DNA from: Spirogloea muscicola | Lineage: Eukaryota; Streptophyta; Zygnematophyceae; Spirogloeales; Spirogloeaceae | DNA length: 64,000 nt | NCBI GenBank assembly: GCA_009602725.1 | Contig: WELB01000043.1 | Location: forward strand, 431,224 to 495,223 | Direction of reading: 5' to 3' | Shown here: positions 1 to 64,000 of the stretch, in pieces | Position numbering within the stretch: the first letter of the stretch is position 1 | Layout: each line of letters starts with the position of its first letter | Made by a program: the position numbers and the translations under genes | The notes under the pieces: model-generated | What the model saw: the letters and a program-made list of their open reading frames with translations, nothing else | Database searches by the model: none | Told to the model about the DNA's origin: nothing

Positions 1-15
1 CTGGCGCAGCTGAGA

Positions 16-46
<31 letters not shown>

Positions 47-67
47 TGGCCGGGCGGCGCGGCGGCC

Positions 68-3000
68 ATGAAGCACCCAACGTGCACCATCTGCCAGCTG
101 GTGTACGACGACGAGGCGCGCGCGCCGCTGATGCTCGCCTGCGGGCACAGCTTCTGCAAGGCCTGCCTGGCGCAGCTCTTCGCGGCGTCCAAGGACCACA
201 CGCTGCCCTGCCCGCGCTGCCGCCACACCTCGGCGGTCGGCAACTCTGTCGAGGCCCTGCGCAAGAATTTCGGCGTCCTCGCGCTCCTCGGCGGCGCGCC
301 CGTCGAGGACGGCGGCGCCGGCGGCGGCACGGACTCGGACAGCGGCGACGAGCTCGCGGACGTCGCGTCCAACCCCTACTCGGCCGGCTCCCGCGGCAAC
401 ACCCCGCAGGCCAGCCCCAGCTGGCCGCCGGCCTGCAATGGCATGCTCCTCGACGTGGCGGTCCACAGCCTGCGCCTCCTGCGCTTGCTCGGCCAGGGCC
501 CCCGCCCGGACCAGGACGTCTGGTCGGGCATCCTCACAGGTGCGCCCGTCCTGGTGACAGCTCTCGTGGCCTCTGGTCAGCCTGCCTTTCCGGGCCTGCG
601 GCCAGCAGCTGTTAGTTGGAAGAGAAGAAAAGAGTGCCTAGTACAGCAAGGTTACGTGTGCCAGTGCTGGACTGGGACAGCTCGTTTGAATGGCTACGTG
701 TAGAAGATGCACGTCATCTCACTTATGCAGCTGACAGAGAAGGCTTCTCGCAGTATGGAAAGGTTAGTCAAGTGTCTTTGTAGAGTAGTGTAGCCAAGCA
801 GGTCGAGAGTGCCAAATCATACACTGTTGAGGAGGCCAGCAGCACCTGCGAGCAGGACACACTGCTTGTTAAACTTTGGGAAGGTGCAGTGCCGTGGTAG
901 TGCATTGCAGCTGGCTGGACTCTTTCACATTTGCATCTGTGAATGGGCCAGATTAAGGCTTCTACAGGCACAGTTGTCATACACCTCTAGGAAGTGGACA
1001 GCCACCTGTAGGACGCACCTCGAGGCAATGCTAAGACCAGCCGACGCTCACATGCCATCTCACAAAGCCTGGGATAACTGACCTTGCTCCCATCTGCTGC
1101 ATTTAGCATGGTGGCTCGTGAAGGGTCCCCTAAGCACCGCTCTCTATTTCTGCATTGGCAGGTCCAGGAGGTTGCCGGCACAAGGTGGCAGTCAAGCGAG
1201 TCAGTTGTGCCGGCGCAATGGAGCTGGAGTGGGTGCAGGCAAAGGTCGAGGGCCTCAGGCGGGCTGCCATGTGGTGCCAAAATGTCTGCACCGTGCATGG
1301 CGCCTGCGAGAAGGACGGGAAGCTCTGCATTATCATGGACAAGCACATCACATCTGTGAAGAGCGTCATGCAACAGAGCGGCGGCCGCTTGACGCTGGAG
1401 CAGATCCTAAGGTCTTGCTCCTGTGGAAGCTCCTGCTGCTGTAGTCCTCAAGCCACGGCAGTCTGAGCAGATATGCTCCTACTGACCAACTTGCCCACTT
1501 GTACTCTCTGCGAGGCTGATCTCTGCTCCTGCTTGGTTGATCAAAGAATGGATAATGGTAGACGGCCATCTAGGCTGTCATTTATCATCCCTGACTTGCT
1601 CAGTGTGCTCCTCCCTGCAGATATGGTGCTGACGTGTCAAGGGGGGTGGCTGAGCTGCATGCAGCAGGGATCCTCTGCATGGCTCTGAAGCCCTCAAACA
1701 TTCTTCTTGATAAGCGAGGCAGAGCCGTTATCTCTGATTATGGGTTGCCAGAGATACTGAGGAAGGTGGAGTGTAAGCGTGGCCGCGACCGACTTCATCT
1801 GCCCTCGCAGCACTGTCGCGAGTGCCTAGGGCTGACACCCAATTACATAGCCCCAGAGGTGTGGGAGCCTTTCCGGAAGTCGTCTCTCAACCTCTTCACG
1901 GAGGAGGTTGTATCAATGGGTATGGAGTCAGATGCCTGGAGCTTCGGCTGCACCTTTGTGGAAATGTGCACGGGCACGGCACCGTAAGTGCCAGGGCTTT
2001 GATTCCTCAGTGCTCATGTTTTGTATCACACACCAACAATTGAAGTGCAGTCTTTCACACCTTGTGTACCTCGACCTGTTGAGAGCCTGCATTATGTGCT
2101 TCGCTTGAAAGATTGACAGTCACAGGCTCTTTCTCGACGCAGGTGGCATGGAACCACGGTCAGCGAGATGCTGAAAGCTGTTGTGAAAGCGAAGCGGCAG
2201 CCACCGCAGTACACAGGGTTGGGGAAAGGCGGCATGCCGCGGGAGCTCTGGAAGATGATCGGCGAGTGCTTCCACCACAGGCCGTCCAAGCGGCCAACCT
2301 TCCACGCCATGCTTACCGTGTTCCTGCGCCACCTCAAGGAGTTGCCCTTCAGCCCCCCTCCTTCACCCGAAAAGTGAGCTCTCCTGCAGAGGCTCCCTTT
2401 ATGTTTCTTCTTCAGTTACCATCATAAGGATGGAGAGCAGATGTGGGGTTGCGTACATGAGAAAGTGCTGTCTTGACATCCTCCATTCTCCAAAATGTTG
2501 ATGATGTTGTGGTCCGCTTTGGTTGTACGGAATTGCATGCTGACCTGCTGAACGTTGCAAGCCGCCTGCTTAAAGTACCAGGCTTTGTGGCACGTACTTT
2601 CATGTGGTAATTGGCTTTGCTGGATTGATGCAGCTGTTCAGTCCCTTTGCCCTTGTCATTGACGTATCTTAGACAAAGCGCATCCTAACTTAGTAGCCAC
2701 TCTTGTGGTGTAGCAGTTTGTCGAAATTTCAAGATGGACCAGGTCTGGAGCCGTCTCCTGCATCAACGTTAGACTATGATCCAAATGTTGGATCAGAGCT
2801 ACACAGATTGGTGGCAGAGGGACAAACTGCAGCTGTCAGGTACCAAGCTTCTGTGTCACACTTACTCCAGCACGCATTGCAGGGGCCTTGGCATCCTGCT
2901 CGGCATATAAGGTCCTGGAGACATGTTGCTTCAGAAGCATTGGTTTCATAAAGTATTCAAGCAATACTGTTAAAGACACTGTATGTTTACTTCTGTGTTG

Positions 3001-6000
3001 GTCAATGTGCAGAGATCTCATTGCAAAGGCCCGAGCAGGGGAGTTAGATACATCCACCGTAGGCTCTCTCCTTGAGACCAGGAATGCTGATGGGCAAACA
3101 CCTCTTCATGTCGCTGCCATGAGGGGTTATGATGACATTTTGCGCCCCCTTCTGGAACAAGTTGAGGCAGATGTGGAGGGTCTTGACAAAGACGGAGACA
3201 CGCCCATCTTCTGCGCCATCTCGTCAGGCTCCATTGAATGCCTCCAAGCCCTGATTGAAAGAGGAGCAAATGTGAATGGACGCTTGAAAGACGGTTTGGG
3301 TCCTTCTGTGGCCCACGTTTGTGCCTTCCATGGCCATCCTGATTGTATGCAGGTACTTCAGGAAGCACCTTTCATATGTTTGGAGGAATTGTTAATTGCA
3401 TCATTCTCCAAGCAGCCAAAGTTGCAAGCCACACATCTTATGCGACCGTATTTCACTATTCTGGCTTCACTGGCTGAAAATCAGGAACTTGTGAAAGCGG
3501 GGGCTGATCCAAATGCGGTGGACGATGAAGGAGAGTCAGTGCTGCATCGAGCAGTCGCAAAGCGGCACACTGAGTGCGCTCTGGCAATTCTTGAGAGCGG
3601 TGGCTGCCCTTCCATGGCAACCGTCAATCCCAAGGGCCTCACGTAAGCCTTGCATGCCTACTCACGGCTATGAGCATACCTGGACGTATAGTAGTCATAA
3701 GTCAGGTGCCCAATGCTTCATGTCAGGACTCCAGTAGTCATGCACCCTGGAAGACTGACCCGTGTCCCTTCATGCAGACCTCTCCACCTTTGCATTGCCT
3801 CTGCCAACATCACCGTTGTGAAGCAGTGGTTGGAGCTAGCAAGTAAGGATCAGCTTGAAGCTGCGCTTGAGATTCCTAGCTCAGTTGGAAGCCCCCTGTG
3901 CATGGCAGCTGCTCTCAAGAAGTTTCGTCCTAAAGGTGAGCCATAGTCCCTCACTGTCTGCTTAGGTGATCTAATTGCTTTCTCGAGATGGTTCATGTTG
4001 GTCAGTGGGAGAAGCGCATGGATTATGTCAACCATTTCTTAGGCCTCATCTTGCTTTCGCAGACAGCACAGTATTGACTTGTGGCTTATGAGTTGCAATA
4101 TGGGTGCCCACATCCTTGGACAGGTCTACTTTCTCCGTTAGCAGGGGTACTAACACCTGCTTGTTGTCTCCACGCCAGCAAGGGAGCTAGTGAAGGTTCT
4201 CTTGTCAGCAGGAGCCCAGCCAGAAGCAAAGGATGTGCAGCGTGGCCAGACTGCGCTGCACTGTGCAGCCTCCTCAAACGATCCTCTGATGGTGCAGGTT
4301 TGAAACCATCTCAGGTCTCACAAGTCCTCTGTTGAAAGCAGCATGTTGGTCTATTGCCTCGTCATCATGTGTGGAGCTAATCAGCGCCCACGGTCTGCTG
4401 GTGACTAATTCCAGGAATTGCGGTATGTAGGTAATATTGGATGCAGGTGTAGAGGTTGACATCACAGATTCGCTATCAAATACACCACTACATGTTGCAC
4501 TTGCTCGCGGCTCCAAGGAGTGTGTAGGACATCTCCTGCAGCGAGGGGCCAATTGCAATCTGCAGGTTCGATAATCATATTGCAGTTGCAGTGAATGACT
4601 GCCTTCATAATTCTTGAGGTTGGCTAATCGGTTGGATTAAATCTTTCACGTCAAGGGGTGCAGTGCACAGCACTCGGCTCATTTAGATTCTTACCCTTCC
4701 TCTTGTGTCTCTCAGGATGACGATGGTGACACTGCGCTTCACATAGCAGCTGACATGGCTAAGATGGTCAGGGAGAACATTGACTGGCTTGCTCTCATGC
4801 TGCAGCGACCAGATGCTGCTGTCAATGCTAAGAACAACAGGTGAGTGGTCCCTCTGGAGGCTTACATTGTTGAGAATCCCATCTTGGGATGACCAACTTG
4901 GCAGACCAAGCCATACAACGCCTTGTGTACAGCGTCATCACCAGTTCTGGATTGTACCTACATTGTCTTCTTTGTGTGCAACAGTGGCAAGACAATGAAG
5001 GAGCTTCTTGAGACCTTACCACGGGAATGGGTCTCGGAGGAACTAGAAGATGCGCTTGTGGCTCACCAGATTGAGCTGGTGCCACCAAGGTCAATCACGT
5101 GACACGCTTAGCATGCTTCTAGTCATATCGTCTACCATACTCCCTTTTACAAAGAATGTCTCATCTTGCGTATGCAGTTGTGACTGTCAGTTGCTTTCGT
5201 GACAAGATCACACAGTCTGAGATATACCTAGTATTGAGGTATTCCACTTGTAAAATGACTTTCGTGCAGCCTCAGTCCAGGTGACTGGGTCACCTTCAAG
5301 CGGACCATAGAGGTGCCTGAAAACGGATGGCAGGGGGCTACGAAAGGCAGCGTTGGTTTTGTTCAGAAGGTGGTGACTGCAGCGGATATCATCGTTGCCT
5401 TCTGTACAGGGGAGGCCAAGGTGAAGTCGAGCGAGGTTCGGAAGATTGTGTCATTCGAATGCGGGCAGCATGTGAAGGTGAAGGACAGCGTGGTGCAACC
5501 AAGGTATAGTTTGGAAGGGCAGGCCAGGGACAATGTGGGGACAGTACTGTGCGTAGACGATGACGGCGTTCTCAGGATTGGGTTTCCTGGCATCTCGCGC
5601 GGCAGAAAGGCCGACCCAGCCGACATGGAACGCGTGGAGATCTTCAAGGTGGGGGACTGGGTCAGAGTCAGGCCTAGCCTTGTCCATGCCAAACACGGCC
5701 TTGGCAATGTCATGCCCGGCAGCATCGGCGTGGTCTACAGCATCAGGCCAGACCATAGCATACTGCTGGACCTCAACTACCTGCAGGAGCCCTGGCACTG
5801 TGAGCCGGAGGAGGTGGAGCATGTGACCCCATTTCAGGCAAGCGTACACCGGGCTAGCAGCGCACTGGCAGACAAGTGCTGCCTATTAGTAGCAGCCTGA
5901 GTTGCGTGCTCTTTTTGAGGCGCTGGTCAACGGCGGCATGCTCAGCTGGTTGTCTGTGTTTCTCCTGGCAGGTAGGGGATCGTGTCTGTGTGAGACGGGC

Positions 6001-8548
6001 AGTGGCAGAGCCCAGGTATGCTTGGGGATGGGAGACGCATCACAGCGTGGGTACAGTCAGCGAGGTTGGAGGCGACGGGCTTCTCAGCATCGACATCCCG
6101 CCGCGCCCTCTCCTCTGGCAGGCCGACCCGGCAGACATGGAGAAGCTTGAGGACTTTGCGGTGCATATGCTGATTCTTTGCACTTGCACTTCTTTGCACT
6201 TCTATGCACACAGTCCATCTTCGCCAATGACCTGCTACTTGTGATGCACAGGATAATGGTGAAGACTCTGCATCAGACAACTAGCATCTCCGTAATTTGT
6301 ATCATTAAATTTCTGTGTTTCTGTAACATCTCAAATTTTACCTCTGTGACTATAGTTTTTTGGATACAGGACGTTGCTATGAAAATATAGTGCTCGCAAG
6401 GGTGAGAGAAAATTCGAGGGACGGTTGCCCGTTTGAGGGACGGCCTAGGCTTGCAACTAATGTCATGTCGCTGACTCAACATGCCAGGTGGGAGACTGGG
6501 TCCACATTAAGCCGAGCGTACCGTCGCCAAAATATGGGTGGGAGGATGTGACACGCAGCAGCATTGGGGTCGTGCACTACCTGGATGAGGATGGCGACGT
6601 TGGGATTGGCGTCTGTGGCCGGACGCGCCCTTTTTCGTGCTCGGTTACTGACCTGGAGAAGGTGGCAGCCTTTCTGGTCGGGGAAGAGGTCCACATACTG
6701 TCCTCAGTCATGGAGCCATGCCTTGGGTGGGCCGGCGAGACGTCCGCGAGCAAGGGGAAAATTGCCAGCATTGACATGGATGGCACCCTTAATGTGAGCT
6801 AAGCTACCTGGAGGAAGCTTCTAATTCTATGGACGGCATAATTTCTCAAGCGTCTGTCAGCACAAATCAGACTCTGAGGATGAGTTGCATTAAGTAGCGG
6901 GATAAGTGTTAGTCAAGTGGACACTTCTTAGCCCTTATCTTCATGTCAGCTAACCTGTGTTCTTGGATTCGTCAGAGTCACGGGGTAATTTAAGTACGTC
7001 GTTGACGGATGCAGTCCAAGCAGTACAGGCCATGCATGTTTTGGCTGATCATGTTCTGGCTGATTGAGGAGAAGGCTAAGGGGATTGCGTGTAGCCTTTC
7101 TAGCGTTTAGACTTTCATGCTGTGGTTCTCAAGCTTCCAATTGGTGCCCCCTTGTTGTGCAGGTCCGGGTGGAAGGGCGGGCGTCCATGTGGCGTTTGTC
7201 GCCTGGAGACGCAGAGCGGCTGTCAGGTTACCTTGTTGGTGACTGGGTGCGGCTGCGGGACCGGGGCACTGGCGTACGCCCAAGGTACAACTGGCACGGC
7301 GCTGGGCCGCACAGCACAGCGGTGGTGCACTCCATCTCGGATGCCGGGGTCCTGGACCTCGCCGGCACGTTCAGACAGGGGCGCTGGCAGGCACACTGCT
7401 CGGACGTGGAGAAGGTGGAGGCTCTGCGCGTTGGTCACCATGTGCGACTACGGCGAGACCTGGATTCCCCACGGTGGGGCTGGCGGGGTGCGCATGCAGG
7501 CTCTCGCGGCGTGGTCATTGGCGTGCACGCCGACGGGGAACTGCGGCTGGCGCTGGCAGGTGTGGCGGCGCCATGGCGCGCTGACCCTGCAGATGTGGAG
7601 CGCGAAGAGGTCTTTGAGGTTGGGGAGTGGGTGAAGGTGCGGAATGGCCCGGTGGAGCCCGTGTATGGCTGGCGCGGTGTGAAGCCTGGCAGCATTGGTA
7701 TCGTGCAGGGCCTCATCAGCATGGGGCTGCCTGCCTCAGAGAGCGCAGGTGCAGCAGCAGCAGCTTCCGCTGGCAGCGGCAATGCTGAAGGAGGGGCAGT
7801 AGCGGAGGAGGAGGAGCAGGTCATGCAGGTGGGCTTCTGTGGTGTGCAGGAGAAGCTCCTGGCACTTCCTGAGGAACTTGAGCGTGTGACGCCGTTAGCC
7901 GTTGGCCAGGCGGTACGCGTCAGGCCGAGCGTGGTGGCCCCGCGCTTCGGGTGGTCTGGCCACAGCCCTGGTAGTGTGGGCATTGTGGCGGTCGTGGATG
8001 CTGACGGCCTCCTGCGCGTCAACTCGGCGGTTGGCGGTGGCGGCAATGCTGCGAGCAAGTCATGGATGCTGGACCCCGCTGAAGTGGAGCCCGTAGATGC
8101 AGCTGCAGCGGCGCCGCGCGTCGGCGACTGGGTGCGCGTGTCCCCGAGTGTCCCAACACCGTCGCATCAATGGGGTGATGTGACACATGCAAGCATTGGC
8201 GTCGTGCACCGCGTTGGCGGCGAGGGCGACATCTGGCTTGCCTTCTGCTTCCTTGAGCGGCTGTGGATGTGCCGACCGGGCGAGGTGGAGCGGCTGGCGC
8301 CATTTCGGATTGGGGACGCCGTGCGCATCAAGCGCTCCGTTGCCATGCCCCGCTGGGGCTGGGGCATCGAAACGCGGCGTTCACGTGGTGTTGTGACTGG
8401 TGTTGACGCGGATGGCAAGGTCCGCATACGTTTCCATCGACGAGACGGCCGCCCCTGGGTTGGCGACCCTGCAGACATTGAGCTGGACGATGCAGAGCCG
8501 AAGCCGCACCCAGAGCCAGTTCAGTTGACCAGCAGTGCCAACAGGTAG
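68..8548 (+). CDS. KEG: KEG-type RING E3 ubiquitin ligase (RING, kinase-like, ankyrin, HERC2-like repeats)
   Basis: Full-length relative of Arabidopsis KEEP ON GOING, a trans-Golgi/endosomal E3 ligase that turns over ABA-signalling factors such as ABI5 (family knowledge). I read 17 exons: 68-539, 1162-1411, 1621-1983, 2143-2373, 2717-2839, 3013-3352, 3485-3642, 3778-3935, 4179-4297, 4415-4430, 4447-4565, 4716-4840, 4985-5089, 5270-5837, 5972-6160, 6488-6793, 7163-8548. They sum to 5028 nt, 1675 residues plus stop, close to the family length. RING-HC uses C6, C9, C25, H27, C30, C33, C48 and C51. The kinase-like domain spans about 158-435, with the VAVK lysine at K169 and DYG at 280-282, but A262 sits where the HRD aspartate should be. 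Ankyrin repeats span about 480-850 and HERC2-like repeats (GDWVR...PRYGW...) about 860-1655. One exon is only 16 nt, and intron 14 is GC-AG. Confidence 0.95.
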
Positions 8549-10129
8549 CGAAGGGACGGCCGGCCGTGGTGAAGAGGGTCCAGGCCGGCGCCCTCGACAG
8601 CTGAAATTGAGGGAGCGGCTGAACGACAAAGAGCGGGAGGGCTGCCATGCGCGCCTGCGCTTTGGAAGCTGCGCCGCTACTGCTGCTGATGCCATCCCTC
8701 TTGTGTGACTTCTAGGTTAGGTTTCCCCTCAGGTCACAAGATAGCTCAGCCTTGTAGTATGTCCCATATTTTCTTCCTTTTACTTATTCTCCTCGCAGGT
8801 ACTCAGGTTGTGAGCTTTACTCAGCTTGTGAGCTTCTTCACATTCTTTTCATGTACTCCACAGTCATGGCACTCATTTTGTGCCTCTTGTTATCAACACA
8901 CTCCGCTTCACGCGAACAAAAGGCAGGCACGCCCGCCATATGCTGCCGGTGTCACTACTTGCAGGCTCATGTTTGGTAGGAACTACCAGCGCTAAGCTCT
9001 TGGCTACTACGCGCCCTCTTGTACATGGTATCAGATTGCCTGATATCAGTTGCAGAAGGAGGTGCAAATGTCATCGTCTGGAGCTGAGCCTGGTATCGAT
9101 TTGGTGTTGCTTAAGCTGCCACCTCAAAAAGTATATGCAGCAGCTATGGTTATGCGACTGCCAGGCAGTGGCTGGCATGGCGGCAGTCTTGACCAGGCGT
9201 CAGCATGCCGAAGAGTGGGCTCAGCACCTGCTTGTGGGGGCTCTCGTCTGCTCTGAGTTGTGACTGCTGGCAACTTGCACTAATGCTGGTCCACATGATG
9301 CCACTTACCAGAAAGCTAACAGCCATCTGCTTTCCATTGACTGGGGCATACCAAGCTCTGTCAAGCCACTCCCCAAAGAACTCCTCATTGTGCAGAATCA
9401 GGAACAGGTGGGCGACTCCCTTGTAGCTGCTTCCGACTTGTTGTGGTTGACTAGGGGTTATGGAGAGCAGCCACCTAAAGTATTCGCTTGCTTTACGGGT
9501 TTGCGTCTTCCAGTCCCTCTGGACCTTGTCCAGACCTTTCGGCTTGGCCAGCACAGCCATCGCCCGCTCTCGGAAGAGCTTTTTCTACTTGAGCTCGCTG
9601 GACTTCTCAGATACTGTGCCCCCGTGGTAGCTTTGACCGCTGGCATCAAGAGAATACTTTGGCGCCCATTGCACGAGGCTTCACTTTGTGTAGCCCCACT
9701 CTTCGCACCAGCTTTTGCCTGAACAAGTATTTTGGGCTGACTGTAGCCTACATACACTTACGTGCGCATCGCCTGCCTTTTTCTTGATCCAGCAAGAAAA
9801 AGCTAGCCACTCACACCCATTGCCTTCCATTTCTTGTGCGATCTGGGCCTTGCTACGTCCGCCTGTCAGCAGACCTCGGGACCTCGGGACCTCTCGTTTC
9901 TGGGCTGGCCTGTCACTGACTGCGCCCCCTGGAAGCTGCAGTACACCAAATCAGCTGGACTGCAGCCCGGCGCAGAGCCAGCTCGAGCGCTCAAAGAGGC
10001 TCACGGAGGCTGATGATCGGCAGCTGCAGCTTGTGGGAGCCGAGTTGCGGGCGTTCTCGTGACCTTGCCCACGTTCTCGCGGGGCCTGGAGCTGTGGAAG
10101 CGGTGGAGCTGGGCGCCCAGCTCGGGGCG
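8549..10129. other. Intergenic stretch between KEG and the reductase
   Basis: KEG 3' flank and presumed 5' region of the reductase. I recognise no gene. It holds one degraded copy of the dispersed hairpin repeat (about 9885-9940) and a short match to the primer-binding motif used by plant Copia elements (tggtatcaga at 9026-9035), which on its own is weak. Confidence 0.6.
9885..9940 (+). repeat. Degraded copy of dispersed hairpin repeat
   Basis: Contains tttctgggctggcctgtcac, the core of the repeat seen best at 22295-22475, 52470-52565 and 61550-61635. The right hairpin arm is decayed here. Confidence 0.5.
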
Positions 10130-12491
10130 ATGGAGGCGGAGGAGTCGCCGTTCCGGGCGACGGTGCTGGCCGGGCGCGTGGCACTCATCACCGGCGGCGG
10201 CTCGGGCATCGGCCTGGAGATCGCGCGGCAGTTCGGGCGGCACGGCGCCCGCCTGGCCCTCATGGGCCGCCGCGAGGCGGTGCTCGAGGCCGCCGCAGAG
10301 CTCCTGAGAGCGGACGGCACCGAGGTGAGCCACTGCTGTGAGCTTCCGCCACCACATCTACTGCTGCTCGGCTTCCGCACTTTAGACTTGTCAGAGTTAA
10401 GACCCTCATTATCGTTTCCTAGACCACAGGATGCCCAACACTTGCACAGATTCAAGGCTTGTCTTGGGTCAATAGTACTTGTTGTTCTAACACGTTGATC
10501 TTTTCAGCTAGCTCAGATTCGGCCAGATAATGTGTCATAAATATGTTGTGCCGTACGCTGTCATTTTTCTGCCAGGCCATCTGGGTGCAGGGCGACGTGC
10601 GGAGCAAGGACGATGCGGCGCGCTCTGTCGAGCGCGCTGTGGCGGCGTTTGGACGGCTCGACATCCTCGTGAATGGCGCCGCTGGCAACTTCCTTGCGTC
10701 TGCCGAGGACCTTTCGCCCAATGGCTTCCGAACAGGTCAATGTTAGGCATGCTGAGCCAGCTTCCATCTGCTGCAACTGTGATGGCCATGTCAACATTTT
10801 GACGGGAGTTTAGCAGCGCTGAGTTGCACTACACATGTCTGAAGAATCATGTGCTTTTCTATATCCTGCAGCAGGAATTGCCATTGTACACAGTCTATCA
10901 AGTCAGTTATAAGAGCCCCCGACAAAGACAAAGATATTGATCAACAGCATGGAAATGCTTCTGACGTGTCACTTCCCACCCAGATAGTGGACTGAAAATG
11001 CCTCTGATCTGACGTGTCAATTCCCACCCAGTTGTTGGACTTGTACTGACAATCTCATCCATCATCGCCTGCCTTTGGCTTCAACCTCTGACTTAGGACC
11101 TCAAGCTCTAGCGCTGACCCTTCAAGCCAATCACAAGCTACTGAGAGACCCTTTCTCTTTTCTGGCTGGAACTGGCCTGCAGTCCTGGACATTGACACGG
11201 TGGGGACTTTCACCATGTCGGTTGCTGCAAGACCATACCTCAGCCGGGGCGCGCCCGGGCGAGAGGCCGAGCCGGATGGTGGCCTCATTATCAACATCAG
11301 TGCCACTCTACAGTACACCGCAGCCTGGTACCAAGTCCACCTCGTCGCAGCCAAGGTGCTAGACCTTGCTCTTGACCTTTGTCAAGGCTCTTATAATTAA
11401 GACTCCTAAGAGCCTAGCGTATGGTGGGTACAAGCAGATCAAGCTGTTGGAATGTGTTGCCAATAGCGGTCAGCAAGCTGTCCTTGGTATCATATGTATG
11501 AGACGAGATTTTTCTTTGGGAACGGGTTCATCTTCTACAGCAGTTGTACATCAAGCTGCTGGATGCATGCATTCTTGAATTTCATGCCAGTGAGTGCGTG
11601 CTAGTCTGTCCATCTACGCATTCGCCTTTTGATCATCTTATTGTTGGACCACTGTTTAGTCGAGCTCGCCAGCCAGTTCCTGCTTTCTCCTCGGCGCTGG
11701 CTACGCTGCAGTCAAGGTCCGCTAGACGTAGAGAGATGAACAGATACTTGCTCTCTATGCAGGCAGCCATTGACAGCCTGACCCGGTCACTCGCACTCGA
11801 GTGGGGAACGGACTATGGCATCCGGGCAAACATTATCGCCCCAGGGCCTATCGGCAATACACCGGGCATGGACAAGCTTGCACCGTCGGAGGTGGGCATA
11901 GAGCCCAGTCACTACATCCCTCTTGGTCGCATGGGGGAGAGCTGGGACATTGCCATGGCAGCACTCTACCTGGCCTCGCCTGCAGGTTGGCCTGGCTCCT
12001 TGCTTCCGCTTACCAGTCAGGATAACGAACGGTGCTGGATTCTTGATGGTCTCCTTAATGTCTCCATTGCTTGCTCTTAATCCAGTTCACAACGTGCTTA
12101 TGTTGTATCATTCTATTTCCAATCTCAACCTGATTATGCATGCGGGAGCAAGTTGCATGCGCGTCTTGAATCTCTCCCATATTAAGCCACTGTGACTTGC
12201 ACGTCCTTCAGTTCCGAGGCGTTGTCATCGAGCAGAGACGAAGTGGCAACCAGAGTCCTAGACCTAGTACAGGACATCAATCACCGTGCCAATCTGCTTG
12301 GGTGTGCAGGCAAGTGGGTGAGCGGCGCAGTAATGGTGGTGGATGGTGCAGGCTGGCTCTATCGCCCGCGGCTCGTGTCCAAGGAGGTCCTGCGCACGCT
12401 TGGCCGCACTGTGGAGCAGCGGAGCCGAGAACGGCCGCGGATTTTGAGCGAGCGCGGCCCAAATAAGCCGCACCTTAGCAGCAAGCTCTGA
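10130..12491 (+). CDS. Peroxisomal 2,4-dienoyl-CoA reductase, short-chain dehydrogenase family
   Basis: Reduces 2,4-dienoyl-CoA with NADPH so that unsaturated fatty acids can enter beta-oxidation (DECR2/plant SDRb family). Exons 10130-10324, 10576-10735, 11183-11355, 11763-11985 and 12310-12491 total 933 nt, 310 residues. The Rossmann motif TGGGSGIG is at 21-28 and NGAAGNF follows in exon 2. Exon 3 ends in VAAK, then AAIDSLTRSLALEWG and APGPI, all typical of the family. As in other peroxisomal dienoyl reductases, the classical YxxxK tyrosine is absent but the lysine is present. The protein ends SSKL, a canonical PTS1 peroxisome signal. I chose ATG 10130 because it starts just before the Rossmann fold; an upstream in-frame ATG at 10013 exists but adds atypical sequence. 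Confidence 0.92.
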
Positions 12492-13950
12492 GGGTCGGCC
12501 ATCAGTGTGTCGATCTTTGGGAAGCCACATTGAAAATGTAAATTGAAATCCTACTCCACATCTTGCTAGCTGGTGGACAAACTGGCTCCAAGAGCCCCGA
12601 GGTTTGTGACAGAACCAGTGGAGAAACAGTACTGGACGGCAGCTGTGCTTACAGCAGGTGTCGTTGATCATTCTTTACCCTCGCATGGGGGATCACTTTT
12701 CATGCGCTTTTAGCATAGCAAGCTTCCAAGTAGATGGGCTTTAGATGCTAACGTTGCAGAAGTGCGTGAGGATTGGCTGGGTTGAGGACGCCCATTCATA
12801 ACGCCTTCCCTATATGAGGCCAGGGGCCATCTGCATTCTGCTGTGTCACGGCCATACGAGCCTTCGCTTGCTATCAACCGAGAACCTTGGAATTCATGGG
12901 CCTGAAAGCCACGTCAGAAATTGTTGTTGCCAGTGAAGAAAGTACATGCTAAAACGACCAGTGCTGGTAGGTGACTGTTTGTCAACATTCAGCTCTTAGG
13001 TAGTCTGCCATGGGCTGGCCGCCGTCGGCTGCATCTTGATGACCACTTGCTTCGGAGGGGTGTCGGAAATCGTCACAGCGTTTGGGGCTGCCTGTGCTGT
13101 GCAGGTGGCTCCCCTGAGGCGGCACTTGCGGGTCGTCACTCATGGTCAGGACATCGTTGAGGCAATTGCTCAATCGCATCCATGGCGTCTCTCCCAGCCC
13201 ACCTCATGCCCCCTTCGGAAGTTCCACTTTCGTGGACGGCTGCCGACTCGGGGTTACTGGAACAGCATCTTCTCCAAAGGCTCCCATCCGCCGTAGTTCC
13301 TCGCATAGCCATGTGGTTTTGGCGCCGTTCGGCCCTTCGGACCTTGACCACTCCTGGGCTGGCCTCTCGCAGCTATTGCCTCACTTGGGAAGAGCTTCTG
13401 AACGGTAGAAGAGAAACCCAGAAGAGCTGATGGTAGAAAAGCTCCTTCTCCTTGCCAATTTCTTCTGTTACTGTCGATATATAGAATTGAAATCCAACGG
13501 TAATTTAATGATGGTTTCTTTCATCATTCACGCCACCCAGTTGGTCGCGGAGTTGGGCGCCTGCCACGCGCAGGCGTGCTCACGTGGACTCAGCGATGAT
13601 CCCGATTGGTCGATGAGATCCCGACTGGTCGTGGACTCACCTGGAGACCCTTTTTCCAAGTCTGCCCGGCATCGGCCCGCAGGTGCATTTGTCGGCTGCC
13701 CCGGGCGCACTTCTCTGGGAGTGGCTCAATTTTCTACCCCGAACCCCGACGTCCTGCCCGGAGATAGGCCCCCAGAAATAAGGGTTTTGGTGCTGACCGA
13801 CATCCGCGGGCAGGCCGTGTAAGATTGCCGGGCCCGCGGCGGCCCTGGTCAGCCCCTCCGCCCACGCCGCCGCCGCCGCGACGCGGCCGCCGATTTTTGC
13901 GGCACACTTTGCGGGCCCTTCGCGGCGGCGGCGGCGGCGGCGCGATAACC
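12492..13950. other. Intergenic stretch upstream of CHLM
   Basis: No gene recognised. It contains one hairpin-repeat copy near 13315-13405. GC content rises from about 13660 towards the CHLM start. Confidence 0.55.
13315..13405 (+). repeat. Dispersed hairpin repeat copy
   Basis: Reads gttcggcccttcggacc, then tgggctggcctctcgcagc and cacttgggaagagcttctg, colinear with the copies at 52470-52565 and 61550-61635. The hairpin arms are shortened to GGCTG/CAGC. Confidence 0.6.
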
Positions 13951-17190
<3,240 letters not shown>

Positions 17191-17764
17191 TTCATGTGGA
17201 GCAGAATCAGGTGCTGCAATCTTTGAAGAGCTGAAGTAACGAAGAGACATGGCGAATGTATTCATAATATTGCGGATTGCTTCCTTGTAGACAGCAGAAA
17301 AACATTGTGAATCTCTTTATGCTACCTTCCTGCAAAGTTGGTCGTACTCCAGCCTCATGAGTCATGGCTTGTTGCTAGACTTCCCATTGATGTATGCGCA
17401 GGCATCGAAGGCGGCAGTACCAATGGACCCTGAGCAGTAGCTTATGTCCTAAACGACAAGTACGTCAGTCAAGAGCAGGGGGCCAGTGATGCATGCCAGG
17501 AAAGTCAAGTTTGATCGTTTAAGGTGTGATGCATTCTTGTTGAGAGCTATAGTGGGAGATCATAATTGTAACAAAGTGTTATATACAGAAAGGCTTAAGA
17601 ACGCAAGAGGGCCCTTGGGGAAACTTCTGACCCAAAAGTCGATGCAAACTGCTGTCATAGACTCTTGGCTAATTTGATGCAAAGTAATCGTGAGAGCAGC
17701 TAGCCCTCATGCCGTTTACAAAAGCAAGACCCACCTATTAAGAACATCGAGAAGCAATCACTCT
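17191..17764. other. Convergent intergenic region
   Basis: Lies between the 3' ends of CHLM (+) and the coiled-coil gene (-). No gene or repeat recognised. Confidence 0.6.
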
Positions 17765-20700
17765 TCAAGCCTTAGCAGGCCGATACTGCTTCCTAGCAAC
17801 ACCACTCTTCTTCTTCACCACCTTGGGAGCCTTCCTGGCAAGCATAAACAGGCCCACAGCAATCTCTAAGGCCAGGCACGACATTGTAAGGCATCAACAT
17901 GTGTTGCGAAGCGTAGCACCTCAATCTGCAGGGTCGAAACCGGCTCGTGAGCGATAATATACATACTGGCAACCTACATCCTGATCAACATGCACCATTG
18001 AAGGCAATATGCAGCTATAATGGTCGCGAATACACAGGCGTTCCTTCCTTCAGGAGCCAAGCACATATATAGGGCAGTGTAAACTGGCACATACGGTGAA
18101 GTAGGCGCCAACAAGAAGAACACCGCCATGAGTGGTAGCGACAAGATGCCTGATGTCTGCAGCAACAGAAACATTGGATCAGATCAGGTTGAAGGCTGTT
18201 ATCTCTTGTTTAATGTGCAAACTTGGTTGCACCGATTCAAGGCTATTGGGGTGTCTGGATATACGAAGAAGAGAACGCCAAGGATGAGGAGACTAAGCAA
18301 CTACTGCAGACAGGTATGACATGCATAGAACTGTTGGCTTTGAGTCTAATGAGAGTCGACTGTGATGATTGTGTTTAGCAATTACTGACCAAGAGCCAAA
18401 CAAATTGGTCATTACTGGCGACTGGCTTCATCAATTCAACTTTCTCCAGGCTTTGCTTGACCGCGTCTTGGAGCTACATGAAGGGCGAAGGTGATGCAAT
18501 CAGATAAGAGGATAGGAGGAAAAACTGCGCCTCCTCCACTCACAACAGTACAGCACTTCACAATAACATCAAAGGCTCTGTCCTTCTGAGACTTCAGCTT
18601 CACTGAGGCAGACAACATGCACAATTCAAAGTTGGCATCCTTGAGGACAGTCATTTCTTGGACCTGCTGGTGATAAGTAGCACCAAGATTAAACGCCTTC
18701 TGGTATGAGGCTTTCAGCTGCTCCAAATACGGGCGTAGAGTCTTCTCCACATTGGCGGTGTAGGGCTCTAGTGCATCAAATACAGGCTTGAGCTTTTCTT
18801 TGAGGACCTAAGAGACCCAAGGCAAAGGAACTGGGTTGGCGAGCTGCCAGGGGTGCAAGCTAGCCAAGGAGCAGCTTGTCCAGGCAATCCACCAGCATCA
18901 ATGAGCCAGAAATTCCAGAGGGCTCAACAGCTCACATGATGGAAAGAATGCATGGCTTCGGTGCTGAGGCAGGCGTGCCACTGACCATCATGCTGGGTAC
19001 CAAAGCCCCCTTTGCCTTGGCATAAAGCTCGCCTGCCTTAATCTTCGCTGCCTCCACACGCGGCTGAACCTCTGCTTGCCACCTTTCTTGGATGATTGGC
19101 GCAAATTTCTGTTGCCAAGAGCTTTGCCAAGGCTTAGTGAGCTGCTGCCACTGTCTGACTCTGCAAGATATCTGACCTACTTCTAGAGGTCACAACTATG
19201 ATTGTTAGGTGTAATTACCTTATATTGATTGTGCGCGTAAGCTGTAGCTGGCTCCAAACCCTTCATTGTCATCTGCATCAATGAAAACGTGCCAGCTCTT
19301 GGGACTGCAGTACTTCGGGTATATGAGGCAAAAGATTATACTAATGAGCTGCAATAATGCTGAGGACATAAAACCACCTTCTACCTGACAGTACTTGCAG
19401 GAACTCCATGGTGGAATTTTAGACTTGAAGTCTACTGTCGGGGTTGATGTTTGTGTATTAGGACCTTAGCTTAAGACCCTGGTAGGGAGTAAACTCCTGT
19501 ACCTCTTGCAATGAGGTCAGACGTGGAGCCGCCCATTCCTGCAAGTGTACCACTCCTTTGCTAGTCTGCACAAGTAACCGATCTGTTGTTACTTTGCCAG
19601 CTCAAGTCAAATACAGAGCATACCAGGCTTTTGAGGGTAAACAGGAGGTGACCAGCAATAACATCTCACAATCAGAACATCTCACAATCAGCTCAACTAA
19701 TAGCTGCGCAATATGTGGACAGATAGGATCACAAGCTCACTGCCTATGCAGAGCCTCAATTGCCAAAAGTCCGTTATACAAACAAGGACATGAGAGGGCA
19801 GGTTCGTCATGTAAATACCATCTGATGTACATTCTCAAGTGCTGGCTTGCCATGCTGGATCCAATGAGACCCAACTTTTGACTGCGTGACATAATTAAAC
19901 GGTGGATATTGAGCATTGTAGATTAATGCGCATATCATTGAGTTGAAGTGAGAAAATACACAGATCACAGTGTACCAAATAAGACGCCAGTCACACGAGA
20001 AGCTTGTTTGGTTGATTCTGTGTTGGAGGTGTACAGTGCTTCCACATGTGAAAATGCTGACCATCTCATTATCCCACGTCCACCACGTTCAAGCAAGTAA
20101 CCAACCTGAAGCAGGGATGACTTCTCCACCAACCAGAGAGGCATCCAGCTACCTTGGAGCTGCAAACACAATAGGAAAACAAGATTTTGTGCCGACATAA
20201 TCCAGCGGGTAGCCAAATCGTGTGCTATTTGTCTCTCCTATGTAATGTGCTACACACTGTCAGACTGGTGTTTGTTTTGCTTGACAATGCAACGTGCAGG
20301 CCCTATGAAGCACTCTACATACCTTCCCCAGCAAACGAGCCTTGCTTGCACTGTCCTCCTCTGCTTGTCGTATTGCTTCCTGCAGACGCAGACGAGCACT
20401 TAATCGTTAGCTACACGCTAACATGCAGCTGCATGGTCCATGGACATCGCCATGAGGCCATGGCTGCGGATAATGACCTGATCTGACAGAAAGCTGACTC
20501 ACATGTGTTGATATGAACTTCTGCACGATCTTGTAGCATGTAGGGGGACCCTCGAGGTTGATTAGTAGCTACCCTCCTAATAGCAGACAGCACTTGGCAC
20601 CAACCTGGGCAGCCTGCAGGGCTTGATCTGCAGCCTCAACACGTCGAGCCAACTCCTCATTGTCCGCAGACAGCTGCAGGTCACAGAGATGGGCACGTAG

Positions 20701-22275
20701 TCCATCATCACCCTAATCTGATAAGCAAGTTATTCAGTGGCATTGCTCATTTCTAGGGGCACACCCAGGCCTCAACGCATTGTGTATTGTAATCTAGATA
20801 GATTTCTACAAGATGGTCATTCAGCACCTTAAGCAACGTAATTTGATGTGCTATCTCTCTATCTTATAGCAACTTACCGAGCAGACCACATCTCTGCTCT
20901 TGCCACAACGTCCCCTCTGGGACCATATCAGGAATAGATTGCAGCAGATTCTTTGTCTAGAATAAAGAATCACCTACCTTGGCGTTCAAGATGGAGAGCG
21001 CTGCTGCATCCTTGCTCTTCAATTTCATTCCTTCCAGCTCTACTTCCTTGCTGGTCAGCTTCTCCTCCAAATCTTTCACCTAGATTTTTAAAGGCCAGAG
21101 CCTGAGTACATGGTGAGACGCAAAGGACAGGCAGAAGAGGTAGCAAAAGAAGATATACTTCATTCCCACTATTACATGGACTGCGTCTAAGGCGCTCACG
21201 AGTGAAGAGGTCCTAAACGCATTAGGCAGCAGCTTAGTCTAATTTTTGAGCAGTTTGAGCAAGAAATGTATAGTACAGCCCCTACCAGAAAGCTCGCAGT
21301 TCCTGCAGCTTCAGGACCTCAGGATATCTTCTGCCTACAGCAGTCGGCGAATTGCTATGACCGACAAGGATCTAAGTGCATTCGGGGCATATACGGACCT
21401 GGTCCTCAAGAGCAGCAACTTTGTCAAGAGCTTCTTTGAGCTGCGAGTGGACTCCCTTGTTGTTGTTGAGACTACCCGCCTGCAGCCACATATTTGTAAA
21501 ACTGACAACTCATGTCTTGTACACGATGAAATACACTTGCATGACCCTCAGCTATTCACACATAAGATAGATATGAGGACTGATCTTACACTTGTACAGC
21601 ATGGCCATCTGCTCGTACCAGCAATGGCAAGTATTCTGAGCACTACACGTGTAACATCTGAGGGCCGATGGTGGAGCTGACGCAGGGTGCAGAAGTTGGG
21701 TACTAAGAGCTGCTGAAGCCGGCAGCACACAAGCAGTTGGGGCCTGACCTTCAGGTGGGCATTCTCGGCGTGCAGGGAGCCCAGTCTATGCTCCTTCTCC
21801 TTGACCTCGCCCTCTGCATGTGCACGGTCACAGAGAAGCTGTCTAGGTACAGTATTCTAGCTGCTCTAAGATGAAGGTAGACGATGCATTTACGTAGCTC
21901 TTAAGCCCCGCAGACTGCAGGTTCCATGCAAAGCATGGCAGTATAGCTGGCTATGCGAAGTAACACAAGGACCACACAGTATCAGTAGTCTCGACTGCAT
22001 GCTGCCTGATCCATGACCGCCCGATGTGAGCACCGCCAAGGCCTTGGCCATCTCCGCCCCCTCTGAATCCGCGAGAGAGCGAGGGAGACTGGCTCGTGGA
22101 GCTCACCGAGCGCGGCAACCCTGTCCTTGAGGCGCTCGGCCGCGCCCTCGCTGTAGGCCAGCTTTTTAGCCAGCTTCTCAACGCGCTCCAGCGCCAGCCG
22201 CGCCTGCTCCTCGGCGTCGAACGTCGCCGGCGGCGCGCGCGTCGCTGAGTCCTGCGCCGCCGCCAGCGGCGCCAC
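17765..22275 (-). CDS. Plant-type coiled-coil protein with C-terminal membrane segment (AT2G24420/AT4G31340-like)
   Basis: Multi-exon gene read right to left. The N-terminal half is coiled coil (22107-22275, 21749-21813, 21399-21479, 20978-21079, 20605-20712, 20323-20379), for example VKDLEEKLTSKEVELEGMKL. A middle exon 20106-20159 reads GSWMPLWL, and a later one reads HGKPALENVHQ near 19810-19880. Then come 19219-19272, 18986-19160 (FAPIIQERWQAEVQPRVEAA) and 18664-18808 (EKTLRPYLEQLKASYQKAF...YHQQ). A hydrophobic segment (ILSLPLMAVFFLLAP) at about 18090-18160 and a lysine-rich tail ending RPAKA-stop at 17765 finish the protein. The order matches the Arabidopsis 'DNA repair ATPase-related' proteins (locus names from memory), whose function is poorly defined. 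The start is unresolved: the reading frame opens at GTG 22275 with an in-frame stop upstream and no ATG, so a signal-peptide exon is missing or lies further upstream. Some exons between 19300 and 20050 are not placed. Confidence 0.7.
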
Positions 22276-22289
22276 CCGTACTTCCCCTG

Positions 22290-22765
22290 GCCCCTTCTCG
22301 TCCTTTGTTCATTCTTTTCTGGGCTGGCTTTTTCCAGCCCCTATCCTCAATGGGCGAGCCCTTCTCTCTGTAAGACCCGTCTGTGTTCCCAGCACCGGCA
22401 TTTCGTCCTTTGTTCGTTCTTTTCTGGGCTGGCTTTTTCCAGCCCCTATCCTCAATGGGCGAGCACTTTCTCTAGATTTCTAGAAGAAGTGGCTCTCCCA
22501 ATGGGGGCAAGGGCTGTGAGAAGCCAGCCCGAAAAGAATTGACAAGGTTCGAAGGGGCCAAACTACGAGCTAAGCAGCGACTGCGGGGCCTGAAGAGGCT
22601 ATGGCAGAGGATGGAAGCCGCCGCGTCGCAGACTGCATCGGCTCGGCCCTCTACTGGAAGAGTCTTTCTTCTATCGGAACCTGTCCTTTCTTCGTTTTGG
22701 GCTTGCTTTTAATTGAGAGATACGAGGGCGAAAGGCCAGCCCAGAAATAGTAAACGAAGCCAAGG
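22290..22765. repeat. Cluster of dispersed hairpin repeats, two in tandem
   Basis: Two near-identical direct copies at about 22295-22370 and 22400-22475 share tcctttgttc, attcttttctgggctggc, the perfect 7-bp inverted repeat GGGCTGG-cttttt-CCAGCCC, and ctatcctcaatgggcgag. Two inverted copies follow at about 22485-22560 and 22670-22760. The cluster starts within about 20 bp of the open end of the neighbouring minus-strand gene. Confidence 0.75.
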
Positions 22766-23090
22766 GTCGAGAATACGCTAAACTCAATCAGCTATGCAAA
22801 TGGACACACCGAATCGAAGCTCAGCCAGGCAGGGTAGATTTGATACCAGCTTATATTCTCACATTATCCTTCTAGTACTATCACCAACTTTGAATATAGA
22901 CATGCACTTCACTCTGTCTCAAGCTGACATCAGTGAATATTTATATATCTCCACGTGAGTAATCCATATTCAAAGGCATGTGTATGTTTAGCTTTCTGCA
23001 CTGTTGATAGGGTCTAAACGATCAGATGGCACGTCATAAGCTAGAATGTGTTGTGGAGTGGCTTTTATTCCTGCTGGTTTCATTGCCCGC

Positions 23091-26000
23091 TCATCTTGGG
23101 AGGACCTTCACTAGTAACCCGTACTTCATGAATAGAGTGAGGCCAATCCTGTATGCGACCACGTGACCTGGGTTGAGTACCAGCCTGAAGTTGCGAATGA
23201 TTGCTGCCGATATAGATTTCATCTGCAATGGCTTGCAACAAGCGGATCAGCCTTGCAACGATGGGGACTCGCAAACAGGTTTGAAGTAGGCTTCAAACTG
23301 TACCACAAGCTTATAGCTACAGCTGTCAGTCATATCATGGACACGCAAGCACATGTACTCACAAGCTACTGACCTGCAGATAAGCCATGTCTTTCCCCAG
23401 GCACAGGCGCGGGCCAGCATTGAAGGCCGGGTACTTGAAGGTTGACTCGGTCTGAAACTCGCCCTTCTTGAGCCACCGCTCAGGACGGAACTCGCAGCAG
23501 TCCTGGCCCCAGATGGCAGGCATGCGCCCCATGCTGTAGATCATATACGTGACTCTCCAGCCTTTTGTGACCACAGTGCCGTCAGGCAATATGTCGTCCT
23601 TCATGGCATACCTGCATGAAGGCAAGAGACAAGTGATGACGCATAGGACCAGCCAATTTTCGCAGCTCACAGAGCAAATGAAAGTCATGGCTGCATTTGC
23701 AAGAGGCGCCTGGATTGTCTTACTTCGTGTCAGCTGGAACTGAAGGATACAGTCGTAAGGCTTCTGAGAGTGCCGCATGTAGGTAGTTCATGGACTTCAA
23801 CTCCTCAAACGAGAATGTCTCATCCTCCAAAGTCTTCAGAGTATTTTCTTGTGAAGATTGAGGGGCAATTTCCGCTCCGCCAGCAGCTACTGCAGCTGTC
23901 TGGGAGCTCTGTCGGCTTCTTGTCTGCAGTCAGTACATGTAGCGTCAGCCTGCTGTCCATGTCACTGATGAATGAGGCTGCAGTGCAGTAAGCACTAGCA
24001 GTGGACCTAGAAATGCATAGTTGACCATTAGTGAAATTCTCGATGTAAGGTCACATTACCAAACTTCAACCTTCAAGTCCAGACCTCTAGTACAGAGCTG
24101 ATCTCCTCAAAAATCTTTTGCTCGACTTCTGGATGCTTCGTCAGAAGCCAAAAGAACCAACTCAGGGCTACAGAAGATGTGTCGCGGCCAGCAAGGATGA
24201 AGTTAGTCGTGACATCGCGGAGGAATGTGTCTGTGTAGAGATTTCCACCATCCTCTTGCTCAAGAAGTAGGAAACGCGAGAGAATGTCCGAGTGCTCAGG
24301 CACTGCCTGTTCTGTTTGACGTTTGCCAGTGGTGCTGCAATCCTGCACCTGGTACAGCCTTGGTCAGCAAGGTCTCTTTCACACAAGCAGACCCATGCAC
24401 AGAGCGACTATCTTAAGGCAAAGGCGTGGGCACCTTAAAGCGCCTAAACAAGAATACCTTTGGGCCTCGAGGTTTGGGGCTCTTGAGTTCCTCTCGCCGT
24501 TGGCGGATTACGTTGGTGGCAAACGCATCGATGACCTTGAGCGCCTCCTTGAGATCTCTCTCCGATCCCAACTGGAAGAAGCGCCTGATACTCCATATGT
24601 ACTGAGGCACTACTTGGCGCTTCAAAGTAGCCTGTCCAGAAATTTCTCGAGTTATTGGCCTCAAACTTCACCTACTGAATAGGACTATCACTGGAGCAGG
24701 ACACGGAGTAGGACACGAGATAGAACAGGTGAGTTTGTCTTACTGAGGTTGCTATATCATACGCCTTGGCAAAGGGAACTTCTGGAAGGTCAGGTGCCAA
24801 GCAGCCCACGTCGACGCCAAACCCAATCTGGCAGATGCTGTCAAAAGTGAAGCGGAGAAGGACATCCTGCAGGTCTAACGGATTTTGTTGCGTCAAGGCA
24901 TGCTTAAGGGTCGGTAGCAGCCTCTCGTACACGTTCTGCAAGCAATATTAGGAAGCAATTAGCTGCCAACAAAAGGTGCGAGGTCAATGTGCACTACGAC
25001 TGATATGAGAAGCTTGACCAATGCCAGCTTGGAATAAGCTGCAAGCTCAAGCCTTAGCAGCAATATACCTTCCTGATTGAGGACACCATGAGCTCCCTCA
25101 GGGACCGCGCTGAAAATTCTAGGCTGGCTGTCTTCCGCTGCCTCCTCCAGATCTCATTGTCACTATTGAAGATCCCATGTCCCAGGAGGTCCCTGAAGCT
25201 TTCCTGCAATTTCTACACAGAGTATTCTAAGCACGAATCTTGCAGCAGTTTCGAGCCCCAGAAGTACCATAGAGTTGCTCAACATGCCCGGCAGTCAGGA
25301 CATGCATGCCTGGTTAGTAGTCGTATCAGATTTTCTGTGAAGCTTGGACGGACCTGGTATTCAGGGCCTTTTGGGTAGTCTTCAAATCTTGTCTTCAAAA
25401 TGTGCTCCAAGTTAGCTGGATGTGCTGTTATAATCTCGTTCAGCCCTACAGCCATAGACCTGCCCTACACAGTGGGGTCCAGCTTTCACGTCCCTGCTAG
25501 TATAGATCTGAAGACATGTGAAAGTAGCAGTCTTCTTATGTTTTCATGTCTTATTGCAGCACTTCTTGGCAAGAGTAGCACGCTCAATTACTTACTCGGA
25601 TCTCCTCAGGCTCGGACAGTAACTTCGCCTTTTTACCTAGCAATTTGTTAAAGAAAGCACGCACCTGAAAGTCATTGTTGGCGCCTTCAGTAGCATCTCT
25701 GTGCTCCAGTCGTAGAGCCGGTCAACATTGTATAGAATGCCAGGCAGGCTTCCAAGGATCGGCCAGAGTCTTGGCCCAGGCTTGTTGTCGCCAAAACGTA
25801 CAAAATGGCGCCAGCATAGAATAGCGAGCACAGCTGCACATTGCACGAAGAGAGGCTCACCGACATGTTATGTGATAGGAGCTTTGGCCTGGAGAGCTTG
25901 CTGTCGGCTTGGTTTTGCAGTCTTCTTAAGCCTTTTAAACAGCAGGTGTATGGCTGGTTTTCCTGCGAAGAATCCCTATGATACTGTACAGTTAGTTCAG

Positions 26001-26199
26001 ATGATCCTTCAGTATGCTGCCAATGCTGCAACTGGCCACTTTTTGGGCTGTGTTGGTGCCGGGTTCCTTTTTTGAAATCACCTGTGACAAGCAGAGCGGT
26101 GCTGTTCGTGTTACCACCTGGGAGGCTGACAGCGGCGGCCTTCAACACATTGGGAGGCGCTGCTATTGTGGCCTCTGTTGCATTCAATATCGCAGCCAT
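23091..26199 (-). CDS. CYP86-clan cytochrome P450 (probable fatty-acid hydroxylase)
   Basis: Ten exons, right to left: 26118-26199, 25665-25833, 25354-25459, 25069-25203, 24744-24935, 24458-24631, 24085-24342, 23724-23923, 23374-23611, 23091-23222. They total 1686 nt, 561 residues, with consistent phases. Motifs: an N-terminal hydrophobic anchor then [45 protein letters not shown]; the I-helix AGRDTSS (about 337-343); the K-helix ExxR (E426, R429); FRPERW (480-485); and the heme loop [12 protein letters not shown] with ligand C509. Wording around ANLEH, YPKGP and [10 protein letters not shown] is characteristic of CYP86/94/704 omega-hydroxylases that act on fatty acids at the ER. The exact subfamily needs a phylogeny. 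ATG 26199 was chosen because its exon ends in the phase required by the exon that begins at 25833. Confidence 0.9.
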
Positions 26200-26731
26200 C
26201 TGCTGCAGAAGTCATCAAGATCAAAGTCACAAGGAATTGTTCATGCTCAGGCCTTCCTGCATACTTTTAGAAATACAAAGGCGTCAGAGGGCGCAGCGTG
26301 CAGCGTGCAGCAGGATGCAGCGGTGGCTTGCGCACACACACATAAAGGCTAGCCTGCAGAAGGATGCTGAGCAAAGAGGCTGTACGGAGGTCTGCTGGCT
26401 GCAATCAAGGGCGCAGCAACAACACCATCCTGAGCTCGCCTTTTCAGCGGCGTGCTAAGCGAGATGCGACAGTCACCTCTGCCTGGGGCGCAGAGGAGTC
26501 CTTTTGCGGCAAGAAGCAGCGCAAGCTGGCTGCCAAAGCAGGTGTTTGCCACAGGAGCACAGCCACGCGTTCAGCAAGTGTGAGCGGTGGATGGAAAAAG
26601 TGAAGAAATGCTTAGGAGCAGAAAGGTGAAGACGGAGAGTTAGGGACCGACGCCCCCGGCTTGCAGAGAGCAAGAAGGGGCGACTTGCCACGAAGGGGAT
26701 CGGGGAATGGGGGAGGAGAAGGAGAGGGAGG

Positions 26732-26900
<169 letters not shown>

Positions 26901-27229
26901 GAGAGAAGAGGGAAAGTCAGCCAGACGCGCGGGCTGGCGGGCGCCCCGAGGCGAAGCACCCGGCCGGTCACGCGTGGATGGGCGGCCTCGGCAAGCCGCT
27001 CGGGCCGACACCGAGCGGCCGACCGGCGCCTCCCGGTTCTACGGGCATCAGTCAGCGACCTGCATCTGAGCGGGTCAGCTTAGCAGCAGATGATGTACAT
27101 TTGTCAATGCGCTTGCCCCTGTAGTTGGCCAATCAGGCCCCCCTTCACTCAACACACACTCCAATTTCCTGTTGCACCTGGCTGAGCTTTTGCGACTGCT
27201 GCTTAATATCAGCTGCCGCTCCTCTCCTT

Positions 27230-27440
27230 TTGCGCAGCGGGCTTCCTCCCCTCAGCTCATCTGACTTCCCATGCTGACAACGGGAGCACTAAGAGCGCCC
27301 TCTCTGCCTATCCTGTGGCTCCGTCAATGTAGTCATGAATTCCCTCTGTATGCACCTGGCTACCATTTTCAGCCGCTCTTCTTGCAGCTGCATTTTCTGT
27401 CTCCACCCAAGAGGCTACGCCTTCCTCTCGGTGTGCTTCA
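27230..27440 (-). pseudogene. Decayed partial duplicate of the CDCA7-like gene 5' region
   Basis: Colinear with about 50520-50705. Shared blocks in order: ctcagctca.ctgac, ctgacaacgggagcactaag versus ctgacacggggttactaag, agcgccc, then a run around gtcatgaa(t/c)...cctggct and agccgctc(t/g). This corresponds to the end of the first coding exon of the 48704-50940 gene and the start of the following intron. Other exons of that gene are not seen beside it, so it is a fragment. Confidence 0.6.
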
Positions 27441-28049
27441 GAGCCCGCTCCCGCTCCTCGGAAGCCAGCTGCCTACAAGAGGGGCCGGCCGGAGCTTGTG
27501 TAGAGACGAGGAAGTGCGCGCGAGTAAGCGGCGCCGCCACCCGACGCCTCTTACTGACCTTTGCTCTCGATGCCTTGCTCCGTGACCATGTTCTTACGTG
27601 TGAGAAGCGAGCTAGTGTCCTAGCTTCACGTTGATTGGAAGGCTAACGGTCCACACAGTGCGATGGGGAGTGGCTCATCACTCGGCCTCGTTGCACAGTG
27701 TCTGAAGGCCACCCCCGCCGAGCAACACCTGTGTGTGTTGTGCCGCGTAGCAGAGCGAGGACCTCTTCTGTCCACTCTTGATTCATATCTGGCACTCTTA
27801 CAGTCGCCTTCCCGTCGTCCTACCCCCCTAAATATCTGTGTGACCTTCTTAGTATCTGTGAACATCTTGAGAGCTGGCGCCCGCTCACTGGCAGCAGATC
27901 CAGAGTGTGCACGCCGCCAATGGACAATATCCTGGCCCCCTCTTTCATCAGCACTAATCGACCCCCGCTGCAATTACCTAGCAGCCAACATATTCGGCTG
28001 CACAGGTCCTAGTTGCAATACCCACTCATACTGTTGCTACAACTAGGAT
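27441..28049. other. Unassigned stretch
   Basis: No gene or named repeat recognised between the CDCA7-like fragment and the mini-ORF copy. Confidence 0.5.
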
Positions 28050-28290
28050 ATGCACGAGGAGAGGACGTGCTTTCGCCTGAGATGGGCTTGCCGGCAGCTT
28101 AGTTGTCGTTCTTGCCTCGTCGTGTATCTGCCTGTTTGCAGCGAGCTCGGGCTCATGCTTTGCACCCGAAAGCTGGGCGAGCTTTAGTTGGTGGCAGAAG
28201 GGCTTGGGTTTTGCTGTCTGGGATCAGGACATCAATCTAGCAACCTCTACTTGCTGACCAGTGGTTACAGAGCGGTGCTCTTTTAGTATG
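28050..28290 (+). repeat. Mini-ORF repeat copy (AGRAL family)
   Basis: Matches 44215-44440 in order: tttcg/ccgcctgagatgggc, ttgtcgttcttgc, gcctgtttgcagcg, gctttgcac.cgaaagctgggcgagct, cagaagggctt and gtggttac.gagcgg. The encoded motif is LH(P/Q)KAGRAL. It directly abuts ORF A tail sequence. Confidence 0.7.
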
Positions 28291-28299
28291 ATGACATCA

Positions 28300-28940
28300 C
28301 AAGTAATTTTCTTGCTGACGGGCTCGAGCATGCAGTAGCGCAAAAGGAGTTAGCTGTAAGCACAGCAACACGCAAGAAATACATGCTCTCACCCTGTGAT
28401 AGTGGCGTGGCTGCAGGAGTCGAACCCACATAGCAGGTAAAGATTTGTCTACATGGACTAGCAGCACGACTGCTGGCAGGACGAAGCAAGTATGATCACA
28501 ACCGACACCGAAGACCAAGGCGCCCTCCTCCTAAGGCCATCAATAGGAGGAGAGGCATGCCAAGGCGACTGGGCTTCACGTTGCACACTAAGAGTTGCAT
28601 GTCCCGGTGGCTCCGAGGACAGCCACCTCAAGCTGCATCGCCTGAAGCTGGTGATCCAGCAAAGCTACGCGGGCTTGCAGGTCGGCCATGCCCATGCATG
28701 CATGGCGATTATGGGCATGGGCATGGTCGACCTGCAAGCCGACGTGGCGTCGTAGCAGCATCAGCTTCAGGCGACGCAGCTTGAGGTGGCTGTCCTCAGG
28801 GCCACCCTGGCGACATGCAACACTCGGGGGCATCGTGTAGCCCAGTCGCCTTCGCGTGCACTCCTCCTATTCATGGCTTTAGAAATTGAGAGCTTCTTGT
28901 GCTGAGGTGTCTAGCAATACTTGCTTCGTCCTGTCAAAAG
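28300..28940. repeat. Small palindrome of two ORF A 3' ends, head to head
   Basis: The left arm (about 28310-28695) is the ORF A segment tail in reverse, including tgctgacgggctcgagcatgcagta and the coding end. The right arm (about 28715-28940) is the same coding end forward: DLQADVAS, QHQLQATQLEVAVLRATLATC, then ctagcaatacttgcttcgtcc. The arms meet near 28705 around atgcatgcatgg. Both are diverged and neither is a full gene. Confidence 0.75.
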
Positions 28941-29345
28941 TCGTCGGGAGCAGCCCGAGCCTGCAACAGCTTCGGTCGCCCACGCCGCCAGTCACTCGGC
29001 GGCCAGGCCGAAGATGCGGGACGCCATGGCTCGCTCGCGGCGGCGGTGTCGGGGCCGGCGCCCGGGGCAAGGCTTCGGCCCTGCTTTCGGGAGCAATGTC
29101 GCGGCAGCAGTGGCGCCGGTGGCGGCGGCGGCGGTTTCGGAGGCAGCAGGCAGGGCTGCTGCGGCGGGCGCAGGCGGCGGCGGCAGAAGACTCACGACCT
29201 TTGTCCGCGGCGCTGGCGACGCCTCCGACGGTGGCAGCGCTGGCCGGCTGCGCTGGTGCTGGCGTCAGGCTTCGCGCGGCGGCAAGCGTCGTGACGTCTG
29301 CGCGGCGCTGGCGGCAGGGCTGCGACGGCACTAGCGCTACCAAGG
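28941..29345 (-). pseudogene. Degenerate ORF A 5' half
   Basis: Reads like the reverse complement of the ORF A N-terminal region: gtcgtcgggagcagcccgagcctg, gcccacgccgcca, gcggccaggccgaagatgcgggacgccatgg, compare 34345-34440. It then runs into the GCC/GGC-rich leader type seen at 40490-40640. The frame is not maintained. Confidence 0.55.
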
Positions 29346-29439
29346 GCCCGCGGCAGCGGCGGCGGCGATGGCGGCAGCGGTCCCTCCATACAACCCCTAC
29401 TCACGCCATTCTCAGACCTCGCCCACGCTTCTGATAGAG

Positions 29440-29990
29440 GGGCACCATCCAGGCCGGTTAAGGCAGTGGAAGATGAGCGCCGCAGAAGGTTGAGGAGGCT
29501 GCCAGAGATTCAGAACAATCCAAGGAGCCTGGCAAGACTTACTTCTCTCGCTACACCTGGTGCCACCGACTGGATCACCTCACACGCCGTCGCCAACGCC
29601 TTCCGCTTCAGCTCCGAGGCCTTTCAGACGTCGCTTCCAACTCTTCCTCGGCCTACCACCTAAACTGCCTGATCGGGGTGCGCCAGTGTGAGTGCGGCTT
29701 CCGTGCAGAGGGTGCTGAGCTCGCCACTCACATGCTGCGATGCCCCACTGGACCAGAAGTGGTGGGCATCCACAACCTCCTTCGCGATGCCCTGGTGGGT
29801 TTGATGCGCGACGCCGGGTACCGTGCGGTCGTGGAAGTGAAGAACATCATGCCTATCAAAACGGGTTCAGGGTTTGAGGGGCTGGAGGGGGCTTGCTCCC
29901 TTGCACTCACTAGGGCGTACACCACCGATCCCCGCCGGCCCAGCAGAGCGCTCTGCAAGCGCGGCAGTACGGGGCTCGCGTAGTGAGGTT
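29440..29990 (+). mobile_element. LINE-like ORF2 C-terminal remnant
   Basis: Two overlapping open stretches read GATDWITSHAVANAFRFSSEAFQTSL, then CECGFRAEG...HMLRCP, then HNLLRDALVGLMRDAGYRAVVEV. This order (a W-containing segment, a CxC...HxxxC knuckle, then a LRDAL...GY helix) resembles the region after the reverse transcriptase in algal and plant non-LTR elements. No reverse transcriptase is present, and the open frame changes between the two stretches, so this is a 5'-truncated dead copy. Confidence 0.5.
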
Positions 29991-30129
29991 GCCAGCAGCA
30001 GCCACAGCGGCAGCAGCGGCAGCGGCGACGGCAGCAGCTCCACACGGGAGCCGCAGCAGATCCCCGCAAGGCGTGACAGTGGCGGCTGCGACTTGCAGCG
30101 ATTCCCTGTGCGCTTCGTCTTTGAACACC

Positions 30130-31960
30130 AGCACAGATGGCAGAGCTCAAAACTGTACATGGTATCAGAGGCTTGGTGGCCGCAATCGAACGCTTTGAGG
30201 GCAAGGACTGGCGAATGTGGCGGATGAAGCTCGAGATGACTCTCTGCGCATACCTGCTCTGGAGCGTCGTGCTAGGGGAAGGACCGGCATCCGATGCGCC
30301 GGAGAAAGCCTCTCAGGAGTGGGAGGAGCACAACGCGATCGTCCTAGCCTTCTTAATTAATAGCCTGGATCAGCATCACCTCACTCAGATTGTGCCAGCA
30401 GGCACTGCTGCAGAAGCTTGGGGAAAGCTGGTGTTATTTTGTGAACCAACAGGCCAACAGAAGATGCTGGCGGTGCAGCAGAGGCTTCTGAACTTCCAGA
30501 TGCAGGAGGGAGCAAAGCTGGCAGAGCACCTTACAGATTTCAAGCGCCTCGTAGATGAGATGGGAGGCAATTGGAGCAAGCATGGAGGCAAGTCTGAAGA
30601 GCTTCCAGGTGAAGATCCTCCTCAACAGCTTGAAGCACATTCCCAGGTTCAACACTGTTATCACCCTCCTGGACAGTGTGGAGGACGAGAAGCGCAGCCT
30701 GGAGTTCGTGCGGGGAAGATTGTTGCAGGAGGAGAAGAGGGCCCAAGAGAGAGGAGAGGAGACTGAGGCCAAGGCATCAGCAATGCTGGGTCAAGTGGAC
30801 ATAGGCATGGGTCACAGGCCTGGCTTTCAGGGTCAGGACGGAGGACAGGGAGCTGTCCGTGCCAGCAGAGGTGCCTGCCAATTCTGCAGAAAGCAGGGTA
30901 AATGGAAGGCTCAGTGTCCAGCTCTACGAGCGAAGCTGCAAAGGGACAGGTCACACGCTGCGCAAGGGGAGTACACCAGCATTTTCTACTCCGCAGCCAC
31001 AGGTGAAACACGTTCAGAAACTCGTGAATACAACTCGTGGTTGGTTGACTTAGGAGCAAGTGCACACATGACTTGCAGAAGGGAGTGGCTGCGGGAGTAT
31101 AAGGAGGTCAAGAACTGCCGTGTCTCTTCGGGGAACAGTACTGCCGCAGTTGCTGTGGGGAAGGGCTCGGTGGACATAGTTGCTCAAGTTGCTGGCAAGA
31201 CCTTGAAGATCACTTTGCATGATGTCCTCCATGTTCCTCATTTGGCTAGAAATCCCTTGTCCGAGAACAGCCTCAACAGCCAGAAGCTTCGACTTGTGTT
31301 CGATCCACAGGGCTGCACGATCCTCAGTAGAGATGGAGAGGTGGCTGCCGTGGAGGAGAGGAGTGGTGGACTCTGCTGGCTTGTGGGTGAGGGCTTGATG
31401 TCGGGAAGTCAATGTCAACGTGGTGGTAGCGAACAAGAACGACAACCTGCAGCTGTGGCATCGCAGGCTGGGACATCTGAATGGTGAAGCTCTCAAGGAG
31501 GTGAGTCAACAACAGCTCGTGAGAGGCTTGGCGCTTGGACTTGATGGTCAGCTTAATTTTTGTGAAGGGTGTGTGCTTGGAAAGCAGCATCGAAGTCCCT
31601 TTCCTGCAGGGGGAGCCAAGAGAGCAAGCAGTCTTCTGGAGTTGGTGCACACAGATGTCTGGGGTCCAGCGCCAGTTCCATCACTTGGAGGTGGGAAGTA
31701 CTTTGCGACCTTCATTGACGACATGTCACGGAAATGATGGTGCTACATACTCAAGGAGAGGTCGAGTGTGTTTCAGATCTTCCAGAGAGGGCGTGCTGGA
31801 GTGGAAAAGCGAGTGGGCAGACCGGTGGAGGTGCTTCGCTCCGACAACAGTGGGGAGTACGTGTCCAACATTCTGTACCCCTTCGTGCCTGCATCGTACC
31901 CCACAAAGATGGCCTTGGTGCTCTTGGGATTCAGGTTTGAAGTTTGAGAGATACTATTTA
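30130..31960 (+). mobile_element. Ty1/Copia retrotransposon fossil (gag to early integrase)
   Basis: Parts in order: a UBN2-type gag (about 30140-30760), a CxxC...C nucleocapsid-like knuckle (about 30880), an aspartic protease with DLGASAHMT (about 31050), the gag-pre-integrase region with HRRLGHLN (about 31450), and the first part of an integrase with HTDVWGP (about 31650). The reverse transcriptase and RNase H are missing. A primer-binding-like tggtatcagag at 30160-30170 suggests a 5' LTR edge just upstream, but I found no LTR pair. It is broken, with several interruptions, and looks moderately old. Confidence 0.85.
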
Positions 31961-32477
31961 AGGACAAAGTCACTGACTGTGCTCTTAAGGGTCAGGGTCA
32001 TCACATTGGTATGAGAGGAGTCCTTGCATCTGATTGGCCTCGTAATCTTTAACGGTTGACAGTGTGAGGTTCCTTCTGATGTGCTGGCACTGACTTGTCC
32101 TTTGCGACGTCTTTGTGCCAGAGTGTATCCGTGGATCTGCATCGCCGGAACCCCGACGGCAAGCCGTATTGCCAGGTCAGTACTTTGCCTGCATAACCTT
32201 CTGCGGTCGGCGGATTGCCTGCCGTATGGCAAGGAGTTGAAACCGACCGCCGCTGGCGGCAAAGTCTGACTGTCTGCCAGAGGCTGGTCCGTACTCCAGT
32301 CCTGGTCCCTCCCTTAATAGCTCGTACAGCTCGCGAATTGGGGGATGATTGGTTCGCTGCCATGATTGCTTTGCTTTTCCGGGGCCCCGGCCTAGCTCAG
32401 TACCATTGTGGTAGTATTGTCCTGGCCGTTGTGTATTACTGCCGCTGACTTGATCTCTCAGTGTGTGTGGTGTAAAG
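31961..32477. other. Unassigned stretch between two retroelement fossils
   Basis: No gene recognised. It may include leader or terminal sequence of either neighbouring element; I see no matching repeat pair. Confidence 0.4.
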
Positions 32478-33480
32478 GCATGGAGTCGGCTACAAGTGCA
32501 CCACCAAGCCCTCCTCCGCAAGTACCTCCTCCTGAAATAGAGGACGTCGTCAACGACCTAGCGCAGCTCCGTGCACCTGGCCCGGATGGGCTGACTTCTA
32601 AATCGGTGCGGCGCCTTGCGCGCCTGAAGGAGCAGTTGGAGACTGCCGTTCCCGGTGGGGAATCGCTGGCGGATCCTGTGTGGGGGATATTATGCGCCGA
32701 GGTTCGGACCCTGATTGCCCGGATGTGTGCGGGTGAGGAACGGATCCAACGCCTCAAGGCCAAGGTCAGCCATGGCGCTCGGCTGGGCCGTGCCCAGCCA
32801 TGCCAGCCAGCCAAATTCAGTGGGCAGGGCAGTCTCGCCGCGTGGTTGAGAGAAATGATGGCCTTTGTGAGGCACCATCGGTGTCTCGACTTGGGATCGC
32901 TGCCACATATCTGACTGGTGATCCTGCCACATGGTGGGAGTCTGTGAAGCTATTCTCTACCCCCAGTGTTTTAATACGTGGGATTTCTTCACGAGGTCGT
33001 TGACTTCTATGTAAGGCGAAGTCCACACGGAGCTGAAGGCTCGCAATCGATGCAATCCGCATGCGAGGAGACGACTTCGAGGACTACGTCCAGCGGTTTC
33101 ATATGCTGCTGGTGAAGTGTGGGTCCATGGACGCCAAGGACCAAGTACGGCGCTTTGAGGCTAGTCTGCCACAGCACATAGCGGTGATGTCGCAGGTGGA
33201 CAACACTACCTTCCAGCCGGTGACGACCTTGGAGAAGCTCATTGAGCAAGCTCGTCAGTCGTACGCAATGTACCCAACGCGCAAGCGATTCCTCCGGGAG
33301 GAAGATGGGGACAAGTCAGGGCCGTCATCCGCAAAGCACTTCAAGCCCAAGTCCGGGTTCAAGCCAGGTGGTAGGTCTGGGCCACCATCGCGGTCGGCGC
33401 CAGCCAAGGCCCCCCCCCGCCGAGTTCTCGGCCCCCCGTGTTCTCGGCCTCCCGTGGGGGATCATGCAATGACCCTGTGA
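32478..33480 (+). mobile_element. Ty3/Gypsy-type gag fossil
   Basis: Retrotransposon gag features: AKFSGQGSLAAWLREM near 32810, LTGDPATWW near 32910, and a C-terminal gag region with an ARQSYAMYPTRKRF-like basic stretch near 33250. No protease, reverse transcriptase or LTR was seen. The element is broken in a few places and ends abruptly at about 33465-33480, where ORF A tail sequence begins. Confidence 0.75.
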
Positions 33481-33593
33481 TAGGGCGTTGGCTGCAGGAG
33501 ACCAGCCTGATATAGCGGGTAGAATTTTGCCTACATGCGCTAGCAGCACGACTGCTGACAGGACGAAGCTAAGTATTGCTACACCTTCGACAC

Positions 33594-34439
33594 CTAAGCA
33601 CAGGACGCCCTTCTCCTCAGAGGAGAGCAGTCACTGAGTGCGACTGGGCTGTGGCATTTCCCCAGGGTGGCCCTGAGGGCAGCCACCTCCAGGTGCATCG
33701 CCCGAAGCTGATGCTGCTGCGACGCTACATCGGCTTCCAGGTCGCCCATGCGACTGCCAGCGGCGCGCAGCAGCCACTGCGCGCCCGCAAGCTCGGACCT
33801 GAGCGTGGAGGCCGCAGCCTGCGCCGCCTGCGCATCGGCGTGCGCCTGCTGGCGGCTCGCCTGCAGCTGCCCTGTCAGGTCTAGGCAGCAGCCTTGAAGG
33901 TACTTGGCCTGCTGGTACAGGCCCTCAGTCTCCTCCGTGCTGCTGCGCGCGGTGTGTCGAAGCTGCTTGTTGTCGTCCAGCACTCGCAGGCCCCACGCGA
34001 CGAGCTCGTCGCGCTCCACCGCCGTCTCCTCGGCGTACCGCTGCCAGGTCGCGGCCAGCTGTGCCGCTTCCTCCACCTCGACACGCAGCAGCAGCGCGTC
34101 GTTGAGCGCGTCCGCAAGGCAGCAGGCGGCTTGCCATGCCGCCTCTACAGGAATGGACTGCCGGGTGGCTGCAGAGGTCGCCCTCCTGGGGCTCGACAGC
34201 TGGCGGCGGCAGCCTCTGCTGTCGGTGGAGACTGTCAATGGGTCGCCATCGGCTCGCTCGGCGCACGCAGCCGCGGGAAGCACGCCGCGCCTCTCGCTCT
34301 CGGAGGCGTGCGACGATGCCATGGCCGCCCGGGGGCTCGTGGTCGTGGGGAGCAGCCCGAGCCTGGAGGCGGCTGCGCAGGCCTCGGTGGCCCACGCCGC
34401 CACGAACGCGGTGGCCAGGCCCAGAAGGCCGGACGCCAT
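33594..34439 (-). CDS. ORF A, left distal copy (281 codons), unknown function
   Basis: Starts MASGLLGLATAFVAAWATEA and ends LRRRASCA-stop. Length is 846 nt, identical to the two right-arm copies, although by hand alignment it differs from them at roughly 56 of 281 residues. The N-terminus has a short hydrophobic helix (about 4-24). Residues 30-95 are Ser/Arg-rich and look disordered. From about 95 to 265 the sequence is alpha-helical and Glu/Gln/Leu-rich, with probable coiled coil (DDNKQLRH..., QDHQLQAMHLEVAALRAT in the other copies). No transposase, polymerase or nuclease motif is visible. An N lies just outside at 34462. I do not recognise the family. Confidence 0.55.
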   Translation of the reverse strand: MASGLLGLATAFVAAWATEACAAASRLGLLPTTTSPRAAMASSHASESERRGVLPAAACAERADGDPLTVSTDSRGCRRQLSSPRRATSAATRQSIPVEAAWQAACCLADALNDALLLRVEVEEAAQLAATWQRYAEETAVERDELVAWGLRVLDDNKQLRHTARSSTEETEGLYQQAKYLQGCCLDLTGQLQASRQQAHADAQAAQAAASTLRSELAGAQWLLRAAGSRMGDLEADVASQQHQLRAMHLEVAALRATLGKCHSPVALSDCSPLRRRASCA

Positions 34440-34764
34440 GACCGGCGCGGCTGCAGCGGCGNAGTGGGAGGAGGAGGAGGGGGGGGCTTCAGGCCGCCTC
34501 GGGCAGCGTGGCGGGAGCCGGTTTCCCGCGCAGGCCGTTGCCCCGGGCGCGGCATTGGCCCACGGATTGGATTCGGCGCCCCGTCCCGCTCTGCGATCAG
34601 TGGCCCCGCACCGCCCAAGCTCCCGCCTTGGCCCTTCCGGCCCGGCTGCCCACGCTCCCCCGGCGACCCGGCCGAAAGCCGTCCTGCCCCGAGGCCGCAC
34701 GTCCGCCCGGGCCGCGGACGCCGCTCCCACATGGGAAACAGCTCTGGAATCAGCAAAGGGGATA

Positions 34765-35255
34765 GAGGAATGCAGCACCGTACTTGCAGTAAAACTGCAT
34801 GCAACTGCACAAGTCAGTATGATGGTAACTATCAAGCCAATAGGAACTTCATAGGACACCATTTGTGCGGCGGATCATCATGCCTCCAAAAGAGCATACT
34901 CTAAATATGCAGACCAACCTGCTGTTAAGATGCCATATGCGCCCAAAAGAGGAGATAGCAAATAAACACGTACTCCTACACTAAAATCAGATAATACCAT
35001 ACCGTAATCAGAGGAATCACTTCCCGGGCTACTGAACAGTACATGATAGAAAGTACAAGAGCCATTAGTACGATGAAGAGGTTTGCAGTATCAGGCAGGT
35101 CAATTTACTGATTTGATCTGAAACGATCTGCTAGAGGCTGTGGTTATCCGAACAAGCCTACGACATCAGTCCCCTCACTTCGTTGCATGGAGGCCATCAA
35201 CTTGCTCAGCTGATACCAAGAAAGCAACTTCTAGCAGTAGTGGTATGATGATTCA
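34765..35255 (-). pseudogene. nad1: nad1 fragment, left arm (mitochondrial-derived)
   Basis: Reads towards the left with AQ-MVSYEVPIGLIVTIILT at about 34800-34865, preceded by the SxGVYGI-type region and, further right, the MASMQR...VVGLFG region. These are signature NADH dehydrogenase subunit 1 segments. It stops abruptly after FADS, where ORF A leader sequence is joined directly. Frames are interrupted, as expected of a nuclear copy. Confidence 0.8.
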
Positions 35256-35325
35256 CAGTACCTTCTCGCACATACTTACAAGATACAAGATGTCATTTGC
35301 TTTGATTTCCTCTTTCTTCTATCAT

Positions 35326-36425
35326 CCTCCCCACCAATTGATAGAAACGAATAAGAACAGCCAAATCACATCTACAAATGCCAGTAGTGTGCTGGAGAAA
35401 AATGATGTCTCTCGATAAGTGACCCACGTCTTGGCGCAGACAATATATGCTTAGTAAAACAGCGCCTATATAACGTGAAAGCCATGAGAACCTGTAACGT
35501 CGAGCCATCAATACCATCTCAACTGTCAAGAGGAGCTTCGACATGTTCGATAGCTGGAAAGGCTGTAAAGACGATGGCTAAAACAACGGCAGCTAGTAGA
35601 CCATAGATTGCCTGATCTTCAGTTCCTGCAAGTATTGATGGTGAGCCCATGTGATTTGCAGTAAGAGTACAGCAGTCACGAATGGAGTACCCCAAGGGTC
35701 TAACACCTCACGTTCTTTTAGAGGGCCAAAAAGCTCCAGTTCCTACAGAAGGGGCTGAAGAAGAATGATGCCCAAACCCTAAGGCTACAAAGAAACTTTT
35801 CGTGTATTCGAACAAACGAAGGCCAAATGGCCAAGTACAAAGGGAAGCACATCTAGAGACGTCCATCATCTACAGCAGGTTGACCCGCTCAGTAACCACG
35901 GGTCAATACATTAAGGTCGCTAAACGATGCTTGAATACTGGATGGCGGATACGAAGCCCTTCTGCTAACAACTAGAGCTCGCCCAGCTTTCTGGTGCAAA
36001 GCATTAGCCTGAGCATCCTGCAAACAGGCCGAAACTCATCGTTGCAAGGACAGATATACAGCTGGCAGGCCCATCTCAGCCGGAAACACATCTGCACGTC
36101 GTGCATAGCCTAGATTGGCAAGAAGAAGGTTAGCTCAGACATAGAATATAGGATCATACCATAACGAGGCCGTGCTGCACAGCAGCATGTATGTGGTGAC
36201 CTTCATAAGTAGATACAAGGATCACATCACGCCACCACGCGAAAGCAGTATACAAATAACCAAAGCTTAGAAGCATACCGCCTCCTTGCAATGCATCCAT
36301 GTACATTACACATTCAACGGTCATTGCTAAAGCTCCTGATGAGCCAAGGATGGACCATGGGCTTGATCTACTGATAGAAATGATGTCAATCTCAGATTTT
36401 GCAGATTTGTTGGAGAAGAGACATG
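35326..36425 (-). pseudogene. cox3: cox3 copy with inserted repeat, left arm (mitochondrial-derived)
   Basis: Cytochrome oxidase subunit III signatures read leftwards: [39 protein letters not shown], then (after an insertion of about 370 bp) EVLDPWGTPF, an AIVFTAF-type helix, and finally the FVDVIWLFLFVSINWWGG-type end near 35326. The insertion (about 35870-36110) is a mini-ORF repeat copy, present at the same codon in the right arm. Frames are broken. Confidence 0.85.
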
Positions 36426-36439
36426 ATCGTCTCATGAGA

Positions 36440-37115
36440 CTGCTTCAACTACAATTGGCAGAAAGCCGTGATCGTCTCCACAAATCGCACTGCATTGGTC
36501 ACAGGTGACACCTTCTCTTTTGTTGAAGATAGGTATCTGATTATGGCGACCGGGGACTGCGTCACACTTGACACCTAGAGATGGGACTGCCCAGCTATGA
36601 AGAACATCTGCTGAAGTCAATATCATGCCTAGAGGAGCTTGTGCAGGTACTACTACTCGACTATCTACTTCCACTTAACGTGACTGACCATATTCCAAAC
36701 CATCTTTCCAAACCGTATGACCATTACCATGAATGAATTTAAAGATTGCTCGTCCGAAATATCAAAATATGATGATTTATCAGACCAACACCATGGATTG
36801 CCACTTGCTTTAGATTGCAGCTGAATGTACTTCTTCATCCATAGAGTTCTGAAAAGCAAACGATGGACCGATGTATGAACAATCATAGATAATGTAAACA
36901 GTAAATCCATGGACTTTGGGCTTCTCTCGGAATTTGAATCTCCTTCGTAATGAAAGTGCGCACAAAGTACGAAGTAACACCCATAGTACAAAGAACAGAT
37001 TACATTGTAGAGATAAAAAGACATCGTGAAGCAGATCAATACTCCTTGCATCACAGGAGTAGCTGCACCTTGATAAACATACTGCCAGGGTTCTGGAGCG
37101 TCACGAGAAGTAAGT
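36440..37115 (-). pseudogene. cox2: cox2 copy, left arm (mitochondrial-derived)
   Basis: DAPEPWQYVYQGAATPVMQG begins near 37110. SSYFDISDEQSLN is near 36760. The C-terminal Cu-A domain follows: [45 protein letters not shown] and PIVVEAVS, ending near 36440. Cu-A ligand positions are recognisable. The reading frame changes several times, so it is not expected to make a working subunit. Confidence 0.88.
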
Positions 37116-37228
37116 TGGAAACGCTTAATATTATTTGGTGCTTTCTGGACCTCTTCTGGACCTCCCCCTAGGTTGGATTTGAACCCACGACCCCATAGAG
37201 AGAGGCAGTCATTTCTGTTTGTCTCTTG

Positions 37229-37264
37229 GAACCGTGCTTGCGAAAATGTCCACGCACACGGCTC
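37229..37264 (-). ncRNA. Group II intron domain V, left arm
   Basis: On the minus strand the 36-nt hairpin starts GAGCCGTGTGCG and ends CGCAAGCACGGTTC. It forms an 8-bp lower stem (GAGCCGTG/CACGGTTC), a two-base AG bulge, a 4-bp upper stem (TGCG/CGCA) and a loop. This matches the domain V consensus with its AGC triad. It lies between nad6 and cox2, as an intron remnant of the mitochondrial segment. Confidence 0.75.
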
Positions 37265-37744
37265 TTAAAGTGATTGTTTCCCCTACCTTCTCCACTTTGG
37301 TACTATAAAATTCTGATGACATTCCTGAATTCTTATGATGAAGTTTCTGTACTTCACATTGGACCATGAAGGCTTCAGACATCAGAGACAACATGATCTC
37401 TCCCCTGTTGACAACTCCCCTGTTGACCACACGACTTATCTGTTACCTGCTTTCCTTCTATTTGTTGGACTGTCATCCACAGGCAGCAATGAGTGTCTGC
37501 ACCATGCTGTATTTCCAAGCAAGAGGAGAAGATGAAGAGAACCAGATAACAACGATAAGAGGATCAGTGTAAGGTGCTGTATTACATACGTAATGATGAA
37601 AATGGTTAGCATGACTACTACGTCCTCGATCGATCGATTCAACGCAGTCAACAGCCATCTGCTCTAATGGCCAAGCTCCTACAGGAGCTTGGCCTCCTAC
37701 AGGAGGAGGAAAGGACTCTCAAAGTATCTTTTTAGCCTATGTTG

Positions 37745-38315
37745 ATAAATCTAAAGTCTTTTGCTGAAGAACATCCTGTCTCTCAACTTGAGTGGTCTCA
37801 TGCATAGTCACTACGATAGCGCCACTCCTAGCTACTAAGGATTTTAACCTAGAAACACGAAAGAGAAGAGATGAAGCGGCTTCCAGTACATTCTAACCAC
37901 TTACTGTTTCAGTCCAACTTTCAACTCTGCCAGCATATGAGGTACATATGACACTGTTAGGTTTTCTTGGTATGTGATCACTATCTACAGTACAGTGAAT
38001 GTCCAAAAGAGGAATCAGCCCAGTGACTCCTCCAATAGAGAGACTTTGAAGAGCACTTTCATGAGTCTCAGCAGTCCTGATGTCTAAAGTCGTAAGTACA
38101 AAGAGGGAGTGATACAGCAATAGCTCCTACGTATACTACGAAGAATTTCGTGGCAGGAACATTTAAGTCCTGATGAATGCAGTGAGCCTGAGGTATTGCA
38201 AACCACCAAGATCAAGAAAATAACAGAATGCTCTGGTTTTTTTGCACGTACAAGCGTACTAGCAGAGACTAATGCAATACTGGATATGGGAAAAGGTATC
38301 ATATCCACAAGATTT
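37745..38315 (-). pseudogene. nad6: nad6 copy, left arm (mitochondrial-derived)
   Basis: Signatures read leftwards: ALVSASTLVRAKKPEHSVIFLILVVCNTSG, a YVGAIAV-like region, LDIRTAETHESALQSLSIGGV, YAGRVESWTET, and near 37790 the MHETTQVERQDVF-type end. All are NADH dehydrogenase subunit 6 landmarks. Frames are interrupted. Confidence 0.85.
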
Positions 38316-38394
38316 CTTCATCTATCTTCGTGATTTAGGCCCGCGTTTGCGCTATTATGAAAGCGATGTCCTAACCCCTCGACGGAAGGGACAG

Positions 38395-38468
38395 ACCGCT
38401 TTTGTGCTTGTAGCTCAGATTGGATACAGAACCAGATTACTATAGCCCGAAGGAATGTCAGTCTTCAC
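38395..38468 (+). pseudogene. Truncated mitochondrial tRNA-like 5' half, left arm
   Basis: gcttgtagctcagattggata followed by an anticodon-arm-like ccaga-ttactat-agcc resembles the 5' half of a tRNA. The T arm and acceptor end are absent; the mitochondrial sequence gives way to ORF A segment sequence at about 38468 (atgttgctgcctcc). The mirrored copy is at about 41860-41930. Confidence 0.4.
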
Positions 38469-38792
38469 ATGTTGCTGCCTCCTCTGTGAGAGACCAGCCT
38501 AGTGTAGGTTGAGATCTCTATGCAGGGTCAAATGGACAGCAAGGAGATGTGCTCTCTCCCTATGGTAGTCTGACATCACAAGGAAGCCTTTTTGCTGACG
38601 GGCTCGAGCATGCAGTAGCACGAGAGGGGATAGCTGTAAGCGCAGCAACACAAAAGTATTTCACGCAATCACCCTCCGACTGTGGCGTTGGCTGCAGAAG
38701 ACCAATTCAACAAAGCAGGAGAAAGTCTGCCTACATGGAGTAGCAGCACGACTGCTGACGGGACGGAGCAAGTATTGCTACACCTACGACAC

Positions 38793-39500
38793 CTACGCAC
38801 AAGACGCCCTCCTCCTGAGAGAAAAGCAGTCACTGAGTGCGACCGGGCTGTGGCAAGACCCCAGGGTGGCCCTGAGGGCGGCCACCTCCAGATGCATCGC
38901 CTGGAGCTGGTGATCCTGCGAAGCCACTTTGGCTTGCAGGTCGCGCATGCGACTGTCTGCGACGCGCAGTAGCCACTGTGCGCCCGCAACGTCTGACCTG
39001 AGCGCGGAGGCCGCAGCCTGGGCCGCCAGCGCATCGGCGTGCGCCTGCTGCCGGCACAGCCGTAGCTGCCCTGTCAAGTGTTGGCAGCAGTCTTCAAGGT
39101 ACTTGGCCTGCTGGTACAGGCCGTCAGCCTCCTCCGAGCTGCTGCGCGCGGCGTGTCGAAGCTGCTTGTTGTCGTCCAGCACTCGCAGGCCCCACGCGAG
39201 AAGCTCGTCGCGCTCCACCGCCGTCTCCTCGGCGTAGCGCTGCCAGTCCTCCGCCAGCTGGGCGGCGTGCTCGGCCTCGCGCCGCAGCAGCAGCGCGTCG
39301 TTGAGCGCGTCCGCGAGGCAGCAGGCGGCTTGCCATGCCGCCTCCACGGGGATGCCATGCTCGCTAGCTGCAGAGGTCGCCCTCCGGGGGCTCGACAGCT
39401 GGCGGCCGCAGCCTCTGCGGCCGGTCGAGGCCGTCCTGGGGCCGACGTCGGCCAGCTCGGCGCACGCGTCGGCGCGAAGCACGCCGCGCCTCTCGTGGCC
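38793..39500 (-). pseudogene. ORF A, left proximal copy with N-terminal deletion
   Basis: Retains the ORF A frame from RRGVLRADACAELA through to LRRRASCA-stop and is very close to the right-arm copies. The hydrophobic N-terminus and start codon are missing: near 39500 the frame runs straight into leader sequence (gtggcccacggattggatt), also found at 34557 and 40365. An in-frame upstream ATG at 39569 could still permit translation. Confidence 0.5.
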
Positions 39501-39814
39501 TCCGCGTGGCCCACGGATTGGATTAGGCGCCTCGTCCTGCTCGGCGATCAGTGCCCCCGCACCGCCCAAGCTCCCGCCTTGGCCCTTCCGGCCCGGCTGC
39601 CCACACTCCCCCCGGCACCCGGCCGAAAGCCGTCCTGCCCCGAGGCCGCACGTCCGCTCGGGCCGCGGACGCCGCTCTCACATGGGAAATAGCTCTGCCA
39701 ATGCAAGGCAATGGCTGTGCGAGGCCGGCCCAAAGGACTGTACAAGGTCTGAAAGGGCCGAAAGGCGCCATAAGCAGGAGCCTGTTCTCCAGGACCTCTG
39801 CAAGTGGGCGCGAG

Positions 39815-40080
39815 GTGGTAGCCAGCCTCCACAGCAGAGAATAGTACATGGCCTATCCATTAGTAAGTTGATTGCAAACTCTCCTAAAAGGTCATCTCAT
39901 GTCTTGCGGAAAGTGATCGAGCTCCTTTCGATTGACCAGAAGCAGAAGCGGAGGTAGTACCGGGTTATGATGCAGAGTAGTCTGCTATGGGTGTTGCTCT
40001 TTTCGTTCTTAAAAGAGTTTGCAACCAACATACTTACGGATAGTCCATTTACTATCTTCTTCTGGGGAGGCTGGCTGCCA
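39815..40080. pseudogene. nad1: Palindrome centre: two nad1 3' fragments head to head
   Basis: On the right side (about 39890-40080, +) the sequence matches 45650-45840: an EYS.(M/L)GVALF-like stretch and then TDSPFTIFFWGGWLP, the conserved nad1 region following the EAEAELV loop. On the left side (about 39885-39815, -) the same end is read in the other direction. About 120 bp between the arms is unpaired. Both fragments run directly into ORF A leaders. Confidence 0.75.
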
Positions 40081-40124
40081 ACAGCGCCCACTTGCAGAGG
40101 TCCTGGAGAACAGGCTCCTGCTTA

Positions 40125-40205
40125 TGGCGCATTCCGGCCCTTGTACAGTCCTTTGGGCCGGCCTCTCACAGCCATGGCCTTGCATCGGCAGAACTATTTC
40201 CCATG
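40125..40205 (+). repeat. Hairpin repeat within ORF A leader
   Basis: cggcccttgtacagtccttt then gggccggcctctcacagcc, and ...ggcagaactatttcccatg. The same element occurs at 45890-45965 (+) and 39690-39770 (-). It is the GC-rich version of the dispersed hairpin repeat, positioned 5' of ORF A in three units. Confidence 0.6.
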
Positions 40206-40660
40206 TGGGAGCGGCGTCCGCGGCCCGGGCGGACGTGCGGCCTCGGGGCAGGACGGCTTTCGGCCGGGTGCCCGGGGGAGCTTGGGCAGCCGGGCCGGAA
40301 AGGCCAAGGCGGGAGCTTGGGCGGTGCGGGGCCACTGATCGCAGAGCGGGACGGGGCTGCCGAATCCAATCCGTGGGCCAATGCCGCGCCCGGGGCAACG
40401 GCCTGCGCGGGAAACCGGCTCCCGCCACGCTGCCCGAGGCGGCCTGAAGCTCCCCCCCCCCCCTCCTCCCACTCTCTCGCCGAGCGCCCCTCCGCCGCCG
40501 CTGCCACCGCCGCCGCCGCCGTCGTCCGCCGCCGCCGCCGCCAAGGGCCTCTGCTTCTGCGACGTTGGTCCCAAGCAGGGACAGCGCCTGCACCAGCGCC
40601 GCGCCTTCCACCGCCGCCGGCCGCCGCGCCGACCGCCTCGCCGCTGCAGCCGCGCCAGTC

Positions 40661-41506
40661 ATGGCGTCTGGTCTTCTGGGCCTGGCCACCGCGTTCATGG
40701 CGGCGTGGGCCACCGAAGCCTGCGCAGCCGCCACCAGGCTCGGGCTGCTTCCCACGGCCACGAGCCCCCGGGCGGCCATGGCATCGTCGCACGCCTCCGA
40801 GAGCGAGAGGCGCGGCGTGCTTCGCGCCGACGCGTGCGCCGAGCTGGCCGAAGTCGGCCCCGGGACGGCCTCAAGTGGCCGCAGAGACCGCGGCCGCCAG
40901 CTGTCGAGCCCCCGGAGGACGACCTCTGCAGGCAGTGAGCATGGCATCCCCGTGGAGGCGGCATGGCAAGCCGCCTGCTGCCTCGCGGACGCGCTCAACG
41001 ACGCGCTGCTGCTGCGGCGCGAGGCCGAGCACTCCGCCCAGCTGGCCGAGGACTGGCAGCGCTACGCCGAGGAGACGGCGGTGGAGCGCGACGAGCTTCT
41101 CGCGTGGGGCCTGCGAGTGCTGGACGACAACAAGCAGCTTCGACACGCCGCACGCAGCAGCACGGAGGAGGCTGACGGCCTGTATCAGCAGGCCAAGTAC
41201 CTTGAAGACTGCTGCCAGCGCTTGACAGGGCAGCTACGGCTGTGCCGGCAGCAGGCGCACGCCGATGCGCTGGCGGCGCAGGCTGCGGCCTCCGCGCTTA
41301 GGTCAGACGTTGCGGGCGCGCGGTGGCTACTGCGCGTCGCAGACAGTCGCATGCGCGCCCTGCAAACCCAAGTGGCTTCGCAGGATCACCAGCTCCAGGC
41401 GATGCACCTGGAGGTGGCTGCCCTCAGGGCCACCCTGGGGATATGCCACAGCCCGGTCGCACTCAGTGACTGCTCTTCTCTCAGGAGGAGGGCGTCTTGT
41501 GCGTAG
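40661..41506 (+). CDS. ORF A, right proximal copy (281 codons), unknown function
   Basis: Intact frame from MASGLLGLATAFMAAWATEA to LRRRASCA-stop, 846 nt. The frame stays open upstream to 40565, but the ATG at 40661 is conserved in position across copies and precedes the shared hydrophobic helix. Residues 95-265 look helical (VEAAWQAACCLADALNDALL, ERDELLAWGLRVLDDNKQL). It lies 3' of nad1 sequence and is followed by a 340-nt tail shared by all copies and by the debris at 28.3 kb. Long open frames on the other strand and in other frames here reflect the high GC content. Confidence 0.6.
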   Translation: MASGLLGLATAFMAAWATEACAAATRLGLLPTATSPRAAMASSHASESERRGVLRADACAELAEVGPGTASSGRRDRGRQLSSPRRTTSAGSEHGIPVEAAWQAACCLADALNDALLLRREAEHSAQLAEDWQRYAEETAVERDELLAWGLRVLDDNKQLRHAARSSTEEADGLYQQAKYLEDCCQRLTGQLRLCRQQAHADALAAQAAASALRSDVAGARWLLRVADSRMRALQTQVASQDHQLQAMHLEVAALRATLGICHSPVALSDCSSLRRRASCA

Positions 41507-41845
41507 GTGTCGTAGGTGTAGCAATACTTGCTCCGTCCCGGCAGCAGTTGTGCTGCTACTCCAAGTAGGCAGTCTTTCTCCTGCTTTATTGAATTGGTCT
41601 TCTGCAGCCAACGCCACTGTCAGAGCGTGATTGCGTGAAATCCTTTTGTGTTGCTGCGCTTACAGCTATCCCCTCTCGTGCTACTGCATGCTCGAGCCCG
41701 TCAGCAGAAAGGCTTCCTTGTGATGTTAGACTACCTTAGGGAGAGAGCACATCTCTTTGCCGTACATTTGACACTGCATAGAGATCTCAACCTATCTGAA
41801 ATGCACTAGGCTGGTCTCTCACAGAGGAGGCAGCAACATATGAAT

Positions 41846-41935
41846 ACTGACGTTCTTCCGGGCTATAGTAGTCTGGTTCTGTATCCAAATCTGAGCTACA
41901 AGCACAAAAGCGGTTTGTCCCTTCCGTCTAGGGAT
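41846..41935 (-). pseudogene. Truncated mitochondrial tRNA-like 5' half, right arm
   Basis: Mirror of 38395-38468, read on the minus strand as gtagctcagatttggatacagaaccagactactatagcccg. It sits exactly at the junction with the ORF A segment end at about 41845. Confidence 0.35.
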
Positions 41936-42009
41936 TAGGACATCGCTTTTTAACAGCGCAAACGCGGGCCTAAATCACGAAGGTAGATAAAAAAATCTTG
42001 TGGATATGA

Positions 42010-42590
42010 TACCTCTTATATCCAGTATTGCATTAGTCTCTGCTAGTACGCAGAGACTAATGACTAATGCGTACAACCGCTTGTACGTGCAAAAAAACCA
42101 GAGCATTCTGTTATTTTCTTGATCTTGGTGGTTTGCAACACCTCAGGCTCACTGCATTTATCAGGACTTAGATGTTCCTGCCACGAACTTCTTGGTAGTA
42201 TACATAGGACCTATTGCTGTATCACTCCCTCTTTGTACATATGACTTTAGACATCAGGACTGCTGAGACTCATGAAAGTGCTCTTTAAAGTCTCTCTATT
42301 GGAAGAGTCACTGGGCTGATTCCTCTTTTGGACATTCACTGTACTGTAGATAGTGATCACATACCAAGAAAATCTAACTGTGTCATGTGCACCTCATATG
42401 CTGGCAGAGTTGAAAGTTGGACTGAAACAGTAAGTGGTTAGAATGTACTGGAAGCCGCTTAACCTCTTCTCTTTCGTGTTTCCAGGTTAAAATCCTTAGT
42501 AGCTAGGAGTGGCGCTATTGTAGTGACTATGCATGAGACCACTCAAGTTGAGAGACAGGATGTTTTTCAGCTAAAGACTTTAGATTTATC
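42010..42590 (+). pseudogene. nad6: nad6 copy, right arm (mitochondrial-derived)
   Basis: Same landmarks as the left copy: KPEHSVI-type start, TAETHESAL, a SYAGRVESWTET region and MHETTQVERQDVF near 42530. Compared with the left arm it carries a small extra segment near 42055-42085 (a short duplication of agactaatg). Frames are interrupted. Confidence 0.83.
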
Positions 42591-43057
42591 AATATAGGCT
42601 AAGAAGATACTTTGAGAGTCCTTTCTGTAGGAGCTTGGCCATTAGAGCAGATGGCTGTTGACTGCGTTGAAACGATCGATCGAGGACGTAGTAGTCATGC
42701 TAACCATGTTCATCATTATGTATGTATTACAGCACCTTACACTGATCCTCTTATCGTTGTTATCTGGTTCTCTTGTCATCTTCTCCTCTTGCTTGGGAAC
42801 ACAGCATGGTGCAGACATTTATTGTTGCCTGTGGATGACAGTCCAACAAAAAGAAGGAAAGCAGGTAACAGATAAGTCGTGTGGTCAACAGGGGAGTTGT
42901 CAACAGGGGAGAGATCATGTTGTCTCTGATGTCTGAAGCCTTTATGGTCAAATGTGAAGTACAGAATCTTGATCAAAAGAATTCAGGAATGTCATCACAT
43001 TTTATAGTACCAAAGTGTAAAAGGTAGGGGAAACAATCACTTTAATGGCAACTTTAA

Positions 43058-43093
43058 GAGCCGTGTGCTTGGACATTTTCGCAAGCACGGTTC
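43058..43093 (+). ncRNA. Group II intron domain V, right arm
   Basis: Starts GAGCCGTGTGCTTGGAC and ends CGCAAGCACGGTTC. The lower stem is perfect; the upper stem is weakened relative to the left copy (CTTG where the left has CGTG). It sits upstream of cox2. Confidence 0.7.
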
Positions 43094-43217
43094 CAAGAGA
43101 CAAACAGAAATAACTGCCTCTCTCTATGGGGTCGTGGGTTCAAATCCAACCTAGGGGGACCTCCAGAAGAGGTCCAGAAAGCACCAAACAATATTAAGAG
43201 TTTGCAACTTACTTCTC

Positions 43218-43890
43218 GTGACGCTCCAGAACCCTGGCAGAATATTATCAAGGTGCAGCTACTCCTGTGATGCAAGGAGTACTGATCTGCATCGCGATGT
43301 CTTTTTATCTCTAAAATGTAATTTGTACTTGTACTATGGCTGTTACTTCGTGCTTTGTGCGCACTTTCATTACGAAGGAGATTCAAATCCCAAGAGAAGC
43401 CCAAAGTCCATGAATTTACTATTTACAGTATCTATAATTGTTCATTCATCGGTCCATCTTTTGCTTTTCAGAACTCTATGGATGAAGAAGTACATTCAGC
43501 TGCAATGTGAAGCAAGTGGCAATCCATGGTGTTGGTCTGATAAATCATCATATTTTGATATTTCGGACGAGCAATCTTTAAATTCATTCATGGTAATGGT
43601 TATACGGTTTCGAAAGATGGTTTGGGAGACGGTTAGTCACGTTACGTGGAAGTAGATAGTCGAGTAGTAGTACCTGCACAAGCTCCTCTAGGCATGATAA
43701 TGACTTCAGCAGCTTCATAGTTGGGCAGTCCCATCACTAGGTGTCAAGTGTGACGCAGTCCCCAGTCGCCATAATCAGACTTCTATCTTCAACAAAAGAG
43801 AAGGTGTCTACTGTGACCAATGCAGTGCGATTTGTGGAGACGATCAGGGCTTTCTGCCAATTGTAGTTGAAGCAGTCTCATAAGACGATC
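43218..43890 (+). pseudogene. cox2: cox2 copy, right arm (mitochondrial-derived)
   Basis: DAPEPWQ at about 43221, SDKSSYFDISDEQSLNSF near 43530, then the Cu-A domain in changing frames, including TSAD, PSLGVKC and [11 protein letters not shown]. Interrupted, as in the left copy but with different point changes. Confidence 0.85.
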
Positions 43891-43919
43891 ATGTCTCTTC
43901 TCCAACAAATCTGCAAAAC

Positions 43920-45013
43920 ATGAGATTGACATCATTTCTATCAGTAGATCCAAGCCCATGGTCCATCCTTGGCTCATCAGGAGCTTTAGCAATGACCGTT
44001 GAATGTGTAATGTACATGCATGCATTGCGAGGAGGCGGTATGCTTCTCAGCTTTGGTTAATTGTATACTGCTTTCGCGTGGTGGCGTGATGTGATCCTTG
44101 TATCTACTTATGAAGGTCACCACACACATGCTGCTGTGCAGCACGGCCTCGTTATGGTATGATCCTATATTCTATGTCTGAGCTTACCTTTTTCTTTGCC
44201 AATCTAGGCTATGCACGACGTGTAGATGTGTTTCCGGCTGAGATGGGCGTGCCAGCTGCATATCTGTCGTTCTTGCGACGACGAATTTCGGCCTGTTTGC
44301 AGCGTGCTCAGGCTAATGCTTTGCACCAGAAAGCTGGGCGAGCTCTAGTTGTTAGCAGAAGGGCTTCGTATCTGCCATCCAGTATTCAGGCATCATTTAA
44401 CGACCTTAATGTATTGACCCGTGGTTACTGAGCGGGTCAACCTGCTGTAGATTATGTACGTCTCTAGATGTGCTTCCCTTTGTACTTGGCCATTTGGCCT
44501 TCGTTTGTTTCGAATACACGAAAAGTTTCTTTGTAGCCTTAGGGTTTGGGCATCAGACTTCTTCAGCCCCTTCTGTAGGAACTGGAGCTTTTTGGCCCTC
44601 TGAAAGAACGTGAGGTATTAGACCCTTGGGGTACTCCATTCGTGACTGCTGTACTCTTACTTTCTTCTGGAGCTGCAAATCACATGGGCTCACCATCAAT
44701 ACTTGCAGGAACTAAAGAGCAGGCAATCTATGGTCTACTAGCTGCTGTTGTTTTAGCCATCGTCTTTACAGCCTTTCCAGCTATCGAACATGTCGAAGCT
44801 CCTCTTAACAGTTGAGATGGTATTGATGGCTCGACGTTACAGGTTCTCATGGCTTTCACGTTATCATAGGCGCTGTTTTACTAAGCATATATTGTCTGCG
44901 CCAAGACGTGGGTCACTAATCGAGAGACATCATCTTTCTCCAGCACACTACTGGCATTTGTAGATGTGATTTGGCTGTTCTTATTCGTTTCTATCAATTG
45001 GTGGGGAGGATGA
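43920..45013 (+). pseudogene. cox3: cox3 copy with inserted mini-ORF repeat, right arm
   Basis: [15 protein letters not shown]-like start, [17 protein letters not shown] at about 44075, LSELTFFFAN at about 44170, then the insertion (about 44205-44580). Next come EREVLDPWGTPF, SSGAAN...GTKEQAIYGLLAAVVLAIVFTAFPAIEH and FVDVIWLFLFVSINWWGG-stop at about 45013. The inserted block encodes YLSFLRRRISACLQRAQANA...KAGRAL and ends LTRGY-stop. Insertion point and content are the same in both arms. Confidence 0.87.
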
Positions 45014-45084
45014 TAGAAGAAAGAGGAAATCAAAGCAAATGACATCTTGTATCTTGTAAGTATGTGCGAGAAGGTACTGTGAAT

Positions 45085-45845
45085 CATCATACCACTACTG
45101 CTAGAAGTTGCTTTCTTGGTATCAGCTGAGCAAGTTGATGGCCTCCATGCAACGAAGTGAGGGGACTGATGTCGTAGGCTTGTTCGGATAACCACAGCCT
45201 CTAGCAGATCGTTTCGGATCAATGTTTCAGGAACTTAAACTGCCTGATACTGCAAACCTCTTCATCGTACTAATGGCTCTTGTTCTTTCATGTACTGTTC
45301 AGTAGCCTGGGAAGTGATTCCTCTGAATACGGTATGGTATTATCTGATCGTAGTGTAGGAGTACATAATCATCTGCTATCTCATCTTTTGGGCGCATATG
45401 GCATCCTACAGTTTTGCCCTCAGGCGTCTCGCAAGGACATACGTATCCCCTCTGGCTCTTGTTGAGAGCAGGTTGGTCTAGACATTTAGAGTATGCCCTT
45501 TCGGGGGCATGATGATCCGCCGCACCAATGGTGTCCTAAGAAGTTTCTGTTGGCTTGATAGTTACCATCATACTGACTTGTGCAGTTTCATGCAGTTTTA
45601 CTGCAAGTACGGTGCTGCATTCCTCTATCCCTTTGCTGATGCCAGTGGTCATCTCATGTCTTGCGGAAAGTGATCGAGCTCCTTTCGATTGACCAGAAGC
45701 AGAAGCGGAGGTAGTACCCGGTTATGATGCAGAGTACTCTGCTATGGGTGTTGCTCTTTTCGTTCTGAGGAGAGCTTGCAACGTACCAACGTACTTATGG
45801 ATAGTCCATTAACTATTTTCTTTTGGGGAGGCTGGCTGCCAACAG
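45085..45845 (+). pseudogene. nad1: nad1 copy, right arm (mitochondrial-derived)
   Basis: EVAFLVSAEQVMASMQR, DVVGLFG, QPLADRF, KLPDTANLFIVLMAL, YGMVLSDRSVGV, GAYGI, then an MVSYEVPIGLIVTIILT region (shifted frame near 45530), AEYSAMGVALFVL near 45735, and SPLTIFFWGGWLP ending at about 45838. ORF A leader sequence follows immediately. Confidence 0.85.
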
Positions 45846-46421
45846 CGCCCACTTGCAGAGGTCCTGGAGAACAGGCTCCTGCTTATGGCGCCTTCCGGCC
45901 CTTGTACAGTCCTTTGGGCCGGCCTCTCACAGCCATGGCCTTGCATTGGCAGAACTATTTCCCATGTGGGAGCGGCGTCCGCGGCCCGGGCGGACGTGCG
46001 GCCTCGGGGCAGGACGCCTTTCGGCCGGGTGCCCGGGGGAGCGTGGGCAGCCGGGCCGGAAGGGCCAAGGCGGGAGCTTGGGCGGTGCGGGGCCACTGAT
46101 CGCAGAGCGGAACGGGGCGCCGAATCCAATCCGTGGGCCAATGCTCCGCCCGGGGCAACGGCCTGCGCGGGAAACCGGCTCCCGCCACGCTGCCCGAGGC
46201 GGCCTGAAGCTCCCCCCCCCTCCTCCTCCCACTCTCTCGCCGAGCGCCCCTCCGCCGCCGCTGCCACCGCCGCCGCCGCCGTCGTCCGCCGCCGCCGCCG
46301 CCGCAGGGCCTCTGCTTCTGCGACGTTGGTCCCAAGCAGGGACAGCGCCTGCACCAGCGCCGCGCCTTCCACCGCCGCCGGCCGCCGCGCCGACCGCCTC
46401 GCCGCTGCAGCCGCGCCAGTC

Positions 46422-47267
46422 ATGGCGTCTGGTCTTCTGGGCCTGGCCACCGCGTTCATGGCGGCGTGGGCCACCGAAGCCTGCGCAGCCGCCACCAGGC
46501 TCGGGCTGCTTCCCACGGCCACGAGCCCCCGGGCGGCCATGGCATCGTCGCACGCCTCCGAGAGCGAGAGGCGCGGCGTGCTTCGCGCCGACGCGTGCGC
46601 CGAGCTGGCCGAAGTCGGCCCCGGGACGGCCTCAAGTGGCCGCAGAGACCGCGGCCGCCAGCTGTCGAGCCCCCGGAGGACGACCTCTGCAGGCAGTGAG
46701 CATGGCATCCCCGTGGAGGCGGCATGGCAAGCCGCCTGCTGCCTCGCGGACGCGCTCAACGACGCGCTGCTGCTGCGGCGCGAGGCCGAGCACTCCGCCC
46801 AGCTGGCCGAGGACTGGCAGCGCTACGCCGAGGAGACGGCGGTGGAGCGCGACGAGCTTCTCGCGTGGGGCCTGCGAGTGCTGGACGACAACAAGCAGCT
46901 TCGACACGCCGCACGCAGCAGCACGGAGGAGGCTGACGGCCTGTATCAGCAGGCCAAGTACCTTGAAGACTGCTGCCAGCGCTTGACAGGGCAGCTACGG
47001 CTGTGCCGGCAGCAGGCGCACGCCGATGCGCTGGCGGCGCAGGCTGTGGCCTCCGCGCTCAGGTCCGACGTTGCGGGCGCGCAGTGGCTACTGCGCGTCG
47101 CAGACAGTCGCATGCGCGACCTGCACGCCCAAGTGGCTTCGCAGGATCACCAGCTCCAGGCGATGCACCTGGAGGTGGCTGCCCTCAGGGCCACCCTGGG
47201 GATATGCCACAGCCCGGTCGCACTCACTGACTGCTCTTCTCTCAGGAGGAGGGCGTCTTGTGCGTAG
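46422..47267 (+). CDS. ORF A, right distal copy (281 codons), unknown function
   Basis: Same length and frame as the copy at 40661-41506 and nearly identical to it; differences include QAVASAL for QAAASAL and MRDLHAQVAS for MRALQTQVAS. The frame is open far upstream (to 45885) through the GC-rich leader, which explains a longer 460-codon reading; the conserved ATG at 46422 is preferred. The tail after the stop is shared with the other units to about 47607 (ggaggcagcaaca), where the repeat ends. Confidence 0.6.
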   Translation: MASGLLGLATAFMAAWATEACAAATRLGLLPTATSPRAAMASSHASESERRGVLRADACAELAEVGPGTASSGRRDRGRQLSSPRRTTSAGSEHGIPVEAAWQAACCLADALNDALLLRREAEHSAQLAEDWQRYAEETAVERDELLAWGLRVLDDNKQLRHAARSSTEEADGLYQQAKYLEDCCQRLTGQLRLCRQQAHADALAAQAVASALRSDVAGAQWLLRVADSRMRDLHAQVASQDHQLQAMHLEVAALRATLGICHSPVALTDCSSLRRRASCA

Positions 47268-47607
47268 GTGTCGTAGGTGTAGCAATACTTGCTCCGTCCC
47301 GTCAGCAGTCGTGCTGCTACTCCATGTACGCAGACTTTCTCCTGCTTTGTTGAATTGGTCTTCTGCAGCCAATGCCACTGTCAGAGGGTGATTGCGTGAA
47401 ATCCTTTTGTGTTGCTGCGCTTACAGCTATCCCCTCTCGTGCTACTGCATGCTCGAGCCCGCCAGCAGAAAGGCTTTCTTGTGATGTTATCATGGCGAAA
47501 GAGCTCACCTCCTTGCTGTACATCTTGACACTGCATAGAGATCTCAACTTGTTGAAATGCGATATGCTGGTACCTCACATAGGAGGCAGCAACATGAAAG
47601 TTGAGGG

Positions 47608-48703
47608 TATTTGCGCTGGGCCTATTTTCGTGCATTTGCTTGTATGCCAAATTCATGAACAAGTAGAATCTCGTGCCACGCTTATTGCATCGTCTTGCTC
47701 TCAGGTGCCAAAATGACCTGCGGTGAAATGCTTTCTGGTTAATGATTACATCTGTAGGATTGGTACTGCCTGGTCCTAGATGATCCCCATGGGCAGCCCA
47801 GAGCCTAGGCCCTGGCAATCTACTTGTGTCTTTCTGTCGATTCCTTCTTATCAGTGCATCATTCCTTCGCTCCTGCGCACAGTAACAGGGGGAGAGAACA
47901 ATTACTGCTTGGCTTGCTATGGCATGAACAAGAAAGTGGATTGCACTTGCATGTGCGATAATGTTATATGATGGGAGCATCAATGCTGTGAGAAAGGCGG
48001 TTTGACGGATGCTTGGAGAGGCTAGCAGCTAGCAGCAGGCGTGCTAATGGGGATGGCGAAATCACAATCAGTGGCGCGCGGCGTGTAGCTGCACAAAGAC
48101 GGCAACGGATATTGACCCTTGTGGAAAAGAGAATTTTCCAGTATCTTCCAGTGGATGGCTGTGGTTGGCCAGCCCAGAAGGCTCCCAGGTGATGGTAGAC
48201 CTTGTCTCTCATCGGTGGAGGCTAGGAGGCAGCCAATGTGCTAGATCGTGCCCTTTCGTGGATGTAAACTGCCTGCCGGAGCAGGCAAGCATATAGCCAG
48301 TGGGTTGTGATAGCTGTAGCACTGCAAATCTCATTTTGACGAAGGCATCAGCAATGCCTTGGTGGCAGTTGCAATCCGGGTTAAAATGATGCCCTGTGGT
48401 GTGCTGGGGATGACCAGTTTTGTCAAGTAGCCTTGTCATACCTGACCTCGAATCTGCAATTTCGGCGGGGGCTTAAAGCTTATGACAATTGGCTGCAATG
48501 TTGCTTTTCCAGCAAAAGCAGACTAGACTACCAGGTTTCATCAGCAACAATCACGAAGATTCAAGAGTACATTGGGTTGGTTGACCTTTGCTGCTGATTG
48601 TCTCATTCATGCGACTTCAGATCGTGCTACGGGCCATGTTAAGCTTTCTCACTTACAAGGAAGGATCACAAAAAGTAAAACAAATACAGCACAAGGTGGA
48701 ATA
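47608..48703. other. Unassigned stretch right of the inverted repeat
   Basis: No gene recognised. The sequence returns to moderate GC immediately after the repeat edge. It probably contains the 3' flank of the minus-strand CDCA7-like gene. Confidence 0.55.
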
Positions 48704-50940
48704 TCAAGTGCACACATTGGCGTCTAGCAAGTTGCTCTCTGGCTCCCAAGAGCTGTGCTCCAAGCCGTAACCGTCCCACTGGATGAGGATTTCCCTACTG
48801 CCTCGTCGCCCTCTCCTTGCAAGGATATGCTTGATGACATATACCATTTCCTTGTCACTTTTCTTGGCTTCCTGCAAGCGTGATCTGTTTTGAGCCCTGG
48901 GCTTTTTCCTATGTATATGAGCACTGTTGCTGCTGAAGCAAGATGTGCATTGAGGCAACCTAGTCAGTTGCCGCATGGTGCCTAGTTCATGCTGTAGCGA
49001 GACTAGCTTCCGTTTGCTGCTAGAAGCTCTTGTAGCCATCCCGCTCGACCCCTCCGAGCTGGACACTGCCAATCCTGGACTAGAGCTTGACGAATCTTCA
49101 GGAGTCTCATCTTGTGTGACGCCTGACTCAGAGCTCAGTGGTTCTTCTAATCGGCACTCTTGCTGCGTCAGGACGAGGTAATGTGCCACCGATGTGTACC
49201 CCTCAGCAACGACCTGCAACCGTACAGCCCGTTTGCCAACGAGGGAATCATGGACTGACATGCCGTATCTTCTTGTAGAGTAATAGTGAGCTGCACATCT
49301 CGGCTTCTCCAACTTAGTAGCTCAGCTCGTCAAGGCGTCAACCATGGTCGTAGCTAAAGACTCGCTCACCTTCCTGTAGAGTTGGCCTGTGGGGGCCCAG
49401 CCCTTGTGCGACCTACAGAAGCTGCAATTGCATATGTCTCGGCAGACTGGGCACACCCAGTCCTTGTTCTCTTGTGTCTCAAGCACATTCTCACCATATC
49501 TGCCCACACATGAAAGGATCAGCACGTACTAGGAATCAGCTGACCAGCCAAAGGAGCGCAGGCTGCCTACAGCAAGAGTGTGCATGAGCCCCATGATATT
49601 CAGGTAGTGCATGCTTGTGCACAACTCAGCATAACTTAGACACTGGGTGAAGAGCAGGAGCTGCTGAGACACCTCACCTCATGAAGAGGCAATCACCACA
49701 AAATTGCCCGCGGAGGGACTTGCACTTAGAACAGGTGGTCCGCTGGCCCAGCGTCTTTTGCCTGTGCTTGCACAACCCATCAAAGTACAGCAATGAATTA
49801 TACTGGTCCCCTTGTCTTCAGAAGATGCAGAATTCAGTGCTTAGCAAGAATTGTAGGCCAGCACTGCATTCTGGATTCAGCCACCGAGTTAATAGGCTTG
49901 CTTGAAGCTGATAGCAGTTCAGCTATCCTCAGCTGACCTGCATTGGTGACAAGTTCTCCCCTTAAGATTGTCATACACCCGCGTCTTTCCTGCGTTGTAG
50001 ATGATGACAGCACAATCAGCTGGCTGCTGACCTACAACATGCAGCAAGGATAGGGAATGCGAGCAAGGTATATGAGCAGATAGGTCATATTCAGGGGTAC
50101 ACAAGCTGCAGTGAATAGCAGAGTCTTGCTGCCTGCTTCCGAAGACGTTGAGAAGGCCGTTGTAAGCCACATCCGTCGGACGAGTCCCACGGAGCTACAC
50201 TATAACTTTTTGCTGCCCAGGCTGGACCTGTTGACGAGACGAGCTATGCCAGAGAGCTGCGCACCATCGGGATTGAAGCCGTCCTTGTTGAGTTGCCACG
50301 GATGGGCTGCACTGCCCAGCAGCTGCTGGTGCTCGCGCGTGTACAACTCCGGCTTGCATTCGCCAGGCTGCAGCTTTTGCCGCCGCCCCTCTCCGCTGCT
50401 GGCCAGCCGTGGCCGCGGTTGCCGCGTCGATGCCGCATTAGCACTGAGCTCACTGTAGTCCTTCTGAAGTCCTGCCAGCCTGGTGGCAGGCGTTCCCGAA
50501 GTGTCAAAACTCTGTGAGCAGCTCGACCCTCAGCTCACCTGACTCTACTGCTGACACGGGGTTACTAAGAGCGCCCAGCCTGTCTAGCCTGTTGCTCCGC
50601 CAACATGGTCATGAACACCCTCGGTATGTACCTGGCTGGCTTGCACAGCCGCTCGTATATTATCAGCAGCCGCATTGTGAATTTTCTGACGTGAGCGGGG
50701 AGGCGCGAACCTGGTGGAAGAGCGCCTGGCGGCAGCGCGAGGCAGCTGCGCTCGGCGTGAGCCGCCAACGACAGTCGGCGGCGGCAGCGGCGGAGGCAGA
50801 GGAGGAGCCGCGGCAGGAGGAGGAGGAGGAGGAGGAGGATGCGGGGAGGCGGCGGCGAGGAGGCCGAGCTCCAGCAGGCGCGCGCGGTTGGCGGCCAGGC
50901 GCGACTGCCGCTGAAGCTCGTACGCCGTCAACGCCGCCAT
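48704..50940 (-). CDS. CDCA7-type zinc-finger protein fused to a C-terminal chromodomain
   Basis: The first exon (from 50940) has YELQRQSRLAANRARLLELGL, a polyproline tract and an RRSSTRFAPP motif. The next recognised exon (about 50460-50230) has KPELYTREHQQLLG...PWQLNKDGFNPDGAQL. Then come KTRVYDNLKGRTCHQC (about 49990-49935), KTLGQRTTCSKCKSLRGQFCGDCLFMR (about 49760-49682) and YGENVLETQENKDWVCPVCRDICNCSFC...GWAPTGQLYRK (49505-49369). Together these form a complete zf-4CXXC_R1 domain; in CDCA7 this domain binds DNA and the protein recruits the HELLS/DDM1 remodeller (family knowledge). The last exon (about 49213-48704) continues VVAEGYTSVAHYLVLTQQE, a Ser/Glu-rich linker, then YVIKHILARRGRRGSREILIQWDGY...SSWEPESNLL, a chromodomain with its aromatic-cage Y, W and Y. 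The domain join lies inside one uninterrupted exon. Confidence 0.85.
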
Positions 50941-51344
50941 GGCGGGACGCCGGGAGGACGGGGGGGGCAGTGCGGCTTTCTGGGCGCTGCGCGACGCGAG
51001 CTTCCCGCCAAAAACGGCTGAGCTCCCGCCAAATCGGGTGCCCTTGGGCCTGCTCCCGCGGTGGCGGGGGCCTTTTTCACGCCTTCCAGGCCTTCGTTCT
51101 TTCTTTAGCGCTTCAGCCCTTCAGCGCATTGCCTTCCAACTCTGTAGTTTGCCCCGCGCCTCATTTGCGGACATGGCAACAAGTGACGCGTTCGACCGGG
51201 CCAACCCCACCTCCAAGGCAGGGCTGCAGTCGCCAGTGCCTCTCGAGGCAAGGAAGGCAATATGCTGATCATCCGCCGAAGGACAACGTCCTTCCCCTTG
51301 CCATCGACGTCCACGGGGCGCTCGGTGGCTCGAGCTCCTGCACG

Positions 51345-51581
51345 GGCTAGCGCGCAGTGCTGTGTCCCGACCTTACCAGGAAGCAGGCCGATTTTCACGC
51401 GGCAGGCTCTCTCGCCTCCAGGTGTATCGCATGCGCCTGTCAGGGTCGTTGCCGGGGCCAATGGAACACGCGTTGCATCTGCGTGCCGGTCGTGCTTTGG
51501 CTGCAGCCTCTAGCTATAGACAAGGGACTTGCTACCTGGAGACGCTTCCCTGACCGGCGGCTGCTCAACAGGGAAAATTGA
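51345..51581 (+). repeat. Mini-ORF repeat copy 1 of the 51-53 kb cluster
   Basis: Encodes GRLSRLQVYRMRLSGSLPG...LHLRAGRALAAA and ends DRRLLNREN-stop. About 100 bp after the stop comes a hairpin-repeat copy (51640-51705). Confidence 0.65.
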
Positions 51582-51639
51582 GCATCCAGTGGCCACTTGA
51601 GTCGCTGATGCTTTAAGCCTTTTCTGGCCTCTTCGAAAT

Positions 51640-51780
51640 TTGTTCATTCTTAAATCTGGGCTAGCCAATCACAGTCATCGCCCTCTACTGGAAGAGTCTC
51701 TCTCTTCACTGTCCGTCCCTAAACTCACTCCTTCTCTGGGCTGGCCTTTCACACATCGCGCATCACTGCGGACGTGGTCA
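51640..51780 (+). repeat. Two hairpin-repeat copies in tandem
   Basis: tctggcctcttcgaaatttg then attcttaaatctgggctagcc, and ccctctactggaagagtctc; a second copy reads cttctctgggctggcctttcac. Compare 22295-22475. Confidence 0.6.
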
Positions 51781-51839
51781 TCACAAGTCGATTGACTGCT
51801 CCAACCCGGGGCTCTCTGCTTCGAAAAGCTCGCCCAATT

Positions 51840-52090
51840 TAAAAAGGTGGCTGGGAAAGGCCAGCCCAAAAAGAATGGACAACGTCCAAAGAGCCGAAAA
51901 CTGATAGGCCCTTCAACCACTCAGCTATGTATAAGACTACAGTGGAGGGGACTCAGTAACCTCGGGTTAGCAGCAGCAAGTCGGAATAACATGCAGCTGG
52001 AAAAGAGGTACTGCGACAAGACCCAGAGGTAGCAGCAATAGCACGGCCTGCCCACAAGTGCACGAAGGCTGGGAACAAAATGCTACAGCA
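51840..52090 (-). repeat. Mini-ORF repeat copy 2 with its 3' hairpin element
   Basis: On the minus strand the frame reads GQAVLLLLP...-like/GRAIAATSG-like sequence and ends LLLTRGY-stop near 51950. About 70 bp downstream is ctttttgggctggcctttcccagcc, the hairpin repeat. Confidence 0.6.
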
Positions 52091-52199
52091 GCAAAACTCG
52101 CTTGTGGCAAAGAGGCTAAGTACGTGGACCATCCGGAAGAAGACGACTTTGTTCTACTGGCATCTTATGTGCACGGGGCTCTTGGGTCTCAGTGACTAG

Positions 52200-52565
52200 A
52201 CCTATTGACCCGGCTTGCGCGCCCCGTTGTGTCCCGCAGGCGGGGTGAGCAGGCCGACTGGCTCTCTTGCCGCTTACTCACTTGCGCAGGTGCTCTGCAT
52301 GCGCCTGCCCATATTCCTCCAGTGGTCCATGTCCCACGCCTCGCATCTGCTTGCTGGCCGTGCTCTTGCTGCATTGCTTTCGTCAAGGGACTGCTTTCTG
52401 GCGGGTAGATCTTCGACTTGCGGCTGCTATCTAGAGTTTACTAAGTATGCTACATGGTTCTTGCTTAGTTGTGTATTTCAGCCCTTTCCAGCCCTTTCGG
52501 AACTCATGATTTCTTTTCGGGCTGGCTGTTCACAGCCCTCGCCCCCTCTTGGAGAAGCCACTTTC
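52200..52565 (+). repeat. Mini-ORF repeat copy 3 with its 3' hairpin element
   Basis: ALAQVLCMRLPIFLQWSMSH, then HLLAGRALAALLSS. The end is decayed. At 52470-52565 comes the hairpin repeat: ttcttttcgggctggctgtt, cacagccctcgccccctcttgg, agaagccactttctc. Confidence 0.65.
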
Positions 52566-52614
52566 TCTACACCCCTTGTCCTTCTGGATAAGTAAGCTCA
52601 ATCAGAGAGGCGAG

Positions 52615-53045
52615 GACTGTAAAAAGAAAAAGGGCTAGCCCCATTGAGGATAGGGGCTGGAAAAAGCCAGCCCAGAAAAGAATCAACAAAGGACGAGAAG
52701 GGGCCAGGGGAAGCACTAAGGAAAAACAAGCACAAAAAGAAACTAAGCTGCTACGAAGCACTCAGTAACCTCTGCTAAGCAGCCTCAGGTCAGAGATACT
52801 GGGTTCCTGGAAGCGGGGCCCCTGGCCAGAGCCACAGGCAGCAGCGAGGGCTCTTCCGGCACGCAGGTGCAGTGCGCAGGCCATAGACCTCTGCAGCGAG
52901 ACGGCCAAGCGCGTGCGGTACACCTGCGCTAGCGACCCGGCTGCATGGAAGTCCACCGGCACCCCATGGAAGCGGCGGACGATGACGTGACGTGAGAGCT
53001 GGTTGAGCAGCCAACCTGAGAAATCCGACAAGGTACAAAAGGGGT
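52615..53045 (-). repeat. Mini-ORF repeat copy 4, best preserved, with 3' hairpin
   Basis: One open frame on the minus strand reads VRRFHGVPVDFHAAGSLAQV, YRTRLAVSLQRSMACALHL, RAGRALAAACGSG and ends SDLRLLSRGY-stop at 52762. It is preceded by a possible acceptor (tttctcag) near 53025. The hairpin repeat follows at 52615-52700 (gggctggctttttccagccc). Being uninterrupted, it is the best candidate for a source copy or a genuine 3' exon. Confidence 0.6.
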
Positions 53046-53174
53046 CGAAAAGTGCTGGAACGCACAAGCAAGTACCATGTAGGCTGGCTTTGCCAGCACC
53101 TCTTCTCTATGGGCAAGCACGTTCTTCTTATGCAGGATAACCGCTTGAAGCCCTAAGTCTTGGAGAGCTTCTTC

Positions 53175-53485
53175 TTACACACGTACTGCAAGACAGCCAG
53201 TGTCCAACGGCACCAAGAGCAGCAGGCCGTTTCCGACACCGCGGGCTCCCAGGCCTTCGTGTAGCGTAAGCCGTTTCCCGTCTCCCTGCAGCGTCCCATG
53301 GCACACGCCATGTAGGCCCGAAATCTTTCGCCGAGGCACTCTCCCGTTTGTGGACGTAGGGCTGAGTTGGCACCACCTCCGCTGCCCTAAGTCCGCCCGC
53401 GCCGCCGCCGCCGCCGCCACAGCCGCCTTCGCGCCGCCGCCGCCGCCGCCGCGCCTCCCTCACCGTCAGCCGACGAGAGTCTCAT
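53175..53485 (-). CDS. Possible small ubiquitin-like-domain gene (uncertain)
   Basis: A frame open at 53420-53175 includes RKISGLHGV...TLQGDGKRLTLHEGLGARGVGNGLLLLVPL. That spacing resembles the second half of a ubiquitin fold (KI..l.GV, L..(G)K.L, TL...GV.nG..l.LV). An upstream ATG at 53485 (MRLSSADG, then gtgagg) could be a first exon, but the splice phases I tried do not join cleanly. If real, the gene diverges from the large plus-strand gene starting at 53579. It may instead be chance in GC-rich sequence. Confidence 0.3.
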
Positions 53486-53578
53486 GGCCGCTCGCTCAGG
53501 CGGCCGAGGCGCGGCGCCCGGGCCGGACGTGTCAGGAGCCGGCGGGTAGGCCGGCTCCCCTGCTGCGGCGGCAGCGCC

Positions 53579-56500
53579 ATGGCGGTGGGCAAGGCGGCGG
53601 CCGCGGCGGCGGCGGCGGCCGCCTCCAAGTCGTCGCGGCAGCCGGGCGTCGGGCCGGAGCCGCTGCGGCGGGCGATCGCGGAGTGCACGCAACACCACCT
53701 CCCGACAAGCGTGCTCGCTTCCGAGGGCCTCCGCATCCTCATCGTGAGCGCCCCTTGATCGCCTTCGAGCTGTCCCCTCTCCAACTTGTGTTGAGTTGCC
53801 GCTGATCACTTGTCGAAATGATTGATAGATTGACACAGCATTTCAGATAGTAAGAAGTTGTTAATGTACTGGAAGTGGACTTAATTGTGGTTGTTTCGAA
53901 TGACTTCCTGTACTCTTGCTTGGACATGGCTCGCGTAACTCAAAAGCAGCACTTAATGAAAGGCCTGCCGCTCTTTCTGGCTTGCTCACCCTCCTCCGGT
54001 CCGTCGGCCTGGCTGGCCAGGAGTACCTGTCCAACCCTGGCACAGTGGATGTTGCCTACAACCTTATCCTCGAGCACGCCATGGCTGAGCGTGATCGAAG
54101 GTGCTCACAACAAAGATATGCCGATACACTCTAACAGCACAAAGTATGCACGACTGCCTTGTAGGCTTAGAAGATTCCTGCTCATCCTTTCCCATTGCGT
54201 TGCGTGCTTGCAGTCCCCCGGTGACGGTCCGCTGTGTCGCCCTTCTGAAGAAGTACCTCTTCAGGTAAGAGCTCCCCAGATACGGCCTATGTTGGCAAGT
54301 TTTATTTGCAAGATAGGCTATTTGTGCTCAGATTGCTCAATTCAGCATGCTCTGAGTTGCACACTACCTGGTGCAGATATGTGCCGCCTGTGACGGCCCT
54401 CCAGCAGATAGACTCATTCTGCGTGCGGCTGATTGCGGACACTCAAGAAGCAAAGGCGGTGTCAGTCAAAGAGACTCTTGTGCGAGGTGCAAACCCGGCT
54501 GCCACGTCTGCTGCCGGCTCCTCAGCAGGGCTTGTCAAGTCGCTGGCTTATGTCCGAGCGCTTGTTGCAAGGCATCTTCCGAAATTATATGCGCAAGCTC
54601 AAGCTGCAGACGTCAAGGTATGACTCACATCCCCCTAATTCAGCTCTGCAGCTCTGCAGCAGGTTACCGTTGATCAATTGCACTTTGATTTTCATGTCGT
54701 CTGTTATTTCCATGACTTCTGACCATCTCAGACTCGACGGACTTGCCACAAGACAGCATGGACTGTGATCTTCACCCTTTCTTTGGCATTTTGGTATGCT
54801 GCTCACCTGCAATCTGTACTTGGACTCCATGCAGCTTCCGAGACCAGAAAGTCCACCAAGGCCCAGAGCAAAGGGGCCTGCTAGCTCCTTGAAGCGAGCG
54901 AGTCTGGCTGAGTGGGACTTTGCCAAGGCCTCGGCTCTGGCAATGGCTGGAAGTTCAGAGACAAAGCCAAACGACAACAAATACATTCTCACCGACATCC
55001 TCAAAGGGAGGTGGAGATTCGACTGGGCTCCATCACCAGTAGTGACAGTCTCGTAAGTCCACATTGATTGCTCAAGGCCCTTGGCACCTGGCTCACTACT
55101 TGTCCTCGTCCGTGTGCCGTCTTCCGGTGCTACTTGTGTCACCGTGAATGGCCCATCAGGGGTCATCTCTTAGCTGGTCAGACTGGAGCAGTACCAAAAG
55201 CAGGATTCTTTGACGACTTTCCTTCTGACCTCCCATTAGCATCGATGTGTGCACGCCAGTCTTGTAGAGCCAGTCATGACCTTCTCGGCAATAGTTGGGG
55301 TCTACGATTCGCTTGATATGTGTTGACGTTGTCATCGTCTGTGGTGTGAGCAGGGGCCATCTTGCTTGTCCACAGCCGAGAGCCCAGCATACCCTGGCAG
55401 ACACTGGAGCAGCCGCAGTCTTGGTTCAAAACAACAAGCTGGGAAGGCTGCAGGTTGGAGTTCCTTGTACTCACGGCGACTTCCTGCACAGCTCGGATGT
55501 CATCACTTTGTCAAACTCTGAGATGGTCAGCACCCACTTGAGGACAATCGCTGCCAATAAGCGTCTCAAGGGGCCTGCTCTTGCAAAAGGGTAAGCCCTT
55601 ACAGGTAGTTGACATGTAATGTGACTTGCAAGATGTGACCATACATGATTTGCTTCGTAAATCATCGTAATTATCTAATTCAGGAGGGCCTGCTGTGTTC
55701 CCAATCATGGTTGAAGACTCCTACTACGCTGGGATGCCACCGCTGTCCTTCTTGTCATATTTTCCCTGTGGACAATTTGACCACTAAGACCTGACTCGAA
55801 GAAGCTGTGCAATCTGTGCAGCGAAGGTGATGGGTTTGCAACCATTCGAAGACGCGTTAGGCCTCCGTTCCAGTACCGTCATTACAGGTATTTTGGGCAT
55901 TGCCAAAGCTTGTACTCTCAAGGATTAGTGATGTAATTGATGAAGCTCCTTCATCACTTTGCAGCTCAAAGATGCTGCAAAGTGGGCTAATATGAGAAAC
56001 TGTGGTGTGCTACATGTTGAGGACATTGTGTCTCTCTACACAATAACCTCTTAAAGCTATCCTTGTAAAGCTTTCTGACCGATTGAACAGTACGCTTTTG
56101 TTCTTTACAGTGAGCAGCAGCCCCTTCGTTTGAGCGAGACAGAGATGGAGGAGGTCATTCTGGCTGTCTGTAGTGCAAGTCCTGGCGTGCCTGGAGGCCC
56201 TCACTTGACCGGGCATGCAAAACTGGCAGCAGAGGCGGCTGATGTTGCAGCCTCTGTACTTATCAAGCTCTTCATTGACATGTAAGATCGTGGGGTCCAC
56301 GTGATGCTCTTATAGTAATATAAAACTCCTTAACCTGCATTCGTGCTGACTTTTGGCTGAAGACCTCATTTGCTTTGGATTGTGTAGTTAGATGGCAGTT
56401 GTGCAACACAATTGCTCATTGAGTCGTGTGCTTGTTAGCAGGTACTTATCTGATCCCGAAGTTGCGGCCCCAATGACATTATCTGTGCTTGAGGTTAGTA

Positions 56501-59500
56501 TCTTGCCACCTCATACCATTACATGCGCAAGACCTGATCTCGATGCTGAGGTAGGAAGCTGCTGAGCTTTCATGGCACTTGCTGTTCTTGTGAGGATTGA
56601 AAGACACCTTGATTTGAACAAAATGTCTGGGAATGACAAGACACCTCAGTGTGTCTCGCCACACACTGAGGCAAGTCAGCAGCTCAGGTGCTCAGCCTGC
56701 AGTCCCCACAGAGACTGCCTTTGGTTTGGATATGCAAAGCAGCACTGGTTGGCTTGTCGTGCAGAGCATGTTGGCTTCACACGCTTCGCCTATCCGGTCC
56801 AGGGCATTCGACCTCATCTTGAACCTGGCTGTGCACGCACACCTCTTGGAGCCCCTCCAGGCTGAAGACCACCCTGGAGGCGAGATTGACGGCCGCACAA
56901 AGTCCTCAGAGTGGCTCTCACATGACCATCCCCACGACTCAACAGCGCCTCTTGGTCTGCCAGCTTACAAGGCCTTTGAGGCATGGCTGCTCAACATTGC
57001 TAACGAGATGCTTCTTTACCTGGTGCAGGTGAGAGCTTGGGATGTGTTGAGTCATACTATGCAGATCTGTTTGAGCCTAGTAGCCAGCTAAATTCCTCAA
57101 CATCTGTCTCTTAGTCCTGGTTTTCTCAAAAGCTCCTCCCTGAACAAGTCTTGCAGGTCTTGCTACACGCAGTCCTGCTCGTTTCAGCTGCTGATGAGTT
57201 ATACATCTATTGGAAAAAACAATCACTCTGAGTGCACATCTCCCAATGTGAGGATACGCAGATAGAGGAGAGCGAGGAAGTTGTTTGGGCATCAGCTCTA
57301 AGTTCCTTCCTCTACCTCGTGGCCGATAGAGGTCAAATCATTGCTGCCAGGCTGGCTCGCTTGGATGTGCGGGTGAGTTGCAGGTATGACATTCTTAATA
57401 CAGCGAGGTGCAATGCTTTGAAGAGAACGTGGACACGGAGATGGAACGAGTCAGCATTTTGTAGTAGCGTGTGAGCGAACTGCTGATGGGTCTCACTGAG
57501 AAGGATTTTATACTTGGCATCCAAGTCAGGTCCTTGGCATCTTACTGGAGATGAGCCGAGAGCATGGATGGGCGGAGGAGCTGCACACGCGCTTAGTCCA
57601 GATGCTGTCGAACGTGCTGTACTGTGACCCGCTTGGTGCACTTCATAGTGACAATGATGACCGTGGCATTGATGCAAACGGGAAGGCTGTGTTAGACTTG
57701 GCCAGATTGGAGCAGCTTGGAGGAATTGAATTCATCTCGACTGAGGTAGTAATCACCCGAGTGGCCCACATCTGTCCTCACTCAGTGATCAATCATCAGA
57801 AACCACTAGGATTTTTGTGTCTGAGACCTGTCTGAGGTGCTTGTGAATGACCAAAGCAACACACCATCTCAGATCTTAACACAGGTCTGGCAACTGGTTT
57901 GCAGTATGATCTTGCTCCATCCTCGGAGGCTAGGCGCAACCTCTTTGCAGTTCTGGTGGACTACGTTCTGCTGGGTTTCAGCAAAGCTGCCAGGTTGGCT
58001 GGGAAGACGATTCCGCAGGAATACATCTCGGGCGTGTGCTCGGTGCTGGCACAGGCGGATAGTGCAGACTCTATGGTCCTGGCTTTCAAGTGCGGGTTGC
58101 TCAACTGCTCTCCTGCTGGTACATTAGGCGAGCAGATTGCAGATTGCATTGTGACGGCCATGAGCAGGGACGTGGAGACAGGCCGGTTCAACACCGAGGT
58201 GGGGTTGACATTGAGGACCCACACCACTCTCATCTTGACAATGTGACAAGAAGCAGTAGATTGTATAAGCTGTTCGTGCAAAGATGCAATCTACCCATGC
58301 ACTTGCAAAGTTACTGGTGGTATCTTGCATGCATCTCCGGTGCAGCCCTGATGAGGGCTCGTCCTGCAATGCAGCTGCTGAGAGACGTGATGGGGGCGCT
58401 CGATGAGCTGGCTGCAGCCCACAGCAGGGTCCCAGCAGCATTTGCCCCGGCCCTGGAGCTGACACTGGCGACAGATGCCACCGGAGCCAGCGGCGACGGC
58501 TCGGAGGCGGCTGCTGCCTGGCACACCCTTGGGCTGCTGCTGCACTCGACGCGAGCGGCGGACCGGGCCATCGGGCGCCACTGGGTCCTGGAGCTGCTGA
58601 GCCAGGACCTTTCCAGATCCGCTGGGGCGTCCGTTGGCAGTGGGCTATCGCAAGCGGCGCGCCTGCTGCGCCAGCTGTCGCTCGTAGAAAGCGTCTCCAA
58701 GGAGGAGAAGGGCTCTCCTGGAGGGTGAGGCCTTCTCAGAAGGGCCCCCATATATACTAATGGCTGCTTTTTATGCAATTTACATGACCCAGGTTCCTTT
58801 GCACCAAGACATTGTAGAGGTCCTCGGCATGTTGTGTCAGACGCAATGATAGTTTGTGATTTGTATAGCTCTATGGAGGATTCCTTCGTGTGTCAGATGT
58901 GGTACTAGCCAGTCTGCCTCCTACTGCTAAGCTGCAAATTGTGTTCTAGGTGTAGTAATTGCACGTGTGCAATCCAGAACCTCCGCTTCATGTCTTTTCG
59001 TATTCCAGTAGCTCACAGTCTTGTCCAACCCCCTGCGCCCTGATGCCTCAAGCAGGTCGGACAAGGAAGCTGCAAAAGCCGACGAGGTGCTGCTGTCAGT
59101 GAGAATGCTGTGCGCGCTACTCCAGGACAAGCGGCCACTGGTGCGACGGGAGTTCGTCTTGCTGACGGAGCGGATTCTTCTCCAGTACAACGCAGCCCAG
59201 TCGCAGCACAAAATCAGTGAAAGTCTTTCGGAGGGGCTCGAGGAAGGCTACAAGGTGATGGCGGAGCATGGGGATCCAGACAGGGCGATTGGCCTGCTCA
59301 TGCTCATGTGCAACTGCTTGTGGCAGGTTGTCTCTGCAAATGACACTGACCGTGTTCTAATACTTCAGGTCAGAAATCAGTCAGGACATCTGTGCAAACA
59401 AACACTTAGTTACAGTTGAAGTGCAACTATTGCTGTAAGCAATGTCGATCGTCATCTTGTGCAGCATGAGTATCAGCCTTTCTCATCAGTGCCTCTGTTA

Positions 59501-61370
59501 TGGAAGAAGACCGACGCCGAGAGCTCAATCCGTGTTCTGATGCTCCAATCAGCAAATCTTTTGCACTACAAGGCTGACTATAAGCAAGTTCCTGTGGCAG
59601 ATGTGCAACCTTATGTTCACGCAGCTGTGCCTCCCCACCCTTGCTCCGATTGATTCATCCTTGCACTCAAGAGCAGCTGCAGAGCCCCAGTTACCTGCCA
59701 GCCACAGGCCCGCTGCGGCCAGCAGCCTGGGGCCTAGCGAAGGGGTTATGGCAGCGAGCTCCCCCAGCCTCATGCCAACTTTGGCAGCCACTATCTCCTC
59801 TGCGCTGTCGTTGTCGCTTCTTCTCGTTCAAGGACTTGCGCTCTCACCACGGAAGCTCGTTGCGCAGATGCCGACTGCTCTTTTGTACTGGCCCCTCATG
59901 CAGGTGTGATAGTAGACCCTTTGGGATGTCCCTCTCCTCCATGTTTTTTAGAAAGGTCATTTTGATGTGTGTTTTGCTGTAGTCCCTCAAACAAGCCTCG
60001 ATCTCGGTTCCTAGCTTGTTACAGCCCGTACTTTGAAGCCTTGAGTACTGGTGAAACTCAGGCCCATCTTAGGAAACAAGATTAGGCTACTTTGCCCAGA
60101 GAGTTACAAGTTTCCCCGAAGTGTATCAGCTTATCACTTGTGCACATTGTGAGCCTGGACTTGGTATGAGGCAAAATGCAAAAGGCTGACAATGCGTCCT
60201 CAAATCGCACCTTTGCTAAGCCCCGAGTTCCAGGAGAAGAGTGTCTGCTGCAAGTTGATGAAATTATAGCATTGGGTCCGTGAGACAAAGTACTTACTAA
60301 GAGCTTTGTGTTCATGGTGTAGTTGGCGCCGAGCCCCAGCGACGATACTGCACTGGCAACGGCAGTCGGTTCCAGAGGAGGTGCAGGTGTGGGTGCTGCT
60401 GGGGACGCCCGAGCTGCGCTCTTGCTACTCCTCATTGGGAAGACGCTGAAGTCGGAGCCAGCAATAGAGGAAGTAGGAGGCGACGACTTCTTCAGGTGCT
60501 TTTGATCTGGCTGACGTCAGCTTGGAGGACTGTAAAGTACTAGTCCTACGAGTTGCGTGTGTTGCACGTCAAGCCCAGCAAAGACTGCCACTACATTCTG
60601 CAAAGTCAGCAAGCCGGTGTACTTTATTTACCTTTTGAGCCGCTGATTGTTGATGGATGGTTGCGTGTGCCAGATCCCTACTCGACGATCCTGATGCTAA
60701 GATTGCATACCTCAGCAGCGCCTTCTTGTTGAAGGTGCGCATGCTTGTCTCACTGCCTCTTCCTTCTAAGTTGAAAGCACTTCTGGTCATAAGCTCCTTG
60801 GATCATCTATAGCAACACTTTTGGATCTAAACGGGACTGCTACTGTTGCTGCTCATTGATCTGGTGAGCAGCGGATGATGAGGGAGAACGCCGAGGAGCA
60901 TCAACGGGCCCTCCACCGGCTCGTCTTCAAGGCTCAGCAGGTGCAGTGGCCCATTCGACTTATATATGACTTGATATCGATTATTACTGAAGATGTAGCT
61001 GCAACAGGGCAGCTTTTGGAGGAAGCCTTGTTGCTAGTGTTGCGTCAAGTCATTTGAGCCGCTTGTGCAGACCCCTTTCTGTGACAATATGACTCCTTTC
61101 TGATGGAATATATGTAGATGGTTTGAGGTTCAGGGTTGATTAATCTATGTGCTGTGTGGGTTGATGCATCTATGTGCTTTCAAAACAAGGCTTACATTCA
61201 GCAAGTCAAAGTGCACACATGCAGTGGTGCTTTGACCTGACAGACTAAGCAATACCACCCTTGTGCTGCAGAGCAACAATGAGAAGCTCCTGGTGAATCC
61301 CTACCTCCAGATACACGGCCTCCTTCAGGCGACGCCTGAGCCACAGCAACCCGGCACTGTTGCTGCTTAG
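53579..61370 (+). CDS. Large plant-conserved helical-repeat protein (Arabidopsis AT3G12590-like), function unknown
   Basis: About 20 exons. Placed pieces: 53579-53743 (MAVGK, poly-Ala, PEPLRRAIAECTQHHLP), about 53955-54100 (YNLILEHAMAERDR), 54214-54264 (PPVTVRCVALLKKYLFR), 54377-54617 (LVKSLAYVRALVARHLPKL), 54835-55052 (KYILTDILKGRWRFDW), about 55378-55590, 55861-55887 (PPFQYRHYS), 56111-56283 (EQQPLRLSETEMEEVILAV), 56442-56493, about 56701-57027, about 57250-57372 (VVWASALSSFLYLVADRG), 57535-57744, 57905-58198 (RRNLFAVLVDYVLLGFSKAA), 58352-58724, about 59010-59368, 59600-59902 (MPTALLYWPLMQ), 60323-60494 (ALLLLLIGK), 60672-60735, 60875-60940, 61272-61370 (NNEKLLVNPYLQIHGLLQAT). The pattern is an alpha-solenoid; order and wording match a plant family I recall as AT3G12590. 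I know of no established function. Confidence 0.8.
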
Positions 61371-61549
61371 CCCATTTACCTTCCCCTTAAAAAGTGTCGC
61401 CGCTGGCCCGCTTCCTGCTGCAGCCTCAGCAGCTGTAATGCATAAGGCATGTGCAGCGGTTGTGTGCATGCGTGCTCTGACCTCCATAATTGACTATCAC
61501 ACCCCTCTTCACATTCGTTGCTTAGTTCTTGTGCTACCAATTGATTTTC

Positions 61550-61635
61550 GGCCCCTTCGGACATTGCAAATTCTTTTCGGGCTGACTGTTTACAGCCCGC
61601 GTCCCCCTTTGGGACAGCCACTTTCCACCAATACC
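61550..61635 (+). repeat. Dispersed hairpin repeat copy
   Basis: ttttcggccccttcggacat, then ttcttttcgggctgactgtt, tacagcccgcgtccccctttgg and gacagccactttcc. Hairpin arms are GGGCTG/CAGCCC. It lies in the convergent gap between the large helical-repeat gene and MetAP2; the rest of 61371-61996 holds nothing I recognise. Confidence 0.75.
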
Positions 61636-61996
61636 TACACAAGCCATGGCCCTATTTGATGTTGCTAGCACCAAATACAATGTGTGCACAAGTCGGCAGG
61701 ATCTTCACTGACTTGCCTGGAAAAATATTGACAATGTAAGTAACTTGGTGAATTGTTCGGAAGCATCTCATGATGCATCCAGCATCTTGAGTGCCTTGTA
61801 AGCAAGCAAGAGCTGGGCCTGGAGGATGTACGGAGAGTCCTTCCCACAACTTCCCGAAATGCAGCTTGTCCTACGCGGGTGTGCTGACCTCAGCCCGCAG
61901 TTTCTCATGACTAAGCCGCTCTGTGGCAATACAAGTGAGGCAGCCACCCCATCCTGCCCCTTTGACAAATGGAAGCCTTGAGTCACCTGGGACTTC

Positions 61997-64000
<2,004 letters not shown>

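Follow-up and report, generated by a model that had tools for sequence, protein, structure and literature searches.

On contig C43 of the Spirogloea muscicola genome (WELB01000043.1), mitochondrial genes alternate with copies of an open reading frame, ORF A, in an array that turns back on itself, and the question is how such a composite locus arose. A sequence-only reading had suggested that it could be a new kind of amplified chimeric element. The window analyzed here is the whole stretch of 64,000 nucleotides, G000:C43:431224-495223, from a genome of 153 Mb in 471 contigs in which C43 accounts for 796 kb. The light-harvesting protein family has 68 matches there, which marks the organism as a photosynthetic eukaryote. 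Positions given below without a contig name are those of the window.

Layout of the inverted array

Four copies of the ORF A region, LO (left-outer; 33,462-34,746, interrupted by an N), LI (38,489-39,885), RI (40,083-41,850) and RO (45,844-47,607), are arranged around two mitochondrial blocks. The left arm lies on the minus strand. From its outer end inwards, it first shows the 3' part of LO (33,462-34,461), which contains an open 281-residue frame (33,597-34,439) and is 85-88% like the other three copies. A single N at 34,462, in a CCG-rich tract, separates it from the 5' part of LO (34,463-34,746), which is 96.5% like RI and RO and in which both the nad1 tail and ~100 bp at the start of the ORF A region are missing. 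The left mitochondrial block (34,747-38,488) comprises a tRNA-like stretch, a questionable nad6 and pseudogenes of cox2, cox3 and nad1, and includes a ~330-bp dispersed repeat in cox3 (approximately 35,796-36,118). LI, also on the minus strand, has the nad1 tail at its 5' side and matches the ORF A protein over residues 48-281 with no stops.

Between the arms lies a single-copy spacer (39,886-40,013, limits approximate) made of nad1 sequence in the right-arm orientation. The right arm, on the plus strand, starts with a nad1 tail ending in the codons GGWLP (39,890-40,082), followed by RI with its open 281-residue frame (40,661-41,503). The stop-broken right mitochondrial block (41,851-45,843) then carries a tRNA-like stretch, a questionable nad6, a second tRNA-like stretch with a group II intron end, cox2, cox3 and nad1. 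RO, with an open 281-residue frame at 46,422-47,264, closes the arm and is joined to a native 3' flank. This continuation of the ORF A unit (47,608-49,312) has a chromodomain frame on the minus strand (48,704-49,312).

The repeat search and self-BLAST gave a direct repeat with a spacing of 5,761 bp in the right arm, versus 5,199 in the left. A 5.76-kb direct repeat, first read in each arm, is therefore right for the right arm, and the left arm reproduces it imperfectly. The inverted arms (34,744-39,495 versus 45,645-40,804) are 92% identical over 4,884 aligned columns including gaps in self-BLAST, and the main repeat pairs have BLAST E values of 0, far beyond chance. Self-BLAST and the alignment of the joins place the inversion centre at ~120-130 bp, as the proposed centre of ~120 bp had it. 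The right arm starts at the nad1 equivalent of 45,647 and the left arm at the equivalent of ~45,768, and because of these different starting points a centre of ~128 bp is left in single copy. At the inversion point, microhomology could not be clearly made out. Elsewhere in the window, an LTR retroelement with copia-type gag and Pol beta-barrel domains lies near the array (30,125-31,484), and ankyrin repeats and Mind bomb SH3 repeats at 2,780-3,643 and 7,064-8,545 apparently belong to host genes.

The mitochondrial block and its decay

When three frames of positions 41,840-45,843 were translated with stops as X, Pfam recognized COX2 (1.3e-21), NADHdh (2e-29) and, in two frames, COX3 (9.8e-20 and 3.1e-10). 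The gene content first read as nad6-cox2-cox3-nad1 thus stands for the last three genes. For nad6 there was no Pfam match at E<=0.05 in the mitochondrial block; by eye, the sequence around 42,190 looks similar to it. ARAGORN with the bacterial code found no tRNA, and the tRNA-like stretches are judged by eye. The stretch resembling a group II intron end (43,056-43,127, plus strand) scored 27.1 bits (E 0.021), below the Rfam gathering score of 40, and its surroundings are read, by eye only, as a split tRNA.

The right block contains 63, 55 and 68 stops in its three frames (1,334 codons per frame), and its cox3 is interrupted by the ~330-bp dispersed repeat (44,196-44,524, plus strand) with a possible target-site duplication, TTTCTTTG, noted by eye. 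This repeat dominates similarity searches with the whole block, as 49 of the 51 listed matches fall within it (40 of 2,897 first-look candidates scored). It occupies the identical position in cox3 in both arms, and 156 of the 177 stop triplets of the right block (three frames, repeat included) are common to both arms, from which it follows that much of the decay is older than the duplication of the arms.

Mitochondrial origin is indicated by the Pfam matches, and nuclear location by the 796-kb contig and by the copia-type gag, ankyrin and Mind bomb SH3 frames in the window. With the 55-68 stops per frame and the repeat inserted in cox3, the block is non-functional and decaying. By these sequence features the mitochondrial part is an old, decayed NUMT (nuclear mitochondrial DNA), of which our preferred explanation requires no function. 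Fragments of this kind are common in the genome of this alga. One mitochondrial-fragment search listed 42 matches, 40 of them outside the array at 67-93% identity (31 of the 40 at 80% or less), and a second also listed 42, with 37 outside C43 at 72-97%. Judged against the ORF A matches listed, 36 of the 40 and 36 of the 37, respectively, are without ORF A within ~5 kb. A COX3 family search gave 21 matches, none spanning the whole family.

ORF A copies and their joins to mitochondrial DNA

A search with the ORF A protein (46,422-47,264) listed at least 43 matches in the genome. Seven of them span residues 1-281 free of stops (three on C43, one at C89:76.7 kb and three on C127), and an eighth full-span match carries two TGA codons (C127:295.8 kb). 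On C127, ORF A coding parts start at 285.3, 291.2 and 295.8 kb. In an alignment of seven open copies (RO, RI, LO, L043, L044, L047 and L049), the others are 78-98% identical to RO, and the first twelve residues are invariant. Relative to RO, RI, LI and LO have no indels, L043 and L047 have only indels in multiples of three, and other indels occur in L041, L044, L045, L046, L049, L050, L053, L057 and L066; in L044 and L049 the frame is open despite indels not in multiples of three. Pairwise dN/dS among the seven copies, which were picked for open frames, ranges from 0.40 to 0.86 in 20 of 21 pairs and reaches 1.05 for RO/RI, which would be compatible with mild constraint at most. Pfam returned only matches below the cut-off for ORF A, and the two matches from a PDB search, both weak, are to designed repeat proteins (E 0.017 and 0.077).

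Judged from these alignments, ORF A represents a family of nuclear genes, of which C89 and C127 carry intact members. Those on C127 and at C89:76 kb pass into native flank, and native copies extend beyond 47,607 and end between 48,554 and 49,177. The chromodomain frame in this region (Pfam E 6.7e-8) is less well kept in other ORF A copies. Two further pieces of the family surroundings were noted. A decayed, partly palindromic ORF A remnant at 28,043-29,028 adjoins a copy of the ~330-bp repeat, and the segment upstream of ORF A at 45,844-45,961 is part of a dispersed repeat family of which eight copies were aligned (40 of 179 first-look candidates scored). The possibility that one retroelement surrounds the array, with the chromodomain frame and a frame at 33,061 that resembles gag (Pfam E 0.064, below the cut-off) as its parts, was considered and found no support.

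ORF A directly follows the nad1 codons GGWLP in three of the four copies (RO, RI and LI), as first noted. At this join (45,843), nad1 stands in place of the 5' flank that is common to L050 and L066/L068. On the other side, at 47,607, native copies run on and head towards the chromodomain frame where the array turns to mitochondrial DNA, and RI and LI switch to a tRNA-like stretch. The early observation that the ORF A tail meets such a stretch therefore holds for RI and LI, with the tRNA-like call itself made by eye only. A 201-bp probe over the nad1/ORF A join was spanned in 3 of 41 listed matches, all in the C43 array (40 of 179 first-look candidates scored). Of the remaining listed matches, 37 lie on the ORF A side and one, on C22, on the nad1 side. 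Many matches start near 45,844 because the left half of the probe is nad1, and position 45,844 was rejected as the fixed 5' end of a dispersed repeat, since native copies continue upstream. Insertion of ORF A as a transposon into nad1 was likewise set aside: no further nad1 was found at Pfam E<=1 in 47,500-53,502, a weak negative covering the three plus frames and one of the three minus frames of 47,500-51,999 (not that of the chromodomain), so that the minus strand was hardly tested.

Mitochondrial and ORF A sequences occur together outside the array in three places (C89:299.7 kb, C89:117-119 kb and C66:118.5-122.2 kb). One of them, L041 (C89:298.4-300.5 kb; its first 1,500 bases are N), aligns across the ORF A/tRNA join over 2,237 columns at 79%, although unevenly. 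Its ORF A part is 87-90% identical to the array (90% to RO in the core), and its flank is of native type and may, by eye, keep ~20 native bases more than the array. The mitochondrial part is only ~70% identical, differing at 236 of 780 sites from the right block and at 232 of 761 from the left, whereas the two arms differ from each other at 34 of 771 sites over the same stretch. By this comparison, the join on C89 may either be anciently related to that of the array or have arisen separately. In addition, C66:118.5-120.0 kb aligns with C89:299.8-301.2 kb over 1,457 columns at 75%; the alignment includes the mitochondrial piece and thus indicates an older common duplication. On both contigs the mitochondrial piece stops near the equivalent of 42,690, and no second join was seen. 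In L079 (C66:118001-121600) and L041, the piece is followed at ~42,690 by a reversed fragment of the repeat that resides in cox3. In L051 and L061 (C89:117440-121530), pieces of cox2, the chromodomain region, cox3 and inverted ORF A are combined in a mosaic.

Copy divergence and origin of the array

Over 3,668 ungapped sites, the mitochondrial arms show 163 differences (94 transitions and 69 transversions; K2P 0.046), and they also differ by indels of up to 56 bp, which bears out the view that their divergence argues against an assembly mirror. The differences are unevenly spread, with one 300-bp stretch showing only 2 in 299. Segmental duplications are copies longer than 1 kb and more than 90% identical. 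The arms are of this kind, with the 163 differences in 3,668 sites and 92% identity when gaps are counted. Among the ORF A copies, RI and LI differ at 83 of 1,382 sites. Between RI and RO there is a single difference in the 749 sites of 46,236-46,985, compared with 4 in the 149 sites immediately before and 18 in 143 towards the 3' end. Of the three-way ORF A sites, 63 group RI with RO, 27 group RI with LI and 21 group RO with LI; in the last 143 sites, RI groups with LI against RO at 15. This mosaic of RI, RO and LI would fit exchange between copies or gap filling during assembly.

LO stands apart, differing from RO at 133 of 999 sites on the 3' side of the N and at 11 of 285 on the 5' side. 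It is without ~165 bp of CCG-rich DNA at the N and without ~300 bp around the nad1/ORF A join. The N at 34,462, where identity to the other copies jumps from ~86% to 96%, is probably an unclosed scaffold gap, in which case the left edge of the array would not be continuous sequence. Single Ns also stand 44-154 bases before the ORF A ATG in L043, L044, L046, L047 and L049, and the 87 loci retrieved contain 25 single-N runs (18 once overlaps between loci are allowed for), which fall mostly within low-complexity or GC-rich sequence.

We consider it probable, with good confidence, that a NUMT came to lie within an ORF A cluster and was then duplicated in tandem and in inverted orientation. A mitochondrial fragment reaching from a tRNA to nad1 (~3.7 kb without the later repeat) would have lodged at a nuclear ORF A cluster, perhaps captured during break repair. 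There it would have replaced whatever separated the 3' flank of one ORF A from the 5' flank of the following copy. Both native flanks are seen to continue in other ORF A copies. The NUMT would then have decayed and gained the ~330-bp repeat in cox3, before a block of mitochondrial DNA plus ORF A was duplicated in tandem. Subsequently, the segment comprising nad1 tail, ORF A, mitochondrial DNA and ORF A would have been copied in reverse, with a short spacer within nad1 as the pivot, presumably by fold-back or template-switch repair. Later exchange between copies, or assembly gap filling, would have made parts of RI and RO near-identical, and ORF A would be a nuclear gene family carried along. 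Some observations run counter to this account. The simple RI and LI grouping holds only at the ORF A 3' end, and the three outside places are more than one simple event predicts and would need older duplications or further captures in addition. The C89 copy also fits awkwardly, with an ORF A part close to that of the array, a divergent mitochondrial part and a flank of native type; a single event common to C89 and the array is therefore less clear, which slightly lowers our confidence.

A mobile or self-amplifying element made of mitochondrial genes and ORF A would account for the joint occurrence of both parts at C89:117-119 kb and on C66, and for an ORF A/tRNA join at a nearly identical place at C89:299.7 kb. 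We nevertheless regard it as very improbable. Among the listed probe matches the nad1/ORF A join belongs to the array only, the C89 and C66 pieces end near 42,690 without a second join, the intact ORF A copies on C127 and at C89:76 kb continue into native flank, and the right mitochondrial block is broken in every frame. Of the two joins, only that of ORF A to the tRNA recurs elsewhere (C89), so that the dispersed unit with two constant ends that would mark a transposable element was not seen among the matches listed. That NUMT fragments are common could suggest that each arm received its own mitochondrial insertion rather than a later copy of one. This has next to no likelihood for the two arms, which have the tRNA-side and nad1-side joins as well as most stop triplets in common and for which the common repeat insertion contradicts it; the pieces on C89 and C66 may be separate insertions.

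A partial assembly artefact, in which scaffolding or gap filling created the left-outer join and possibly the near-identical tract of RI and RO, is a possible if unlikely contributor and is compatible with our preferred duplication history. It draws on the exact coincidence of the N with the identity jump and the missing ~165 bp, on the recurrence of single Ns and on the near-identity of RI and RO over part of their length. On the other hand, the core of the array (34,463-47,607) is free of N, and the differences between the arms are unexpected of one mirrored contig. It is also conceivable, although rather improbable, that ORF A clusters are break-prone sites that recurrently capture organelle DNA and spread it by segmental duplication. 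This idea arises because the three outside places carry mitochondrial parts of very different divergence, and it gains slightly from the C89 join being less clearly one event with the array.

Comparable histories are known. As described in the part of PMC2820518 available, NUMTs amplify after insertion by tandem or segmental duplication and have no transposition mechanism of their own; the domestic cat NUMT (7.9 kb, tandemly amplified to 38-76 copies) likewise forms a direct repeat of nuclear mitochondrial DNA. Unlike that case, the array here has few copies, is strongly decayed, includes a nuclear gene in each unit and has one arm inverted. The 641-kb NUMT on Arabidopsis chromosome 2 resembles it in that insertion was followed by nuclear duplication after divergence had begun, with possible gene conversion, but it is far larger and little diverged, and the available portion of PMC9071559 describes no nuclear gene in the duplicated unit. 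Human fold-back inverted duplications also place inverted copies around a single-copy spacer; as excerpted in PMC3907307, these are large chromosomal events with spacers of mostly a few kb, compared with ~128 bp here, where the mechanism is inferred. Among titles and abstract beginnings no published report of this array was recognized, although a search without the species name says little.

The first reading was correct in seeing more here than a simple organelle insertion, in that a NUMT was joined to ORF A and the chimeric joins were duplicated and inverted. The proposed new kind of amplified chimeric element gives way to a decayed NUMT and a nuclear gene family, with a nad1/ORF A join confined to the array among the matches listed. 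A NUMT co-duplicated with a nuclear gene family is a known kind of which this is a new example. The locus advises caution on two counts: insertion plus segmental duplication can account for mitochondrial genes that stand, repeated and inverted, next to an unknown frame, and what looks like the edge of such an array can on one side be a gap in the assembly. At the same time, it offers a readable case of co-duplication of a NUMT with a nuclear gene family, in which the common repeat insertion helps to order the events.
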